From Enterococcus sp. DIV2402 (GTDB lineage: Bacteria > Bacillota > Bacilli > Lactobacillales > Enterococcaceae), in NCBI RefSeq assembly GCF_017426705.2, contig NZ_CP147251.1:248001-312000 (forward strand): a DNA stretch of 64,000 nucleotides. Direction: 5' to 3'. Under the pieces are notes generated by a model, which saw only the letters and a list, made by a program, of their open reading frames with translations, was not told the origin of the DNA and ran no database searches. Every line of letters begins with the position of its first letter. Positions within the stretch are counted from its first letter, which is position 1. Shown here one piece after another: positions 1 through 64,000 of this stretch. A program made the translations under genes and the position numbers.

Positions 1-257
1 AATTCACCTAAATAAGGATTGTCATACGTATGCGTAGAAATCGCACGGTCATCTTGGAAAATCACACCAATGATTCGTGAGCCATTTTTTGCTAATAAAC
101 GTCCAGCCATATTCGAATGATACTTTAGTTCTTTTAAAGCTTGCTCCACCTTTAATTTCGTTTCTGCAGATACTTTAGTAGTTCGTCCGTGAATGACATT
201 AGAGACAGTTGTTGGACTAACACCTGTATAGTTTGCAACATCCTTAATCGTAGGCAT
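1..257 (-). CDS. LacI-family transcriptional regulator, N-terminal part (runs off the window)
   Basis: The first 85 codons are visible; the 3' end lies outside the window. The protein begins MPTIKDVANYTGVSPTTVS, the classic LacI/GalR helix-turn-helix, followed by the hinge-helix segment ending in AGRLLAKNGS and the start of the periplasmic-binding-protein-like effector domain (RIIGVIF). Members of this family are DNA-binding repressors that usually respond to a sugar or nucleoside. The effector cannot be told from this fragment. The ATG at 257 is preceded by a strong AAAAGGAGGGG ribosome-binding site. It is read in the same direction as the chemoreceptor gene upstream of it but is separated from it by a terminator at 423-462, so it is probably a separate transcription unit. 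Confidence 0.93.
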   Translation of the reverse strand, partial: MPTIKDVANYTGVSPTTVSNVIHGRTTKVSAETKLKVEQALKELKYHSNMAGRLLAKNGSRIIGVIFQDDRAISTHTYDNPYLGE

Positions 258-592
258 CGTTTCCCCTCCTTTTATTTCTTCTTTATCATACAATACTTTA
301 CAAGGAGTTTCTATAACTGTAAAAAAGATGACTGGAGTAATTGAAAGACAGGTTATTTTTCCGTTATTAGATGAAAAGATCAGATATAGTTCAATTACAC
401 CGCTTTTAGTCGTCCTAAAATGAAAAGTCAGAACAAAAATTTGCACTTTTGTTCTGACTTTTTCTATTCTATCTGCAAAAAATATCTTTGGAGAGCAATA
501 CATGAGAACTATGCTACTCTTTTATTAGAAGTTAGCTCCCATTTTTCCAAACTCTTCTTGTTATATTCCATCATTTGGCTATGCTTGTCTGA
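258..592. other. Intergenic region between the chemoreceptor and LacI-type genes
   Basis: No coding sequence with a ribosome-binding site is seen here. The region holds the terminator at 423-462. On the minus strand, a TATGAT box just upstream of the LacI-type ribosome-binding site is a possible -10, without a convincing -35. The stretch 463-592 shows nothing recognisable. Confidence 0.5.
423..462 (-). terminator. Rho-independent terminator after the chemoreceptor gene
   Basis: The arms AAAAGTCAGAACAAAA (423-438) and its exact complement (447-462) form a 16-bp stem with an 8-nt loop. T-runs lie on both sides, so it could work in both directions. It lies about 130 bp past the chemoreceptor stop codon on the minus strand. 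Confidence 0.85.
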
Positions 593-2659
593 TTAATCTT
601 CTTTGACAAACCTTAACGAAGACATCATTCGTTTTAAATCAGTAGCAATGCTTTGTAAGTCTCTCACGTGACCAACAAACTCTTCCATTGTTGCCAAAAC
701 TTCTTCGGCATTGGCTGACACTTCTTGCGTTCCTGCTGCATTTTCTTCTGTTGAAGCAGAGATGCTTTCTAAATTCCCCAACACACCGCTTTGAATTGTG
801 ACAATCCGATCATTGGATACTTCAATCTCATGAATATTGTTAGCCATTGCTGAAGTGCGTTCCAACACATCTTGTGCTGAGGTAATAGCTTGATGAATCA
901 AGCGTGTTTGATTTTCTCCACCTTCTAATGAACGAGAGACTTTTTCAACCATTTGATTCGATTTTCCTTGAATAGTGCTAATAATCGTTTCAATTTCTTT
1001 GGTCGAACTTTTGCTTTGTTCTGCCAATTGGCGAATTTCAGCAGCAACAACCGCAAAACCCTTGCCTGATTCACCTGCACGTGCTGCTTCAATCGATGCG
1101 TTTAAAGCTAATAAATTCGTTTGATACGAAATATCGTTGATTACATTAATGATTTGATTGATCGCTTGGATACTTTGATTCATACTACTCATTCCCGTAA
1201 CTAATTCACTCATTTGTTCCATTTCTTGTTTCCAACTAGAATTTACTGCATCCATCACTTCCATGCTTTGTTGATTGCTTGAATTGGCATCTTGTGATTG
1301 ATTATTTAATGCAATGACATTGGCAGTTAGTTCTCGAATAACATCTGATAGTTGTTGCATTTGGCTAACACTATATTCTGTTTCTTGCGCTTGTGTGCCG
1401 GTTACTTCAGCTACGCCAGTGATAGTGTCCGTAACTTCGCCTGTTGCTAAAGTGGTCTGTTGAGCTAACTCAAGTAATGCATCCGCCATTTCTGCAACTT
1501 GTTCGCTTTGTTTTTGTGATTGTACAGTTATGTTCTCGATACCATCAATCATTTCATTGAAATTGGCAGCCATGCGATGAATTTCTGTTCCTTGTTCATC
1601 TGGATAAACATAACGTTTTGCTCTAGTTTTCAGACTGAAACCTTTCTCCGTACCTTGTGTTGTTTTTTTAATTTTTTGATAGGTTCCAACCTTCATACCA
1701 TTGAAATATGATTCAAAAATTGAAATAATCTCTTTGACAAGTTTTTGTACAATAAATGCAAAGAAACCAACTAAAATTAATAAAGCTATTGCCACAATTG
1801 CTGAAGAAGTCAATAACGCATTGGTTTCGATTTTGTACTCATTATCCATAATCGATGCAAACGCAAATGTTTGATTTCCTTCTTTGCCTTTATTGAAATA
1901 AACATTGGCTACTTCTGGATATTCAGGTTCCTTTGTTTTCACTTCAACTAGTCCTTGGGCTTCCTTATGTTCAAGCAATGCTGAAAATAGAGCCGTTTTA
2001 GAAATATCTTTTCCAACTTTTTCTGGATTTGCATCTGCCACAATAATACCATTCGTTGAAACCAGAGTAATCGAACCCGTTCGTCCAACTGTTAATTTCT
2101 GTAATAACTGCCCAATTTTCTCAAAAGAAATATTGATAGTCAGAACGCCCCAATCACCATCTTTATTTTTAATTAGTTTAGAAGCTGTCGTTAAATAATC
2201 ATTTGAAGCAGCATCTTTGTATGGTGTTGTCCAACCAATTTCTCCCTGATTTTCTATCGCCAACTGATACCATGGACGTGAGCTAGGAACAAAATCACTC
2301 GGTAAATTATTTAAAGAAGTAAACCGATCATCAGATGTTGCAAAGTTCATTCCTTTAATATTTCCATCACCACGGGTTACTAACTCTAATACGCTATGAA
2401 TCTCAGCTAAATCAAACTCTTCTTGAAACACTGGTAAAGTAGAAATTTCACTTAAACGAGTCTCCATCATCGTTAATAACATGTCTTTTTCAGTGATTAC
2501 TGCTTGTGTCGTACTTTGTTGCGTCACTTCATTGCGCTCTTGTAATAAATCCATATTAATTTTGTATGAGCTCATTAACATAATTGCTACAGGTAATAAC
2601 ACTAGTGATATTAATGCAAAAAAAATAATTTTCCCAATGCTTTTTTGTCTCTTCTTCAT
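593..2659 (-). CDS. Methyl-accepting chemotaxis protein with extracellular dCache-type sensor
   Basis: A membrane chemoreceptor of about 688 residues. An N-terminal membrane helix (about 9-31) is followed by an extracellular sensor with the double-Cache signature [16 protein letters not shown]...PY. A second helix follows near residue 285, then a HAMP-like linker and a long coiled-coil signalling domain. The signalling hairpin contains [20 protein letters not shown] followed by [17 protein letters not shown], the CheA/CheW contact region. There is no C-terminal CheR-binding pentapeptide. I chose the ATG at 2659 because AGGAGGAG lies just upstream; an ATG 10 codons earlier lacks such a site. 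Family knowledge says it modulates a CheA kinase and so flagellar rotation, but no other che or fla gene is in the window. It is probably a single-gene unit. The ligand is unknown; dCache domains often bind amino acids or other small organic ligands. Confidence 0.93.
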
Positions 2660-2771
2660 AGTACTCCTCCTCATAATAAATGAATTCAAAAGTCTTTCTT
2701 AGAAACTTGCAACCGCTATCAAAAGAAGTTTCCATACCTTATCTACAAAAATATTCGCCTCACTACCTAGT

Positions 2772-2781
2772 GAAGCGCTTC
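2772..2781. promoter_or_regulatory. GAAGCGCTTC palindrome, possible cre-like operator of the chemoreceptor gene
   Basis: A perfect 10-bp palindrome about 110 bp upstream of the chemoreceptor start. The centre agrees with the CcpA site core AARCGYTW, while the outer positions do not. The assignment is inference. Confidence 0.3.
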
Positions 2782-2933
2782 TCGATTTCTGTGAATAACT
2801 CTAAAAATAGTTTGATGCAATTGATATTCCATTTGTTAGTCTTTGATTCAAAGTATCTATCGGTTCTTTTCATTAAATATTAATGATATAGATTGGTTTA
2901 TTTTAAATAAAATTCAAATAATTAGACTACCAA

Positions 2934-2972
2934 AAAGGCTCTAAGAAATAGGGACAATTTCTTAGAGCCTTT
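2934..2972 (-). terminator. Terminator after the giant adhesin
   Basis: Arms AAAGGCTCTAAGAAAT (2934-2949) and its complement (2957-2972) form a 16-bp stem with a 7-nt loop. On the minus strand a T-run follows the second arm. It lies 75 bp past the adhesin stop codon. Confidence 0.9.
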
Positions 2973-3234
2973 ACTATTTTTCACTTTCTTTTTACCACTA
3001 TTCATTAACTAAACTATTTAGTTACGAAAAAGTAGTAGAAAGTTTTTTATTTTTTTCTGCGTTTTAGACCTAGTGTTACCGCACTACCGATAAGTCCCAT
3101 ACCAACAATGAACAGTAGCCATGATTGAACTTCTCCTGTTTGTGGCAGATAACCTGATTGATTGGAATTATCTGTTTTGTTATTAGTATTAGGAGAATTT
3201 GACGTCCCTGGTTTCCCATTAGATGTTGTGCCAG

Positions 3235-4125
3235 TAGTTGCGCTTGAACTATCTGTTTCTGTTGTACTGCTTGAGTCAGTCTCGCTTGTACTTTCAGTTT
3301 CTGGTGTACTGCTTGAGTCAGTCTCGCTTGTACTTTCAGTTTCTGGTGTACTGCTTGAGTCGGTTTCGCTTGGACTTTCCGTTTCTGGCGTACTGCTTGA
3401 GTCAGTTTCGCTTGTACTTTCCGTTTCTGGTGTACTACTTGAGTCAGTCTCGCTTGTACTTGTGCTTTCCGTTTCTGGCGTACTACTTGAGTTGGTTTCG
3501 CTTGTACTTGTACTTTCTGTTTCTGGTGTACTACTTGAGTCAGTCTCGCTTGTACTTGTGCTTTCCGTTTCTGGTGTACTACTTGAGTCAGTCTCGCTTG
3601 TACTTGTGCTTTCCGTTTCTGGTGTACTACTTGAGTCGGTTTCGCTTGTACTTGTACTTTCCGTTTCTGACGTACTGCTTGATTCGGTTTCGCTTGTACT
3701 TGTACTTTCCGTTTCTGGCGTATTACTTGAGTCGGTTTCGCTTGTGCTTTCCGTTTCTGGCGTACTACTTGAGTCGGTCTCGCTTGTACTTGTGCTTTCC
3801 GTTTCTGGTGTACTACTTGAGTCAGTCTCGCTTGTACTTTCCGTTTCTGTTGTACTGCTTGATTCGGTTTCACTTGTACTTGTGCTTTCCGTTTCTGGTG
3901 TACTACTTGAGTCGGTTTCGCTTGTACTTGTACTTTCCGTTTCTGACGTACTGCTTGATTCGGTTTCGCTTGTACTTGTACTTTCCGTTTCTGGCGTATT
4001 ACTTGAGTCAGTCTCGCTTGTACTTTCCGTTTCTGTTGTACTGCTTGAGTCGGTTTCGCTCGTACTTGTACTTTCTGTTTCTGGCGTACTGCTTGAGTCA
4101 GTTTCACTTGTACTTGTGCTTTCGG
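3235..4125 (-). repeat. Ser/Thr/Glu tandem repeats of the adhesin stalk (about 20 units of 42 or 48 bp)
   Basis: The coding strand repeats a 16-residue unit of the type SETDSSSTPETESTST or a 14-residue form lacking one Ser-Thr pair. A longer block containing the variants DSSNTPE and ESSSTSE occurs twice, pointing to internal duplication. Such low-complexity stalks span the peptidoglycan and are often glycosylated. Unit number is expected to vary between strains. The repeat period is a multiple of three, which keeps other frames open here; those are artefacts. Confidence 0.9.
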
Positions 4126-7100
4126 TTGTTGATTCTTCTGGTTCTGTTGGCTGGTAAGTATTGGTTACTGTAAATCCGCTACTTGCACTGCCGGATACTT
4201 CGGAATCATACCCCTCTACTGGTATTTCTTCAATAGAATAGATGACTTTTTGACCTTTGAATGTTGCAGGTACTGTCGTGACAGCCTGCCAGTCTTCGCC
4301 AGTCAGAACTAAATCTTTTATGAACACATCGTTGGCATACAGTTTCACTGTTACAGTATCTGGACGTTTGTTTGCTTGGTTTTTCTCATCGATCCATTCT
4401 TTTGTTACAATTACTTTCATCGTGTTTAGATGATTAATCAGCTCTCCATCTCGCATTTCCGCAGTATAATCTGCGACAGGCTCTTCGACAACAGCATACA
4501 CATAAGGTTTCCCTTGCGCATCAATTGTTGGTAAGTCTGCAAAATGATAATGCCAATTGTCCTCAGACAATGTTTGAGCTGGGACATCTGTCCAGCGTTC
4601 GCCATTTCGGGTTACATAGACTGTCACTTCTTCTGGACGCAGCTCATACTGATTGTCCAAATCATCCCAAATTTTATCACCTTCAAGTGTGGTTGTTTGC
4701 AGCGTGTTCGTAATAGTTAAGTCATCATCACTATATATGGTGTCATACCCAGCAACTGGGCTTTCAATAACACGATACGAGATGGTTTCACCAGTTGTAT
4801 CTACTCCTGGTAAATTAGCAAAAGTATAGGTCCATTCATCGTCTTCATCCACAGTCGCTTCAATAGTTTCAGTCATAACTTCACCATCTCTAACAACGCT
4901 TCTTTCTGCCGGAACAAGTGTACCATCTTTGACTTTCATCACTTGTAGATGAATACTTTCTGGTCGCAATCCAAATTGATTGTCTTGATCACGCCATTTT
5001 TTCTCAATCGATAAGCTAGTTGTCTGCAACGAGTTCGTCATAGTGGTAGCTTCTGTCGTTGATGTATAACCTGACACGGCGTGTTCTTCCACCGTATAAA
5101 TAAACTCTTTGCCTGTTGAATCATTGGCAGCTAGATTAACCAGCTTCATTTCCCAGGTCGCAGATGTTTTATCTAACGGCGTGAAGGTCACGTTTTCTCT
5201 AAAGAGCACTTTGGTTTCTGGTTGATCTTTTATTTCGCGGTACAAGTTGAATGTAATACTTGTTGGACGAATACTTTGATCATGTGCATCTTCCCAAACT
5301 TTTTTGATTGTAACATCGGTTGCTTTTAATTCATTAGTGATGACTTTGGTTTGTGCGTCAGAATTATCCACTTCTGTCGTATAGCCGGCTACTTCATGCT
5401 CTTCGACAGAATAAACATAGGCTTCCCCATCTTTATTCTTATCTGCTAATCCTTCAAATTTATAAGTCCAACGACTGCCGGAAGTTTCTGATGGACTAGG
5501 TTCCAAGCTCACCGCTTCTTTGAATAGTGTTTTTGTTTCTGGCTTGCCTTGAACTTGACGATATAAATTGAACGTAATACTTGCTGGACGAACACTCGTA
5601 TCTTGTTCATCTTTCCAAATTTTTTCAACAAGAATATCGCCTTTTTCAAGCAATGTATTGGTAATGGTTCGGTTATCAGTTACCGTTGCTTCATAACCAT
5701 TTGGAACATTTACTTCACGAATCGTATATTCATAAAGTTTTCCTTCGCTGTTATACATTGGTAAACCAGTAATTTCACCCGTCCACGTATTTTGGCTAAA
5801 GAAACCAGCATCATCTGGATTTAAAGTTACGGTTGGATGATTGGTAAAGGCTTCATCCACTTCGCCATCAATCATTGGGACTACTTCAAAAGTGACCGAT
5901 TGACGACTACTATTGTCTGTATCATCTACCCAAACTTTCTTCACATCAATTTTTGTTGTTTGTAATTCATTTTCGATATTTTGAATCAATTTCGTAGCAT
6001 TGTCTTCATCCGCAACAACATCATCTAAATGTGCTTGATAACCAGCTGGTGTAATCTCACGAACTGAATATTCAAACGGTTTGTTGGTATTTGCTTTTTC
6101 AAATGCTGGTAGCCCTGTAAAGTAATACTTGCCTTGCGAATCAGTTGTTGTCGTAATTGGTTCACCATTTGTATCTAATGCTGGCTGACCATCACGTAAC
6201 AATTCAATTGTTACGGTAGTTGGACGAACAGTTGCAAATGATTCATCGCCAATCCAAGACTTCGTACCCGACAGACTAATTGGTGTCATCAACGTATTTT
6301 CTACCGTTAACACAGGTTCTGTACCAATTTGCCAAGCTACTTCAGAATTTGTTCGTTCATAACCTGGTACGACTTCTTCTTCAATCGTGTAAATATATTT
6401 CTCAGATACTTGATTATATGCTGGTAAATTATCAAATGTGTATTCCCAATTTTGGTTCTTAGTGGTAATTGTTGCTGTTACTAATTTTGGTTCTGTATCA
6501 CTTGCTGTATGACGGTAAAGGTTAAGTTGAATACCGTCTGGGCGCGTTCCCCAGACATTATCATGGTCATTCCAAATTTTCCAACCAGTTAATGTAACTG
6601 GTTGGAAAGTATTCGTAATCGTTGTCGTCACTTCACCGGTTTGCTCATCCGTCTCATCTGTATAAGTTGTTTGATATCCATTTACAGGTACTTCTTCAAC
6701 GGTATAAACGATTGGTTCACCCATTTGGTCAAATTTCGGTAAACCTGTGAACGAATGTGACCAGTTATCCTCGCTATCTGGTTCGACAATAGCTGTCACT
6801 AACTCTTCACCGCCCGCAACTAGTCGCGTTACTGGTTCTAATTCATCACCAACGTGACGCATTAAGTTCAATGTAATACTTGTTGGATGCGTGTTTAATG
6901 CATTGTCATTATCTGACCACACCTTCATCGCATGAACTTGCGTGATTTCTAATCTATTGGTAATCGTTACTTTTTGACCCTCACTACTTTTCTCAGTAGT
7001 AATTATTGGATCTTGATACCCATTCACATTTGCTTCTTCCACAGTATACGTATAATCTGCACCAGAAGCATCTTTAAGTGCTAAACCTGTGAATGTCGTA

Positions 7101-10100
7101 CGCCAGCCGTTAGCTGTTAGTGTTGTTTCACTATTTACTTGAACTTCTTGACGTTCGTCTTCATCGGTGGTGTAACGATATAACGTAAAGTCAATATAAT
7201 CTGGACGAATACTTCTGTCTGAAGTGTCTTCCCAAATTTTTTCAATAGTGACATCCGTGGTTTTCAACGTATTCGTAATGTCCACTTGTGTTCCTAATTC
7301 TGCCACATCAATTACGGCATCATAACCATCTGGAACCACTTCTTTGACTGTATAAATATACGTATTCCCATTTTTGTTTTGTTTAGCTAAACCTGTGAAT
7401 AGATGGCTTAATTTGTCTGCTGTTAAGGTCGTTGTATTAACTAATTCTTCCATTTCTCCATCAATATGACGATATAACTGAACAGTAATGTCTGGTTGAA
7501 TTTGTTCCGTATTGCCATCATTTTTATTTTCCCAAATTTTTCTGACAGAAATCGCATCTTGTGGAATTAATTCATTGGTAATCGTAGTCGTCAAACCAGC
7601 GGATGAAACATCACGATAACCGTGTGGTACATCAATTTCTCTCACACCATACGTATATTCTTTGCCATCTTTATTATGGGTTGGTAAGCTAGTAATTTCA
7701 GCTGTCCATTCATCGGTATCTGTCGTTCCTGTCACTTCAATTTGTTTGCGGTTAGTGAAACTCATGTCTTCTTGACCATCAATATAAGGGACCACTTCAA
7801 AGGTTATTTTATCTGGGCGACTTGTCTTGTCTGTTGCGTCTTCCCAAACTTTCTTCACTGAAATTTCTTTCGTTGTTTGTAACGTATTGGTTACAACATA
7901 TTGATTTTCTTCCTCATCAAATGCATAGGTTGGTGTATAACCAGCTAATTCATCTGCTGCCATTTCTCTAGCAACATACACAAATGGTTTCGTTGAATCA
8001 CCTTGCTGATATTGCGGTAAACCAGTGAATTCACCGGTCCACTCATTTGCTTCATTAAGAGTTAATTCATTGATGACACCTGCATCGGTCACTAATTTCA
8101 ATTCATCATCCAGTTGACGGAAGAGTTGGACATGAATGCTAGTTGGTCGCGTTGCTTGTTTGTGGTCTTCATCACCTTGCCACACTTTTTTGACAGACAG
8201 TTTTTGATCCGTAATCAACCCATTGACCACGGTTAATCCTGTGCCATCATCTGTACGCGTGTATCCGTTAATAGCTTTTTCTGTTACGATATACGTGAAC
8301 TCAGTCCCATTACCATCATATTTTGATAAACCAGTAAAGATATGACGCCATGTGTCAGCTGTCATTTCCCCAGTAACAGTCGCTGTAATTGGTTCCCCTT
8401 GAGTATCTAATGCCGGACTACCATTCCGTTTCAGTTCAAAGGTAATTGATTCTGGACGGGTATTCGCTTCATTCTGATGGTCCTGCCATTCCTTCGTTAC
8501 TTCCACTTCATGTGTTAAATCCAGTGTGTTCATAACTGTTAGATGATCATCGCTATACGTTGTTGTATAGCCAAGAAGTGGTTTATCGGTCTCCGTTGGC
8601 ATTTCTTGAACCACATATTCAATGATTGTTCCTTGATTGTCAACTTTCGGTAAATCAGTAAATGCGACTACCCATTTGTTGTCATCCTCATCATCTACGT
8701 CATCCTCGGTTAACGTTTTGGTAATTGTTTCTGACACTAACTCACCGTTTGATTCAGTAACTTTTTGAACAGGAACTAATCCTGAAGCTGTACGACGCAT
8801 TAATTGGAAGGTTACTTCGTCTGGGCGTGTACCAAATGAATTATCGTTGTCCTCCCAAATTTTGGTTGCTTCCACAGAAGTTGTGTCTAACGTATTGGTA
8901 ACTGTCGAACCTGTAATACTTGTTTCGTATCCTGCTACAGGGACTTCTGCAACCTTGTATTCATAAGCCGTACCGTTTGAATCGGTAGCTGCTAATTTAC
9001 CAAAGTCATACATCCACGGTGCCGTAATCGGTTGACTACGCAACGCTTCTTCTGGGAAATCCTCCTCTGTCACAAGTTTACGATAAAGTTCAATCGTTAC
9101 TTGAGCAGGACGTGCACTCATATTTTGTGCATCTTCCCAATCTTTGGTTCCTTGTATTTCTACACTGTTTAAAGTGTTAGTGATTGTTTTCGTTTGACCT
9201 TCATTTTCCAGAGTTGTCGTGTAGCCAGTTACTGCCTCTTCAGTTACTTGATAAATATATGGTTCACCATTTTTATCTTGTGTCGGCAGCTCTTTAAACA
9301 CATAACTCCATGTCCGCGCGTTCTCATCGAAATCTTCTGCTTTTAAGATCTGCGTCTGATAAGCTTCGGTTGAAAAAGGCGTACCTTCAATACTACGATA
9401 TAAATGAACGGTAATTTCACTTGGACGACTACTTGTATCATCTAAATCGTTCCATACTTTTTCAACCGCTACTTCTCCAGGTTTTAAGACAGTATTGGTG
9501 ATTGTCACCTCATTGTCTTCTTGCTGGATATCTTTCGTATACCAGTCTGGTTTATCAGACTCATCTACTGTATAGGTATATTTTTTACCTTCTCGATTGT
9601 GAGTTGGTAAGTCGGTAAATTCAATTTGCCAGTTATCTGAGAGTAATAGTTTATTGGCTCTCGTTAATGATCTGGTCTCAACTTCTTCTGGTTGTCCGCC
9701 TTCAACTGAACGATACAATTTAAAGGTGATTTCATCTGGGCGGCTATTTTCCTCACCAGAATCTTCCCAGACTTTCGTTGCTGTCACTTTCGTTGTCTGC
9801 AACTTGTTCGTTAAGGTTCTATTTGCTGGATCTGGCGTAAATGTGTAGCCATTTGGAACTTCTTCTCGTACTAAATATTCATATTCTTCATTGGCTTGAT
9901 TGTATTGCGGTTGGTTATCAAATGAATATTCCCAATCGTTTGCTGCAGTGATTTTTTGCTCTGTCTCTGCTAACTTAACAAAGTCATCTGTTGAATCTTT
10001 GACTTTACGAGTTAAATAAATCGTGAGTTCTGCTGGTAAAAAGTCCGCATCTGTAATTGGCGTGTTATTTGATCCCATCCAAGTTTTTTGACCCTTGATT

Positions 10101-12248
10101 TCAACTGGTGTTTCCAACGTATTTGTTAGTTCAGTTGCACCATCATTGCTACTGCTCACGTATCCTTTGACACTATCTTTGACGATATACGTAATTTCAT
10201 TACCGTCCGCATCCAATTTTGGTAAGTCAGTAAATGAATAGTGCCCATTCGGTTCTTCCTCTGTTGCAACAAGTTTCGTCGTTACATCTTGACCGCCTTT
10301 TTGAACAGGGATTTCTTCACCTTTCACATACAAGGTAACATCAATGGCATTAATAGCTGCTAACGCTGGTCGTGTCGTATATTTATCATCGTCATCTTGC
10401 CAGTTTTTTGTACCTGCAATAGCGACAGTTGGTAGAGTGTTCGTAAGGGTTGTACCTGTTACTGAACTTTCATAATTTTTTGGTGTATTTGTTTCAACGA
10501 CTGTGTATTGAATTTCTTTGCCGTCTTCATATTTAGGTAAACCAGTAAAGGTGTACGTCCATTCATCTGTAGCAAAGTCGTCAAGTGTCGCATCTGCTTG
10601 TGTCAATGAATTATCGTTTTTCACTACTGGAATAAGATTCGGTTCCTCGGTTGTACCAATGTTTTTCATCAAATTAAACGTAATTGCCGTTGGTCGTGTA
10701 TTAAACGCATTGCTATGATCTTCCCACACTTTTGTAATCGTAATATCAGTTGGATCTAGCGTGTTCGTAATAGTCAATGGTTCAGCTTCAACAACCTCAT
10801 CTGCATCAACAGATACCGGCGCACTGGCAGTATAACCTGCTGGAATATCAGTTTCTACTTCTGTCACAGTATACATGAATGGATTGCCCTCTTTATCAAC
10901 TTTTGCTAAACCATTCCATGCCCCCTGCCAATTTGTTGTCAAATCAAGCGTTAGTGTACGTGAAACAAAACTTGGGTCTGTCTCGCCAGCTTCTGTTTGG
11001 CGAGTTAAGGTGAACCGGACACTATTTTGATGTTCGACAGTAAATCCGTGATCATCCCATACTTTTTTGACTGGGATATTTACTGTGTCTAGTGTATTGG
11101 TAATAGTCACATGTTTCCCTGTTTCAGTAGTGATAGCTGCTTGAGAAGTGTAGCCAAAAACAGCTACTTCCTCGATAAGATACGTGTATCTCTCATTGTC
11201 ACTATTATATTTTGGTAAATCATCAAAAAGTGTTGTCCAATCATTATCTGCATTTAGTGTTGCTCTAGTAAGTTCCACCGGATTGTTGGCATCAGTTGTA
11301 TAACGAGAAAGGATAACAACAATACTTTCTGGTCGAATGCTTTCATCTGAGGTATCTTGCCAGTCTTTCGTCACTGAAATTGCTGTATCTGGAACAAATG
11401 TATTGGTAATCACTTGCGTACCATTTTCTACGATCGGTCCACTTGGTGTGTAGCCATCATTTAAATCTGTTTCACGTACTTGATAGCTATACGCGTTACC
11501 ATTCTTATCATACGTTGGTAATCCAGTAAAGCTATACTCCCAATCATTACCTGTTAGTTGATGCGATGCGATTGCTTGCCCATCCACTTCTGTTTGTCCA
11601 GCTACATAGCGATCTAAAACAAACGTAACCGAAGCTGGTCGATCATTATAATCTGCTGGTTCTCCCGCCCATCGTTTTGCGACTGGCACATCTGTTGTTT
11701 TTAATGTATTCGTAATTTCTTGTCCATTTAATGCAAACTCTAAATCGTCTTCTTCATAGCTTACTTCATAACCATTTAGGCTTTCAGACGCTACTTCTTT
11801 GACTGCATATTCCAATTCAACAAGTTCATCCTCGATGTTTCGGTATTTTGCAAGACCTCCAAAAGTATATGACCACTCAGCTGTAGAACCTGAAATAGTT
11901 TGAATGTTTGCTGGTGTCACAGCTACAAATGGAGCTGAACTATTTTTCTCACGACTGTACAATTGTAATTGAATACTTTCAGGACGTGTCATTGAGGCAA
12001 CTGCTGCATCGCCTTTCCAAACTTTGGTCACTGTAATAGATGTCGAATCTAGCGTATTGGTTAATTCTGTACCGTCTATATTGCTACTACTTGTATATCC
12101 AGCAATCGAATCTCGTACTGTATAGCGAATAAGATTACCCGATGAATCAAATTTTGGTAAGTTCTCAAATTTATACGTATTGTTTGCTTCAAGTGTTGCA
12201 GTCACTGGGCTGCCATTTTTTAACACAGGATCGCCATTACCTAATAAC

Positions 12249-15200
12249 TCAATTGTGACTGGTGTTGTCGGGCGTGACTGGTGTTGTCGGGCGTGACTGC
12301 TGTGAATTATTTCCATCATTCCAAACTTTTTCACCAGATACATCTGTCAATTCTAAAACGTTGGTTACCGTTTTTCCTTCATCAGAGTACTGCGGTGTTT
12401 CATAATTGGCTACTTTCGTTTCTACCACACTAAATGTATAGGCATTGTTTGCTTCATCGTATTTTACGAGGTCTTTAAACGTATGTGTCCACACTTCTTC
12501 ACCGTTTACTGTTTCTGGTGTGACATCTACTGGGTCTACGCCAGGAACGTTTACTGCTGGATTATCTCCAACTTGTCGTTGTAAAGTTAATCGAATACTT
12601 TCAGGACGTGTATTAAAGGCGTTTTCTTGATCATTCCATACTTTCGTCACTTCAAACTCAGTTGTTTCTCGAATATTAGTGATTTCAGAACCTGACGCAA
12701 ATGATGCATTTCCATCAGCATCAATTTCAAAAGTCAATGCATGCCAATTTTCTTCATCAATTTCTTCAAATCTTACTGGTGCAGACGTTTCTTCAATTGT
12801 ATATGAATCTGGGCGCAAACCATTGATAGTTACTTGACCATTGCTGCCTGATGTAAATAGCACAGCATCAGCTTTCACTGTTGTCCAATCGGCATCTATA
12901 TCTACCCGATTATTCGGCCCAGTATAGTACTCGGTTGAACCACCCTTGTCTCTAGAAAGAATGAAGATTGCACCATCAACAGCCGTTTTGTCTAAGCCTT
13001 GTTTTGCCTCACCGTATTTCGTGAAGGTAATTCGAGTTAACTCATTAGTCAAACTAGCTATTTTAGCTACCGGCTCACCATTTGCTGCCCCATCAATTGT
13101 AACTGGAACTTTTGTGGCATTTAATTGATAACCTGGTGCAGGTTTTGTTTCTACAAAATAATAATCACCTGGCGCTAACTCATCAACTAAAATATGACCA
13201 TTTTCATCGGTTGTTAAAGCTTCTTTAATTGGCGTGTCTTCTCCATTTCGATAGAATGCAAACTCCGCCCCTTCAATGCCTTCATTGCTACCATTTTGTT
13301 TTGTAAAACTAACTGAACCTTTGTAGTTTTTCAATTCAAGTTCGTCTGGAAAAACTTGTTCATGCTCATTTTCAATGTCTCCAATAGTAAAAGTTGCTGA
13401 ACCAGCAGTATTAATCAAATAACCTTCTGGTGCACTTGTTTCAACAAAGCGATAGGTTCCTGATCCTAATCCCGTCACATGAACTTTCCCGTCTTTGATG
13501 GTTACCGTTCCTTGAGGCGTTTCTGCTGTATCGCCATCTTTTACGACTTTAAACGTTGCATCTCCATCCTCTAAAGGAATTTGATTGCCGTCTTTGTCTT
13601 GTTTGATTAAAGTCGCTGATCCTTGATAATTCGTTAAAACCATGTCTTCAGAAACAGCAGGAGCACTTCGATCGCTTCTAATCCCTTGAGTTACTTCGAC
13701 AGTTCCATCTGGGGTTTCGAATGGAATCGTAAATTCATAAGTTACATCTGTACGAATGTGATTTTTAGGTGGTGTTTTTTCTTCGATAATATACGTTTTT
13801 CCAGCGTCTAAGCCAGTAACGAATACTTCATTGGTATTTCTAAACGTTACATTACCAACCGGTTTTTTCATTAAATCTGTTCTATCATAAACAATAAATT
13901 CAGCATTTGAACCTGATAAAGAAATCGGATTTCCATCGTCATCAACTTTTTTCAGAACAGCTTTACCTTTATGGTTCGTTACACGCTGTTCTACTGTAGC
14001 ATTTGAACCCGGATATCCTTCTTGAATAGTAATTGTCATACTACTTGTCATTCGAATATATCCATCTGCAGAAGACACTTCTTCTAATTGATACTCTCCA
14101 TCAACTAGTCCTTCAAAGATGTAAATTCCAGTTGCAGCATTAGTTGTAAATATTGAACCAGTTGGATTGAACATCGCTAATCCATTACTATCTATTCCGT
14201 CATAATAATTCCCATCAGCATTCTGCAAACGGAACGTTGCCGTTTTATTAATATTAGTAATTGAACCATCTTCAAATTCTTTAATTACACGTATCTTACC
14301 ACGATAATTTGTAAAAGATTTTGATAGCTCTAATTTGCTAGTCTCGTTATCATTGGCTGTCGAAGAAACTGTAAACGTTAATGGCGTCGTATTACGTAAA
14401 TATGTTGACTCAGCTGGACCACCAGTTTCTCGTAGTTCATAACTGCCGGCACCTAAATGTGGAATCGTAATTTCTCCATCACTATCAGTTACTAATCCTG
14501 TTTGAATTCGAGTAGACCCCCGATACAAATCAAATGTATAGCCACTCTTATCAGTTACATCGTTAGATTCAAAAACTTTAGTTAAAGTAAAGTTTGCTTG
14601 ATAGTTAATCATCGTTTCTTGGGTATCATAATCAGCTTGTGGTACTGTCGCTGTTCCCTCAGTTTGTTCACCTGTGATTGTAAATGCTACATTTTGTGAG
14701 TTTAAAATATACCCATCTAATCCACCTGCTACTTCTACCTCTTCAAATTCGTAATTTCCTGCACCTAAAGCTGGACTTATTACTTTATTGTTTTCTTCTT
14801 CAAACCGCTGTGCATTCGCTTTGTTTCCCCAAGTAATAACACCAGTAGTTGCGTTCTCACTACTATAATATTGTCCAGTGGCTACATTTTTAATAACAAA
14901 TTTTGCACCAGATGTTGGTTCCGTACTAGTATAGACTTTTTCCATAAATGCTTTACGACGATAATTGACTAACGGATCCTCATCTTCGTTTAAGTCAACA
15001 TCTACTGCACCCTCTTCTTTTGTAGGGTCAATTGTAAAATTCGCTGATTTAGTAGGATTAAGAATATAGTCTGGTGCGGCTTTTTTCTCTCTTAAATAAT
15101 ACGTTCCTGGAGCAATTCCTTCGATTTTCACTTCACCAGAGGCCGTTGAGGTAGCTTCTTTAGCAGGAATAACTGTATCATCAGCAGCATTGACTAATTC

Positions 15201-18200
15201 AAAAACTGCCCCGGCTATTCCCTGATTATTTTCATTAACCTTTTTCCAAGTCACTGATCCTTGATAATTAACAATCTTGACTGGATCGATAAGTGTTTGA
15301 GTGCCGTTCGCATTCTCTTTTACTTCAAACGAAATCGGTGCTGTATTACGAATGTAGCCCTCAACTGCTTGCTCTTCAATAACGTAATAGTTGCCTGGTT
15401 CTTTAAGTTCAAGGGTTAAGCGCCCATCTTTTGCTTCATAAGGCGCATTTTCGGTTACTTCAACTCCATCAGGTGCTTCACCTTTAAATAATTTGAAGGT
15501 TGCAAAATTTGTTTGATTACCAATTAAATTACCATTTTTATCTTCTTTTCTTAACTCTACTTTAAACCGTGGATCTTCAACTTCAAACGCTAATGGCGTC
15601 GTTTTATGGTTACTATCAAGATTCAAATAGGTTGAAAAACCTTTTCCTGTTCCTGGTCCACGATCAGCATATTTAGGATCAATCGCATAGCCACCAGGTG
15701 CTTTACGTTCCACAATTCGATACGTACCTGCCACTAAATTAGGGAAAATTAATTCACCCTCTGCATTTAAAGACTCGGTCATTAATTGCGTACGTCCACG
15801 TGAATCCCATAATTCAAATATACCTTGCGTGGCATTTGTAGAATCTAAGGCTTGATTTTCACCTTTTTTAATAATTTTCAAATCGCCACGTTTACCTTTA
15901 CCTGTACCTTTTGAACCAGAAATTCGGACACCTTCTGCAGAAGAAGAACCTCCATCTGTAAGCTCCCCTGCATTTCCTGTAATTTCATATTTATTACTGA
16001 CTTCTGCAAATGCACCTGTCGCATCAATCATTGTTTCATATTCTAAAATATACGGTTGGTCAATAACATCATTGAACGATAGCGTAAATTGCTTTGCACT
16101 ATTATTGATTTCAAGAGTGTACTCACTTGAATCTGCAAGTTCTCCTTTTTCCACATCACCAGTTGCAGATAAGCTTGCTTTATAGACTTTAATGGTGTCT
16201 GCTAAAAGCATACTATCACTATCCTCAGGCGCATCTTCACCAGAAATAGTATCCACTAACTTATAATCACTAATGGTTGACCCATTAGGATTCAATTCGA
16301 TTTTCCAAGCTAGGCGATTGGTGCCTTCAATTTGTTTTCCTTCTTTAACCCCAAATTCATTTCCGTTACGTACAATAACCTCTTTTTCTAACTCATAGGC
16401 TTTGTTGCCATCTACTATAACTGATGCCGTGTTTTTGACTGTCGCATCAACTACTTTGTCATCTTTAAATTTTGTTTGGAAGGTTATGCCTAATGTTTTC
16501 TTTGCTTTGGTTGAGTCATCAAACGTCACTCGGATTTTGGTTGGGTCTGACGTATCTACCGTAAACCCACTTGTTAATTCTTCTGTAATTGTAATCGCAC
16601 CTGTACTAGGATCAATTTGATACACATGCGCTTTAACACTATCTGAAACTAATTCTTGATTCCCAGGCAAAACGTCTTCAATTACGTAAGAACCATGAAT
16701 ATCCTTGCTTTCGTAGTTAGTATTAATAACCCAGTCAATCGTTTTTTCTTGTGGGTTATAGGTTCCTTCTTTATCCCCATTATTTCCAGTAAATTCATGG
16801 TTTTCTGGTAGACCGGGGGTTTCGGTTTCATTTGAATGCTTGTTTTCTTGAGAATCTTCCCAATCAATTTTGACATGATTAGGGAAACGTGTTGTTTTAT
16901 CTTCTTGACGTTCAAAATTCGTCACATACGTCAACGTAAAGGCTTCCTCTGTCACGGCATAATCGCCAATAAAGGTCAGAGTAAACCCTTCATCATTTGG
17001 TGTTTTCTCAAATTCATAGTCGGTACCTTCAATTAAAAGTGTCTCTGATCCTTGGACTCTTAATTCAAGACTGTCATCAACTAATGACAAACCTTCAGGA
17101 AAGGTATCATGAACAATCAAATGATGCATCTCATACTTATTATTATTCAAGCCAATCGACCAAGCAATCGTTTTGTTCTCATAATTTGGCGTTCCTGTTT
17201 TGATAACACCTTGTTGTTCAAATGTTCCGCCACTGTTACTTTCAGAATAACCATCTGCAGCAACAGTGTTTTCTAAAGAAACGTCATTCCCATCAATTTG
17301 CTTGTCCAAGGTTGTTTCATACTCAATGATATACGTGGTTCCATCAATTTCTCCATCAAAGGTTAGAGTGAAACCTCCTGTAGTTTCTCCAGAAGTTTCT
17401 TGTTCAGTAATGGTATATCCTGAGGTAATTGGAGAACCTTTTGTGACTGTTCCATCTTCTGAATTAACCGATGCTTCATAAACACGCACAGCATCTTTAT
17501 CAAAAATCATTGGTTGATTCCAAGTATCAGTGAAAACACCTTGACCCGCTCCAATTTTTTTCATGCCTGTATTGTATTCGATTTGCCAAGTCATGGTTTG
17601 TGTCGCAGGATTATAATTAGTTCGTGTTTTATTTAATAGTTTGCCATATTTAGGTGTAACAGAAGCAGAATCACTGACATCTTTACCATCATCAGATAAC
17701 GTCACTTCATTTTCCCAAACACGAGGGTTCTCTGGATCATCTTCAAAATCGTTATTTTTTACATCAGTCTTATAAGTTATTCGATACGCTTGATAAGCAG
17801 CATCGCCAGACAATTCATTAAATTTGATTTCTAATTCATTGTCACTATTTTTAACAATTGTATACGCATCAGACGCTAAAGGTGTTCCTTCTGATCCAGG
17901 AAGAACTTTTCCAGTCGCTACATCCACTTTAACAGGATAAATGACAATAGAGTCAGGAACTAGGGCTAAATCAGCGGGAATATTATCAGTAATCGTCGGT
18001 GCTACTAGTTTATCCATTGAAGTATTGATATCTACATTCCAAGTAACTGACTTAGGTTGGAATTTACTATCTAATTTTCCTTCCTTAGAAAGTGCTGTTC
18101 CTCCAGAAGGTTTGAAATAAATCACGATTTTTTCTTCGTTCGATTCGCTAAAAGGATTGTCAAATTCTAGTGAGGAACCTTCTTCAATTTTCGTTACATC

Positions 18201-19439
18201 AATAAATGAAAAGATTTCAACTTTCCCTTCAACAATATTCTCTGTGGCTGCTCGCTCATTAAATGTAAAAGTCACTTGACCTTCAGCAGTAATCACGTAT
18301 TCACCATAATCACCCAAATTTCCTTCAAAAACAATTGAACCTGGGGCAGCATTGATGTCTAATATTTTAAATAAAGCTTCAGGTAACTGGAAGTTGTAGG
18401 TATCACCAGCAATTACATCACGTAAATCGCCTTCTTCTAGTTTCCAATCAAATGCAATTTTTACACCTGCTTCACTATACGGGTCTAACGGATGATCCGC
18501 AGATGGTGGATTTCCTTGGCTGTCAGTTAGAATAAAATCTTTAAGTGTGATTTCATCATCAGACAATTCTTTTGGTTCTGTCCGTACTGGCTCATCTTCA
18601 TCAGCCTGGGGACCAACTTTAGCGGCTGATTTCGTCGTTTTCTTTTCTGTCGAAGACTCAGTTGTTTCTTTGATTGATGATTCAGTTGTGGCTTCTGCAG
18701 ACGTATCGCTGACTGACTCAGAAAAATCTACTTCACTGGGTGTTGTCTCATTCTCTGATTCTATTGTTGTTGATTCAGTAGTTTCTGTAGATATTGTTTC
18801 TTCTGTAGTAGTTGAATCAACCGTTTCAGTTTTTTCACTCATGCTTTCAACAGTCGATTGACTGACTTCTTGTGTTTCCTCTACAGTAGTTGCGGTTTCT
18901 TTCTCAGATTCAGGTTCAGGATCCGCTTCGGCTTCACTACTTGTTTCTTCTACAGTAGTCGTTTCGGTCGTGCTTTCTGCTACTATTATTTGTGGTATTT
19001 TTATGTTCTTTTGCTGATTGCCGTTATCTGTTGTAACAATCAACTCTTGGTTAGTAGCAGTTTTGGCAACACTAAGTTTTAACGGGACTTTTGCTGTCGT
19101 TGCTGGTTCTACAATCACTTCAATCTTTTTTTGATTGACTTTAACAATTACACCTGTTGGTAATGGTGACGTACTAGATGACAATTCAACTGATAAGTTT
19201 GCTTCAACTAAATAAGTCTGTTCTTCATCTGTTTTATTTGTCACTTCGGTTTCTAGAGAAACTGTCGCTACTTCTTGCTCATCCTTTGTTTCCACTTCTA
19301 GTTTATTCAGCAAAATCTTATTTTCGACTTGCAAACTATCTGTATCAGCAATTGCCAAAATAGGTGTCATTACACTTTGAATGAGTAGTACAACCAACAT
19401 AAGCAACACGGAAACTTTTTGTACACTTTTATTCTTCAT
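12249..19439 (-). CDS. Giant LPXTG adhesin, N-terminal fragment (signal peptide, adhesive domains, SpaA-type and first Cna_B domains), ends early by frameshift
   Basis: The start is the ATG at 19439, with AGGAGTG upstream; a GTG four codons earlier sits too close to that site. Residues 1-33 are a signal peptide (MKNKSVQKVSVLLMLVVLLI...ILAIADT). About 147-280 is a Thr/Glu/Ser-rich linker. About 290-1180 holds roughly five collagen-binding-like (Cna A/B-type) domains, recognisable by W-x-V/I-x-I/L-N and VxDxxP motifs. About 1180-2257 holds some ten SpaA/prealbumin-like domains (for example GSATLIKQDKDGNQIP with ITNY-type ends). Cna_B domains begin near 2262. The frame ends at residue 2396 just after the 19-bp duplication. 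The product would be exported but lack the sorting signal, so it would be secreted rather than anchored. With one repeat copy removed, the protein would be about 5457 residues. The Mga-like gene next door is divergent and a likely regulator (inference). Confidence 0.92.
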   Translation of the reverse strand: MKNKSVQKVSVLLMLVVLLIQSVMTPILAIADTDSLQVENKILLNKLEVETKDEQEVATVSLETEVTNKTDEEQTYLVEANLSVELSSSTSPLPTGVIVKVNQKKIEVIVEPATTAKVPLKLSVAKTATNQELIVTTDNGNQQKNIKIPQIIVAESTTETTTVEETSSEAEADPEPESEKETATTVEETQEVSQSTVESMSEKTETVDSTTTEETISTETTESTTIESENETTPSEVDFSESVSDTSAEATTESSIKETTESSTEKKTTKSAAKVGPQADEDEPVRTEPKELSDDEITLKDFILTDSQGNPPSADHPLDPYSEAGVKIAFDWKLEEGDLRDVIAGDTYNFQLPEALFKILDINAAPGSIVFEGNLGDYGEYVITAEGQVTFTFNERAATENIVEGKVEIFSFIDVTKIEEGSSLEFDNPFSESNEEKIVIYFKPSGGTALSKEGKLDSKFQPKSVTWNVDINTSMDKLVAPTITDNIPADLALVPDSIVIYPVKVDVATGKVLPGSEGTPLASDAYTIVKNSDNELEIKFNELSGDAAYQAYRITYKTDVKNNDFEDDPENPRVWENEVTLSDDGKDVSDSASVTPKYGKLLNKTRTNYNPATQTMTWQIEYNTGMKKIGAGQGVFTDTWNQPMIFDKDAVRVYEASVNSEDGTVTKGSPITSGYTITEQETSGETTGGFTLTFDGEIDGTTYIIEYETTLDKQIDGNDVSLENTVAADGYSESNSGGTFEQQGVIKTGTPNYENKTIAWSIGLNNNKYEMHHLIVHDTFPEGLSLVDDSLELRVQGSETLLIEGTDYEFEKTPNDEGFTLTFIGDYAVTEEAFTLTYVTNFERQEDKTTRFPNHVKIDWEDSQENKHSNETETPGLPENHEFTGNNGDKEGTYNPQEKTIDWVINTNYESKDIHGSYVIEDVLPGNQELVSDSVKAHVYQIDPSTGAITITEELTSGFTVDTSDPTKIRVTFDDSTKAKKTLGITFQTKFKDDKVVDATVKNTASVIVDGNKAYELEKEVIVRNGNEFGVKEGKQIEGTNRLAWKIELNPNGSTISDYKLVDTISGEDAPEDSDSMLLADTIKVYKASLSATGDVEKGELADSSEYTLEINNSAKQFTLSFNDVIDQPYILEYETMIDATGAFAEVSNKYEITGNAGELTDGGSSSAEGVRISGSKGTGKGKRGDLKIIKKGENQALDSTNATQGIFELWDSRGRTQLMTESLNAEGELIFPNLVAGTYRIVERKAPGGYAIDPKYADRGPGTGKGFSTYLNLDSNHKTTPLAFEVEDPRFKVELRKEDKNGNLIGNQTNFATFKLFKGEAPDGVEVTENAPYEAKDGRLTLELKEPGNYYVIEEQAVEGYIRNTAPISFEVKENANGTQTLIDPVKIVNYQGSVTWKKVNENNQGIAGAVFELVNAADDTVIPAKEATSTASGEVKIEGIAPGTYYLREKKAAPDYILNPTKSANFTIDPTKEEGAVDVDLNEDEDPLVNYRRKAFMEKVYTSTEPTSGAKFVIKNVATGQYYSSENATTGVITWGNKANAQRFEEENNKVISPALGAGNYEFEEVEVAGGLDGYILNSQNVAFTITGEQTEGTATVPQADYDTQETMINYQANFTLTKVFESNDVTDKSGYTFDLYRGSTRIQTGLVTDSDGEITIPHLGAGSYELRETGGPAESTYLRNTTPLTFTVSSTANDNETSKLELSKSFTNYRGKIRVIKEFEDGSITNINKTATFRLQNADGNYYDGIDSNGLAMFNPTGSIFTTNAATGIYIFEGLVDGEYQLEEVSSADGYIRMTSSMTITIQEGYPGSNATVEQRVTNHKGKAVLKKVDDDGNPISLSGSNAEFIVYDRTDLMKKPVGNVTFRNTNEVFVTGLDAGKTYIIEEKTPPKNHIRTDVTYEFTIPFETPDGTVEVTQGIRSDRSAPAVSEDMVLTNYQGSATLIKQDKDGNQIPLEDGDATFKVVKDGDTAETPQGTVTIKDGKVHVTGLGSGTYRFVETSAPEGYLINTAGSATFTIGDIENEHEQVFPDELELKNYKGSVSFTKQNGSNEGIEGAEFAFYRNGEDTPIKEALTTDENGHILVDELAPGDYYFVETKPAPGYQLNATKVPVTIDGAANGEPVAKIASLTNELTRITFTKYGEAKQGLDKTAVDGAIFILSRDKGGSTEYYTGPNNRVDIDADWTTVKADAVLFTSGSNGQVTINGLRPDSYTIEETSAPVRFEEIDEENWHALTFEIDADGNASFASGSEITNIRETTEFEVTKVWNDQENAFNTRPESIRLTLQRQVGDNPAVNVPGVDPVDVTPETVNGEEVWTHTFKDLVKYDEANNAYTFSVVETKVANYETPQYSDEGKTVTNVLELTDVSGEKVWNDGNNSQQSRPTTPVTPDNTSHN
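12255..12299 (-). repeat. 19-bp tandem duplication that frameshifts the giant adhesin
   Basis: Positions 12255-12273 and 12274-12292 are identical 19-bp copies (plus strand GTGACTGGTGTTGTCGGGC), followed by 7 bp (GTGACTG) of a third copy. 19 is not a multiple of three, so the second copy shifts the frame and gives a stop at 12249. Taking out one copy yields the normal Cna_B sequence ...SRPTTPVTIELLGNG. The 7-bp GTGACTG repeat flanking a single unit could have primed the slippage. Confidence 0.93.
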
Positions 19440-19748
19440 CTTCCACTTCACTCCTATATTTCTACATATCTTCTACAACCAAATATCCTTACTTAAAACA
19501 GCTCTTTACATGAAAAAAACGATTACTATTTATCAATTGTTGATACAAATAGCACCGTGCAAATAAAAACTGAAAATGATAACGAACTTGGTATTTTCAC
19601 TAATTTTTAAATAGTAAATATCACTCTAAGAATAGCGAGTTCAGTTTTAAATAGAAACTTCAGTTTTCCAATAACTGTTTTTATGTTTGTGACATTATCA
19701 AACGCTACTTCCCTTGATAAAATAAATAGAAGAATGAGGAACACTGAC
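19440..19748. other. Divergent regulatory region between the adhesin and the Mga-like regulator
   Basis: A very AT-rich stretch of about 310 bp that must hold both promoters. It contains an inverted repeat centred on TATCAATTGTTGATA (19531-19545) with CTATTT/AAATAG flanks (19527-19553). No promoter with a good -35 and -10 at proper spacing is obvious on either strand, which fits activator-dependent promoters (inference). Confidence 0.45.
19527..19553. promoter_or_regulatory. Inverted repeat, candidate operator between adhesin and Mga-like gene
   Basis: The core TATCAA-TTG-TTGATA is a perfect 6-bp inverted repeat. Outer arms CTATTT and AAATAG extend it with a small bulge. It lies about 90 bp upstream of the adhesin start. 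The binding protein is unknown. Confidence 0.4.
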
Positions 19749-21233
19749 ATGGAGGTGGAAGAATATTTAGTATTCTTTTTTATTAGGATGACTAAAGAAG
19801 AAATTATGGATAAATTAAACTCAAAACTTTTCTTAAAAATTAAAATTATTGAAATTCTAAGCAACGAAGCCACCTATCTTTCTACCCAACAATTAACTGA
19901 ACGATTGGGGAATATCAGTGTAAATACGGTTCGACTGACTTGTTTAGAGTTACAGCAAGATTTTGAAAAACTCTATACAGAAGAAGAAGCGAAACTCATT
20001 ATTAGTACACGTCACGGCATTCAATTACTACGCAAAGATATCAATATCCAACTACTAGTTGAAGACTTTTTCATGAATGATTTAAGTTATAAAATATACC
20101 AAGCCTTACTCCTACATAAAGAAGTTTCCACGCTGGATTTTTGTGAACAGCATTTTATTTCTAAATCAACACTTGCTCGCTACTTAAAACGCTTAAATCG
20201 TATTTTAGCAAAACGTCAACTACGAATTTCACTTTCTGATAAAATGATTTTGTTAGGACCGATCAGCAAAATTCGCTCAAATTATCAATATTATTTTTTT
20301 ATGGTGCATCGACGTTTGGATCGATTGACTTGGTTTCCAAATACAGACAAATACCTCAAAAAAACGAAAAAAATTCTTGCTCATTTAAACATCGAGGTTA
20401 GCCAAAATAAATTGCAAACATTAGGTTTAATGACTTTAATATTTGAACAAACTGCTAAACATTATGGTTCTGTTAGCTTAGAAGAACCCTCAATGCAATA
20501 CCATTCGTTTTACCAATTCACTAAAAAACCAACCTTTTTAACAGATTGGTCTGAAGAAGATTGGCAATTTTTTACATTGAGTTTATATTCATTAAATATT
20601 GGTGCGCCTAATTCTTTTATTGAGAAAAAAGAAACACGAATCTTTAAAAAAGATATTGATATTTGGTTAACAACCTTTGAAAAATACTTGCGTCCACTGA
20701 CTTCTCAAGAAAAGACGTTGTTGGCTACCAATTTAGATCAACAAATTCAGTTTCACTCAATGTTTATACTCAACAGCTTATTGTTGAGTATTCTAGGATT
20801 GCAAAATTTCGGTAGTTTTAACGACGATTTTCCTATGTACCATCAGCAATTTGAGCTATTTTGGGAAAAACTCACAAAAAAAGCAACACGCTTTAAAAAT
20901 TCTGATTATCATAAATTAACTTCCTTTTTGTCTTGTACAGCGATTATTGATCCAACAATGTTTAATCCAACCGTCAAATTATTTATTCACTCAGAATCAT
21001 TTTCTTTACACAAAACATTTATGGAAAAGCGCATTAATTATTTCTTGTCACAATACAATGTTCTTTTTGTTTCGGATTACCAGGATGCTCAACTAATTAT
21101 TAGTACTACGACTGTTTTTGAAGTTGTAACGAATACGCCAATCATGTATGTCTATCCTTCTTTAACAAATGTTGATTTACAAAATATTGAAACTTGTGTC
21201 AATCATTTATTTCCTTCAAAAAATCCAACATAA
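19749..21233 (+). CDS. Mga-like (virulence-type) transcriptional regulator
   Basis: A cytoplasmic protein of about 495 residues. The N-terminus has a winged-helix segment (KIKIIEILSN...YLSTQQLTERLG...VNTVRLTCLELQ) and a second Mga-type helix-turn-helix (STLDFCEQHFISKSTLARYLKRLNRIL). A long helical region and a C-terminal EIIB-like fold follow (INYFLSQYNVLFVSDYQDAQLIIST). This order is typical of Mga/AtxA-class regulators, which activate surface-protein genes and may be tuned by PTS phosphorylation. The start is uncertain: the ATG at 19749 has GAGGA 8 nt upstream. Earlier in-frame ATGs at 19683 and 19734 and later ones at 19788 and 19806 are possible, and the recognisable homology starts near 19806. 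It is divergent from the giant adhesin, the natural regulator-target arrangement (inference). Confidence 0.85.
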   Translation: MEVEEYLVFFFIRMTKEEIMDKLNSKLFLKIKIIEILSNEATYLSTQQLTERLGNISVNTVRLTCLELQQDFEKLYTEEEAKLIISTRHGIQLLRKDINIQLLVEDFFMNDLSYKIYQALLLHKEVSTLDFCEQHFISKSTLARYLKRLNRILAKRQLRISLSDKMILLGPISKIRSNYQYYFFMVHRRLDRLTWFPNTDKYLKKTKKILAHLNIEVSQNKLQTLGLMTLIFEQTAKHYGSVSLEEPSMQYHSFYQFTKKPTFLTDWSEEDWQFFTLSLYSLNIGAPNSFIEKKETRIFKKDIDIWLTTFEKYLRPLTSQEKTLLATNLDQQIQFHSMFILNSLLLSILGLQNFGSFNDDFPMYHQQFELFWEKLTKKATRFKNSDYHKLTSFLSCTAIIDPTMFNPTVKLFIHSESFSLHKTFMEKRINYFLSQYNVLFVSDYQDAQLIISTTTVFEVVTNTPIMYVYPSLTNVDLQNIETCVNHLFPSKNPT

Positions 21234-21282
21234 AAAGCATTTCCTCAACTTTTCTAAGACAAAGTTAAGAAAATGCTTTTTT
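21233..21282 (+). terminator. Terminator after the Mga-like gene
   Basis: The arms AAAAGCATTTCCTCAACTTT and AAAGTTAAGAAAATGCTTTT pair almost fully, with a short loop, and are followed by T residues. The stem begins at the stop codon. Confidence 0.8.
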
Positions 21283-21423
21283 ACTGAGTACATCCTAGGT
21301 AGATATAGGTAATTAAACACTTGCTATAATAGACTTTATAACTATTATTATTCAACTTCACTGGTGAATCACCACGGTTCAACCTAGAGATTACTAGGTA
21401 ATTACTGATGATTCAAAATACGA

Positions 21424-21469
21424 AAAAAACCTCATATTTCTCTAAATTTAGAGAAATATGAGGTTTTTT
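21424..21469 (-). terminator. rpoC terminator, a perfect 23-bp inverted repeat
   Basis: The arms starting AAAAAACCTCATATTTCTCT are perfectly self-complementary through the centre AAATTT. The A/T-runs at both ends make it bidirectional. It starts 9 bp past the rpoC stop and insulates rpoC from the convergent Mga-like gene. Confidence 0.9.
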
Positions 21470-21477
21470 AATTCAAT

Positions 21478-24400
21478 TTATTTATATTCGTTCAATGCAT
21501 CTTCTGCAGCCATTTGCGCTTCAATGTCTGAAATACTATAAACATTTTCACTTGCAACTGTTACTTCTTTTGGCTCCATGTTACGGTAACGAGGCATACC
21601 AGTACCAGCTGGAATGATCTTACCGATGATAACATTTTCTTTCAAGCCTAGAAGTGGATCTTTCTTACCACGGATTGCGGCATCAGTTAACACACGAGTT
21701 GTTTCTTGGAATGAAGCAGCAGATAAGAAGCTGTTTGTTTCCAATGAAGCTTTCGTAATACCTAGCAATACTGGACGAGAAGTTGCTGGTACACGACCAG
21801 AAATAATCGCTTCGTAGTTGCGATCTTTAAAGTCAGAAATATCCATCAATGTTCCTGGCAAGATATCTGTTTCGCCTGGATCCATCACGCGGACTTTACG
21901 CAACATTTGACGAACCATTACTTCGATATGTTTGTCACCGATTTCTACCCCTTGCATACGGTAAACGCGTTGTACTTCACGTAATAGATAGTTTTCTACT
22001 GAAAGCACATCGCTAACTTGTAGCAAGTGTTTTGGTTCAATTGACCCTTCAGTCAATGGTTCACCACGATTAATCATGTCGCCTTGCGCCACTTTCATAC
22101 GAGCAGTGAATGGTACGACATACGTACGTGTATCTGTTTCACCTTTGATAGTTACTTCTTTTGTACGTGTTGCTGCATCTTCAGAAATATCAACGACTTC
22201 ACCTGTTACTTCAGTGATAACCGCTTGCCCTTTCGGATTACGAGCTTCGAAAATTTCTTGGATACGAGGAAGACCTTGAGTGATATCGTCTCCGGCAACC
22301 CCACCGGTATGGAACGTACGCATAGTTAACTGTGTACCAGGTTCTCCGATAGATTGAGCGGCGATTGTACCAACTGCTTCTCCAACTTCAACTTCGTTAC
22401 CAGTTGCTAAGTTGCGACCGTAACAATGTTTACATACACCATGTTTTGTATTACATGTGAAGACTGAACGAATGGATACTTCTTCGATACCAGCATCAAT
22501 GATTTGTCTTGCGATATCTTCTGTAATTAACTCGTTTGGTCCAATCAATGACGCACCTGTTTCAGGATGGATTACCGATTTACGAGTATAACGTCCTAAT
22601 AAACGTTCTTCAAGAGATTCAATAATCTCGTTGCCTTCGCGAATTGCTCGGATGTTAATTCCGCGGTCAGTCCCACAGTCATCTTCACGAATAATAACAT
22701 CTTGGGCTACATCTACCAAACGACGAGTCAAGTAACCTGAATCGGCTGTCTTCAAGGCAGTATCGGTCATACCTTTACGTGCACCATGGGTAGAGATAAA
22801 CATTTCCAAGACGGTTAAACCTTCACGGAAGTTTGAAATGATTGGTAATTCCATGATCTTACCACTCGGAGCGGCCATCAAACCACGCATACCCGCAAGC
22901 TGCGTAAAGTTAGAGATGTTACCACGGGCTCCAGAGTCTGACATCATGAAGATTGGGTTTTTCGCGTCTAAAGATTCCATCAGTTTTAACTGAATAGCAT
23001 CTTTGGCTGCGTTCCAAACACCAATTACACGTTCATAACGTTCTTCATCTGTGATTAAACCACGACGGAATTGTTTAGTAATTGTTTCAACTTGTTTATG
23101 TGCATTTTCGATAATATCATGTTTTTCATGTAACACCATGATATCCGCGATACCAACAGTGATACCGGCATGCGTAGAATGTTTATAACCTAAGTCTTTC
23201 ATACGGTCCAACATACGAGATGTTTCTGTAACACGGAAACGTTTAAAGACTTCAGCGATAATATTTCCTAAGTTTTTCTTCTTGAATGGTCCAACTAATT
23301 CTTGTTCTTTAATGAATACAGGAATATCGGTACCTGCTTCTACAAAGTACTTGTCTGGTGTTTGTACAGTCAAGTTAAAGTCTGTTGGTTCGTTCAAATA
23401 AGGGAATTCTGGTGGCATAATTGAGTTAAAGATAATCTTACCAACCGTCGTTACCATCAAGCGAGATTTTTGTTCTGCTGTAAATGGTTTGTCACCCAAT
23501 GTATTTGGATTTACCGCAATACGAGAGTGTAAATGAACGTACCCGTTACGCCATGCAGTCACTGCTTCATCCATGTCACGGAAGATCATACCTTCGCCTT
23601 CACGTCCGTCTTCTTCCATTGTTAGGTAATAGTTACCCAAGACCATATCTTGAGATGGAGTAACAACTGGTTTACCGTCTTTTGGATTCAAGATGTTTTG
23701 TGCTGCAAGCATTAACATACGTGCTTCTGCTTGTGCTTCTTCATTTAATGGTACGTGAACCGCCATTTGGTCTCCATCGAAATCGGCATTGTAAGCTTCA
23801 CACACAAGTGGATGCAAACGAATTGCACGACCTTCAACTAAAACTGGTTCAAAGGCTTGGATACCTAATCTATGCAAAGTAGGTGCCCGGTTCAATAGAA
23901 CTGGATGTTCTTTGATAACATCTTCTAAAACATCCCAAACGTCATCTTCGCCGCGTTCAATTTTGCGTTTTGCATTTTTAATGTTTGATGCTAATTCGCG
24001 TTGAACTAATTCGCGCATAACAAATGGTTTGAATAATTCAATCGCCATTTCTTTTGGAAGTCCACATTGATACATTTTTAAGAAAGGACCTACTACGATA
24101 ACCGAACGACCAGAATAGTCTACACGTTTACCTAATAAGTTTTGACGGAAACGCCCTTGTTTCCCTTTTAACATATGAGAAAGAGATTTCAATGGACGGT
24201 TACCTGGTCCTGTTACTGGACGGCCACGACGACCATTATCAATCAAAGCATCAACAGCTTCTTGCAACATACGTTTTTCATTTTGAACAATGATGTTTGG
24301 TGCATTTAAGTCTAACAAACGTTTTAGACGATTGTTACGGTTGATGACACGACGGTATAAATCGTTCAAATCAGAAGTCGCAAAACGTCCACCTTCTAAT

Positions 24401-25128
24401 TGAACCATTGGACGCAAATCAGGTGGGATTACTGGAATAACATCCATAACCATCCAACTTGGTTTGTTTCCTGAAGCACGGAATGCTTCTAAAATATCTA
24501 AACGACGGATTGCGCGTGTACGTTTTTGTCCAGAAGCAGTTTTTAACTCTTCTTTCAATTCAGCAACTTCGCCATCTAAGTCAACAGAATCTAACAATTT
24601 CTTGATGGCGTCTGCACCCATCTCAGCTGTAAATTCTTGACCGTATTGATCGCGTTTTTCGCGGTATTCACGTTCTGTTAATAATTGTTTTTTCTCTAAG
24701 CTTGTATTTCCTGGTTCAATTACTACATAAGAAGCGAAGTAAATGATTTCTTCCAATGCGCGAGGACTCATGTCTAATACAAGACCCATACGAGATGGAA
24801 TTCCTTTGAAATACCAAATGTGAGAAACTGGAGCAGCTAACTCAATATGGCCCATACGTTCACGACGAACTTTTGAGCGCGTTACTTCTACGCCACAACG
24901 GTCACAAACAATCCCTTTATAACGGATACGTTTGTATTTACCACATGCACACTCCCAGTCTTTTGTAGGACCGAAAATACGCTCGTCAAATAACCCTTCA
25001 CGTTCAGGTTTTAATGTACGATAGTTAATAGTCTCAGGTTTTTTTACTTCACCGTAAGACCAGCTTCTGATTTTTTCGGGAGAAGCCAAACCTATTTGCA
25101 TACTTTCGAATTTATTTACATCGATCAA
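21478..25128 (-). CDS. rpoC: DNA-directed RNA polymerase subunit beta'
   Basis: This is the largest core subunit of RNA polymerase and contributes the active-site magnesium and the clamp. The N-terminal zinc site is visible ([19 protein letters not shown]), as is the invariant active-centre motif [15 protein letters not shown]. The C-terminal trigger-loop and bridge-helix regions ([18 protein letters not shown]) and a second [13 protein letters not shown] metal site are also present. I place the start at the TTG at 25128 (reading [16 protein letters not shown]), because GGAGGGAACC lies at proper distance. This gives 1216 residues, the usual enterococcal size. An ATG seven codons earlier overlaps the ribosome-binding site. 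It is transcribed with rpoB after a gap of about 130 bp. Confidence 0.98.
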
Positions 25129-25198
25129 AAGGGGTTCCCTCCATTTCATTTAATGGCTACAAAACAGACGAACAAATCTTGATAAAATACGCTAGAAC

Positions 25199-25220
25199 TA
25201 GAGAATTTGCAAATTCTCTA
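25199..25220. repeat. 22-bp perfect palindrome between rpoB and rpoC
   Basis: The sequence TAGAGAATTTG followed by its exact complement lies 37 bp past the rpoB stop. It has no T-run on the minus strand, so it is more likely an mRNA processing or stability hairpin than a terminator (inference). Confidence 0.6.
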
Positions 25221-25256
25221 ATTCTCAGCTTATTTTTTAAAATCTTGTTTTACTGT

Positions 25257-28200
25257 CTAATCTAATGGAGCATCAACTGGTGAGTTTTCTTCATCAGCAG
25301 GTTTTACTTCTGCTCCGCTTTGTGCGTTTTTCTCAGCTTCACGAGCGTTTTGTTGCTCCGCAAATTTTGTTAACGCATCAACTGTGATTAAATCATCATC
25401 TTCATCATCCATGTCGCGTAATTCGATTTCTTGTTCTTCAATATCTAATACACGCATGTCTAAACCAAGTGATTGTAATTCTTTTACTAATACGCGGAAT
25501 GATTCCGGTACACCTGGTTTTGGAATTGGTTCACCTTTAACGATAGCTTCGTATGTTTTCACACGACCAACAACGTCATCTGATTTGTATGTCAAGATTT
25601 CTTGTAAGGTATACGCTGCACCATAAGCTTCCAGCGCCCAAACTTCCATCTCTCCGAAACGTTGTCCACCAAATTGTGCTTTACCACCAAGAGGTTGTTG
25701 TGTAACCAATGAGTAAGGTCCAATTGAACGAGCATGAAGTTTATCATCAACCATGTGCGCAAGTTTAATCATGTACATAACTCCGACAGAGATACGTCCA
25801 TCAAATGGCTCACCCGTACGTCCGTCGTATAAAACAGTTTTCGCATCGCGTGCCATGCCCGCTTCACGAACTGTTTCCCATACGTCATCATCTGATGCGC
25901 CATCAAATACTGGAGTTGCTACATGGATACCTAACTGACGTGCAGCCATTCCTAAATGTAATTCCAATACTTGTCCGATGTTCATACGAGATGGTACCCC
26001 TAAAGGATTTAACATGATATCAACTGGTGTTCCGTCTGGTAAGAATGGCATGTCTTCTTCCGGCATAATGCGAGAGACAACCCCTTTGTTACCATGACGT
26101 CCCGCCATTTTATCTCCTTCGTGAATTTTACGTTTTTGAACGATATAAACACGAACTAACATGTTCACACCTGGAGATAATTCATCGCCTGCTTCACGTG
26201 TAAAGATTTTAACATCGTGAACAATACCGCCTCCGCCGTGAGGAACACGTAGAGAAGTATCACGTACTTCACGCGCTTTCTCACCGAAGATTGCGTGTAA
26301 TAGTCGTTCTTCAGCAGATAATTCAGTTACCCCTTTAGGAGTGACTTTACCTACTAATAAGTCGCCATCTTGCACTTCAGCACCGATACGGATAATACCC
26401 ATTTCGTCTAAGTCTTTTAATGCGTCTTCCCCAACGTTAGGAATTTCGCGTGTAATTTCTTCAGGTCCTAATTTTGTATCACGAGCTTCTGATTCGTATT
26501 CTTCAATATGAACAGAAGTATAGACATCGTCTTTTACTAGACGACGACTCATGATAACGGCATCCTCGTAGTTGTAACCTTCCCATGTCATGAAAGCAAC
26601 TAAGACGTTTTGACCCAATGCCATTTCGCCACTTTCCATAGATGGTCCGTCAGCTAAAATATCGCCTGCATCAACCTTTTCGCCTAAAGAAACTAATGGA
26701 CGTTGGTTGTAGCTTGTTCCAGAGTTAGAACGACGGAATTTTGTTACTGTATATGTGTCCAATGCTCCGTTGTCACGGCGAACGCGTACTTCTGACGCAT
26801 CTACGTATTCAACGACACCATCATGTTTACATAATAACGCCGCACCTGAGTCATGTGCTGATTTGTATTCCATACCAGTTCCTACCCAAGGAGCTTGAGG
26901 ATTAATCAACGGCACTGCTTGACGCTGCATGTTGGCACCCATCAAGGCACGGTTGGAGTCATCGTTTTCCAAGAAAGGAATACATGCTGTCGCTACCGCA
27001 ACTACTTGTTTTGGAGATACGTCCATGTAATCAACTTTATCAATTGATACTTCCAAGTTTTCACTTGTGGCACGCGCCATAACGACATCATTTTTGAATG
27101 AACCATCATCATTTAATGGGCTGTTTGCTTGGGCTACTACATAGTGGTCCTCGATATCAGCTGTTAAATAATCAATGTGTTCGGTTACTTTACTTGTTTC
27201 GCGATCAACACGACGGTAAGGTGTTTCAATAAATCCGTATTTATTTACTTTCGCATAAGAAGCCAAGCTGTTAATCAAACCGATATTAGGTCCCTCAGGC
27301 GTTTCAATCGGACACATACGACCATAGTGAGAATAGTGAACGTCTCGAACTTCATATCCGGCACGGTCACGAGTCAAACCACCAGGCCCTAAGGCTGATA
27401 GACGACGTTTATGCGTTAACTCACCTAATGGATTTGTTTGGTCCATGAACTGTGATAACTGAGAAGAACCAAAGAATTCTTTGATACTTGCAACGACTGG
27501 ACGGATATTAATTAATTGTTGTGGTGTTAATGTTTCGGTATCTTGAATAGACATACGTTCACGTACAACACGTTCCATACGTGCTAAACCGATACGAAAT
27601 TGGTTTTGTAATAACTCACCAACAGAACGGATACGACGGTTACCTAAGTGGTCGATATCATCAACATTGCCGATACCTTCCATTAAGTTAAAGAAATAAC
27701 TCATTGAAGCAATGATATCTGCTGGACGAACCGTACGTACTTCTGTATCAGGATAGGCATTACCAATCACATTTACTTCACGTTCTGGATCTTTTGGAGC
27801 AAATACTTTAATAACTTGAACGGTCATTGGGTCTGTTACAACACCGTCTTCTGATGGATAATAAGTCACAGAATTTAATCCATTATCTAGGTAAGCACCT
27901 AATGTATTATCCATTACTTGATGTGTTAATACTGTACCTTTTTCAACAATGATTTCACCTGTTTCAGGATCAACCAATGTTTCAGCTAATGTTTGATTTA
28001 ATAAACGAGTTTTTAAATCTAATTTTTTGTTTACTTTGTAACGACCAACTGCTGCTAAATCGTAGCGGCGTGGATCAAAGAAACGAGCATTTAATAAGTT
28101 ACGAGAACTATCTGCTGTTTTTGGCTCGCCTGGGCGAAGACGCTCATAAATATCTTTTAAGCCTTCTTCTGTACGAGAATCACTTGCGTTTTTGTGCAAG

Positions 28201-28871
28201 TCTTTTTCAATTGTGTTACGTAATGAATCACTGTCACCAAAAATTTCAAAAATAGTATCGTCAGAACCAAATCCTAAAGCACGAACCAATACTGTCAATG
28301 GAATTTTACGGGTACGGTCAATACGTACGTAAGAAATATCTTTGGCATCTGTTTCCATTTCTAACCATGCGCCACGGTTAGGAATAACAGTTGAACCAAA
28401 ACCTTCTTTTCCGTTTTTGTCTACTTTTCCGTGGAAATAGACACCAGGTGAACGTACTAATTGTGAAACAATAACACGTTCTGCTCCATTGATAATGAAT
28501 GTTCCTTGTTCTGTCATTAATGGGAAATCGCCAAAGAATACTTCTTGCGCTTTGATTTCGCCAGTTTCGCGGTTTGTCAAACGCAATGTCACGTGTAATG
28601 GTGCAGAATAGTTTGCATCATGTGCGCGTGCTTCTTCTACCGTATACTTCGGTGTTTTCAACTCATAATCTACAAATTCCAAGGACAGGTTTCCATTAAA
28701 GTCATCGATTGGCAAGATGTCTTCAAACATTTCTCTTAGTCCTTCATCTAAGAACCATTGGTAAGAATCTGTTTGAATTTCAATCAAATTCGGTAATTCC
28801 AATACTTCACTGATACGTGCGAAACTTCTACGTTCGCGGTGCTTTCCGTATTTTACTACGTGTCCAGCCAA
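25257..28871 (-). CDS. rpoB: DNA-directed RNA polymerase subunit beta
   Basis: This is the catalytic beta subunit of RNA polymerase. The rifampicin-binding cluster reads [20 protein letters not shown] then [11 protein letters not shown], with the wild-type residues expected for a susceptible enzyme. The conserved C-terminal part ([20 protein letters not shown]) is intact, followed by an acidic tail. The start is taken as the TTG at 28871 ([20 protein letters not shown]). It is preceded by GAGGGGTG at good spacing and gives 1204 residues, as in known enterococcal RpoB. An ATG 14 codons upstream has no such site. The gene has its own promoter and a long leader (28872-29098), so rpoBC here is not read through from rplJL. 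It is followed directly by rpoC. Confidence 0.98.
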
Positions 28872-29098
28872 GTTCTTCACCCCTCTAAAAAGTCTTTCAA
28901 AATACCTATCCAATAATTACATTTATGTTACAAATATTAAAAATGTGTAACATCGAACATTTTTTGCGGCTTTTAAGCAAAAAAAAACCAAAAATAGATC
29001 TGCTTCTTTTTTTGAAGTTCTATTTTTGTTTCCCTATTACCAAGCCGAAACGGACAATATTTCGTTCCTGCTCATTTCTTTTCAGATAGTTTTTGCAA
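28872..29098 (-). ncRNA. rpoB 5' leader with attenuator-like structure, candidate Lacto-rpoB RNA
   Basis: The predicted rpoBC transcript begins near 29098 and carries about 226 nt of untranslated leader. It contains a terminator-like hairpin with a U9 run (28979-29028). It also contains an 8-bp hairpin, ATGTTACA/TGTAACAT (28925-28932 with 28946-28953). A conserved structured element called Lacto-rpoB has been described in the 5' region of rpoB in lactic acid bacteria; position and lineage fit. I have not matched its consensus base by base, so identity is inference. Confidence 0.5.
28979..29028 (-). terminator. Terminator-like hairpin inside the rpoB leader (attenuator)
   Basis: On the minus strand the arms CAAAAATAGA and TCTATTTTTG (10 bp) enclose a further GAAG/CTTC pairing and are followed by G and nine T residues. 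It lies between the rpoB promoter and the rpoB start. No minus-strand gene precedes it, so it should act as a conditional stop in the rpoBC transcript. Confidence 0.75.
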
Positions 29099-29104
29099 CT
29101 ACTT

Positions 29105-29133
29105 ATTATACACACTCTGCAAATTCTCGTCAA
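29105..29133 (-). promoter_or_regulatory. rpoBC promoter (sigma-A type)
   Basis: On the minus strand TTGACG (29133-29128), a 17-bp spacer and a perfect TATAAT (29110-29105). The expected start of transcription is near 29098. Confidence 0.85.
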
Positions 29134-29169
29134 GGTCTAGCACTTGAAATTTACATTCAGTTTTCAAAA

Positions 29170-29199
29170 TTGACTTTCGGAAAAAAATCACTGTATAGT
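29170..29199 (+). promoter_or_regulatory. Promoter of the DUF1576-birA gene group
   Basis: TTGACT (29170-29175), an 18-bp spacer and TATAGT (29194-29199), upstream of the start at 29232. It is divergent from the rpoBC promoter, with 36 bp between the two -35 boxes. Confidence 0.7.
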
Positions 29200-29231
29200 T
29201 ACTTAGGAATTATAATAGTAGGAAGTGAATT

Positions 29232-30551
29232 ATGGAAAACAAAACAATCACGTTACACACACGCAATAAACTAATCAATTTAAACTCACAAGTACTTAAA
29301 TATCGTTTATTAATCGCCTATAGTCTGTTGTTAATTTTAATTGGTATTTGCAGCGAAACTCCTCAAGATTTATGGACTGGTACCGTCCGTATTTTTACGT
29401 CACCCAGTAACTTATTAACGGATTATTTTGCAGTAGGAAACTTTGGGAGTGCTTTTTTTAATAGTGGCATTTTAACGTTCGCGAGCGTGCTTTTAGTAAG
29501 ATCCCGCGGAGTAACCGTGAGCGGTCCTTTAATCGCCGCCTTTTTTACTGTTTCGGGATTTTCTTTTTTCGGTAAAAATTTATATAATTCGTTGCCGATT
29601 ATTATCGGCGTCTATTTATATGCTAAAACGGTCCGCAAACCGTATTCACAATTTTTATTGGTTGCATTATTTGGCAGTTCTTCTTCTCCAGTTATTAGTT
29701 ATTTAACATTTGGTACCGGATTACCACTGCCTTTTGGTATTTTATTAGGTTATACTGTGGGAATTTTAGTCGGTTTCTTACTACCGCCGTTAGCTTCGCA
29801 GTTTTTACAGTTCCACCAAGGTTTCTCTTTATATAATGTCGGATTTACTTCCGGAATTGTCGCCATGTTTGTGACGAGCGCTTTTCGTTTATTCGGTGGG
29901 GATATTGCTATTCCAAATTTATTATCCACGGAATATCACGGCAAATCCGCTATCTTTTTGTTTCTCTTATTCACGTTACTTTTTGTTTTAGGTTATTTAT
30001 TAAATCATCGTTCCTTTAAAGGAATGCGTGCTATTTTTGCTTCGTCCGGAAAATTAGTTACTGACTTTGTCGTGATTGCAGAGATTGGTGCTACACTAAT
30101 CAATATGGCATTAATGGGTTTTTTAATGCTTGCTTTTATTTTTGTTATGGGCGGCGAGCTTTCTGGTCCTTTAATTGGAGGAATTTTAACCGCAGTTGGT
30201 TTTAGCGCCTTTGGGAATCATTGGCGTAATAGTCTTCCAATTTTAATTGGGGTTGTCTTAGCTTCCCAATTGTCGCCAGAGTTTTCACGTGAAACATTTG
30301 CGGTGTTATTGACTGCCATTTTCGGAACAAGTTTAGCGCCAATCAGTGGGTATTATGGCGCTATCTACGGTATTCTAGCAGGCTTTTTCCATATGACTCT
30401 TGTTTCAAATGTCGCCTATTTACACGGTGGTCTAAATTTATATAATAATGGATTTTCTTGTGGTTTTGTTGCCGCTTTTATGGTACCGTTGTTGGATACA
30501 ATAACCCAAGTAAAGAGAGGAAAAAAACATGCTGGAAAAAGAAAAATCTAG
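29232..30551 (+). CDS. DUF1576-family polytopic membrane protein
   Basis: A strongly hydrophobic protein of 439 residues with about 10-12 membrane segments. It shows an internal duplication: both halves carry a GPLIAAFFTVSGFSFFGKN-like or GPLIGGILTAVGFSAFGNH-like stretch, then NSLPIIIGV/NSLPILIGV, and later a GF(S/N)LYNxGF element. This repeat layout matches the DUF1576 family, whose function I do not know; its shape suggests a transporter or channel. AGGAAGTG precedes the ATG at 29232. The last 23 bp overlap the next gene, so the two are translationally linked. Confidence 0.8.
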   Translation: MENKTITLHTRNKLINLNSQVLKYRLLIAYSLLLILIGICSETPQDLWTGTVRIFTSPSNLLTDYFAVGNFGSAFFNSGILTFASVLLVRSRGVTVSGPLIAAFFTVSGFSFFGKNLYNSLPIIIGVYLYAKTVRKPYSQFLLVALFGSSSSPVISYLTFGTGLPLPFGILLGYTVGILVGFLLPPLASQFLQFHQGFSLYNVGFTSGIVAMFVTSAFRLFGGDIAIPNLLSTEYHGKSAIFLFLLFTLLFVLGYLLNHRSFKGMRAIFASSGKLVTDFVVIAEIGATLINMALMGFLMLAFIFVMGGELSGPLIGGILTAVGFSAFGNHWRNSLPILIGVVLASQLSPEFSRETFAVLLTAIFGTSLAPISGYYGAIYGILAGFFHMTLVSNVAYLHGGLNLYNNGFSCGFVAAFMVPLLDTITQVKRGKKHAGKRKI

Positions 30552-30882
30552 ACGAATCGTTGATGAATTATTAATGTATTTCTTTTCTCATGATATTAAA
30601 CAATTATCGATTGAATTGGATTTTCCAAAAGAAGGATTTCATGCAAAAATTCAAGGTCACTGCGAGGAACTTCCTGAAGATATTTATGACTTTTTAGAAA
30701 TGCTCAATACTCCTCGTGATTTAAATTTAGAAAATTATTATGATGAGCTTTTAGGCGGTTCACAATCCCATCATGAAGAGGAAGATTATTACTTGCTGGG
30801 TTCTATGATTGATAAAGCAGATATTATCTATACAGATCATTTACTAACCATTCAAATTTTCCGCAAACATTTTAATAGCTAA
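30529..30882 (+). CDS. Small acidic protein of unknown function, partner of the DUF1576 protein
   Basis: A soluble 117-residue protein, rich in Asp and Glu, with a stretch SQSHHEEEDYYLLGS and no membrane segment or signal peptide. I do not recognise the family. Its ATG lies inside the end of the membrane-protein gene with GAGAGGAAAA upstream. The overlap suggests that it works with the membrane protein. birA follows 24 bp later. Confidence 0.75.
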   Translation: MLEKEKSRRIVDELLMYFFSHDIKQLSIELDFPKEGFHAKIQGHCEELPEDIYDFLEMLNTPRDLNLENYYDELLGGSQSHHEEEDYYLLGSMIDKADIIYTDHLLTIQIFRKHFNS

Positions 30883-30906
30883 TATTAGGAGAGGAGAGGC
30901 TTCTTG

Positions 30907-31863
30907 ATGAATACAAAACAAAAAGTGCTGGCACTATTACGCAAAAATGGTGCTGTATTTTCAGGTGAAAAATTAGCGCAAGAAATTGGTGTTTCACGAA
31001 CAGCCATTTGGAAAGCCGTGCGAGAATTGGAAAAAATGGGCTACCAAATTGAACGTCATGCGAACGGTTATCAATATTTACCTTCTGATGTTTTAGAGGC
31101 AGATAGTATCGCAACCAACGATTTACGAGCAGAAAATATTGTCTTGATGGACGCTACGGAATCCACGATGAAAGATGCGAAGTTAGGGGCAATGAATCAA
31201 CAGACTACCCCAGCTTTATTCCTTGCTGAAACACAGACTGGTGGACATGGTCGTTTTGGTCGTCCATTCTTTTGTCCACGTGGGCAAATCTATATGAGTT
31301 TGTTATTAAATCCCAACCAATCATTTGAAGAATTACCTCAGTATACGTTATTGGCGGCGGTTGCTGTTTCGTTAGCAATTGATGAGGTCACTGGTCGCAA
31401 AACCGATATTAAATGGGTCAACGACATTTATCTGGATGGCAAAAAAATATGTGGCATTTTATCAGAAGCAACCAGCGACTTTGAGACTGGACGTATTTCT
31501 CACGTCGTTTTAGGAATGGGCATTAATTTCTCTATACCTCCAGAAACATTCCCAGATGGTTTAGAAAAAAAAGCCAGCTCTCTCTTTCCAGACGGCACTG
31601 CAGTCGTTTCTAGAAATCAATTAATCAAATTAATTTGGCAAAATTTCTTTGAATTACTTGAAGGATTGCCTGACAATAGTTATCTCAAAGTGTATCGTGA
31701 AAAATCCTTTGTTTTAAATAAAACAGTAACCTTTGTCCAACAAGGAACCACATACAGCGGCGTCGCTAAAGCGATCTCTGATACAGGTGAATTATTGGTG
31801 TTGACTTCAGAAGGCATGAAAGTTCTATCCTCTGGTGAGATTAGTCTCCAATCGATCAATTAA
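30907..31863 (+). CDS. birA: Bifunctional biotin-protein ligase and biotin repressor
   Basis: It activates biotin with ATP and attaches it to the biotin carrier domain of acetyl-CoA carboxylase and other carboxylases. The N-terminal helix-turn-helix (GEKLAQEIGVSRTAIWKAVR) also makes it a class II repressor of biotin genes. The catalytic domain shows the biotinyl-AMP loop GGHGRFGRPF (usually GRGRxGR, so the first Arg is His here), KWVNDIYLDGKKICGILSE and LGMGINFS, and a C-terminal SH3-like domain. The protein has 318 residues. I use the ATG at 30907, with GGAGAGGAGAGG upstream; a TTG one codon earlier is possible. No biotin gene is adjacent. Confidence 0.93.
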   Translation: MNTKQKVLALLRKNGAVFSGEKLAQEIGVSRTAIWKAVRELEKMGYQIERHANGYQYLPSDVLEADSIATNDLRAENIVLMDATESTMKDAKLGAMNQQTTPALFLAETQTGGHGRFGRPFFCPRGQIYMSLLLNPNQSFEELPQYTLLAAVAVSLAIDEVTGRKTDIKWVNDIYLDGKKICGILSEATSDFETGRISHVVLGMGINFSIPPETFPDGLEKKASSLFPDGTAVVSRNQLIKLIWQNFFELLEGLPDNSYLKVYREKSFVLNKTVTFVQQGTTYSGVAKAISDTGELLVLTSEGMKVLSSGEISLQSIN

Positions 31864-31868
31864 TATAA

Positions 31869-31917
31869 TAAAAAACTCGAACGAATTCACTAATAGTAAA
31901 ATTCGTTCGAGTTTTTT
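31869..31917. terminator. Bidirectional terminator between birA and tenA
   Basis: The arms AAAACTCGAACGAATT and AATTCGTTCGAGTTTT, with A/T-runs on both sides, serve the two convergent genes. Confidence 0.88.
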
Positions 31918-31931
31918 CATGCAGAAATTTA

Positions 31932-32588
31932 TTAGTCCCATGTTTCTAGCGTTTGCGCCATTTCCCAAAAAGCATATTCCATCTGACTGCTAATGACAAA
32001 CGCAGCTAACATTTGCTCTTGCTCGTCTGATGAGCTTTCGTTATATAGTTGGTCCAATAAGTTACGTTCTACTTGAATCGCTTCTTTAGATTCTTCGCCT
32101 GCATACGTTTCAATCCAACGTTGATACAAAGCATGTGGCGATCCTTTTTCAATTAAACGTGTCCCGATTTCTTGATACAACCACGCACATGGCAGCATGC
32201 CTGCTACAGCAACATTGGGGGTACCTTCAATTAATTGACGATACATATGGGAAACGTAATGATACGCAGTTGGTGCAATCGCTGTATTCTGAATTTCGTC
32301 TTCCGTAATTCCTAATTCTTCAAAAAAATTTTTACGAATGGCCACTTCACCTAACGCTAAATGTTCCGCATTTGTTGCCATTAATGCTTTGATTTCTGAT
32401 CTATCTGATTGTTCTCCAATCAATTGATACAATTTGCCGAAATGCTCTAAATAATACCGATCTTGAATCAAATAATAACGAAAAATTTCTGGTGCTAACG
32501 TTCCTTCATGTAATTGTTGAATAAATGGATGCTGAAAGCTACCTTCCCAATAACGATTGGCTTTTTCTCTTGCTAATGCTGTAAACAT
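31932..32588 (-). CDS. tenA: Thiaminase II (aminopyrimidine aminohydrolase)
   Basis: TenA salvages degraded thiamine by hydrolysing aminomethyl-pyrimidine to HMP, which feeds thiamine synthesis. The 218-residue all-helical protein shows the family motifs FRYYLIQDRYYLEHFG near residue 37 and AGMLPCAWLYQEIG, which contains the catalytic Cys. The C-terminal EYAFWEMA segment carries the catalytic Glu. It is the last gene of the TPP-riboswitch operon, 20 bp after the EcfT gene. AGGAGG precedes the ATG at 32588. The context says the ECF transporter upstream imports a thiamine precursor. Confidence 0.94.
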   Translation of the reverse strand: MFTALAREKANRYWEGSFQHPFIQQLHEGTLAPEIFRYYLIQDRYYLEHFGKLYQLIGEQSDRSEIKALMATNAEHLALGEVAIRKNFFEELGITEDEIQNTAIAPTAYHYVSHMYRQLIEGTPNVAVAGMLPCAWLYQEIGTRLIEKGSPHALYQRWIETYAGEESKEAIQVERNLLDQLYNESSSDEQEQMLAAFVISSQMEYAFWEMAQTLETWD

Positions 32589-32608
32589 CTTGTATTCCTC
32601 CTAAAATT

Positions 32609-33253
32609 TTATAAAAACAACAATATATTCCCAATAAAAAACAAACCACTTAACCACAAGGCACCATTTAATGAAGAAATATAGTGCTGTTGATGTGTTC
32701 GAACGCCGGTTTCATCATAGCCATGCGAATACATTGCTTCGGTATAATGGTCCCGCCAAGCAAAAGCTAGAAAAATTGTTTTGATATAAAACATGGGTGA
32801 CCAAAAATAAAGTCTTTTCCCCTTGAGTAAACTTGCTTCTTGAATGGCACGCACTTCATTTTTAATCGCAGGCAACGAATGCACGACGACTAATAAACCA
32901 TAAATAAAGTTCGGTGCGACACCTTTTTGTTCTAAAACCAACAATAATTCTTCTAAATCTACACCGACAGCAAAGGATAAGCCCAATGCTGCAAACGCAT
33001 AAGTTCGTGTCAGCAACAAAATCGCGTCTTCACTCCCACTCCCATTTAACATGACGGACCAATAAGTAGAAAATGCTGGAATCAAAGGAAGCAACACCAA
33101 GAGAATGACACTCGCCCACTTCCTCTGAAACAAGAAAAACAACACAGCTAAGCCTATCAGAAAAATATTCAAGGAAACGCTCCTCGTAAATGAAATCTCA
33201 AGAGTTAAAATGAGAATAAAGAGACTCATGTTTAAGGCATTGGTTTTTTTCAT
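32609..33253 (-). CDS. ykoC: ECF transporter membrane subunit EcfT (YkoC-like)
   Basis: The transmembrane coupling subunit of an energy-coupling factor transporter, 214 residues with about five or six membrane helices. The EcfT signature region appears as SLLKGKRLYFWSP, near the coupling helices that touch the ATPases. It starts within the stop codon of the ATPase gene (ATGA overlap). It works with the fused ATPase and the substrate subunit upstream to import hydroxymethylpyrimidine or thiamine. Confidence 0.88.
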   Translation of the reverse strand: MKKTNALNMSLFILILTLEISFTRSVSLNIFLIGLAVLFFLFQRKWASVILLVLLPLIPAFSTYWSVMLNGSGSEDAILLLTRTYAFAALGLSFAVGVDLEELLLVLEQKGVAPNFIYGLLVVVHSLPAIKNEVRAIQEASLLKGKRLYFWSPMFYIKTIFLAFAWRDHYTEAMYSHGYDETGVRTHQQHYISSLNGALWLSGLFFIGNILLFL

Positions 33254-34584
33254 GAACGTTCACCTACTTGTAACGCTTGCTTTTCCAACACAATGTGATG
33301 GTGACTAATACCAGCTAATGGCGCTAAACGATGTGTCACAATTAAGAAATCCTGTTGGTTCGATTGTTCTTGAATCCATTCTACAAAATACCTACACGCT
33401 TTTTGATCTAAACCAGCAAAGGGTTCATCTAACAAAAGAAACTCTAAATCCAGACTGAGCATACTAATTAATTGCACAATTTTCTTTTGCCCTTCACTTA
33501 AATGAAACAAGCTTTGCGTACCATCAATCTTAAAATAAGCTAATGCTTCTTGTTGTTTTGCACGGATTTCTGGGTTTTGGTTCTTACTAAACAACAATTC
33601 TTCTTGAACGGTTAACGTTACAAATTGTTTAGCAGCATCTTGGACAACTAATGACATGGTTTGATAAAGTTGGCGTTTTTTTCTTAACTTTTTGCCATTC
33701 AAAAACATTTTACCTCGGTATTTTTCTAGTTGAGACATGGCTTTTAACAAGGAAGTTTTACCAGCCCCATTTGCTCCTGTTAATGTGGTAATCCCTTTGT
33801 TTAATTGCCAACTTGTCTCAAGCAACAATTGCTTATTTCGTTGGATTTGTACCTTTTGTAAATCGAAAAATGGCGGTCGCTTATCTTTTGATGGATGCAA
33901 ATAAAAACAAGTGGTTGCATCTAGTTTATCAAGTGAACATGTATGCAGTTTTCCCTTGGTCAATTCCACGACTTGATCGACCACCTCTTGATACCCTAAC
34001 CAGTCATGATCGCTTAAAATGATGGTTTTCCCTTGATTGCGTAGTTGTTTTAGCTTTTGAATCAAACGCAAGCGTGATTCAGAGTCGATACTAGCAAAAG
34101 GTTCATCTAAGATTAAAATTGGTGCATCAATGGCTAAAATAACGGTCAAAGCTGCTCGTTGTCTCTCGCCACCAGATAACTGATTGATTTCCCTATCAGC
34201 CAAATGTGAGGTCTCACCTAGTGCTAACGCGTGGTTCATTCGGCGATTTATTTCAGAAACGGCCAGACCTAAATTTTCTAACGCAAAAATAATTTCTTTA
34301 CGTAGTGTTCGCATAGTAAATTGTTGACTAGGATTTTGAAAGACCATCCCCACTGTTTGCGCTTTTTCTTTCATCGAAGCAGTTGCTAAATTTTTACCAT
34401 CTAATAAAATTTTGCCCGTATAAGAAAGTTGAGCAAAACCCGCAATGAGCCGAAATAAGGTTGATTTACCGCTCCCACTATCTCCTGTCACCAAAATAAA
34501 TTGCTGTTTTGGAAAAACAAACGACAAACGATTCAAAATGATGTGCTTTTGTTGCTGAAAAGTGACGTCTTTTAATTCAATCAT
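33250..34584 (-). CDS. ykoD: ECF transporter fused double ATPase (YkoD-like)
   Basis: Two ABC ATPase domains lie in one 444-residue chain. The first has Walker A GDSGSGKST, signature LSGGERQRAAL and Walker B ILILDEPFAS. The second has GANGAGKTS, a weaker signature FHLSEGQKKIV, and LEFLLLDEPFAG. Fused ATPases are typical of the YkoD branch of ECF transporters. The gene overlaps both neighbours by the ATGA arrangement, so the three subunits are translated together. Confidence 0.92.
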   Translation of the reverse strand: MIELKDVTFQQQKHIILNRLSFVFPKQQFILVTGDSGSGKSTLFRLIAGFAQLSYTGKILLDGKNLATASMKEKAQTVGMVFQNPSQQFTMRTLRKEIIFALENLGLAVSEINRRMNHALALGETSHLADREINQLSGGERQRAALTVILAIDAPILILDEPFASIDSESRLRLIQKLKQLRNQGKTIILSDHDWLGYQEVVDQVVELTKGKLHTCSLDKLDATTCFYLHPSKDKRPPFFDLQKVQIQRNKQLLLETSWQLNKGITTLTGANGAGKTSLLKAMSQLEKYRGKMFLNGKKLRKKRQLYQTMSLVVQDAAKQFVTLTVQEELLFSKNQNPEIRAKQQEALAYFKIDGTQSLFHLSEGQKKIVQLISMLSLDLEFLLLDEPFAGLDQKACRYFVEWIQEQSNQQDFLIVTHRLAPLAGISHHHIVLEKQALQVGERS

Positions 34585-35144
34585 GAAACAGATACCCTAG
34601 CGTCTTGAATTTTTTGATAGATTTTCATAATTTGTGTAACTAGAATGACACCGAAAAAGACGACCGAAATAAAGCGAACGGCAAATAGTGCTGCTACCAT
34701 GCCTAAACCGTATGTGCCATAACCAAACTTGAAGAATTCATAGATAAAGCTTAAGACAGTGGTACCAATCGCTCCATAAAATAAAGCAACTTTATCGTAA
34801 CGTTGATATTTTGTCACCATGAACCCTAATTCCGTACCAAAACCTTGAATCAAACCAGATAATAAAACACCTGGGCCAAAATACGAACCGTACAGCATTT
34901 CAGCTAACGCCGCTAATAGCTCTCCTAAAGTAGCACTGCCTTTTCTTGGCACTAACATTCCTGCCACCGGTGCCGCCATTGTCCATAAGCCAAATAGAAT
35001 TTCATTGGCAAACGGGCTGAGTCCTAGCGGTGTGAGCGCAGCATTTAACAGCGAATACAAGACGCCTGCCCCCATAAATACCCCACCAAATAAAAACGCT
35101 AAAAATGCGAGTAAAACCACTTGTTGCAATGACCATTTTTGCAT
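34581..35144 (-). CDS. ykoE: ECF transporter substrate-binding subunit for HMP or thiamine (YkoE-like)
   Basis: A small membrane protein of 187 residues with about six helices, matching the YkoE family of S-components (GGVFMGAGVLYSLLNAALTPL, GMLVPRKGSATLGE, GLIQGFGTELGF). Family members bind hydroxymethylpyrimidine or thiamine. It is the first gene after a TPP riboswitch and shares an operon with tenA, which supports the substrate. AAAGGAG precedes the ATG at 35144. The next gene overlaps by 4 bp. Confidence 0.9.
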   Translation of the reverse strand: MQKWSLQQVVLLAFLAFLFGGVFMGAGVLYSLLNAALTPLGLSPFANEILFGLWTMAAPVAGMLVPRKGSATLGELLAALAEMLYGSYFGPGVLLSGLIQGFGTELGFMVTKYQRYDKVALFYGAIGTTVLSFIYEFFKFGYGTYGLGMVAALFAVRFISVVFFGVILVTQIMKIYQKIQDARVSVS

Positions 35145-35186
35145 AAAAAAACTCCTTTCATTCCAAAAATAGAAGCAAAAGGAGTT

Positions 35187-35201
35187 CTGTCTGTAGACAG
35201 A
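35187..35201 (-). other. Short hairpin between riboswitch terminator and ykoE
   Basis: CTGTC and GACAG pair around a TGTA loop, about 40 bp upstream of the ykoE start. It may be a leader hairpin near the ribosome-binding site. Its role is not known. Confidence 0.3.
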
Positions 35202-35207
35202 TTATGG

Positions 35208-35241
35208 CAAATAAAAACCTGACTAAATAAACTTAGTCAGG
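35208..35241 (-). terminator. Expression-platform terminator of the TPP riboswitch
   Basis: On the minus strand GCCTGACTAA pairs with TTTAGTCAGG and is followed by TTTTTATTT. It lies just downstream of the aptamer, so it should form when TPP is bound and stop the operon. Confidence 0.85.
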
Positions 35242-35261
35242 CACTCATCACAATAATAAAC

Positions 35262-35334
35262 ACATTTCCCTGCGCCAGTATTAACTGTTTCAGGTTCAAT
35301 GGGTATAATCTCAGCTTGACAGCACCCCAAATGT
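35262..35334 (-). ncRNA. TPP (thi-box) riboswitch aptamer
   Basis: The minus strand reads GGGGTGCT...GCTGAGA...ACCC...TGAACCTGAAACAGTTAATA followed by CTGGCGCAGGGA. These blocks match the THI-box consensus. It controls ykoE-ykoD-ykoC-tenA, turning them off when thiamine pyrophosphate is plentiful. Confidence 0.96.
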
Positions 35335-35355
35335 TTCTATATTTAATTTTTTAAA

Positions 35356-35384
35356 AGTATAACATACCTTTATTTAGACGTCCA
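35356..35384 (-). promoter_or_regulatory. Promoter of the thiamine salvage operon
   Basis: TGGACG (35384-35379), a 17-bp spacer and TATACT (35361-35356) on the minus strand, about 22 bp upstream of the TPP aptamer. The -35 box sits at the end of dmkA. Confidence 0.7.
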
Positions 35385-35386
35385 CT

Positions 35387-36331
35387 TTAAAAAAGTAAAC
35401 TCAATAATAATGCTAATACGTAGCTTGCATTAAACAATACCATATTTTGAATCGCATAGCCAAAGCTTTTAGGTTGTGGCAAGGTTTCTTGGAACGCTAT
35501 CAAATTACGGCGCACTTTTGGTAAACTCACAAAAACGATTAAAATCGGCCAACGGAATACCCAGAATAAAAAGCCTACTAAAATTGTAGCATAACAAGCA
35601 TACATCATGATTTGAAATAACTGTACGCCCTTTTCACGACCAATGTAATAAACCAATGTATAGCGGTCATTCTCGATGTCTGTTTCTAAATCGCGTAAGT
35701 TATTCGCCAACATAATATTGGCAATCGTAAATACTAAAGGTAAGGATGCCACAAAAATTGCTAAAATCCCCCAAAATTGACCACTTAATGAAAAACTATT
35801 ATTTTTAAAACTAATATCTAGATAAAAGACACGTTGATTGACGGTATTCAAATAAACTGTCATCGCAAATAAACCTAAGCCCATTGTTAGGCCACTCGCA
35901 AGTTCACCTAATGGCATACGTGAAACAGGAATCGGACCAAATGTATAGAAAATTCCAACTAGGCAAACCATCCCGCCCATGATTAAAAAGAGCCAGCCAG
36001 TCATCATGCTTAATAATAGCCCAATAATCGCTGAAATTCCTAACATAATTAAAATCATTTTACGAACCAACGCAGGTGAGATTCGTTCACGACCAATCAC
36101 ATTTTGCTCATATTTATAAGTATCTGAATGTGCCTTTTTAAAGTCCATATAATTGTTAATCGCTGTAGTAGTCATATCAAAAGTTAACATTCCGATGAAA
36201 AACAACACCGTATAAAACCCATGAAATTCGTTAAAATGTGCTAATGAATACAGCACGCCGATAAGAAATGGGAAAAGACTCGCAACTTTTGTACGGATCT
36301 CAACAACTTCTAAAAAATTCTTCAGTGACAT
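35387..36331 (-). CDS. dmkA: Prenyltransferase for demethylmenaquinone synthesis in extracellular electron transfer (MenA-like)
   Basis: A membrane prenyltransferase of the UbiA superfamily, 314 residues with about eight or nine helices. The two Asp-rich sites that bind the prenyl diphosphate through magnesium are visible: NNYMDFKKAHSDT near residue 59 and NNLRDLETDIENDRYT near 205. It joins a polyprenyl chain to 1,4-dihydroxy-2-naphthoate. Because it sits with pplA, apbE, ndh2 and the eet genes, it matches the EET-dedicated MenA paralogue DmkA of Listeria rather than the respiratory MenA. It lies 17 bp after apbE. No clear terminator separates it from the thiamine operon promoter. Confidence 0.9.
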   Translation of the reverse strand: MSLKNFLEVVEIRTKVASLFPFLIGVLYSLAHFNEFHGFYTVLFFIGMLTFDMTTTAINNYMDFKKAHSDTYKYEQNVIGRERISPALVRKMILIMLGISAIIGLLLSMMTGWLFLIMGGMVCLVGIFYTFGPIPVSRMPLGELASGLTMGLGLFAMTVYLNTVNQRVFYLDISFKNNSFSLSGQFWGILAIFVASLPLVFTIANIMLANNLRDLETDIENDRYTLVYYIGREKGVQLFQIMMYACYATILVGFLFWVFRWPILIVFVSLPKVRRNLIAFQETLPQPKSFGYAIQNMVLFNASYVLALLLSLLF

Positions 36332-36348
36332 TTTTTCCTCCTAGATTG

Positions 36349-37458
36349 CTATTTAAGTTCGCTGCGGTCACCCATCGTATAGCCAGAATCTTTATCTAAC
36401 TTAAAAGTGTCCTTAATGTCATCAGTCACGTATACTCTGCCTTCTTTGGTTACAAAAATAGCATCCGTGCCTTTTGGTGTATTTTGTTCAATATATTCCA
36501 GTCCTGCTTTAACGCCTTTGTCAAAAATAACTGTCGTCAATCCATCGCCATCAATAGATTTTTCTGTGATAACAGTTGCACTGGCAATATCATTATCATA
36601 GGGGTAGCCCGTCTTGGAATTAAAAATATGATGGTATTTTTCGCCATCTACTTCTAAATAGCGTTCATAAATCCCCGAAGTAACAACCGTTTTATTGCTT
36701 TCTTTGATTGATCCTAAAATTGTTCCACGTGCGTTATTAGGATCTTGAATACCAACATTCCAATCCTCATTTTCTCCACGCCAACTGTGACCAACCACTA
36801 AAATATTTCCACCTAAATCGACAATTGCAGATGTCACGCCATTTTCTTTTAAGACGTTGGCTGCTTCATCAGCAATGTATCCTTTGGCAATAGCACCTAA
36901 ATCGATAATCATACCTTTTTCTTCTAAATACACAGATTTATCGGCATCATTAAAAGTAACCTTATGATAATCAATATGTTTTAATGCTTCGTCAATTTCT
37001 GATTGCTCAGGTTTTCGGGCATCATCAAAGCCAATTCTCCATAATTGTGTAATCGCTCCAATGGCCATATTGTAGCCACCATTTGATTCCACACTATATT
37101 CATACGCATGTTTTAACAAGTCGTAAATATCATCTGACACAGTGACAGGGGCAATTCCTGCTTGCTCATTGATTGCATCGATTTCTGAACCAGCTTGATT
37201 AATGGTAATCTTATCTCCTAATTCTGCGATACGCTCAAATGCAGGTGCTAACGCCTCTTCTTTTCCTTCATCGTAAACACGAATGCGGACATATGTCCCT
37301 AACAAAAATTCTTCTTTCGCATAAGGTTTTTCACGTAAGCCTTTTGCAACGGAAACAGAAGATTCGGTGGTGGCATTTTCTTTGGTGGTGTTCCTACAAG
37401 CAGCAACACTTACAACTGTAAGGAGTGCTACTAAGAGTAGACCTAACTTTTTCTTCAT
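36349..37458 (-). CDS. apbE: FAD:protein FMN transferase lipoprotein (ApbE/FmnB)
   Basis: It covalently attaches FMN from FAD to Thr or Ser of extracellular flavoproteins, here most likely PplA. The start is the ATG at 37458 (MKKKLGLLLVALLTVVSVAA followed by Cys), with AGAGGAACG upstream. The lipobox Cys near residue 21 means it is anchored outside the membrane. ApbE motifs are present: AIGAITQLWRIG, IDLGAIAKGYIADEA, DLGGNILVVG, HHIFNSKTGYP and a magnesium-site segment SIDGDGLTTVIF. The length of 369 residues is normal. It lies downstream of pplA, separated by a hairpin at 37536-37564 that may let some transcription pass. Confidence 0.95.
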   Translation of the reverse strand: MKKKLGLLLVALLTVVSVAACRNTTKENATTESSVSVAKGLREKPYAKEEFLLGTYVRIRVYDEGKEEALAPAFERIAELGDKITINQAGSEIDAINEQAGIAPVTVSDDIYDLLKHAYEYSVESNGGYNMAIGAITQLWRIGFDDARKPEQSEIDEALKHIDYHKVTFNDADKSVYLEEKGMIIDLGAIAKGYIADEAANVLKENGVTSAIVDLGGNILVVGHSWRGENEDWNVGIQDPNNARGTILGSIKESNKTVVTSGIYERYLEVDGEKYHHIFNSKTGYPYDNDIASATVITEKSIDGDGLTTVIFDKGVKAGLEYIEQNTPKGTDAIFVTKEGRVYVTDDIKDTFKLDKDSGYTMGDRSELK

Positions 37459-37535
37459 GTCGTTCCTCTTTCTATTTATTGTCTTGTTTATCATAGCTTT
37501 TTTTTGCCTAATTGAAAAGTTTTTTTCGCAAAAGA

Positions 37536-37564
37536 AAAGGCTGGAACAAAAATTCCCAGCCTCT
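37536..37564 (-). terminator. Terminator between pplA and apbE
   Basis: On the minus strand GAGGCTGGGAA pairs with TTCCAGCCTTTTC around a short loop, with T-rich sequence after it. A hairpin with the same GGCTGG/CCAGCC arms follows ndh2 (40752-40790). It would make pplA more abundant than the downstream genes. Confidence 0.7.
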
Positions 37565-37587
37565 TTCCTAAAATATAGATTGTTTCT

Positions 37588-38532
37588 TTATTGTTCTACA
37601 AAGTTATCCACTTCAATTGTTGCTGTGTCGCCTTTTTCTGCCGCGTTGATTAATTGCTCTGCATAAAGAACAAATGTGTGATGACTATGTGTTGCACCAG
37701 ATACTACTTCAACATCTCCTGGTGTACCATCTTCATTAGCCATTTGTGCAACTAAAGCTTCGTTGAATTTAGGAATAAATTCTTCTGGTGATACACCAGC
37801 TTTTGATTTCATCATTTCATTGTATTCTTTGTTTTCAACTTTTGATTCGCCAGCTTCGTTCACGTTATCGTATTTAGATTCAACAATTTTACCGTCTTTT
37901 ACGTCAATTGAGAATACAACACGATAGTCATTGCTGTAATTTTTTTCTTCTAATGTGTACGTGCCATCTTTTAGTTCTGCACCATTGTCAATTTCAATTG
38001 TTGCTGTATCGCCAGCTTGAGCGGCTTGAACTAATTGTTGTGCATAGTTTTGGAATGAATGAGAGCTATGTGTTGCTCCAGTCACTACGTCTACGCCATC
38101 AGCGCTTTGAGCTGCTAAGAATTCTTCATTTAATTTAGGAATATACTCTTCTGGTGACATGCCAGCTTTGTCTTGCATATTTTTGTTGTAATCAGCGTCT
38201 TCAACTTTTGATTTGCCTTCTTCGTTTACATTGTCATAGTTAGATTCAACAATTTTGCCATCTTTTACTTCCATAGAGAAAACAACACGGTATCCATTGT
38301 TATAGTTCTTTTCTTCTAAGTTATACGTACCATCTTGTAAAACAACTCCAGGTTCTGCTGCACTTGATTCTGTCGCTGTTGAAGAAGTTGTTGTTGATGA
38401 TTCTACTACTTCTGAAGAAGCGGCTGAACTACTTGCGCCACTTTCGCCATTGTTATCTGGTGAACATGCTCCTAACACCAATGCTGAGAAAGCAAATACT
38501 GTCATCCCTACCATAAATTTTCTTGTTTTCAT
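37588..38532 (-). CDS. pplA: PplA-like extracellular flavoprotein lipoprotein, possible peptide pheromone precursor
   Basis: The 314-residue protein starts MKTRKFMVGMTVFAFSALVL then GA-Cys, a lipoprotein signal with Cys23 as anchor, followed by a Ser/Thr-rich linker. Two near-identical domains follow (about 58-180 and 185-310). Each begins DGTY(N/T)LEEKNY and ends in a flavinylation motif, DVVTGATHSS or EVVSGATHSH, where Thr of [ST]GAT carries FMN. The family passes electrons from the membrane quinone pool to flavins or iron outside. E. faecalis Cad, the precursor of sex pheromone cAD1, belongs to this group, and the signal peptide here ends FSALVLGA, similar to cAD1 (LFSLVLAG). It has its own promoter, divergent from ndh2, and AAAAGGTGGG before the ATG. 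Confidence 0.95.
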   Translation of the reverse strand: MKTRKFMVGMTVFAFSALVLGACSPDNNGESGASSSAASSEVVESSTTTSSTATESSAAEPGVVLQDGTYNLEEKNYNNGYRVVFSMEVKDGKIVESNYDNVNEEGKSKVEDADYNKNMQDKAGMSPEEYIPKLNEEFLAAQSADGVDVVTGATHSSHSFQNYAQQLVQAAQAGDTATIEIDNGAELKDGTYTLEEKNYSNDYRVVFSIDVKDGKIVESKYDNVNEAGESKVENKEYNEMMKSKAGVSPEEFIPKFNEALVAQMANEDGTPGDVEVVSGATHSHHTFVLYAEQLINAAEKGDTATIEVDNFVEQ

Positions 38533-38566
38533 CTTGTTCCCACCTTTTTCTTTCTAAAAAAATTAT

Positions 38567-38584
38567 TCACAAAGAAGTTTGTGA
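38567..38584. promoter_or_regulatory. Inverted repeat in the pplA leader
   Basis: TCACAAA-GAAG-TTTGTGA, arms of 7 bp, about 35 bp upstream of the pplA start and just past its predicted transcription start. It may be an operator or an mRNA hairpin. It contains TTGTGA-type half-sites as in Rex operators, but in the opposite arrangement. Confidence 0.35.
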
Positions 38585-38594
38585 TTCATCTAAC

Positions 38595-38622
38595 ATTTTA
38601 AAGGTTTTTTGAAATAAGTCAA
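38595..38622 (-). promoter_or_regulatory. pplA promoter
   Basis: TTGACT (38622-38617), a 16-bp spacer and TAAAAT (38600-38595) on the minus strand. Confidence 0.6.
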
Positions 38623-38719
38623 CTATATTGTCAAAAAAAGAAATAAAAAGTATTGATTTTTTTAACTTTCACAGGCTTCTTGGTTTTTTAATTTTTTTTG
38701 TGAAATTTTTAAAAAAGTT

Positions 38720-38748
38720 TAGACAAACGAGTAATTTCTCGTTATAAT
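38720..38748 (+). promoter_or_regulatory. ndh2 promoter with an inverted repeat in the spacer
   Basis: TAGACA (38720-38725), a 17-bp spacer and TATAAT (38743-38748). The spacer and its edges hold AACGAG-TAATTT-CTCGTT, a 6-bp inverted repeat that could be an operator. Confidence 0.75.
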
Positions 38749-38805
38749 GTAATAGATTGTGTAATTATTACCATTATATTTTTACTATTAAAGGAGAGAT
38801 TTTCA

Positions 38806-40740
38806 ATGACAAAGAAAAATATTGTCGTTGTCGGTGCTGGATACTCTGGTGTATCTGCAACTAAGTTTTTAGCTAAAAAGCTTAAAAAAGATAGCGATGT
38901 CACTATCACGTTAATCGACCGCCACTCTTATCATACGATGATGACTGAGCTCCACGAAGTTGCTGGAGGACGTGTAGAACCAGATGCCATTCAATACGAC
39001 TTACAACGCTTATTTGCCCGTAAGAAAAATGTACAATTGGTCACAGATACGGTGACATCAATTGACAAAGAGAACAAAGTCGTAACAACAAAATTAGGTT
39101 CATACCCATTTGACTATTTGGTTTTAGGAATGGGTGGCGAGCCAAATGACTTTGGTACTCCTGGCGTTAAAGAAAATGGCTTTACATTATGGTCATTTGA
39201 AGATGCCGTTCGCATTCGTGAACACATTTTATCAACTGTTGCCAAAGCTGCCTTAGAACCTGATGTAGCCGTTCGTAAAGCTATGCTAACATTCGTTGTC
39301 TGCGGTTCTGGGTTTACTGGAATTGAAATGATTGGTGAATTAATCGACTGGAAAGATCGTCTAGCGAAAGATTACAAATTAGATCCAAGCGAAATTACTT
39401 TAAAAGTTGTTGAAGCAATGCCAACCATTTTAAATATGTTAGGTCGTAATGACGCTGCTAAAGCAGAACGTTACTTAAAAGCCAAAAATGTTGAGTTAGT
39501 TTTAAACGCACCAATCGTTGAAGTTGCACCAGACTACATTAAATTAAAAGATGGTTCAACTATTCCAACACATACGTTAATTTGGACAGCTGGGGTTAAA
39601 GCAACTTCTGATGCAGCAGACTTTGGGTTGGAAAAAGCTCGTGGAAATCGTCTAGTTGCTAATGAATACATGGAAGCAAAAGGTTACGAAGATAAAAATA
39701 TCTACGTTATCGGTGACTTAGTATTCTACGAAGAATTTCCAAATACACCAACACCACAAATCGTTCAAGCAGCCGAACAAACTGGTCACACAGCTGCAAG
39801 CAATATTGTTGCAGCAATTAAAGGTGGCGAAAAACATAAGTTTAAAGGCAACTATCAAGGATTTATGGTTTCTGTCGGTGCTAAATGGGGCGTGGCAAAC
39901 TTATTCAATAAAATTCATTTAAGTGGTTTCTTAGCTATTATCATGAAACATATCGTAAACTTGAAATATTTCTTTGATATTCGTTCTGGTTACTATATGT
40001 TCCAATATATGATGCATGAATTCTTCCATATTAAAGATGACCGCAACGTAGCACGTGGACATACTTCTCGTTACGGAAACGTCTTATGGAGTGTACCACT
40101 ACGTATTTTCTACGGTTTAGTTTGGTTACTAGAAGCCTTCAAGAAAATTGTGGGTGAAGGTGAATGGCTCAAACCAAGTACCTGGTTTGGCGAAGGTTCA
40201 TGGTTCCAAGGTGACAGTGTCTTCCCTTGGACATGGGATTATCAAGCAGCAACGGATGCTGCAAGTTCAGCAAGTGCTGATGTTGCCAGTGCTGCAAGTG
40301 GTGCAACCGATGCGGGTGCTGGTGCAGTAGAAACAGTCGCTCACTTTGGTTTAAGTTATGGTTATGGCGAACAACCAATGGCCGTACTTGAAAAAGCTCC
40401 TGATTGGTTTGTTAGCGTGATGAAAGTCGTAATGCCAAATATGGAAGTTGCGATGTTCTTCCAAAAAATGATGGTCTTTATTGAAATTGGAATTGCACTT
40501 GCCATTATTGCAGGTCTTTTCACTTGGTTATTTAGTGCCACAACAATTGTTTTAGTTGCAACATTCTGTCTATCAGGAATGTTCTTCTGGGTAAATATCT
40601 GGTTTATTCCAGTTGCCTTTGCTTTAATGAATGGTTCTGGTCGTGCAGTCGGATTAGACCGTTGGGTAATTCCATGGTTACAACGTACACTGGGTAATTG
40701 GTGGTACGGAAAACCGAAATCTATGTATGGTCAAAAATAA
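38806..40740 (+). CDS. ndh2: Type II NADH dehydrogenase of the extracellular electron transfer pathway
   Basis: A membrane-bound, non-proton-pumping NADH:quinone oxidoreductase that feeds electrons to the EET quinone. The 644-residue protein has an FAD-binding VVGAGYSGVSATKFL at the N-terminus, an NADH-binding VVCGSGFTGIEMIGEL near residue 165, WTAGVKA and the second FAD motif YVIGDL. After about residue 430 there is an Ala/Ser-rich linker and a C-terminal domain with three or four membrane helices, a feature that marks the EET form (Ndh2) compared with ordinary Ndh of about 400 residues. AAAGGAGAG precedes the ATG. It leads the plus-strand arm of the locus and is divergent from pplA. Confidence 0.95.
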   Translation: MTKKNIVVVGAGYSGVSATKFLAKKLKKDSDVTITLIDRHSYHTMMTELHEVAGGRVEPDAIQYDLQRLFARKKNVQLVTDTVTSIDKENKVVTTKLGSYPFDYLVLGMGGEPNDFGTPGVKENGFTLWSFEDAVRIREHILSTVAKAALEPDVAVRKAMLTFVVCGSGFTGIEMIGELIDWKDRLAKDYKLDPSEITLKVVEAMPTILNMLGRNDAAKAERYLKAKNVELVLNAPIVEVAPDYIKLKDGSTIPTHTLIWTAGVKATSDAADFGLEKARGNRLVANEYMEAKGYEDKNIYVIGDLVFYEEFPNTPTPQIVQAAEQTGHTAASNIVAAIKGGEKHKFKGNYQGFMVSVGAKWGVANLFNKIHLSGFLAIIMKHIVNLKYFFDIRSGYYMFQYMMHEFFHIKDDRNVARGHTSRYGNVLWSVPLRIFYGLVWLLEAFKKIVGEGEWLKPSTWFGEGSWFQGDSVFPWTWDYQAATDAASSASADVASAASGATDAGAGAVETVAHFGLSYGYGEQPMAVLEKAPDWFVSVMKVVMPNMEVAMFFQKMMVFIEIGIALAIIAGLFTWLFSATTIVLVATFCLSGMFFWVNIWFIPVAFALMNGSGRAVGLDRWVIPWLQRTLGNWWYGKPKSMYGQK

Positions 40741-40751
40741 AAAATAAAGAT

Positions 40752-40790
40752 AATGGCTGGGACAGAGATTTCATCACGTTCCAGCCATTT
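40752..40790 (+). terminator. Terminator after ndh2
   Basis: AATGGCTGG and CCAGCCATT form a 9-bp stem extended by two pairs, followed by a T-run. It separates ndh2 from eetA, which has its own promoter. Confidence 0.7.
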
Positions 40791-40800
40791 TCAAAATGTT

Positions 40801-40829
40801 TATACAGAATTTTTAGTTTATGCTAGAAT
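40801..40829 (+). promoter_or_regulatory. eetA-eetB-dmkB promoter (extended -10)
   Basis: TATACA (40801-40806), a 17-bp spacer and TGC-TAGAAT (-10 at 40824-40829). Confidence 0.55.
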
Positions 40830-40861
40830 AAAAAAGAAGTCATCAAAAGGAGGACCCTCTC

Positions 40862-41284
40862 GTGAACATGAAAGAATTTATCAAAAATAGCCGATTAAAA
40901 CCATGGGATGGTGTCATCGTTTTGGTCTTGATTGTGAGTTCTTTTTTACCCATTATCCTTTTCTCTATGCAACAAACAGCCGAATCGGCAGTTGTCGAAA
41001 AACGGGCGATTTTACGTGTTGATGGAGAAGAAATTAAAACCTTTGATTTAATTGAAGGGCAAGAAACATTTACTTACTTATACGAAGATGACGATGGCGA
41101 TTCAAATTTAATTGAAATTCAAGGCGATCGCATCCGCATTAAAGAAGCCGATTGTGGCGATCAAATTTGTGTCCGCCGTGGTTGGGCATCAAAAAATGGC
41201 GAGACCATCGTGTGCCTCCCGCATAAACTTGTAATTGAAATTCAAACAGCAGATGGGAGTGACATGGACGATTTAATTTATTAG
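40862..41284 (+). CDS. eetA: EetA, NusG domain II-type extracellular electron transfer protein
   Basis: A 140-residue membrane-anchored protein with one N-terminal helix (about 15-35) and an outside NusG_II domain. The domain shows the Cys-rich pattern ADCGDQICVRRGW then IVCLPHKLVIEI, typical of this family. EetA is needed for extracellular iron reduction in Listeria, but its exact chemistry is not settled. I take the GTG at 40862 as start because AGGAGG lies 8 nt before it; the ATG two codons later is too far. It is followed 12 bp later by eetB. Confidence 0.88.
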   Translation: MNMKEFIKNSRLKPWDGVIVLVLIVSSFLPIILFSMQQTAESAVVEKRAILRVDGEEIKTFDLIEGQETFTYLYEDDDGDSNLIEIQGDRIRIKEADCGDQICVRRGWASKNGETIVCLPHKLVIEIQTADGSDMDDLIY

Positions 41285-41296
41285 TCGTCGTTAATT

Positions 41297-41848
41297 ATGA
41301 GCCGATTACGAAGAATTATTTTTATTGCGTTACTAGTTGCTCAAGGAGTCATTATTGGCCTGATTGAAAATATGATTCCCTATCCTTTTGCTTTTGCACC
41401 GGGAGCCAAATTAGGTTTAGCCAATTTAATTACAATTATTGCTTTGTTTACAATGCCTAAACGAGAAAGTTTTATGTTGCTTTGGATGCGATTGATTTTG
41501 ACCACTTTACTTGGGGGAACTATCTCAACTTTCTTGTATAGTATGAGCGGAGCATTATTAAGTTATGGTGGGATGCTCCTCGTCAAACAGCTTGGGCCAA
41601 AACGCGTCAGTATCATTGGTATCAGTGCAACTGGGGGATTTATGCATAATGTTGGACAATTGGTCACTGCTTCATGGATTGCCCAATCATGGACGGTTAT
41701 GCTTTATCTGCCAATCCTTTCGTTTTTAGGCATTTTATCGGGTATTGCGATTGGTATCTCTGCAAACTATCTATTACAACGTGTTGACACCTTGCGCCGC
41801 TTTCAAACTGAATATGAAGAACAGACACACGTCTCATGGAAAACGTAA
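41297..41848 (+). CDS. eetB: EetB, Gx-transporter-type membrane protein
   Basis: A 183-residue protein with about five or six membrane helices and the family start GLIENMIPYPFAFAPGAKLG LANL. Databases name the family heptaprenyl diphosphate synthase component I or Gx transporter; it resembles ECF substrate-binding subunits. In Listeria the homologue is part of the EET locus and is needed for its activity, possibly with EetA. The end overlaps the upstream part of the dmkB reading frame, so the genes are closely coupled. Confidence 0.87.
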   Translation: MSRLRRIIFIALLVAQGVIIGLIENMIPYPFAFAPGAKLGLANLITIIALFTMPKRESFMLLWMRLILTTLLGGTISTFLYSMSGALLSYGGMLLVKQLGPKRVSIIGISATGGFMHNVGQLVTASWIAQSWTVMLYLPILSFLGILSGIAIGISANYLLQRVDTLRRFQTEYEEQTHVSWKT

Positions 41849-41862
41849 CAAAGGAGATTTTT

Positions 41863-42849
41863 ATGAAAATTCATCCAATGTGGCAGGCGTATCCACGCTT
41901 ACAACCAGAGTTAACTCAAACCTTGGCATTAATGGAAAACGCCATCCAATTAAAAAACAAACCTGTGCAGCAGGCCATTTTAGAAATGATACAAGCAGGT
42001 GGAAAACTTTTGCGTCCAGCCTATCAGCTCCTTTTTTCCCAATTTGGTCCTGAGCAAGACCGGCAAAAAGCGGTCGCTCTTGCAGCTGCAATTGAAATGC
42101 TCCACACAGCAACTTTGATTCATGATGATATTGTTGATGAAGCTGATGTTCGTCGGAATTTGCCGACCGTACGTGCCAAATTTGATAATACAACTGCTGT
42201 TTACGCAGGGGATTATCTTTTTGTCAGCTGTTTTAAATTAATGGCCGATTATGCCGGCTCAATGAAAAGCTTACAACTAAATTCGCGCAGTATGGAGAAA
42301 ATTCTGTCTGGTGAATTAGGTCAAATGGACAATCATTACAATGTAGATATGACGGTAGATGCGTATCTCGAAAATATTTCCGGTAAAACTGCCGAACTCT
42401 TTGCTTTGAGTTGTTTTATCGGAGCTTTGGAAAGTGGTACAACAACTCATTTTGCCAAAAAGGCTAGTGAGATTGGGCAACAAATCGGGATGGCTTTTCA
42501 AATGATTGATGATATTTTAGATTATAGCCAATCAGCTACTACCATTGGCAAACCCGTACTAGAAGATGTACGCCAAGGCATTTATTCCTTACCTTTATTG
42601 TATGCGTTACAAGAAAATCGTGCGGCTCTTGTTCCTTTATTAGAAAAAAAAGAAGCCATGACTCATGAAGACGCACAATACGTTCATCAACTGGTGCATG
42701 ACTTAGGTGGCGTAACCAAAGCACAAGCGTTAGCTGCAGATTATACCAAACAAGCCATTAAAGGCATTAACAAATTACCAAACAATTCTTTGCAAACCAA
42801 AGAAACCTTATTGTCAATTACTGAAAGTATTTTGACGAGACAAAACTAA
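41863..42849 (+). CDS. dmkB: Polyprenyl diphosphate synthase for the EET quinone
   Basis: It extends isoprenoid diphosphates to make the side chain used by DmkA. The 328-residue protein shows both Asp-rich magnesium sites: HDDIVDEADVRR (first, DDxxD) and FQMIDDILDY (second), plus GGKLLRPAYQLL near the N-terminus. I place the start at 41863 (MKIHPMWQAYP), with AAAGGAG upstream; an ATG nine codons earlier has no such site and lies inside eetB. It is the last gene of the eetA-eetB-dmkB unit and ends at a strong terminator. Confidence 0.92.
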   Translation: MKIHPMWQAYPRLQPELTQTLALMENAIQLKNKPVQQAILEMIQAGGKLLRPAYQLLFSQFGPEQDRQKAVALAAAIEMLHTATLIHDDIVDEADVRRNLPTVRAKFDNTTAVYAGDYLFVSCFKLMADYAGSMKSLQLNSRSMEKILSGELGQMDNHYNVDMTVDAYLENISGKTAELFALSCFIGALESGTTTHFAKKASEIGQQIGMAFQMIDDILDYSQSATTIGKPVLEDVRQGIYSLPLLYALQENRAALVPLLEKKEAMTHEDAQYVHQLVHDLGGVTKAQALAADYTKQAIKGINKLPNNSLQTKETLLSITESILTRQN

Positions 42850-42894
42850 AAATAGCAGGTAAACTCATCCGTCGATGAGTTTACCTGCTATTTT
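42849..42894. terminator. Bidirectional terminator between dmkB and the DUF2316 gene
   Basis: A 21-bp perfect stem (AAAATAGCAGGTAAACTCAT and one more pair) with a CGTC loop, and T-runs on both strands. It serves the two convergent genes. Confidence 0.92.
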
Positions 42895-42900
42895 AGTGCC

Positions 42901-43176
42901 CTACCAATTTTTTTCATAGGGATAATATCTATTTATCGTAAGAATCGAAAAAGGATAAAATGGTTTGCCTTGTTCTTTTAGTTTTTCTTCTAAGTAATCA
43001 CGCAATTTCCAAACATTTGTCGGATTATAATGTGGCACTACTTCTAAGGCATTTTTTAAATCTAAGGGACTAAAATTCAATGCTTTTTGAATGTCGATTG
43101 GTGACATATTGAGTTGCTCATAGTTTTTAGCCATTTCAGTTCTAGTTTGGGTTAATTCGCTTTTAGTTAAACTCAT
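42901..43176 (-). CDS. Small DUF2316-like protein
   Basis: A soluble protein of 91 residues starting MSLTKSELTQTRTEMAKNY, with a helix-turn-helix-like middle (MSPIDIQKALNFSPLDLKNAL) and the end VWKLRDYLEEKLKEQGK. I believe this is the DUF2316 family; the function is unknown and DNA binding is only suggested by the shape. The start at 43176 has AGAGGAAAG upstream. It lies after the EcfT gene with a gap of 139 bp, and may be transcribed with it. Confidence 0.7.
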   Translation of the reverse strand: MSLTKSELTQTRTEMAKNYEQLNMSPIDIQKALNFSPLDLKNALEVVPHYNPTNVWKLRDYLEEKLKEQGKPFYPFSILTINRYYPYEKNW

Positions 43177-43315
43177 GCTTACTTTCCTCTTTTCATATTT
43201 TCCAAAGCGATTGGCATGCAGCCTCTTCACTTTTAGAGACTTGTTCCTAATAGTTGATAGTCGTTTGATAAGGTTGTTGCTTAAGTGAAAAAGTTAGTCG
43301 AATTCCTCGGTTAAC

Positions 43316-44146
43316 TTACATAAACGGATTATAAAAACGACCTCCGTTGACATGAAACAACGCCAATGTTATCAAAAACAAACTTAACGCTAAGACGATA
43401 ACTAGATAATCACTCACTTTAAAAGGTTCTTCTACATACCACGTGCGTTTTTTCTTTTGACCAAAACGACGCAATTCCATAGCAGTACTAATGGTTTCAA
43501 TTCGATCTAAACTTGAAAAAATTAAAGGTAATACAATTTGAGAGATGCCTGTTATTCGTTGCGAAAATTTTCCTTTTTTTGACATCTCTAAGCCACGAGC
43601 TTGTTGCGCTTGGGATATACTAAAGAAATCTTCTTGAATATCAGGAATATAACGTAATGCCAGCGCTACAGCATAACTAATTTTATAGCTAATACCTAAT
43701 TTATTTAAACTGGACGCAAAACTACTAGGATTGGTGGTTAACAAAAATGTTAATGCTAATGGAATCGTGCTAAAATACTTCAGTGCGACATTACCTAGGT
43801 AAAATAATTCTTCTTGTGTAAAGGTAAAACGTCCCCAGCCTATCCATAATACATGCCGTGTACCATACAAAGAAACGCCATATTCTGGTTCAAATAAATA
43901 GATTGCCAAAATATTTAACAACGAAAAAAATAAAATAAATTTCATGACAAAGGAAATTTGATGCCACTGGATATTGCCTAATTTAAACAATCCTAATGAA
44001 GCTACACCTACAAACACTAAAAAGCGCGTATCGTATGTTGTCATTGTAGCGATAGTTACTATCAATAGAAAAAGCATCTTCGCTGTAGCATTTAAGCGAT
44101 GCAAAACTGTCTTACCTGAATGATAACCTAATGTTTGTTGATTCAT
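43316..44146 (-). CDS. ECF transporter membrane subunit EcfT (dedicated to the UPF0397 system)
   Basis: A 276-residue EcfT with about five or six membrane helices and the coupling-helix signature QAQQARGLEM. It overlaps the upstream ATPase gene by 4 bp (ATGA). In Listeria the EET-linked EcfT protein FmnA works with a flavin S-component to deliver FAD to the outside. This subunit is placed similarly next to an EET locus, so a role in flavin movement is a reasonable but unproven guess. Confidence 0.88.
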   Translation of the reverse strand: MNQQTLGYHSGKTVLHRLNATAKMLFLLIVTIATMTTYDTRFLVFVGVASLGLFKLGNIQWHQISFVMKFILFFSLLNILAIYLFEPEYGVSLYGTRHVLWIGWGRFTFTQEELFYLGNVALKYFSTIPLALTFLLTTNPSSFASSLNKLGISYKISYAVALALRYIPDIQEDFFSISQAQQARGLEMSKKGKFSQRITGISQIVLPLIFSSLDRIETISTAMELRRFGQKKKRTWYVEEPFKVSDYLVIVLALSLFLITLALFHVNGGRFYNPFM

Positions 44147-45849
44147 CGCTTGCGTACCTCCCGATCGTATTGAATAAACTTACGTGTAAACGCAATTGGA
44201 TCCGCTAGACCAAGCTGCTTTGCAAATGTAAATAGGCTGGTTTCTTTTAAAGATGCCTCTTGCACTAATTCTTGATTTGTTAGCAGCTGAATCGGTGTCG
44301 TATCTGCTAAAATATCCCCATCTTTAATCACTAACACACGATCGCTATACTCAAGCATTACGTGCATGTCATGTGTAATCATGACAATTGTTTTACCTAG
44401 GTGATTAAGCTCCTCAATAAATGCCATCATTTCTGAATAATTGCGAAAATCTTGTCCAGCAGTTGGCTCATCTAACACCAACATTTCCGGTTCTAAAACT
44501 AAAATAGCAGCAATGGTTACACGTTTTTTCTGACCATAACTTAAAGCTGCGATTGGCCAATTACGAAATGGATATAAACCACAAACGTTTAACACGTGAA
44601 AAACACGCTGCTCAATTTCCTTTTCATCAACATGCCTCAATCGTAATCCTAACGCAACTTCATCAAAAATCATTTTTTGTGAAATCATCTGATTAGGATT
44701 TTGCATAACATATCCAATTTTATCCGCGCGTTCTTTAATCGAGTCATTACCGATGTCTTGACCTTGCCATTCCATAGTGCCTTTTGGACGTACAAAACCG
44801 CATAAAGCCTTGAATAAAGTCGATTTCCCTGCGCCATTTTTCCCAACAAAACTTAGACGTTCTCCTTGGTAAAAACGCGTAGTTAATTGTTTTAAAACAT
44901 TTGCATCTTGAGGACGATAACGATAGTTCAGGTTTTTTACCTCAAGCAAAACAGCTGTTTCATCCGATGTCTCTAAATCAAATAAATTACTTTGCCAGTC
45001 TGCCATTTTTTCTGCTAATTGTGCACCTGCTACTTGCGTCACATCAGCTAAATGGTTCACCCTTTGTAAATCAACCTGCGCATATTTTAGAGCCGTCACA
45101 TACAATGGTTCACGAATACCATTTTCTGCCAAAATTGAAGTTTTTAACAATTCATCGGGAGTTTGGTCCGCAACAATTTGACCATCATTAAAAACAATAA
45201 TTCGATCAAATGGTTTAGCTAACGCATCTTCTAAGCGATGTTCAATCATAACTACCGTTGCTTGGGTTTGCTGATGTAGTGAATCAATCAGTTCAATTGC
45301 AGCTTTTCCTGCAGCTGGATCTAAATTAGCTAACGGTTCATCAAATAATAGCAATGGCGCATCATCAATCATCACACCTGCCATCGAAACACGTTGTTTT
45401 TGTCCACCAGATAAATCTTGTGGTCGCTTATCCAATTGCTCTGCAACATCTACTAGCTCTGCCCAGCGCGACACTTTTTCACGCATTTCTGCTAGAGCAA
45501 CTCCATCATTTTCCAATACAAATGCCATATCCTCGGCCACAGTCAAGCCGATAAATTGTCCATCCGTGTCTTGTAAAACTGTACCGGTCGTAAACGACAA
45601 ATCAAATAACGAGGTCTCTTGCAATTTTTTGCCGGCAATCCATGCCTCGCCAGTGATATCCCCTGCATATTGGTTGGGAACTAATCCATTTAAACAATGG
45701 GCAAAAGTTGATTTTCCACTACCAGATGGTCCCACAATTAAAACTTTTTCCCCTGACTGGATAGTAAGATTGATTTTTTTTAAAGTTGGTTCTGATTGGC
45801 TATTGTATTGAAATGAAAAATCTTTAAATACAATTATTGGTTCTGTCAT
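44143..45849 (-). CDS. ECF transporter fused double ATPase (UPF0397-associated)
   Basis: A 568-residue protein with two ABC ATPase domains. The first has GPSGSGKST, LSGGQKQRVSM and LLLFDEPLAN. The second has GKNGAGKST, LSYGQKKRVTI and MLVLDEPTAG. This is the double-ATPase form found next to UPF0397 substrate subunits in enterococci. It powers uptake, or possibly export, of the cargo of the S-component gene upstream. A terminator lies between that gene and this one, so it may have its own weak promoter or depend on readthrough. Confidence 0.92.
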   Translation of the reverse strand: MTEPIIVFKDFSFQYNSQSEPTLKKINLTIQSGEKVLIVGPSGSGKSTFAHCLNGLVPNQYAGDITGEAWIAGKKLQETSLFDLSFTTGTVLQDTDGQFIGLTVAEDMAFVLENDGVALAEMREKVSRWAELVDVAEQLDKRPQDLSGGQKQRVSMAGVMIDDAPLLLFDEPLANLDPAAGKAAIELIDSLHQQTQATVVMIEHRLEDALAKPFDRIIVFNDGQIVADQTPDELLKTSILAENGIREPLYVTALKYAQVDLQRVNHLADVTQVAGAQLAEKMADWQSNLFDLETSDETAVLLEVKNLNYRYRPQDANVLKQLTTRFYQGERLSFVGKNGAGKSTLFKALCGFVRPKGTMEWQGQDIGNDSIKERADKIGYVMQNPNQMISQKMIFDEVALGLRLRHVDEKEIEQRVFHVLNVCGLYPFRNWPIAALSYGQKKRVTIAAILVLEPEMLVLDEPTAGQDFRNYSEMMAFIEELNHLGKTIVMITHDMHVMLEYSDRVLVIKDGDILADTTPIQLLTNQELVQEASLKETSLFTFAKQLGLADPIAFTRKFIQYDREVRKR

Positions 45850-45913
45850 TGTCTTCTCCTCAGTTATTATTCTTCTCCAATCTTACCAAAATTTTGTCAT
45901 AAATGATATTATC

Positions 45914-45960
45914 GCAAAAAGAAAGAAGGAACAGACACACTCTCCCTTCTTTCTTTTTTA
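45914..45960 (-). terminator. Terminator between the UPF0397 gene and the ATPase gene
   Basis: AAAAAGAAAGAAGG (45916-45929) and its complement (45945-45958) form a 14-bp stem with T-runs. It begins at the S-component stop codon. Confidence 0.82.
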
Positions 45961-46506
45961 ATCTTTTTTGAGACTACCTTTTTTCGTTTGTCTGGACGCA
46001 TAGGCTTTCATCAATAACGTACCGATAATACCAACTGCAATCGAATTAACTGTTGCTGAAATTAATCCTTGGAAATACACTTTATTTGCGGGTTCACTGT
46101 AGATTAAAATATCTAAGGTTGGCGCAATGAATCCCCAAACAACCGCATTCCCGACAATTTGCATAACGTTAAAACGAATCATATCTGTTTTGGAAAATTC
46201 GCCATTCATTAATTTGATTTTCTGCGTAGCTACTCCATAAATAAATCCAACAATTGCTGAACAAACAATCCATGACCACCAAGGATTCCCATACGTTAAA
46301 TCTTTTAATGTATGACCAATAAAACCAACTAACGCTGCCGGAACCGGACCAAATAATGCCGCCATTAATGCTAGAAATGGATAGGTTGTTTCTAAATTTG
46401 TATTTGGAACACCTGTTGGAATCGAAACAAAACGTCCTAGAATAACAAATACTGCCGAGCCAATCCCAATAGCAACAATGGTTTTGACTGAAAATTCTTT
46501 TTTCAT
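45958..46506 (-). CDS. ECF transporter S-component, UPF0397 family (annotated as riboflavin type)
   Basis: A 182-residue membrane protein with about five or six helices. The stretch [20 protein letters not shown] and [19 protein letters not shown] are typical of the UPF0397 family. Public annotation of the family gives an ECF-type riboflavin transporter substrate-binding subunit, though other vitamins or metabolites have been suggested. GAGGAAGTG precedes the ATG at 46506. It has a 244-nt leader with a possible structured RNA (46647-46750). Its closeness to the EET locus makes flavin plausible. Confidence 0.9.
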
Positions 46507-46646
46507 TTTTACACTTCCTCAAAAATTATTTTTGGTACTTTTCGTCGTCGAATTTGTCCTTGCATGCTAGCCATAATATGAAATAAGTTCGAAAAAAATC
46601 TTAATTGACTATCACACCAACATTCATTAACGAATCATATAAATTA

Positions 46647-46750
46647 AAGGTTCTCCTATTTGAACATCGAAAAATGAACAAATAAATTGAAGCATCGTAT
46701 TCACAGCTTTCCCACGCAACCCTTTCTCTGTCAATTAACAAAAGAACCTT
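46647..46750 (-). ncRNA. Candidate structured leader RNA of the UPF0397 transporter gene
   Basis: AAGGTTCT at the 5' end (46750-46743) and AGAACCTT (46654-46647) can form an 8-bp closing stem around 88 nt. Inside, ATTTG...CAAAT and AAGC...GCTT can form hairpins. The 5' arm starts exactly where transcription from the promoter candidate should begin. Downstream, an AATTAAGATTTTTTT run could be a weak terminator competing with the 3' arm. I recognise no known riboswitch class. Confidence 0.4.
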
Positions 46751-46756
46751 GCCATC

Positions 46757-46785
46757 ATCCTACAATTTTCCTACGTACAGGTCAA
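46757..46785 (-). promoter_or_regulatory. Promoter candidate of the UPF0397 gene
   Basis: TTGACC (46785-46780), a 17-bp spacer and TAGGAT (46762-46757) on the minus strand. Confidence 0.5.
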
Positions 46786-46828
46786 TGTCTCAAGACGAAT
46801 TCCAGCATAAAAGCTACAAATTGTTCGT

Positions 46829-46862
46829 AAAAAAAGCCTAATCGCTCAACGATCAGGCTTTT
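46829..46862 (-). terminator. Terminator after glutathione reductase
   Basis: On the minus strand AAGCCTGATCG pairs with CGATTAGGCTT (one mismatch) and is followed by TTTTTTT. Confidence 0.88.
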
Positions 46863-46864
46863 CC

Positions 46865-48208
46865 TTAACGCATCGTAACAAATTCTTCCGCACCAGTTGG
46901 ATGAATAGCTATCGTATTATCAAAATCGGCTTTTGTTGCACCCATTTTAATTGCCACAGCAAAGCCTTGTAACATCTCATCGACACCTTTACCAATGCCA
47001 TGCAATCCTACAATTTTTTCTTCTTTGCCTACACAAATTAATTTCATTTCGCATTTTTGACGATAGTCATTCAACGCAAAATACATGGGCGTAAAACGAG
47101 AGCGATATACTTTTACTTCATCCCCATAGTTTTCCAACGCTTCTTCTTCTGTTAAACCAATAGTTGCGATTGGTGGATGGGTGAATACAACAGTTGGTAC
47201 TAAGTTGTAATCAAGATATAATTCTGTTTGTCCATTAAACAAGCGTTCCGATAAACGACGACCTGCCGCAATCGCAACTGGCGTTAAATCAATTTTACCA
47301 ATTACATCGCCAATCGCATAAATTCCTTGCGCTGTTGTATTTTGGAACTTATCCACGTGGACAAATCCACGATCATCTAATTTAACCTCAGTATTTTCTA
47401 GTCCTAAGTTATCCACATTCGGTTTACGTCCACCCGCAAATAATACGCAGTCTCCAGTTAACGTATGACCATTTTCAAAAGTAACCGTATAGTTATTTCC
47501 ATTTTTTTCAATTTTCGCAGGAACTGAATTTGCATAAATCGTCATCGCTTGTTCTTCGTAAATTTCAACCAAATTATCAGCAAGCATTTTATCAAAATGA
47601 CGCAATGGACGTTCTTTACGGAAAGCCCATGAAACTTTGCTACCTAACCCATTCATTACACCTGCAATTTCGGCAGCAATATACCCTGCACCAAGTACAA
47701 TTAAGTGTTTTGGTGCTTCAGTTAATTCAAAAAATCCATTGGAATCAATGGCATATTCCCCACCAGGTACATCTAATGCACTTGGTCGTCCTCCTACAGC
47801 AATTAAAATATTTGCCGCAGTAAAACGTTCGCCATTTACTTCAACTGTAGAGTTATCCACAAACTGTGCATAACCTTTTATCACCTCTACACTGTTGCTA
47901 TCTAAGCCTTTTTTATACGCTCCATGTAAAAAGTCGATATATTTCTCCCGGTTATCCACAAGTTCACCGAAATTGAAGTTTTCCACATGTGGATAAATAC
48001 CGTAACTCTTTGCATCACGTTTAATCGTTTCATAAATTTCGCTTGCTTGCCACATGACTTTCTTAGGTACACACCCAACGTTTACACAGGTACCACCTAG
48101 TTCATTTCCTTCAATTAACAAAACTTTCGCACCATGCATTCCTGCACGATTTGCCGAGGCAATTCCCCCGCTACCGCCCCCGATAACAATATAATCAAAT
48201 GTTTTCAC
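46865..48208 (-). CDS. gor: Glutathione-disulfide reductase
   Basis: An NADPH-dependent flavoenzyme that reduces glutathione disulfide and so protects against oxidative stress. The 447-residue protein has the FAD motif [13 protein letters not shown], the redox pair in GGTCVNVGC (Cys41 and Cys46), an NADPH-binding [14 protein letters not shown], and the C-terminal His-containing HPTGAEEF that completes the active site. I use the GTG at 48208 as start because GGAGG lies 7 nt before it; an ATG eight codons earlier overlaps that site. It stands alone, with its own terminator. Confidence 0.93.
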
Positions 48209-48271
48209 AGTATTTCCTCCAATCATTTTCACTCTTCAAGCTATCATTGCCCTGCCTATCCGTCAAGAATT

Positions 48272-48724
48272 TCAGATATCTTGAGATAAGCGCACCATAT
48301 CTTTTAGAACCAAGCCATTTTCAATAATCGGTGCTGTATAATGCCGTACAAAAAAATCACGATCAATATGCGTCATACGAAACCCACACTTTTGATATAA
48401 ATAAAGCTGCTCAACTCCGGTGCTTCCTGTACCTACTTCAAGGGTTTTATACTGAGCATCTTTTGCCACAACTAAGGCATGTTTCAATAATCGTTGCGCA
48501 ATTCCTTTCCCTCGGTAATGTTCATCCACTGCTAAATTGACAATTTCGAGCGTTTCAGGACGTGTAGGTAAGATTACTAGCACTCCTACCACTTTTTTAG
48601 CAATGCATGCCTCAAATAACCTCCCTCGCTGCAGATATTCCGTCACCAATTCACGTGAAGGATCGGCATCTAATAGTAAATGATAATGAGACTCTGTTAC
48701 TTTCATGACTTCTTCAATTTTCAT
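48272..48724 (-). CDS. GNAT-family N-acetyltransferase
   Basis: A 150-residue acetyl-CoA-dependent transferase. The acetyl-CoA loop appears as VDEHYRGKGIAQRLL, followed by the typical YQKCGF near the C-terminus. The substrate cannot be told. It lies 9 bp after the small membrane protein gene, so the two are likely one unit. A short TCAAGA/TCTTGA hairpin overlaps its stop. Confidence 0.88.
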   Translation of the reverse strand: MKIEEVMKVTESHYHLLLDADPSRELVTEYLQRGRLFEACIAKKVVGVLVILPTRPETLEIVNLAVDEHYRGKGIAQRLLKHALVVAKDAQYKTLEVGTGSTGVEQLYLYQKCGFRMTHIDRDFFVRHYTAPIIENGLVLKDMVRLSQDI

Positions 48725-48733
48725 TTTTTCCTC

Positions 48734-48970
48734 CTAATATCGCCACATTTCATATAAAAACAAGAGTAGAAATAGAACAAATGGCACTGGAATATATTTT
48801 AGAATAAACACCCGCAACTGTTCACCAATTTTAGCTTCCAACTGTGGATTCATTATCGCGAATGGCAGTGACCAAAAACGCCCACCCGTCAACTTTAGTA
48901 ATACACTTAACAGTAGTAAAATACCAAAAAATGTCACACCACCAAAGGCAAACGTAAGTGTTGGTGACAT
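48734..48970 (-). CDS. Small two-helix membrane protein of unknown function
   Basis: A 78-residue protein with two hydrophobic helices (about 9-27 and 58-74) and a positively charged middle. I do not recognise the family. GGAGGGAGAAAGG precedes the ATG at 48970. It is followed closely by the acetyltransferase gene. Confidence 0.7.
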   Translation of the reverse strand: MSPTLTFAFGGVTFFGILLLLSVLLKLTGGRFWSLPFAIMNPQLEAKIGEQLRVFILKYIPVPFVLFLLLFLYEMWRY

Positions 48971-49013
48971 CCTTTCTCCCTCCTTTTTTCTGTATCATAT
49001 ACCAAAAAAACAA

Positions 49014-49048
49014 AAGCTAAAACAGATTGGCTTTTTCTGTTTTAGCTT
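49014..49048 (-). terminator. Terminator after the U32 protein genes
   Basis: AAGCTAAAACAGA (49014-49026) and TCTGTTTTAGCTT (49036-49048) form a 13-bp stem, followed on the minus strand by a T-rich run. Confidence 0.88.
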
Positions 49049-49054
49049 GGAAGT

Positions 49055-50296
49055 TTATTTGCGTTTACGTATCATATCGCCAGGTTGAACCGGTTGCGTC
49101 ACTGGCATCGTTAAAATCATCATCGGGTTAGGTGCACGATCAATACTTTGTCCCTCTTCATCATACATTTCATGCACAACTTGCTCAAAATGATGGAAGC
49201 CTGGACCATAAAATTCAATTTCATCGCCTACTTCAAAAAGATTCCGTTGACGAATTGTTGCGATTTGTGTTATTTCATCATAATTTAACACTTCACCTAT
49301 AAATTTATACTCAGGAATTTTTCGTCGTTCTCCAAATAGTTGTTCATTTTCAGAAGGTGTCTTGTAATAAAAGCCAGTCGCAAGTTCACGTTGCGCAACT
49401 TTCCATAACTCATCAATCCATTCTTGCTTGCAGACATAATTTTCAGGATCTGCCATATAACTATCCACGGCTGCTTTATAAACATTGGCAACAGTTGAGA
49501 CATAATGAATCGATTTCATGCGGCCTTCAATTTTAAAACTATCAACACCGTTTTGAATCAAATCAGGAATGTGTTCAATCATTGACATATCTACTGCACT
49601 CATTGAAAATTCTTCTGCCACAGTCCCATTTTCTGTTAAGCTATGACGTTCTCCACCAAATGGTAAGTCATATAAATCATATTTCCAACGACAGGATTGG
49701 CAACAACCACCCCGATTAGCATCACGCATCGCCATATGATTAGACAACGTACAACGACCTGAATAGGAGATACACATGGCACCATGAATAAAAGCTTCAA
49801 TTTCAATATCCGTATTTTTACGAATTTCCGCCACTTCTTCCATAGAAACTTCGCGCGCTAAGACTACTCGTTCTAGCCCTTCTTCTTTCCAAAATTCAAG
49901 TGTTTCGTAGTTAGTTGCTGACGCTTGGGTTGATAAATGAATCGGTAAGCCTGGTGCTTCTGTCGCACAAATTTCAATTAAGGCTGGATCAGAAACAATT
50001 ACTGCAGAAATTCCCACATCACGCAATTCACGGAAAAATTCTCCGGCACCCGCTTGGTTTTGTTCATGAGTAACCATATTTGCTGCAACATACACTTTTG
50101 CCTGATGTTCTTTTGCAAATGCCACACCTTCTGCCATCTGTTCATAGGTGAAGTTTCCTGCGCGGCTACGTAATCCATAAGCATTGCCGCCAATATACAC
50201 GGCATCCGCACCATAACGAATGGCTGTCTTTAGTTTTTCCAAAGTCCCAGCTGGAGCTAAGACTTCTGGTCGTTTTAATGCTTGTTTAACAGTCAT
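49055..50296 (-). CDS. trhP2: U32-family protein, tRNA 5-hydroxyuridine synthesis (TrhP2-like)
   Basis: A 413-residue protein of peptidase family U32. The start LAPAGTLEKLKTAIRYGADA and the U32 signature EAFIHGAMCISYSGRCTLSN followed by GGCCQSCRW are clear; the Cys residues probably bind a metal or iron-sulphur cluster. In Bacillus subtilis the pair YrrN/YrrO, now TrhP1/TrhP2, makes 5-hydroxyuridine at the wobble position of tRNA with prephenate. The same pair order here supports that role rather than a peptidase role. AAGGAGCAAG precedes the ATG. It lies 11 bp after trhP1. Confidence 0.88.
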   Translation of the reverse strand: MTVKQALKRPEVLAPAGTLEKLKTAIRYGADAVYIGGNAYGLRSRAGNFTYEQMAEGVAFAKEHQAKVYVAANMVTHEQNQAGAGEFFRELRDVGISAVIVSDPALIEICATEAPGLPIHLSTQASATNYETLEFWKEEGLERVVLAREVSMEEVAEIRKNTDIEIEAFIHGAMCISYSGRCTLSNHMAMRDANRGGCCQSCRWKYDLYDLPFGGERHSLTENGTVAEEFSMSAVDMSMIEHIPDLIQNGVDSFKIEGRMKSIHYVSTVANVYKAAVDSYMADPENYVCKQEWIDELWKVAQRELATGFYYKTPSENEQLFGERRKIPEYKFIGEVLNYDEITQIATIRQRNLFEVGDEIEFYGPGFHHFEQVVHEMYDEEGQSIDRAPNPMMILTMPVTQPVQPGDMIRKRK

Positions 50297-50307
50297 TTTC
50301 TTGCTCC

Positions 50308-51228
50308 TTATTTAATTTTACTTGGCTCAATATAATAAAAGCCTGTATCTAACTCACGATTTTCAGGATGTAGACTTTGTACTTTTTTGTACAAATCATC
50401 CGCCAATGTTGGTGTCCATTCATTTGCTAAAATTGCTTGGCGTGCTTGATTAAACAAGCGAGCAATTTCCACAAAGTTTTGGCCGCTACAAAATATACCA
50501 TCTAGCTTCCAGGTTTGATATCCTAGTGCATGCAAATCCGCTACTTCCCTCATTAAACAAACATCATTACTTGCAAAAATGTGTGTGCCATGACTATCTT
50601 CATAAATAGAATAATGAGTATAATCTTTTTTCGGTTCAGATAAAAATAATCCGCGCGCTTTACTAATATCTTCATTTTGTTGCGTAAAATGATAGTAATT
50701 TTGCAATAATGGACGTTTTGATTGATGAATGCATGTCGCGCCGTATACTAACACTTCTACAGGTACTTCCACCGTTTGAACCAATGCTTTCATTTCATCA
50801 AACGGAACTTCACGTGCTAAAACAGCACCATTTGCTCCTCGTTTTGCCCAAAAATTAATTTGACGCGCACTCGTAACTAGCGTTTCACCATCATACACAA
50901 AGGGTAATTGCCATTCGGGATGTTTGTTCAAGACATAAATAACTCCTACATCTCCAACAGAAATCTTATCCACTTGAATCTCATGTAAAAAAGCTAAATA
51001 TTCAGGAATCATTTTCATTTTTTCAGGATGCATCAACCCGTTTACGGCGACCATCGCTTGCTTGCCTGCTTGATGAGCAAGTTCGACTAATTCTTTTTGC
51101 TCTTCTCTTGAAAACGTATGGGGTAAACGTAACCCAAACATTTCTTCTCCAAAGAAAATCGTATCAACGATTGGTAACAATTCTTTGGCTTGTTCTGTTG
51201 ACTCAACAGTTGCGATTAATTCAATCAT
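50308..51228 (-). CDS. trhP1: U32-family protein, tRNA 5-hydroxyuridine synthesis (TrhP1-like)
   Basis: A 306-residue, shorter member of family U32 that begins MIELIATVESTEQAKELLP and contains VEVLVYGATCIHQSKRPLLQNYY in place of the full signature, with fewer Cys residues than its partner. It is the first gene of the pair, with AAGGAGGAT before the ATG. A promoter candidate (TTGGAA, 17-bp spacer, TAATAT) lies just upstream, overlapped by inverted repeats. Confidence 0.85.
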   Translation of the reverse strand: MIELIATVESTEQAKELLPIVDTIFFGEEMFGLRLPHTFSREEQKELVELAHQAGKQAMVAVNGLMHPEKMKMIPEYLAFLHEIQVDKISVGDVGVIYVLNKHPEWQLPFVYDGETLVTSARQINFWAKRGANGAVLAREVPFDEMKALVQTVEVPVEVLVYGATCIHQSKRPLLQNYYHFTQQNEDISKARGLFLSEPKKDYTHYSIYEDSHGTHIFASNDVCLMREVADLHALGYQTWKLDGIFCSGQNFVEIARLFNQARQAILANEWTPTLADDLYKKVQSLHPENRELDTGFYYIEPSKIK

Positions 51229-51298
51229 TTTGTTATCCTCCTTGCAACTAATTCATATTATCACAAGCAGAATAATTTTCCAACAGATATTGTGTTGG

Positions 51299-51330
51299 AA
51301 TTCACTAAATTTATGAACAAATAGTGAATT
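51299..51330. promoter_or_regulatory. Inverted repeats upstream of the trhP genes
   Basis: AATTCACTA (51299-51307) and TAGTGAATT (51322-51330) form a 9-bp inverted repeat with a 14-nt spacer. Next to it, TCCAACA...TGTTGGA forms another. Both lie just upstream of the trhP promoter candidate and may be operators. Confidence 0.35.
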
Positions 51331-51356
51331 ATGTAACTTATGCTTCGTTGATAAAA

Positions 51357-51392
51357 AAAGTATTTCCAATCAACCATAATTGGAAATACTTT
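51357..51392 (-). terminator. Terminator after the HAD hydrolase gene
   Basis: AAAAGTATTTCCAAT and ATTGGAAATACTTTT form a 15-bp stem with T-runs, four bases past the stop codon. Confidence 0.9.
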
Positions 51393-51395
51393 TCA

Positions 51396-52100
51396 TTAGT
51401 TCAAAAATAATTTTTTGAGTAACGGTGTCACGGGTTGATTTCCTTCTAACAAATAATCTTGTCGAGAAATAGCTTCTGTAGCTAGATGGTTGCGATAGTT
51501 TAACCAAATCGCTTGCCAACCAGCATCTTTGGCACCAACAATATCATTGGTGTACGAATCACCCACATAGATAGCCTGCTTGGGTTCGATGCCTAGCTTT
51601 TGTTCCACATGACGAAATAATCGCACATCCGGCTTAGCAATCCCTACTTGTGCTGAAATGAAAATATGCTCTTCAGAAATCCATTCTGTGAGTGCCAATT
51701 GATGCACTTTACGCCATTGATGCGCCGTTGGACCATTTGTAATGACGCCAATTAGAATATTTTCTTGCTGACAAAATTGCAATGCCTCTTTCATCTCTTC
51801 TCGCAACTCAATTTCCCCTTGAAAACGGACATAATCAGTTTGAAAAGCTAACGCCTTTTCTCGAGAAAGCTCATGTTTAAATTGCTGACAAGCTCGCTGA
51901 ATTCTTAAAACACGCATATCTTCCATTGATATTTCGCCACTTTCAGACAAATGGAAATACGCATCGCTCACCTTACGAAATTCCAAATACAACTCCTCTA
52001 ATTCTGCCTCTCGGAAGTCCAATTGTTCTTCAATCGCTCGCTTAAAAGGAACGAATTGATCGTACAACGTATCATCCACATCAAAAAACAATGCCTGCAT
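51396..52100 (-). CDS. HAD-superfamily hydrolase (YjjG/PynA-like)
   Basis: A 234-residue phosphatase. The catalytic Asp pair is in FFDVDDTLYD at the N-terminus. The second motif ITNGPT, the Lys motif GIAKPD and the last acidic motif VGDSYTNDIVGA are all present, with a helical cap after residue 20. The nearest known group acts on nucleotides or on modified pyrimidines, but the substrate is not certain. It follows the MazG-like gene by 12 bp, so a shared housecleaning role for nucleotides is possible (inference). Confidence 0.88.
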   Translation of the reverse strand: MQALFFDVDDTLYDQFVPFKRAIEEQLDFREAELEELYLEFRKVSDAYFHLSESGEISMEDMRVLRIQRACQQFKHELSREKALAFQTDYVRFQGEIELREEMKEALQFCQQENILIGVITNGPTAHQWRKVHQLALTEWISEEHIFISAQVGIAKPDVRLFRHVEQKLGIEPKQAIYVGDSYTNDIVGAKDAGWQAIWLNYRNHLATEAISRQDYLLEGNQPVTPLLKKLFLN

Positions 52101-52112
52101 AAAATTTCTCCT

Positions 52113-52418
52113 TTAAATTTTATCGATTGGGTATTTAATCGCATTTTTCTCTAACTTTTCTTGAATAATCTCTTCAACATCAAGACCAAGATTATCTGAT
52201 AACATCAATGTATAAATCAATACATCCGCAATTTCTTCTTTAATATTCGCTAAATTCTTTTCAACACCTTCATCTGCTGACACCCATTGAAAGTCTTCCA
52301 ACAGTTCTGCTGCTTCAATCGAAATTGAAATTGCTAAATCCTTTGCATTATGAAATGGTCGCCAATTCCGCTCATCACGGAATTGATTGATTTGGTCGAT
52401 AGTTGGTTTTAGGGACAT
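52113..52418 (-). CDS. MazG-like nucleotide pyrophosphohydrolase
   Basis: A 101-residue helical enzyme. The magnesium-binding pattern appears as EAAELLEDFQW and, 22 residues later, KEEIADVLIYTLML (ExxE...ExxD). Family members cleave non-standard nucleoside triphosphates to monophosphates and diphosphate. CGAGGTGTC precedes the ATG. It heads a two-gene unit with the HAD hydrolase and is divergent from the restriction-modification island. Confidence 0.9.
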   Translation of the reverse strand: MSLKPTIDQINQFRDERNWRPFHNAKDLAISISIEAAELLEDFQWVSADEGVEKNLANIKEEIADVLIYTLMLSDNLGLDVEEIIQEKLEKNAIKYPIDKI

Positions 52419-52590
52419 GTGACACCTCGGTTATTTTTTGTTTAGATAGTTGACAAAAGTGTACCATAAAAACAATGAAAACTAACAACGAAAAATAAAC
52501 TAACATCTTGTTAAATTTCATGTTAAAATAAAAGTTTTGTGGCAAACATTTCAAAATTTTTTTCGAATATTAATAATAGAATCAAATCAG

Positions 52591-52619
52591 TTGATCTTTT
52601 TTGTGATTTTTTGTATAGT
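52591..52619 (+). promoter_or_regulatory. Promoter of the cytosine methyltransferase, with a GATC site in the -35
   Basis: TTGATC (52591-52596), a 17-bp spacer and TATAGT (52614-52619). The -35 includes GATC, the predicted target of the encoded methylase, so the gene could be controlled by its own methylation (inference). Confidence 0.65.
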
Positions 52620-52651
52620 ATGGTTAGCTAAACCGAAAGGATGTTCGCTTA

Positions 52652-53938
52652 ATGAAAAAAAAAATGAAAGTTTTGGAACTTTTCGCTGGAGTCGGTGGCT
52701 TTAGAGTCGGCTTAGAAAATTCTAATCCAGACCTATTCATAACAAAATGGGCTAATCAATGGGAACCATCTCGCAAATCGCAAGATGCGTTTGAAGTCTA
52801 CGATTACCATTTTCCTAATAGTGAGAATATAAACATAAGTATTGAAGACATTACCGATGAACAGTTTAAAGAAATGGATGCAGATATTATTGTAGGCGGT
52901 TTTCCTTGCCAAGATTACTCTGTCGCTCGTAGTAAAAAAAATGAAATGGGCATTCAAGGAAAAAAAGGTGTATTATTTTGGCAAATCATTCGTGCTACTC
53001 AAATTATTGAGCCTAAATATCTTATTTTAGAAAATGTTGACCGTTTATTAAAATCGCCGTCTAAACAACGTGGACGTGATTTTGCTATTATGTTAGCTTC
53101 ATTTAATGAATTAGGTTATTCAGTGGAATGGCGTGTAATAAATGCGGCTGAATATGGAAGAAGTCAACGTCGCCGCCGTGTATTTTTCTTTGTATATAAA
53201 AATGATACTCCTTTTGCTAAAAAAATGGATTATCAATTTGAAGAAAAACAACCTGAAAATTTCTTTGATGAAGAATCATTATACGATGAATATATTTTTA
53301 AAGAAGGATTATTTGCACGCCAATTTCCAATTACAAATACACCATATAAATCTAGACATGCTTTTTATGAATTACCTAGCGATATTGTCGCAATTTCAGA
53401 TAATTTTACAGGTACGGTATGGAATACTGGAATTATGCGTCATGGACGCTATTTTACTATCGATACGGTTCCATTAGGTAATGAAAAACCTATTACTTTA
53501 GGTGAAATTTTACAAGCTGAAGAAACTATCGATGAAAAATATTATTTAAATGATAAAGCTAAGCTAGAAAAATTCAACTATCTAAGAGGCCCTAAAAAGA
53601 TTGAGCGTACTTCTATAGATGGACACACATATGTTTTTTCTGAAGGTGGAATGTCTCCATATGATGATTTATCTTTACCCGGTAGAACGATGTTAACCTC
53701 GGAGGGCTCTGTGAATCGCTCTACCCACTTTCTAAAAATCAATGGGCGTTACAGGTTGTTAACACCTATTGAAGCAGAACGTTTACAAGATTTTCCAGAT
53801 GATTGGACCCGATGGAAAAAGCTGAAAAGTGGAGAGATAGTAGAAGTTACTGACAGAATGCGTATGTTTTTTATGGGGAATGCTTTAGTTACTAAAATTG
53901 TCGAACGTATCGGTGATGAATTACAAAAAATACAGTGA
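52652..53938 (+). CDS. DNA (cytosine-5) methyltransferase, predicted GATC-specific
   Basis: It methylates cytosine to protect host DNA from the neighbouring Sau3AI-like enzyme. The 428-residue protein has the m5C motifs in order: LELFAGVGGFRVGL (I), GGFPCQDYSVA with the catalytic Cys (IV), LENVDRLLKS (VI), SQRRRRVFFF (VIII), ERLQDFPDDWTRW (IX) and GNALVTKIVERI (X). The target region between VIII and IX sets the specificity. GATC is inferred from its partner. The gene is AT-rich like the rest of the island and is convergent with the endonuclease gene. Confidence 0.94.
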   Translation: MKKKMKVLELFAGVGGFRVGLENSNPDLFITKWANQWEPSRKSQDAFEVYDYHFPNSENINISIEDITDEQFKEMDADIIVGGFPCQDYSVARSKKNEMGIQGKKGVLFWQIIRATQIIEPKYLILENVDRLLKSPSKQRGRDFAIMLASFNELGYSVEWRVINAAEYGRSQRRRRVFFFVYKNDTPFAKKMDYQFEEKQPENFFDEESLYDEYIFKEGLFARQFPITNTPYKSRHAFYELPSDIVAISDNFTGTVWNTGIMRHGRYFTIDTVPLGNEKPITLGEILQAEETIDEKYYLNDKAKLEKFNYLRGPKKIERTSIDGHTYVFSEGGMSPYDDLSLPGRTMLTSEGSVNRSTHFLKINGRYRLLTPIEAERLQDFPDDWTRWKKLKSGEIVEVTDRMRMFFMGNALVTKIVERIGDELQKIQ

Positions 53939-53962
53939 GAACTTTTATACTCACTGTATTTT
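53931..53962. terminator. Bidirectional terminator between methyltransferase and endonuclease genes
   Basis: TACAGTGAG (53931-53939) and CTCACTGTA (53950-53958) form a 9-bp stem, followed by TTTTTATTT. Confidence 0.82.
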
Positions 53963-53965
53963 TAT

Positions 53966-55468
53966 TTATAATAAATCTGAAATTTGTGAAAGAATATAAT
54001 CGTTATTTAACCAAAAACATTGTTTCGTCATCCAATCATCCGCATATGCTTCTGGTTTATTTTTCCATCTTGCTGCAACAGGTAATTGATCTGCATTGAC
54101 TGTATCCCCCGCTAAATAAGAAGATACGCTAGCATGCGGACGTACATGTATAATACGTTTATCGCTTTTTTTTATAAAATTATTTTTAACTGAATTTCCT
54201 TGATAAGTTAACTCTACTCCGCTATTCAAAGTATTTACTGTGTCTTGCCACGCATCTTGTACAATTGTATCTAAATCCTTTTCTGGCATCGTCCAAAATT
54301 TTGCTCCTTTAAATACATAATTATCTTTAACTTGTTCTTTAAACACAATAAATAAAAATTTAGACGCATCCATTGTATCTCTCAGAGTAGACTCTTCCCA
54401 ATTTTCAGATGCTAATTCTTTAAATTTAAAGGCTGGAAAACTCATACTTTCTTTAATAGTTCCATTTAAACTTACACGAATGGTCTTTAGAGAAATATTG
54501 GCTTTAAAAAATTCCTCTGTTTTTTCTAAATTACCATAAATTCCTAACATTCTACTTGCTAGCATGGCATTGATACTCTTAGGAAAATTTCCATTACTAT
54601 TTTTTTGAATACCGAATAATTCCGCTAAGTATATAATGGTCTTCCCACTATAACGATTCAAACATTTTAAAATGTATTGTTCTAACGATTCATTTTCTAA
54701 AATACTTGTATCTTTTACGATGCTTTCTTGTATATGATAGTCTTCTTGTATTTCAAAGATTTCACCTGCTGAAAAGGGGGTTACACGAATATTGGAGTCT
54801 TCCTTTTCTCCAAAAATATATTCTCTAAGAAGATAAGTCATATAGCTACTTTTTAATGAATACGCACGCTGCATCGCTTTAGGTGCGTTCAATTCTTCTC
54901 GTTGATTTCGTAAAGAATTCTTATTTGCCCCTTTCGAACAAGCACCTAGATACATTGTTAAACCTTCAGATAATTCATGAGCTCTTCCAGAAGTAATATA
55001 ACCATGAATTTTTTCCCAGTCTTGTTTAATGATTAATAAATCTTTTTTTGGATAAGTAAATAAAACAGACTGTAAAATATGCCAATCAAGCCATGACTTT
55101 TCTTTTTCATATCCATAAAATCCTAATTCCATATAACGATTTTTTTTCCAAAATGAACTAGTTTCGAATGTTTTGTCAAATTCTTCGATGTAATTAATAA
55201 TATTTAATACTAGTCTTTCTTTTGCTGACTTCCCGTTTTTTGTTTCTCGTATTCCAGTTGCTTTTAATTCTACACCTGCTTCTGGTAAATCAGCTCCTGC
55301 TATATTATTCTTTTCTACACCAAACCATGACTCCCATGCATCGCCAACTTGTGATTTTTTTCCAGATATTTTCATATCCATTTCTTCAACTAATTCTGAA
55401 ATTGGTTTACCTACTGCTTCACAACCACGATTATGAACTTTTTCTTTTGTATTGTAGAGTGACTGCAT
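53966..55468 (-). CDS. Type II restriction endonuclease, Sau3AI family (predicted GATC)
   Basis: The 500-residue protein is similar along its length to Sau3AI, from EKVHNRGCEAVGKPISEL at the start to WMTKQCFWLNNDYI at the end. The catalytic MutH/Sau3AI-type D-x6-E-x-K site is visible in ADLPEAGVELKA (Asp60, Glu67, Lys69), followed by KERLVLNIINY. The second half is the related but inactive domain that serves as an allosteric DNA-binding unit in Sau3AI. Sau3AI cuts 5' of GATC regardless of adenine methylation. AGGAGG precedes the ATG. The gene lies 25 bp after the reader-nuclease gene, with which it is probably transcribed. Confidence 0.95.
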   Translation of the reverse strand: MQSLYNTKEKVHNRGCEAVGKPISELVEEMDMKISGKKSQVGDAWESWFGVEKNNIAGADLPEAGVELKATGIRETKNGKSAKERLVLNIINYIEEFDKTFETSSFWKKNRYMELGFYGYEKEKSWLDWHILQSVLFTYPKKDLLIIKQDWEKIHGYITSGRAHELSEGLTMYLGACSKGANKNSLRNQREELNAPKAMQRAYSLKSSYMTYLLREYIFGEKEDSNIRVTPFSAGEIFEIQEDYHIQESIVKDTSILENESLEQYILKCLNRYSGKTIIYLAELFGIQKNSNGNFPKSINAMLASRMLGIYGNLEKTEEFFKANISLKTIRVSLNGTIKESMSFPAFKFKELASENWEESTLRDTMDASKFLFIVFKEQVKDNYVFKGAKFWTMPEKDLDTIVQDAWQDTVNTLNSGVELTYQGNSVKNNFIKKSDKRIIHVRPHASVSSYLAGDTVNADQLPVAARWKNKPEAYADDWMTKQCFWLNNDYILSQISDLL

Positions 55469-55493
55469 TTAATAACCTCCTGTTAGCATATAG

Positions 55494-56598
55494 CTACTTT
55501 AATTCTTGAAAAATTAACTTACTATTTTCAATTTTATATTTTAATATTCGTAATCTACTCCATTTTTTATTGATAGCTGGTTTGTTTTTAGAAAAAAAAC
55601 GTATTCCAATTTCTTTACTATATTCAACAACTTCCGAATCAAAATCGTGTCCTATAATATAAGCATCAATCATATCAAAATCTCCATGAGAATATTCTTG
55701 ATTAATCCAATCAACATATTTCATAATTTGGTTAACCACTTCTTTGCTAACCTTATCCCTTTTCAATTCCATTACAAGATATTTGCTTATTGTCGAATAT
55801 TTGGGTACTTTTCGGTAGCCAAATATATCCATCTTATCCATATAATCAATTGGTTTAAACGGTGATGCTACAACTTGATGACTTAAATAATCCCATCTGC
55901 CAAATGGTTCTTCATTTTTCATTAAATAGGAAATTAACGCCGATTCTAATCCCATTTCTCTTTTAAACATTGTTTCATTTTTTGCCACTTCGAATATTTT
56001 AGACGCATCTAGTTCATAATCTTGTTTTTCTAAATTTTGTATTTTTGTATGCAGAATTGGATTAAATTCAATCTTATCGCTATATTCAGCTAAAAATTCC
56101 TCATTTTCTTTAAGAATAATGTCAAATAATGCTTTATCTTCTATGTCATCAATTTTTATAAATGATAGTTTCCAAAATGCTCTTAACATTTTAAAAGCGC
56201 TAGGATTCGATTGTAATACATAATCCATATCTAAACCGTCCATAAAAAAGATAGGATCCGGTTTAAAAGTACAAATAAACCTAATTGAGTCATTCTCAAT
56301 AATTTTATCATATTCATTTAAATCATATATATGGTTTATCTGCATCTTTAAAATTAAGAAGTTTACATTCATGCTCTCCAATTGCTACTAATTTTCCAAT
56401 ACCATATAATTTTCTTTTTCTAAAAAAATAAATATGGTCTCCAGGATTCATGGAATGAAAATCTGCCAATGTTCCTTCAACAGATGAAGTCCACTGAGTC
56501 TTAGGTATTTTTAATATAGTTCCGTATACACCTTTTGATATATTGTCTCTTAATTCTTCTTCTTCAATATTTCCCATTGAAATAACATACCCCGCCAT
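55494..56598 (-). pseudogene. Restriction-island accessory protein: PUA/EVE-like N-terminus plus PD-(D/E)XK nuclease, split by a frameshift
   Basis: Two overlapping frames (56323-56598, 91 codons, and 55494-56381, 295 codons) together look like one protein of about 368 residues. The first part begins MAGYVISMGNIEEEELRD (GGAG upstream) and contains GDHIYFFRKRKLYGIGKL, resembling PUA/EVE/ASCH-like reader folds. The second part contains YMDKMDIFGYRK, then KYLVMELKRDK and a Gln-containing helix NQIMKYVDWI, a PD-(D/E)XK nuclease core. The frames meet at an (AT)4 tract, 56326-56333. One more AT unit gives the continuous reading ...DADKPYIYDLNEYDK. I recognise no named family. A role in modification-dependent restriction is inference from the fold and the location. 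Confidence 0.75.
56326..56333 (-). repeat. (AT)4 tract at the frameshift of the accessory nuclease
   Basis: The minus strand reads CC-ATATATAT-G. With four units the first frame stops at once (TGA at 56323). With five units the two halves fuse in frame. Short dinucleotide tracts are prone to slippage. Confidence 0.75.
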
Positions 56599-56622
56599 AG
56601 TCTAACCACTCCCTCTCCATTC

Positions 56623-56651
56623 ATTATACCCAATCAAAATAAGTAAAACAA
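56623..56651 (-). promoter_or_regulatory. Promoter of the accessory nuclease and endonuclease genes
   Basis: TTGTTT (56651-56646), a 17-bp spacer and a perfect TATAAT (56628-56623), 25 bp upstream of the start codon. The leader is very short. Confidence 0.72.
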
Positions 56652-56855
56652 AGTGACAGGTAATCTCGTTTTTCTTCACTCTCATTTTAAATAACAAATA
56701 AAATAATAAAAATAAATTTATACATAGCTCTTTCCTTTTTGTTAAACTTTATACATCTATATGAAAAAAACATCCGTTTAATCTTCTTATAACCATTGAT
56801 TTATCAATGATTAATTTACAAACGTATTCATTAACAATCTTGTGTTTTCATTAGG

Positions 56856-56884
56856 TTGAGACAAGCTTATTTTTTTGATATATG
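56856..56884 (+). promoter_or_regulatory. Aquaporin promoter
   Basis: TTGAGA (56856-56861), a 17-bp spacer and TATATG (56879-56884), about 40 bp before the start. Confidence 0.5.
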
Positions 56885-56924
56885 CTACACTTCAATAAAA
56901 TAGAATAACAAAGGAGCGATTTTT

Positions 56925-57593
56925 ATGAGAAAATATTGCGCAGAATTTATTGGCACGTTTGTTCTGGTGTTTTTAGGAACAGGTACAGTGGCAATTGCTA
57001 ACACAGGGGAGACGGCTATTGGCTATCTTGGTATCGGTTTAGCATTTGGTCTAGCTGTTACGATTATGGCGTGTGCTGTAGGTGGGGTGTCTGGAGGGAA
57101 TTTTAATCCAGCGGTTTCTTTAGCCATGATGTTGAATAAACGATTAGAAGTAAAAGATGGTATTTTTTATATTATTGCTCAATTTTTAGGTGCAATTGCA
57201 GCATCTGGTGTTTTATCAATTTTCATTCATGCATTGGGTTTACCAAAAGATGGTTTTGGACAAACTGATTTCCCCAATATTACGGCTGGACAAGCGTTTT
57301 TATTTGAAGCAATCATTACATTCTTATTCGTATTTGTCATTTTAATGGTCACAAGTAAAAAATATGGCCATGCTGGTCTAGCACCAATTGCGATTGGTTT
57401 AGCATTAGCTTTCCTAATCATTGTAGCTTTAAACTTAACTGGTGGTTCATTAAACCCTGCTCGTAGCTTTGGTCCTGCAATCTTTGCGGGTGGTTCAGCA
57501 TTAGCACACTACTGGGTATACTTATTAGCACCACTTGTTGGTTCAGCAATTGCTTCTTTTGCAGCAAAATTCATGGGTAGCGAAGAAGATTAA
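56925..57593 (+). CDS. Aquaporin, water-channel type (MIP family)
   Basis: A 222-residue channel with six membrane helices and the two half-helices marked by NPA motifs, NFNPAVS near residue 62 and SLNPARSFGPA near 180. The ARSFGPA ending of the second motif and the short length resemble AqpZ-type water channels more than glycerol facilitators. It helps fast water movement during osmotic change. AAAGGAGCG precedes the ATG. It is a single-gene unit closed by a terminator. Confidence 0.92.
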   Translation: MRKYCAEFIGTFVLVFLGTGTVAIANTGETAIGYLGIGLAFGLAVTIMACAVGGVSGGNFNPAVSLAMMLNKRLEVKDGIFYIIAQFLGAIAASGVLSIFIHALGLPKDGFGQTDFPNITAGQAFLFEAIITFLFVFVILMVTSKKYGHAGLAPIAIGLALAFLIIVALNLTGGSLNPARSFGPAIFAGGSALAHYWVYLLAPLVGSAIASFAAKFMGSEED

Positions 57594-57594
57594 T

Positions 57595-57638
57595 CACAAA
57601 AAAGCGAAGGACTGAATAATTCCCTCGCTTTTTTTGTG
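57595..57638. terminator. Bidirectional terminator between aquaporin and polyamine operon
   Basis: CACAAAAAAGCGA and TCGCTTTTTTTGTG pair around a 17-nt loop. T-runs on both strands suit the two convergent genes. Confidence 0.85.
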
Positions 57639-57640
57639 TC

Positions 57641-58789
57641 TTAAGAAAGACGGTCTTTAAATGTTTCGTAACCAAATTCTTTGACTGTAGTTATACGCTG
57701 ATTACTATCTACTGCCAATATACTTGCTAAAGGCATTCCATTAAACGTATTCGTTTTAACCATCGAATAAATCGCCATATCGCAAAAAATTACTTTTGAA
57801 CCAATTGTTAATGGCGTATCAAAAGAATAATCACCAATGATATCACCAGCTAAGCAAGTTGGTCCGCCAAAACGATACGTATACTGTTTTTCTTGCGCTT
57901 CGCCACTCCCGATTACAAATGGACGATACGGCATTTCTAATACATCAGGCATATGACAAGTTGCTGAGGTATCTAAAATCGCATTCGTAATCCCGTGATT
58001 TTGAGTAATATCCAACACTTGAGCGACTAAATAGCCAGCATTTAACGCTACTGCTTCGCCTGGTTCTAGATAAACCGTTACTTGGTAGGTGTCTTGGATA
58101 TGGTGAATAACTTCAATTAAAGTCTCAATATCGTAGTCTTTACGAGTGATGTGATGTCCTCCGCCAAAATTAAGCCATTTCATTTGTGGTAAATAATGAC
58201 CAAACTTTTCTTCTACTGCTTGTAGTGTGGTGACTAAATCGTCCGAGTTTTGCTCACACAAGGTATGAAAATGCAACCCATCAATCCCAACTAAATCAGC
58301 AGCAGTTAACTCGCTTGCTAAAATCCCTAAACGAGAACCCGGCGCACACGGATCATAAATTGCATGACCATCTTGGGTAGAACATTCTGGATTAATTCGT
58401 AATCCTAATGATTTCCCACTTGCTAAGGCCTCTTTTTTAAAATGCTGCCATTGACTTAACGAATTAAAGACAACATGATTACACAAGGGTAATACCTCAG
58501 TAAACTCCTTTGGTCGATACGCTGGTGAGAAAACATGCGTCTCCCCACCAAACTCTTCAAAACCTAAGCGAGCTTCATAAATCCCACTTGCTGTTGTACC
58601 ATCAAGATAATCAGCTAACAATGGATAGAAGTAATACATTGAAAAAGCTTTTTGTGCGAGTAAAATTTTACAACCTGTTGCCTCTTTTACCTGCTTGAGA
58701 CGTTCTAAATTGTTACGCAACAACTGTTCTTCTACAACAAATGCTGGTGTCTGAACAGTTGCGACATTCCAATGAATGACTGGTTCCAT
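57641..58789 (-). CDS. nspC: Carboxyspermidine/carboxynorspermidine decarboxylase
   Basis: A PLP-dependent decarboxylase of the alanine-racemase fold, 382 residues, that turns carboxyspermidine (or carboxynorspermidine) into spermidine (or norspermidine). The PLP lysine is in ILLAQKAFSMYYFYPL near residue 47. HFHTLCEQN, WLNFGGGHH and the EPGEAV loop that binds the phosphate are all present, as is the C-terminal CDMAIYSMVKTNTFNG. It starts inside the stop codon of the dehydrogenase gene (TAATG), so translation is coupled. It is the last gene of the operon. Confidence 0.93.
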   Translation of the reverse strand: MEPVIHWNVATVQTPAFVVEEQLLRNNLERLKQVKEATGCKILLAQKAFSMYYFYPLLADYLDGTTASGIYEARLGFEEFGGETHVFSPAYRPKEFTEVLPLCNHVVFNSLSQWQHFKKEALASGKSLGLRINPECSTQDGHAIYDPCAPGSRLGILASELTAADLVGIDGLHFHTLCEQNSDDLVTTLQAVEEKFGHYLPQMKWLNFGGGHHITRKDYDIETLIEVIHHIQDTYQVTVYLEPGEAVALNAGYLVAQVLDITQNHGITNAILDTSATCHMPDVLEMPYRPFVIGSGEAQEKQYTYRFGGPTCLAGDIIGDYSFDTPLTIGSKVIFCDMAIYSMVKTNTFNGMPLASILAVDSNQRITTVKEFGYETFKDRLS

Positions 58790-59991
58790 TATTCGCTCAC
58801 CAATGTTGGATTAAAATCTTCTACCCATGGTAAACCCCAAGTATTCAAAGCGTCCATAAATGGATCTGGATTCAATTCTTCAACATTATGCACACCAGGT
58901 TTATTCCACTCCCCATTGACAACAAGCATGGCACCAATCATTGCTGGCACACCTGTTGTATAAGAAACGGCTTGCGAGCCCACTTCTGCATAACATGCTT
59001 CATGATCGCAAACATTATATACGTAATAATTGACATCTTTTCCATCTTTTTTACCGCGGTAGATACATCCGATGTTCGTTTTTCCTTTCGTGCGTGGACC
59101 TAAAGATGCAGGATCGGGTAAAACAGCTTTTAAAAATTGCAATGGAATAATTTCCTTACCTTCATACATAATTGGCTCAATGGATGTCATCCCAACATTT
59201 TCTAAACATTTTAAATGAGTTAGATAACTTTCCCCAAATGTCATAAAGAAACGAATCCGTTTAATGCCTTTAATGTTTAATGCTAAAGACTCTAATTCTT
59301 CATGATGCAATAAATACATGTCTTTAGGACCGACTTCTGGAAAATCATAAGCCTTTTTGATTTCCATTGGTGCTGTTTCGACCCAATCTCCATTTTCCCA
59401 ATAGCTACCATTAGCTGAAACTTCGCGGATATTGATTTCTGGGTTAAAGTTTGTGGCAAACGGATAACCGTGATCTCCGGCATTACAGTCTAAAATATCA
59501 ATATAGTTGATTTCATCGAAGTAATGTTTTTGGGCATACGCAGAAAAGACACCTGTTACACCTGGATCAAATCCTGAACCTAAAATAGCTGTAATTCCAG
59601 CTTTTTCAAACTTTTCACGGTATTCCCATTGCCATTTATATTCAAACTTCGCTGTATCTTCTGGTTCATAGTTGGCAGTATCTAAATAATGAGTTTTCGT
59701 TTCTAAACAAGCATCCATAATCGTTAAATCTTGGTAAGGTAACGCCAAGTTAATCACGATATCCGGCTGAAACTCATTGATTAACGCAACCAATTCGGCC
59801 ACATTGTTAGCATCGACTTGTGCTGTTGAAATTTTACAACCTTGACCATCTAATTTCGCTTTTAAATCATCACATTTTTGTTTGGTTCTTGATGCAATAC
59901 AAATTTCTTCAAATACTTCACTATTTTGAACACATTTATGAACGGTTACCCCTGCGACGCCGCCTGCGCCAATAATTAATGCTTTTGCCAT
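58789..59991 (-). CDS. Carboxyspermidine/carboxynorspermidine synthase (saccharopine dehydrogenase family)
   Basis: It joins a diamine with aspartate semialdehyde and reduces the imine with NADPH. With putrescine this gives carboxyspermidine. The 400-residue protein has the Rossmann start ALIIGAGGVAGVTVHKC, INLALPYQDLTIMDACL and GSGFDPGVTGVF, typical of the CANSDH/CASDH group and of lysine-type saccharopine dehydrogenases. Its neighbours SpeB and NspC make the polyamine role certain. AGGAGAGTG precedes the ATG. Confidence 0.93.
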   Translation of the reverse strand: MAKALIIGAGGVAGVTVHKCVQNSEVFEEICIASRTKQKCDDLKAKLDGQGCKISTAQVDANNVAELVALINEFQPDIVINLALPYQDLTIMDACLETKTHYLDTANYEPEDTAKFEYKWQWEYREKFEKAGITAILGSGFDPGVTGVFSAYAQKHYFDEINYIDILDCNAGDHGYPFATNFNPEINIREVSANGSYWENGDWVETAPMEIKKAYDFPEVGPKDMYLLHHEELESLALNIKGIKRIRFFMTFGESYLTHLKCLENVGMTSIEPIMYEGKEIIPLQFLKAVLPDPASLGPRTKGKTNIGCIYRGKKDGKDVNYYVYNVCDHEACYAEVGSQAVSYTTGVPAMIGAMLVVNGEWNKPGVHNVEELNPDPFMDALNTWGLPWVEDFNPTLVSE

Positions 59992-60003
59992 TTCTTCACT
60001 CTC

Positions 60004-60849
60004 CTAATGAATTGCAAGTAATAACTCGCGGATAATTTTGCATGCTAACGCTGTCGATGCGCCGCTTAAGTCATATTGTGGGGATAGTTCATTGACATCT
60101 AATCCCACAATGTTTAATTCTGAAATAGTTAACAATCCTGCTAATAACGTTTCAAAGCTAACTCCACCAGCTTCAGGCGTACCTGTTCCTGGAAAAGCAG
60201 ATGGGTCTAATACATCTAAATCTAAGGTCAAATAAATGGGTTGGCCTTTTAATTGTGCCACCACTTCTTCTAACCCTTCAAAATTGAATTTTTGTAAATG
60301 CGTATGTTCACTTGCAAATTGAAACTCGGCACGTTCTCCTGAACGAATGCCAAATTGAAAAATTCGGTTATCACCAACAAGATCCCAAATACGACGCAGA
60401 ACAGTCGCATGTGATAGTTCTGCTCCTAAATATTCTTGACGCAAATCAGTGTGCGCATCCAATTGAATGACGTGTACATCTGGGTATTTTGCTAATACTG
60501 CCTCGAAAGCACCTAAGGTCACTAAATGCTCGCCCCCAATCATAAACGGGCGCTTATCTGCCGCTAAAATTGTGGCCGTATGCTCTTTAATTCCCGCTAA
60601 AGCTAAATCGACACGTCCAAATGATAATTCCAAATCACCGGAATCAAATACAGCAATGTCTTCTAAATCTTTGTCTTGGTACGGACTATAGGTTTCTAAA
60701 CCAAAGGAATCCCCACGAATGGCTCTACTTGCAAAACGTGTTCCGGGACGAAAAGAAGTCGTCGAATCAAACGGCGCACCAAATAATACTGTTTGGGCTT
60801 CTTCAAAAGATGCCTCACATCCAATAAATGTTTCAATATTTGCTTTCAT
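60004..60849 (-). CDS. speB: Agmatinase
   Basis: A two-manganese ureohydrolase, 281 residues, that converts agmatine to putrescine and urea. The metal ligands are visible in GGEHLVTLG, QLDAHTDLRQEY and LTLDLDVLDPSAFPGTGTPE. It overlaps the speE stop by one base (TAATG), so the two are coupled. An alternative substrate is aminopropylagmatine, if the aminopropyl group is added before urea release. The context fits either. Confidence 0.92.
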   Translation of the reverse strand: MKANIETFIGCEASFEEAQTVLFGAPFDSTTSFRPGTRFASRAIRGDSFGLETYSPYQDKDLEDIAVFDSGDLELSFGRVDLALAGIKEHTATILAADKRPFMIGGEHLVTLGAFEAVLAKYPDVHVIQLDAHTDLRQEYLGAELSHATVLRRIWDLVGDNRIFQFGIRSGERAEFQFASEHTHLQKFNFEGLEEVVAQLKGQPIYLTLDLDVLDPSAFPGTGTPEAGGVSFETLLAGLLTISELNIVGLDVNELSPQYDLSGASTALACKIIRELLLAIH

Positions 60850-61688
60850 TACAACAACTCCTTAATATAATTCGGAAGACAAAATGCCCCTCGATGAACA
60901 TCCGTATTGTAATATCGTGTACGAATCCCTTGATTTTCCCATACGTCAATTTGAACATCTTTTTCTGGGTCGGCAGTCTTCGCAGAATAGCCAAACAATA
61001 AATATCCTGCTGCATAACTTGGCACGCTACTTAAATACAGCTTATTAATTGGAAAGACCGACGTTAAGCGTTGACGAATATGGCGAAAAGCTTCTTCATC
61101 TTCTTCATAAAACCCATTAGCGTGCTGGCTAATCAACGTTCCCTCTTCACGTAGCGCTTTATAACAATTGCCATAAAACTCACGGGTAAACAAGCTTTCA
61201 TTAACCCCAAAAGGATTCGCCGTATCAACAATCACTAAATCATACGCATCTTCTTTGCCCCGGACAAACTTCAATCCATCTTGAAAATACAACGTAATTC
61301 GTTCGTCCGAAAAAGTCTCTTGATTTTTTGGAAAATACTCTTGGCAAATTTGAATGGCTTGTTCATCAAGTTCGACAACATCAATTGTTTCAATCGACTC
61401 ATATTTTTCCAGTTCTCGTAAAACACCGCCATCGCAACCGCCAATGACTAAAACGTCTTTAATGGTCGGTTGGACTGCCATCGGGACATGTACCATCATT
61501 TCACTATAAAAAAATTCATCTTTTTCGGTATTAATTAATTGCCCATCCAAGGTTAGAATGCGTCCAAATTCTTTTGAATCGAATAGGGCAATATTTTGAT
61601 AATCACTTTGACAACTGACAATTTCACGATCCACATTAATCGATAATTTTACGCCGTCTTGATGATATTCTGAAAACCATAAATCCAT
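60849..61688 (-). CDS. speE: Spermidine synthase-like aminopropyltransferase with altered active site
   Basis: A 279-residue protein with the SpeE fold: an N-terminal beta domain (LTLDGQLINTEKDEFFYSEM) and a Rossmann domain. Spermidine synthases normally have GGGDGG and a DS(S/T)(D/E)PVGP loop. Here these read IGGCDGGVLRE and VDTANPFGVNE, and the later TDNPW-like segment is QHANGFY. The first loop Asp is kept but the second acid is Asn, so the amine site is changed. No S-adenosylmethionine decarboxylase (SpeD) gene lies in the window. It may use another donor or acceptor, or be a low-activity form. It begins one base after the speA stop. Confidence 0.85.
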   Translation of the reverse strand: MDLWFSEYHQDGVKLSINVDREIVSCQSDYQNIALFDSKEFGRILTLDGQLINTEKDEFFYSEMMVHVPMAVQPTIKDVLVIGGCDGGVLRELEKYESIETIDVVELDEQAIQICQEYFPKNQETFSDERITLYFQDGLKFVRGKEDAYDLVIVDTANPFGVNESLFTREFYGNCYKALREEGTLISQHANGFYEEDEEAFRHIRQRLTSVFPINKLYLSSVPSYAAGYLLFGYSAKTADPEKDVQIDVWENQGIRTRYYNTDVHRGAFCLPNYIKELL

Positions 61689-63146
61689 TTAGTTCCCCTC
61701 CTTGACGACTTTGATTGTTTGTAAGGTTGCATCTTCTGTTCCCATCAAGAAGCAGCCCTTTTCTTGGGCATATAAAATATGTTCTACTACCGCTTCGGTA
61801 ATCAATTCACCCGGTGCCACAATTGGAATTCCCGGTGGATAACACATCACCATTTCTGCTGAAATACGTCCTGCACTTTGCGCAATTGCTAAACTCTCAT
61901 GCTGAGCAAAAAAAGCCGCTTTAGGTGAAATCAAGACTTCCGTTTTCGCAATATCAAATACCAACAAGCCTTTTTTATCACGTTTGAAACGTCGACGAAT
62001 TTCCGACAACGCCCCCACTAAACGCTCAATATCATGCGGTCGGTCCCCTACTGAAACATATGCTAAGATATTGGCAGTATCGCCAAATTCAATCTGAATA
62101 TTGTATTCATCACGTAATAAATCATACACTTCACTGCCTGTTAGACCTAAATCTGTCGTTTTCACACACAATTTTGTCACATCAAAATCGTAAATGGATG
62201 TCCGATTCACCACTTCAGTTGAATACGCATAATAGTCACCAATTTCATTGATTTCATCCCGGGCATATTGGGATAATTGAATCACTTGTTCAAAAATTTT
62301 CTTGCCGTTTTTCACTAAGTTATGACGAGCCAAATCTAAACTCGACATCAATAAATAACTCGCACTTGTCGTTTGCGTTAAATTAATAATTTGTCGCACA
62401 TATTCTGGATCAATATCATTATTGCAAAGTAAAAAAGAACTTTGAGTTAATGAGCCCCCAGATTTGTGCATGCTGACAGCCGACATATCAGCTTGGGCAT
62501 CCATCGCATTCATCGGCAAACCTTCACCAAAATACAAATGCGCACCATGCGCTTCATCGACCAATACTTTTATGCCATGTGCATGGGCCAGTTCGGTAAT
62601 TCGTCTTAAATCAGAACAAACCCCATAATAAGTAGGATTGTTCACTAAAATAGCTTTGGCATCGGGATGTGCGTGGATGGCTTTTTCCACCTCGGCTAAA
62701 GGCATTCCCGTCGAAATTTCCAATTCGAGATGTAGCGGCGTATCAATATATACGGGAATTCCTCCGCACATCACCAACGCATTAATCACACTTTTATGCA
62801 CATTTCTTGGGAGTAGGATTTTTTCTCCTTCTTTCAACGTGGCATAAATCATGTTTTGGACAGCTCCTGTGGTTCCATTAACCATGAAAAAAGCATGCTT
62901 GGCACCAAAAGCTTCTGCTGCAATTTCTTCGGCTTCTTTAATAACTGATACAGGATGGCTCAGATTATCTAATAATTTCATCGAATTCGCATCAAGTGAA
63001 ATTGCTTTTTCTCCTAAAAAATTAGTTAATTCAAGACTACCTTTGCCTCTTTTGTGTCCAGGAACGTCAAACGGGACTAGGCGTTGCCGTTTTAATTCCT
63101 GTAATGCCTCAACAATTGGCATTTTTTCTTGTCTTTGTGTATACAT
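61689..63146 (-). CDS. speA: Arginine decarboxylase, aspartate-aminotransferase fold
   Basis: A PLP enzyme of the Orn/Lys/Arg decarboxylase group III, 485 residues, similar to Bacillus SpeA. It makes agmatine from arginine. FDVPGHKRGKG at the start, NGTTGAVQNMI, DEAHGAHLYF and the PLP-lysine segment SMHKSGGSLTQSSFLL are clear, as is the C-terminal CYPPGIPIVAPGE. I use the ATG at 63146 (MYTQRQEKMPIVEALQ), preceded by AGAGGTGGG; the frame is open 16 codons further up without a site. Arginine is inferred as substrate because speB follows. Lysine cannot be fully excluded. It is the first gene of the operon, behind a long leader. Confidence 0.92.
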   Translation of the reverse strand: MYTQRQEKMPIVEALQELKRQRLVPFDVPGHKRGKGSLELTNFLGEKAISLDANSMKLLDNLSHPVSVIKEAEEIAAEAFGAKHAFFMVNGTTGAVQNMIYATLKEGEKILLPRNVHKSVINALVMCGGIPVYIDTPLHLELEISTGMPLAEVEKAIHAHPDAKAILVNNPTYYGVCSDLRRITELAHAHGIKVLVDEAHGAHLYFGEGLPMNAMDAQADMSAVSMHKSGGSLTQSSFLLCNNDIDPEYVRQIINLTQTTSASYLLMSSLDLARHNLVKNGKKIFEQVIQLSQYARDEINEIGDYYAYSTEVVNRTSIYDFDVTKLCVKTTDLGLTGSEVYDLLRDEYNIQIEFGDTANILAYVSVGDRPHDIERLVGALSEIRRRFKRDKKGLLVFDIAKTEVLISPKAAFFAQHESLAIAQSAGRISAEMVMCYPPGIPIVAPGELITEAVVEHILYAQEKGCFLMGTEDATLQTIKVVKEGN

Positions 63147-63523
63147 TCTTCCCACCTCTTTTTTGGAAGCTTGGGAACAAAAAAATGCACCCAAGCAATA
63201 GTCATCTATTACTTGAGTGCATTCGATTTCTCCATCATTGTCTTCTTATCTTCAACGTATTTACTGAAAATAAAATCGCGTTTACCGGTAGAACGTTAGA
63301 GTCTATTTAGTAGGTTTACTTTTACCACTCTTACTAATCGTTTTCACAAGCATAATGTTAGATTAACTATCCAAGTCATTACCTTATAAAAAATTTGAGT
63401 CGACAGCATTCACTATCTCTTCAATGGGCGCGATAGCCCCTTTACTACATCAAATCTGTTGTTGCCAACAGCAATAAGTTTGGCAAAGATAAACTCGCCT
63501 CTCTCGTCTGGCAGATTAACTGC
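63147..63523 (-). ncRNA. Structured 5' leader of the polyamine operon (candidate riboswitch or attenuator)
   Basis: A predicted untranslated leader of about 377 nt. It contains a perfect CTGTTG-GCAA-CAACAG hairpin with a GNRA tetraloop (plus strand near 63455-63470), a GGGC-TATCGC-GCCC hairpin about 15 nt later, and a strong terminator just before the speA ribosome-binding site. A 7-nt CCCAAGC after the terminator can pair with its second arm (GCTTGGG), offering an alternative fold. I could not match it to a known class. Confidence 0.5.
63178..63223 (-). terminator. Terminator in the speA leader
   Basis: On the minus strand AATGCACTCAAGTAATAG pairs with CTATTGCTTGGGTGCATT around ATGA and is followed by a U7 run. 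It ends about 30 bp before the speA start, so it must be conditional. Confidence 0.85.
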
Positions 63524-63529
63524 ACGGAA

Positions 63530-63558
63530 ATAATAACACGAAAAAAATTTTTGTACAA
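63530..63558 (-). promoter_or_regulatory. speA operon promoter candidate
   Basis: TTGTAC (63558-63553), a 17-bp spacer and TATTAT (63535-63530) on the minus strand. The -10 is good and the -35 is weak, which suggests activation or regulation. Confidence 0.5.
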
Positions 63559-63576
63559 TGTTTTTTATCATTTTTT

Positions 63577-63614
63577 TGATACTTTATTTTAATCTACCTT
63601 TCTTTAAAGTATCA
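63577..63614. promoter_or_regulatory. 10-bp inverted repeat upstream of the speA promoter
   Basis: TGATACTTTA and TAAAGTATCA with an 18-nt spacer, about 20 bp upstream of the speA -35. It may bind a regulator of either divergent gene. Confidence 0.4.
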
Positions 63615-63747
63615 TAAAATAAATAACTTCCTCTATTATCAGGGTTATAAATAAAATCTATAACCATCTAAAAATAAAACGTATTACCTATCTTAAGTGC
63701 TTCTTGCTACAATGGATACATCACTTATTTTATTGGAGGAATTACAT

Positions 63748-64000
63748 ATGACAGATAAATTTCAATTAGTTGGTTCACTCTTACGACCAAGCGATTTATT
63801 AGATTACAAAACAAAAATCGAACACCGTGATGATATTCAATACCCATTTTATGACGCATTTCCTGGGTACAAGGAAGTCGAAGCAGCAGCTATTCAGCAA
63901 ATTATTGAGGACCAAAAAGCGCATGAACTAACTGTCGTGACTGACGGCGAACACGGGCGGTCAATGTGGCATCTGGATTTTTTATGGGGCTTAGAAGGTA
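63748..64000 (+). CDS. MetE-like (cobalamin-independent) methionine synthase family protein, N-terminal part
   Basis: The first 84 codons are visible and the gene runs off the window. The start MTDKFQLVGSLLRPSDLLDY and the later VVTDGEHGRSMWHLDFLWG match the YxjG/YxjH type of short MetE-like proteins, which carry only the C-terminal catalytic barrel of MetE and methylate homocysteine or a related thiol. TTGGAGGA precedes the ATG. It is divergent from the polyamine operon. A TACAAT box about 35 bp before the start could be its -10. Confidence 0.85.
   Translation, partial: MTDKFQLVGSLLRPSDLLDYKTKIEHRDDIQYPFYDAFPGYKEVEAAAIQQIIEDQKAHELTVVTDGEHGRSMWHLDFLWGLEG

What the first reader, a model, noticed from the sequence alone, without database searches (positions are those of the whole stretch)
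12255..12299. A 19-bp tandem duplication switches the giant adhesin off, possibly reversibly
Seen directly: two exact 19-bp copies plus 7 bp of a third. One copy keeps a single frame from 19439 to 3047 (16,374 bp, divisible by three, about 5457 codons). Two copies give a stop at 12249 and separate the export signal from the LPQTG anchor. Loss of one copy by slippage or recombination would restore the anchored protein. Inference: a contingency on/off switch between a secreted stub and a wall-anchored adhesin. The alternative is an assembly error in a repetitive gene.
Basis: partly seen in the sequence, partly recalled or inferred. Interest (0 to 1): 0.85.

Follow-up and report, generated by a model that had tools for sequence, protein, structure and literature searches.

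The report
Giant surface-protein gene broken by duplication
In an uncharacterised Enterococcus, a gene for a very large cell-surface protein is split into two reading frames by a small back-to-back DNA duplication; it looks like a recent, possibly reversible accident, and nothing found here shows that it is an evolved on/off switch.

Summary
The minus strand holds a perfect 19-bp tandem duplication plus 7 bp of a third copy (45 bp, 12255-12299). It splits a giant Enterococcus surface-protein gene into an N-part (export-type start, collagen-binding and SpaA domains; stop at 12249) and a C-part (26 Cna_B stretches, LPQTG anchor) in another frame. An intact 4611-residue relative lies at the same place in Enterococcus sp. 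CU12B. The nearest relative by rpoB lacks the gene there. The break looks recent: both halves stay open with coding-type composition. Of 34 open frames of that relative that match the window, 32 are unbroken and two run off its ends.

The switch claim is not supported. The tract has two copies. It fits slippage at a 7-bp direct repeat, and 96 such repeats lie elsewhere in the gene. No near-identical second allele was found, and no reads were available. Most likely this is a spontaneous, in principle reversible, loss-of-function duplication, as reported for pneumococcal capsule genes. A local assembly error remains possible.

The parts
12255..12299 (-). perfect period-19 tandem tract: two full copies plus 7 bp of a third; the point where the frame breaks
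12249..19451 (-). N-part open frame (2400 aa from GTG 19451; ATG at 19439): export-type N-terminus, Collagen_bind (5 stretches), SpaA (9), one Cna_B; ends in TGA just past the tract
3047..12343 (-). C-part open frame (3098 aa; frame open from 12346): 26 Cna_B stretches and LPXTG-type anchor; no export-type N-terminus of its own (by eye)
19341..19439 (-). signal-peptide-like N-terminus (33 residues, judged by eye; no signal predictor run)
3050..3169 (-). cell-wall anchor region with LPQTG (Gram_pos_anchor, 20.8 bits against a cut-off of 20)
3285..4127 (-). in-frame 48-bp repeat array (about 18 copies) coding a Ser/Glu/Thr-rich stretch before the anchor
19683..21233 (+). divergent regulator of the AcpB/EbpR/MafR kind; weak to the NCBIfam model (66.7 bits, cut-off 130)
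21478..25149 (-). rpoC; chromosomal neighbour shared with Enterococcus sp. CU12B and G002

Best explanation
This is the gene of a giant sortase-anchored Cna_B/SpaA surface protein of an uncharacterised Enterococcus, interrupted by a recent spontaneous 19-bp tandem duplication. The duplication most likely arose by slipped-strand mispairing between two 7-bp direct repeats that lay 19 bp apart; the partial third copy is the trace of this (inference). Translation should now end just past the tract, giving a roughly 2400-residue exported product without a wall anchor. The Cna_B stalk and the anchor lie in another frame and lack a signal of their own. The duplication can in principle be lost again by the same slippage, so the change may be reversible, but it is a chance loss-of-function allele and not an evolved switch. 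Shown: tract, frames, domains, intact relative. Inferred: origin, recency, fate of the products, reversibility.
For: Tract and frames. Both halves keep low third-position GC in their own frames (0.234 and 0.285) and the C-part keeps 25 K-x-W motifs; 3098 codons without a stop suggest little time since the break. Intact orthologue at the same place in Enterococcus sp. CU12B (4611 aa, one frame; C-part 46% identical over 2296 columns). In 105 family genomes the N-part has 34 listed matches in 28 genomes, 33 of them without a stop inside the matched stretch (at most three candidates scored per genome). Of 49 open frames of G002, 34 match the window above 60% identity; 32 of these match in one frame over more than 90% of their length, and the other two run off the window ends. 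The 7-bp third copy is what slippage between short direct repeats leaves (sequence). The site is one of many comparable repeats.
Against: No reads were available, so the duplication itself could be an assembly error. No second strain of the species was found, so recency rests on the open frames alone. The family matches are only 28-41% identical to the N-part and cover parts of it. The gene has more short direct repeats than its codon shuffles (96 against 63-72), so slippage sites may not be wholly neutral in it.
Confidence: 0.66

Rival explanations
1. Local assembly or sequencing error: the duplicated 19 bp come from an untrimmed contig join or a mis-resolved repeat, and the gene in the organism is whole.
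For: The gene is repetitive at the protein level. It is the only broken gene found in the window. The orthologue is intact. No read data were available.
Against: The 251 bp around the tract are unique in the window, and 45 bp is short against usual read lengths. No other frame damage among the 34 matching frames, though breaks in the outer tenth of a gene would be missed. The perfect 7-bp third copy fits slippage.
Confidence: 0.2
2. Evolved contingency on/off switch: the copy number changes often and toggles between an anchored protein and a secreted stub.
For: The unit is not a multiple of three, the copies are exact and adjacent, and the gene is for a surface protein, a frequent target of phase variation. 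One strand of the tract folds better than most shuffles (z -2.50, 2 of 200 as good; the other strand z 0.41). The gene has more direct repeats of at least 7 bp than five codon shuffles (96 against 63-72).
Against: Two copies only. The orthologue in CU12B lacks the tract, and no perfect out-of-frame array with a unit of 10-100 bp occurs in the 59 loci scanned. The precursor 7-bp repeat is not singled out: 96 others of at least 7 bp, one of 12 bp. No near-identical alternative allele seen.
Confidence: 0.09
3. The two halves are both made: leaky +1 frameshifting on the tract, or an independent start for the C-part, gives some full-length or anchored product.
For: Both frames stay open, and runs of three C lie in the tract before the N-frame stop (sequence).
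Against: The needed shift is +1, which is rare in bacteria (recalled). The ATG of the C-part at 12343 has no clear ribosome-binding site or export signal by eye. The tract is not conserved in the one orthologue.
Confidence: 0.05

Closest known systems
Pneumococcal capsule phase variation by spontaneous tandem duplication inside an open frame (cap3A, cap8E/wchA, tts)
   Same: A tandem duplication inside a coding frame silences a surface structure, described as reversible. Known here from passages of PMC4243769, PMC4022640 and PMC2995930. The original papers of Waite and colleagues (2001, 2003) were seen only as references; the 2001 paper was looked up and is not held.
   Different: There phase variation was reported from cultured strains; here there is one assembled sequence. 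The gene here is a giant wall-anchored protein, not a capsule gene.
Streptococcus gallolyticus Pil1 pilus phase variation by GCAGA repeats (PMC3894217, passages seen)
   Same: Out-of-frame repeat-number changes affecting a Gram-positive surface structure with collagen-binding and LPXTG domains.
   Different: There 22 copies of a 5-bp unit in a leader peptide tune transcription, and the repeats occur in several strains in differing number; here two copies of a 19-bp unit lie inside the structural gene.
Cna B-type domain-containing protein of Candidatus Enterococcus willemsii (P0036, Enterococcus sp. CU12B)
   Same: Same place beside the same regulator and rpoC; same domain families (SpaA, Collagen_bind, Cna_B, LPXTG anchor); the two halves of the window's gene align to it in the same order.
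   Different: One open frame of 4611 residues, no tandem tract; 46% identical in the C-part.

Membership tests
Phase-variable contingency locus (simple-sequence-repeat switch) | multi-copy short repeat tract | tested here: not met
   two copies plus 7 bp
Phase-variable contingency locus (simple-sequence-repeat switch) | copy number varies among strains or cells | not testable with these tools
   no reads; no near-identical allele found
Phase-variable contingency locus (simple-sequence-repeat switch) | tract conserved at the locus in relatives | tested here: not met
   no perfect out-of-frame array of two or more copies (unit 10-100 bp) in the CU12B orthologue or the rest of the 59 loci scanned; only one orthologous locus was available
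Spontaneous reversible tandem duplication in an open frame (pneumococcal cap3A type) | exact tandem duplication, unit not a multiple of three, inside a coding frame | tested here: met
Spontaneous reversible tandem duplication in an open frame (pneumococcal cap3A type) | precise reversion observed | not testable with these tools
   needs cultures or reads
Sortase-anchored Cna_B/SpaA surface protein (MSCRAMM-like) | export signal, Cna_B/SpaA/collagen-binding domains, LPXTG anchor | tested here: met
   all present, but on two frames in this sequence; the signal was judged by eye
Sortase-anchored Cna_B/SpaA surface protein (MSCRAMM-like) | adhesive function | not testable with these tools
   binding not assayed; 'adhesin' is inferred from domains

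The most novel reading that the evidence does not exclude
A two-copy 19-bp tandem tract works in the population as a stochastic switch that changes a giant enterococcal surface protein between a wall-anchored fibre and a released 2400-residue N-terminal stub.
Probability: 0.08. Interest if true: 0.6.

Novelty: new member of a known kind. Interest (0 to 1): 0.28.

Why it matters
If real, it is a further case of a surface-structure gene silenced by a small, in principle reversible, tandem duplication, a kind reported for pneumococcal capsule genes, here in a giant sortase-anchored protein. It also shows why long surface-protein genes should be checked against reads before they are called switches or pseudogenes.

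Tried and rejected
Finding the window's own species: no whole genome is held. The first genome-contig scan, with the N-part, matched 19 stretches, none a relative. The second, with the regulator alignment, gave two loci, both of Enterococcus sp. CU12B. A nearer genome is not in that collection.

Second alleles: the protein search with the N-part gave 29 proteins (7991 best candidates scored). The search with an alignment led by the intact relative gave 35 (1517 candidates scored; hits of 1672-7228 aa). Compared with all 68 proteins held (17 and 23 of them gave a match), the N-part reaches at most 37% identity (P0003) and the C-part at most 46% (P0036). A 96% identical regulator is known from 81 JGI contigs, so the same or a sister species is sampled, but its giant gene was not found. 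No metagenome scan was allowed.

Other origins: a target-site duplication from a lost insertion element was rejected, because 19 bp is long for most such elements (recalled) and nothing lies between the copies. An ancestor without the extra proline in the C-frame was considered: the C-frame reads RPTTPVTIELL where 19 of the 20 other C-part RP motifs have I or V right after RPxx. That ancestor would need more than one event, so the slippage model was preferred.

Literature: phase variation + tandem duplication + open reading frame + reversible gave 8 papers, none opened. Spontaneous sequence duplication + capsule + phase variation gave 26, 15 listed; passages of four were looked at, one with nothing beyond references. 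Phase variation + Enterococcus + adhesin + frameshift + tandem repeat gave 3, none on an enterococcal case by title and abstract start. Two searches gave none.

Full report
What is there. On the minus strand, 12255-12299 is a perfect period-19 tract of 45 bp: two copies and 7 bp of a third. It lies inside a very long gene. The upstream half is open from GTG 19451 (ATG 19439) to a stop at 12249 (2400 aa). The downstream half is open, one base out of step, from 12346 to its stop at 3047 (3098 aa from ATG 12343).

Is it more than chance? Among perfect arrays of at least two copies with units of 7-119 bp, it is the only one in the window with a unit of 10-41 bp; the others are seven with 7-9 bp units and two with 42- and 48-bp units in the stalk array. 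Twenty mononucleotide shuffles gave a single array with a unit of 12-59 bp. In 59 loci of relatives, 511,388 bases with overlaps, two arrays with units of 10-100 bp occur, both of 12 bp and so in frame; identical arrays were counted once and multiples of shorter units left out.

What the gene is. The N-part has Collagen_bind (5 stretches), SpaA (9) and one Cna_B domain; the C-part has 26 Cna_B stretches and an LPXTG anchor just above the Pfam cut-off. The N-terminus looks like an export signal and the C-terminus reads LPQTG, a hydrophobic stretch and a basic tail (by eye). It is a giant sortase-anchored surface protein of the Cna_B/SpaA kind. That it is an adhesin is inference. Upstream lies a divergent regulator of the AcpB/EbpR/MafR kind, below the NCBIfam cut-off, then rpoC and rpoB.

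Which organism. The window is a chromosomal stretch of an Enterococcus species of which no nearer genome was found.

Relatives. CU12B has the same arrangement: giant gene, regulator (57%), rpoC, rpoB. Its giant gene is one open frame of 4611 residues with a signal-like start and an LPKTG anchor. The C-part is 46% identical to it over 2296 columns; the N-part matches by BLAST in pieces (51% over the first 174 columns, 24% over a later 1321) and by the genome search at 41% over residues 4-1811. G002 is collinear on both sides but has about 115 bp where the window has about 19.6 kb between the matched part of the chemotaxis gene and rpoC. In 105 family genomes the regulator at E up to 1e-90 is found in 1. 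The N-part has matches at E up to 1e-60 in 28 of 105 genomes: 34 places, 33 without a stop inside the matched stretch and one (G052) with a TAG; at most three candidates per genome were scored.

Is the break recent, and is the assembly sound? Third-position GC is 0.234 in the N-part and 0.285 in the C-part in their own frames, against 0.39-0.50 in the others. The C-part keeps 25 K-x-W motifs. Of 49 G002 open frames in 60 kb around the locus, 34 had a match above 60% identity in the window; 32 of these match in one frame over more than 90% of their length, and the other two run off the window's ends; 15 had no such match. A break in the outer tenth of a gene would be missed. So the giant gene is the only one found broken. 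The 251 bp around the tract match nothing else in the window. This speaks against a generally poor assembly, though not against one local error.

How it arose and what it does. Two copies plus 7 bp is what slippage between two 7-bp direct repeats 19 bp apart leaves behind (inference). Such repeats are common: outside this tract and the stalk array the gene has 96 of at least 7 bp at spacing 8-60, 29 of them out of frame; one has 12 bp. Five codon-shuffled versions had 63-72, so the gene is somewhat richer than chance, as a gene of repeated domains may be. The site is thus not singled out in the way one would expect of an evolved switch. One strand of the tract folds better than most shuffles as single-stranded DNA (z -2.50; 2 of 200 at least as good) and the other does not (z 0.41), which might favour slippage a little. 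The expected product is an exported N-terminal protein without anchor. The C-part has no export signal or convincing start by eye.

Comparison. Pneumococcal capsule genes are reported to lose and regain function by spontaneous tandem duplications inside open frames. One paper contrasts an irreversible point mutation with that mechanism (PMC4243769, passages), one cites it for wchA of serotype 8 and reports a short tandem duplication in one isolate (PMC4022640, passages), and one cites it for cap3A (PMC2995930, passages). The original reports were not read; the one looked up is not held. Streptococcus gallolyticus Pil1 shows a multi-copy repeat switch for a Gram-positive pilus (PMC3894217, passages). 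The present case fits the first kind in anatomy. Reversion, which would make it a functional match, was not testable. It does not meet the copy-number and conservation features of the second.

Verdict. The switch is possible but unsupported. The most likely reading is a recent spontaneous duplication that broke the gene in this strain, with a local assembly error as the main rival. Intact relatives of the gene exist.

Noticed in passing
window 1913-21476; L055:2742-2858: The giant gene and its regulator (about 18 kb) lie between a chemotaxis-receptor gene and rpoC. The nearest relative G002 has about 115 bp there and a shorter receptor gene (457 codons stop to stop, against 698 in the window), as if the island and the receptor's N-terminal part had been lost.
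   Followed up: partly
window 3285-4127: In-frame 48-bp repeat array (about 18 copies) coding a Ser/Glu/Thr-rich stalk; its length can change without a frameshift.
   Followed up: no
window 12255-12290, C-frame: The C-frame has one extra residue (RPTTPVTIELL) at a point where 19 of the 20 other C-part RP motifs read RPxx followed by I or V.
   Followed up: partly
P0032: A 96% identical regulator occurs in 81 JGI contigs, yet no near-identical giant protein was found.
   Followed up: no
L043 (G052:C24:17699-21160): One of 34 N-part homologues in the family carries an in-frame TAG inside a 2538-codon frame.
   Followed up: no
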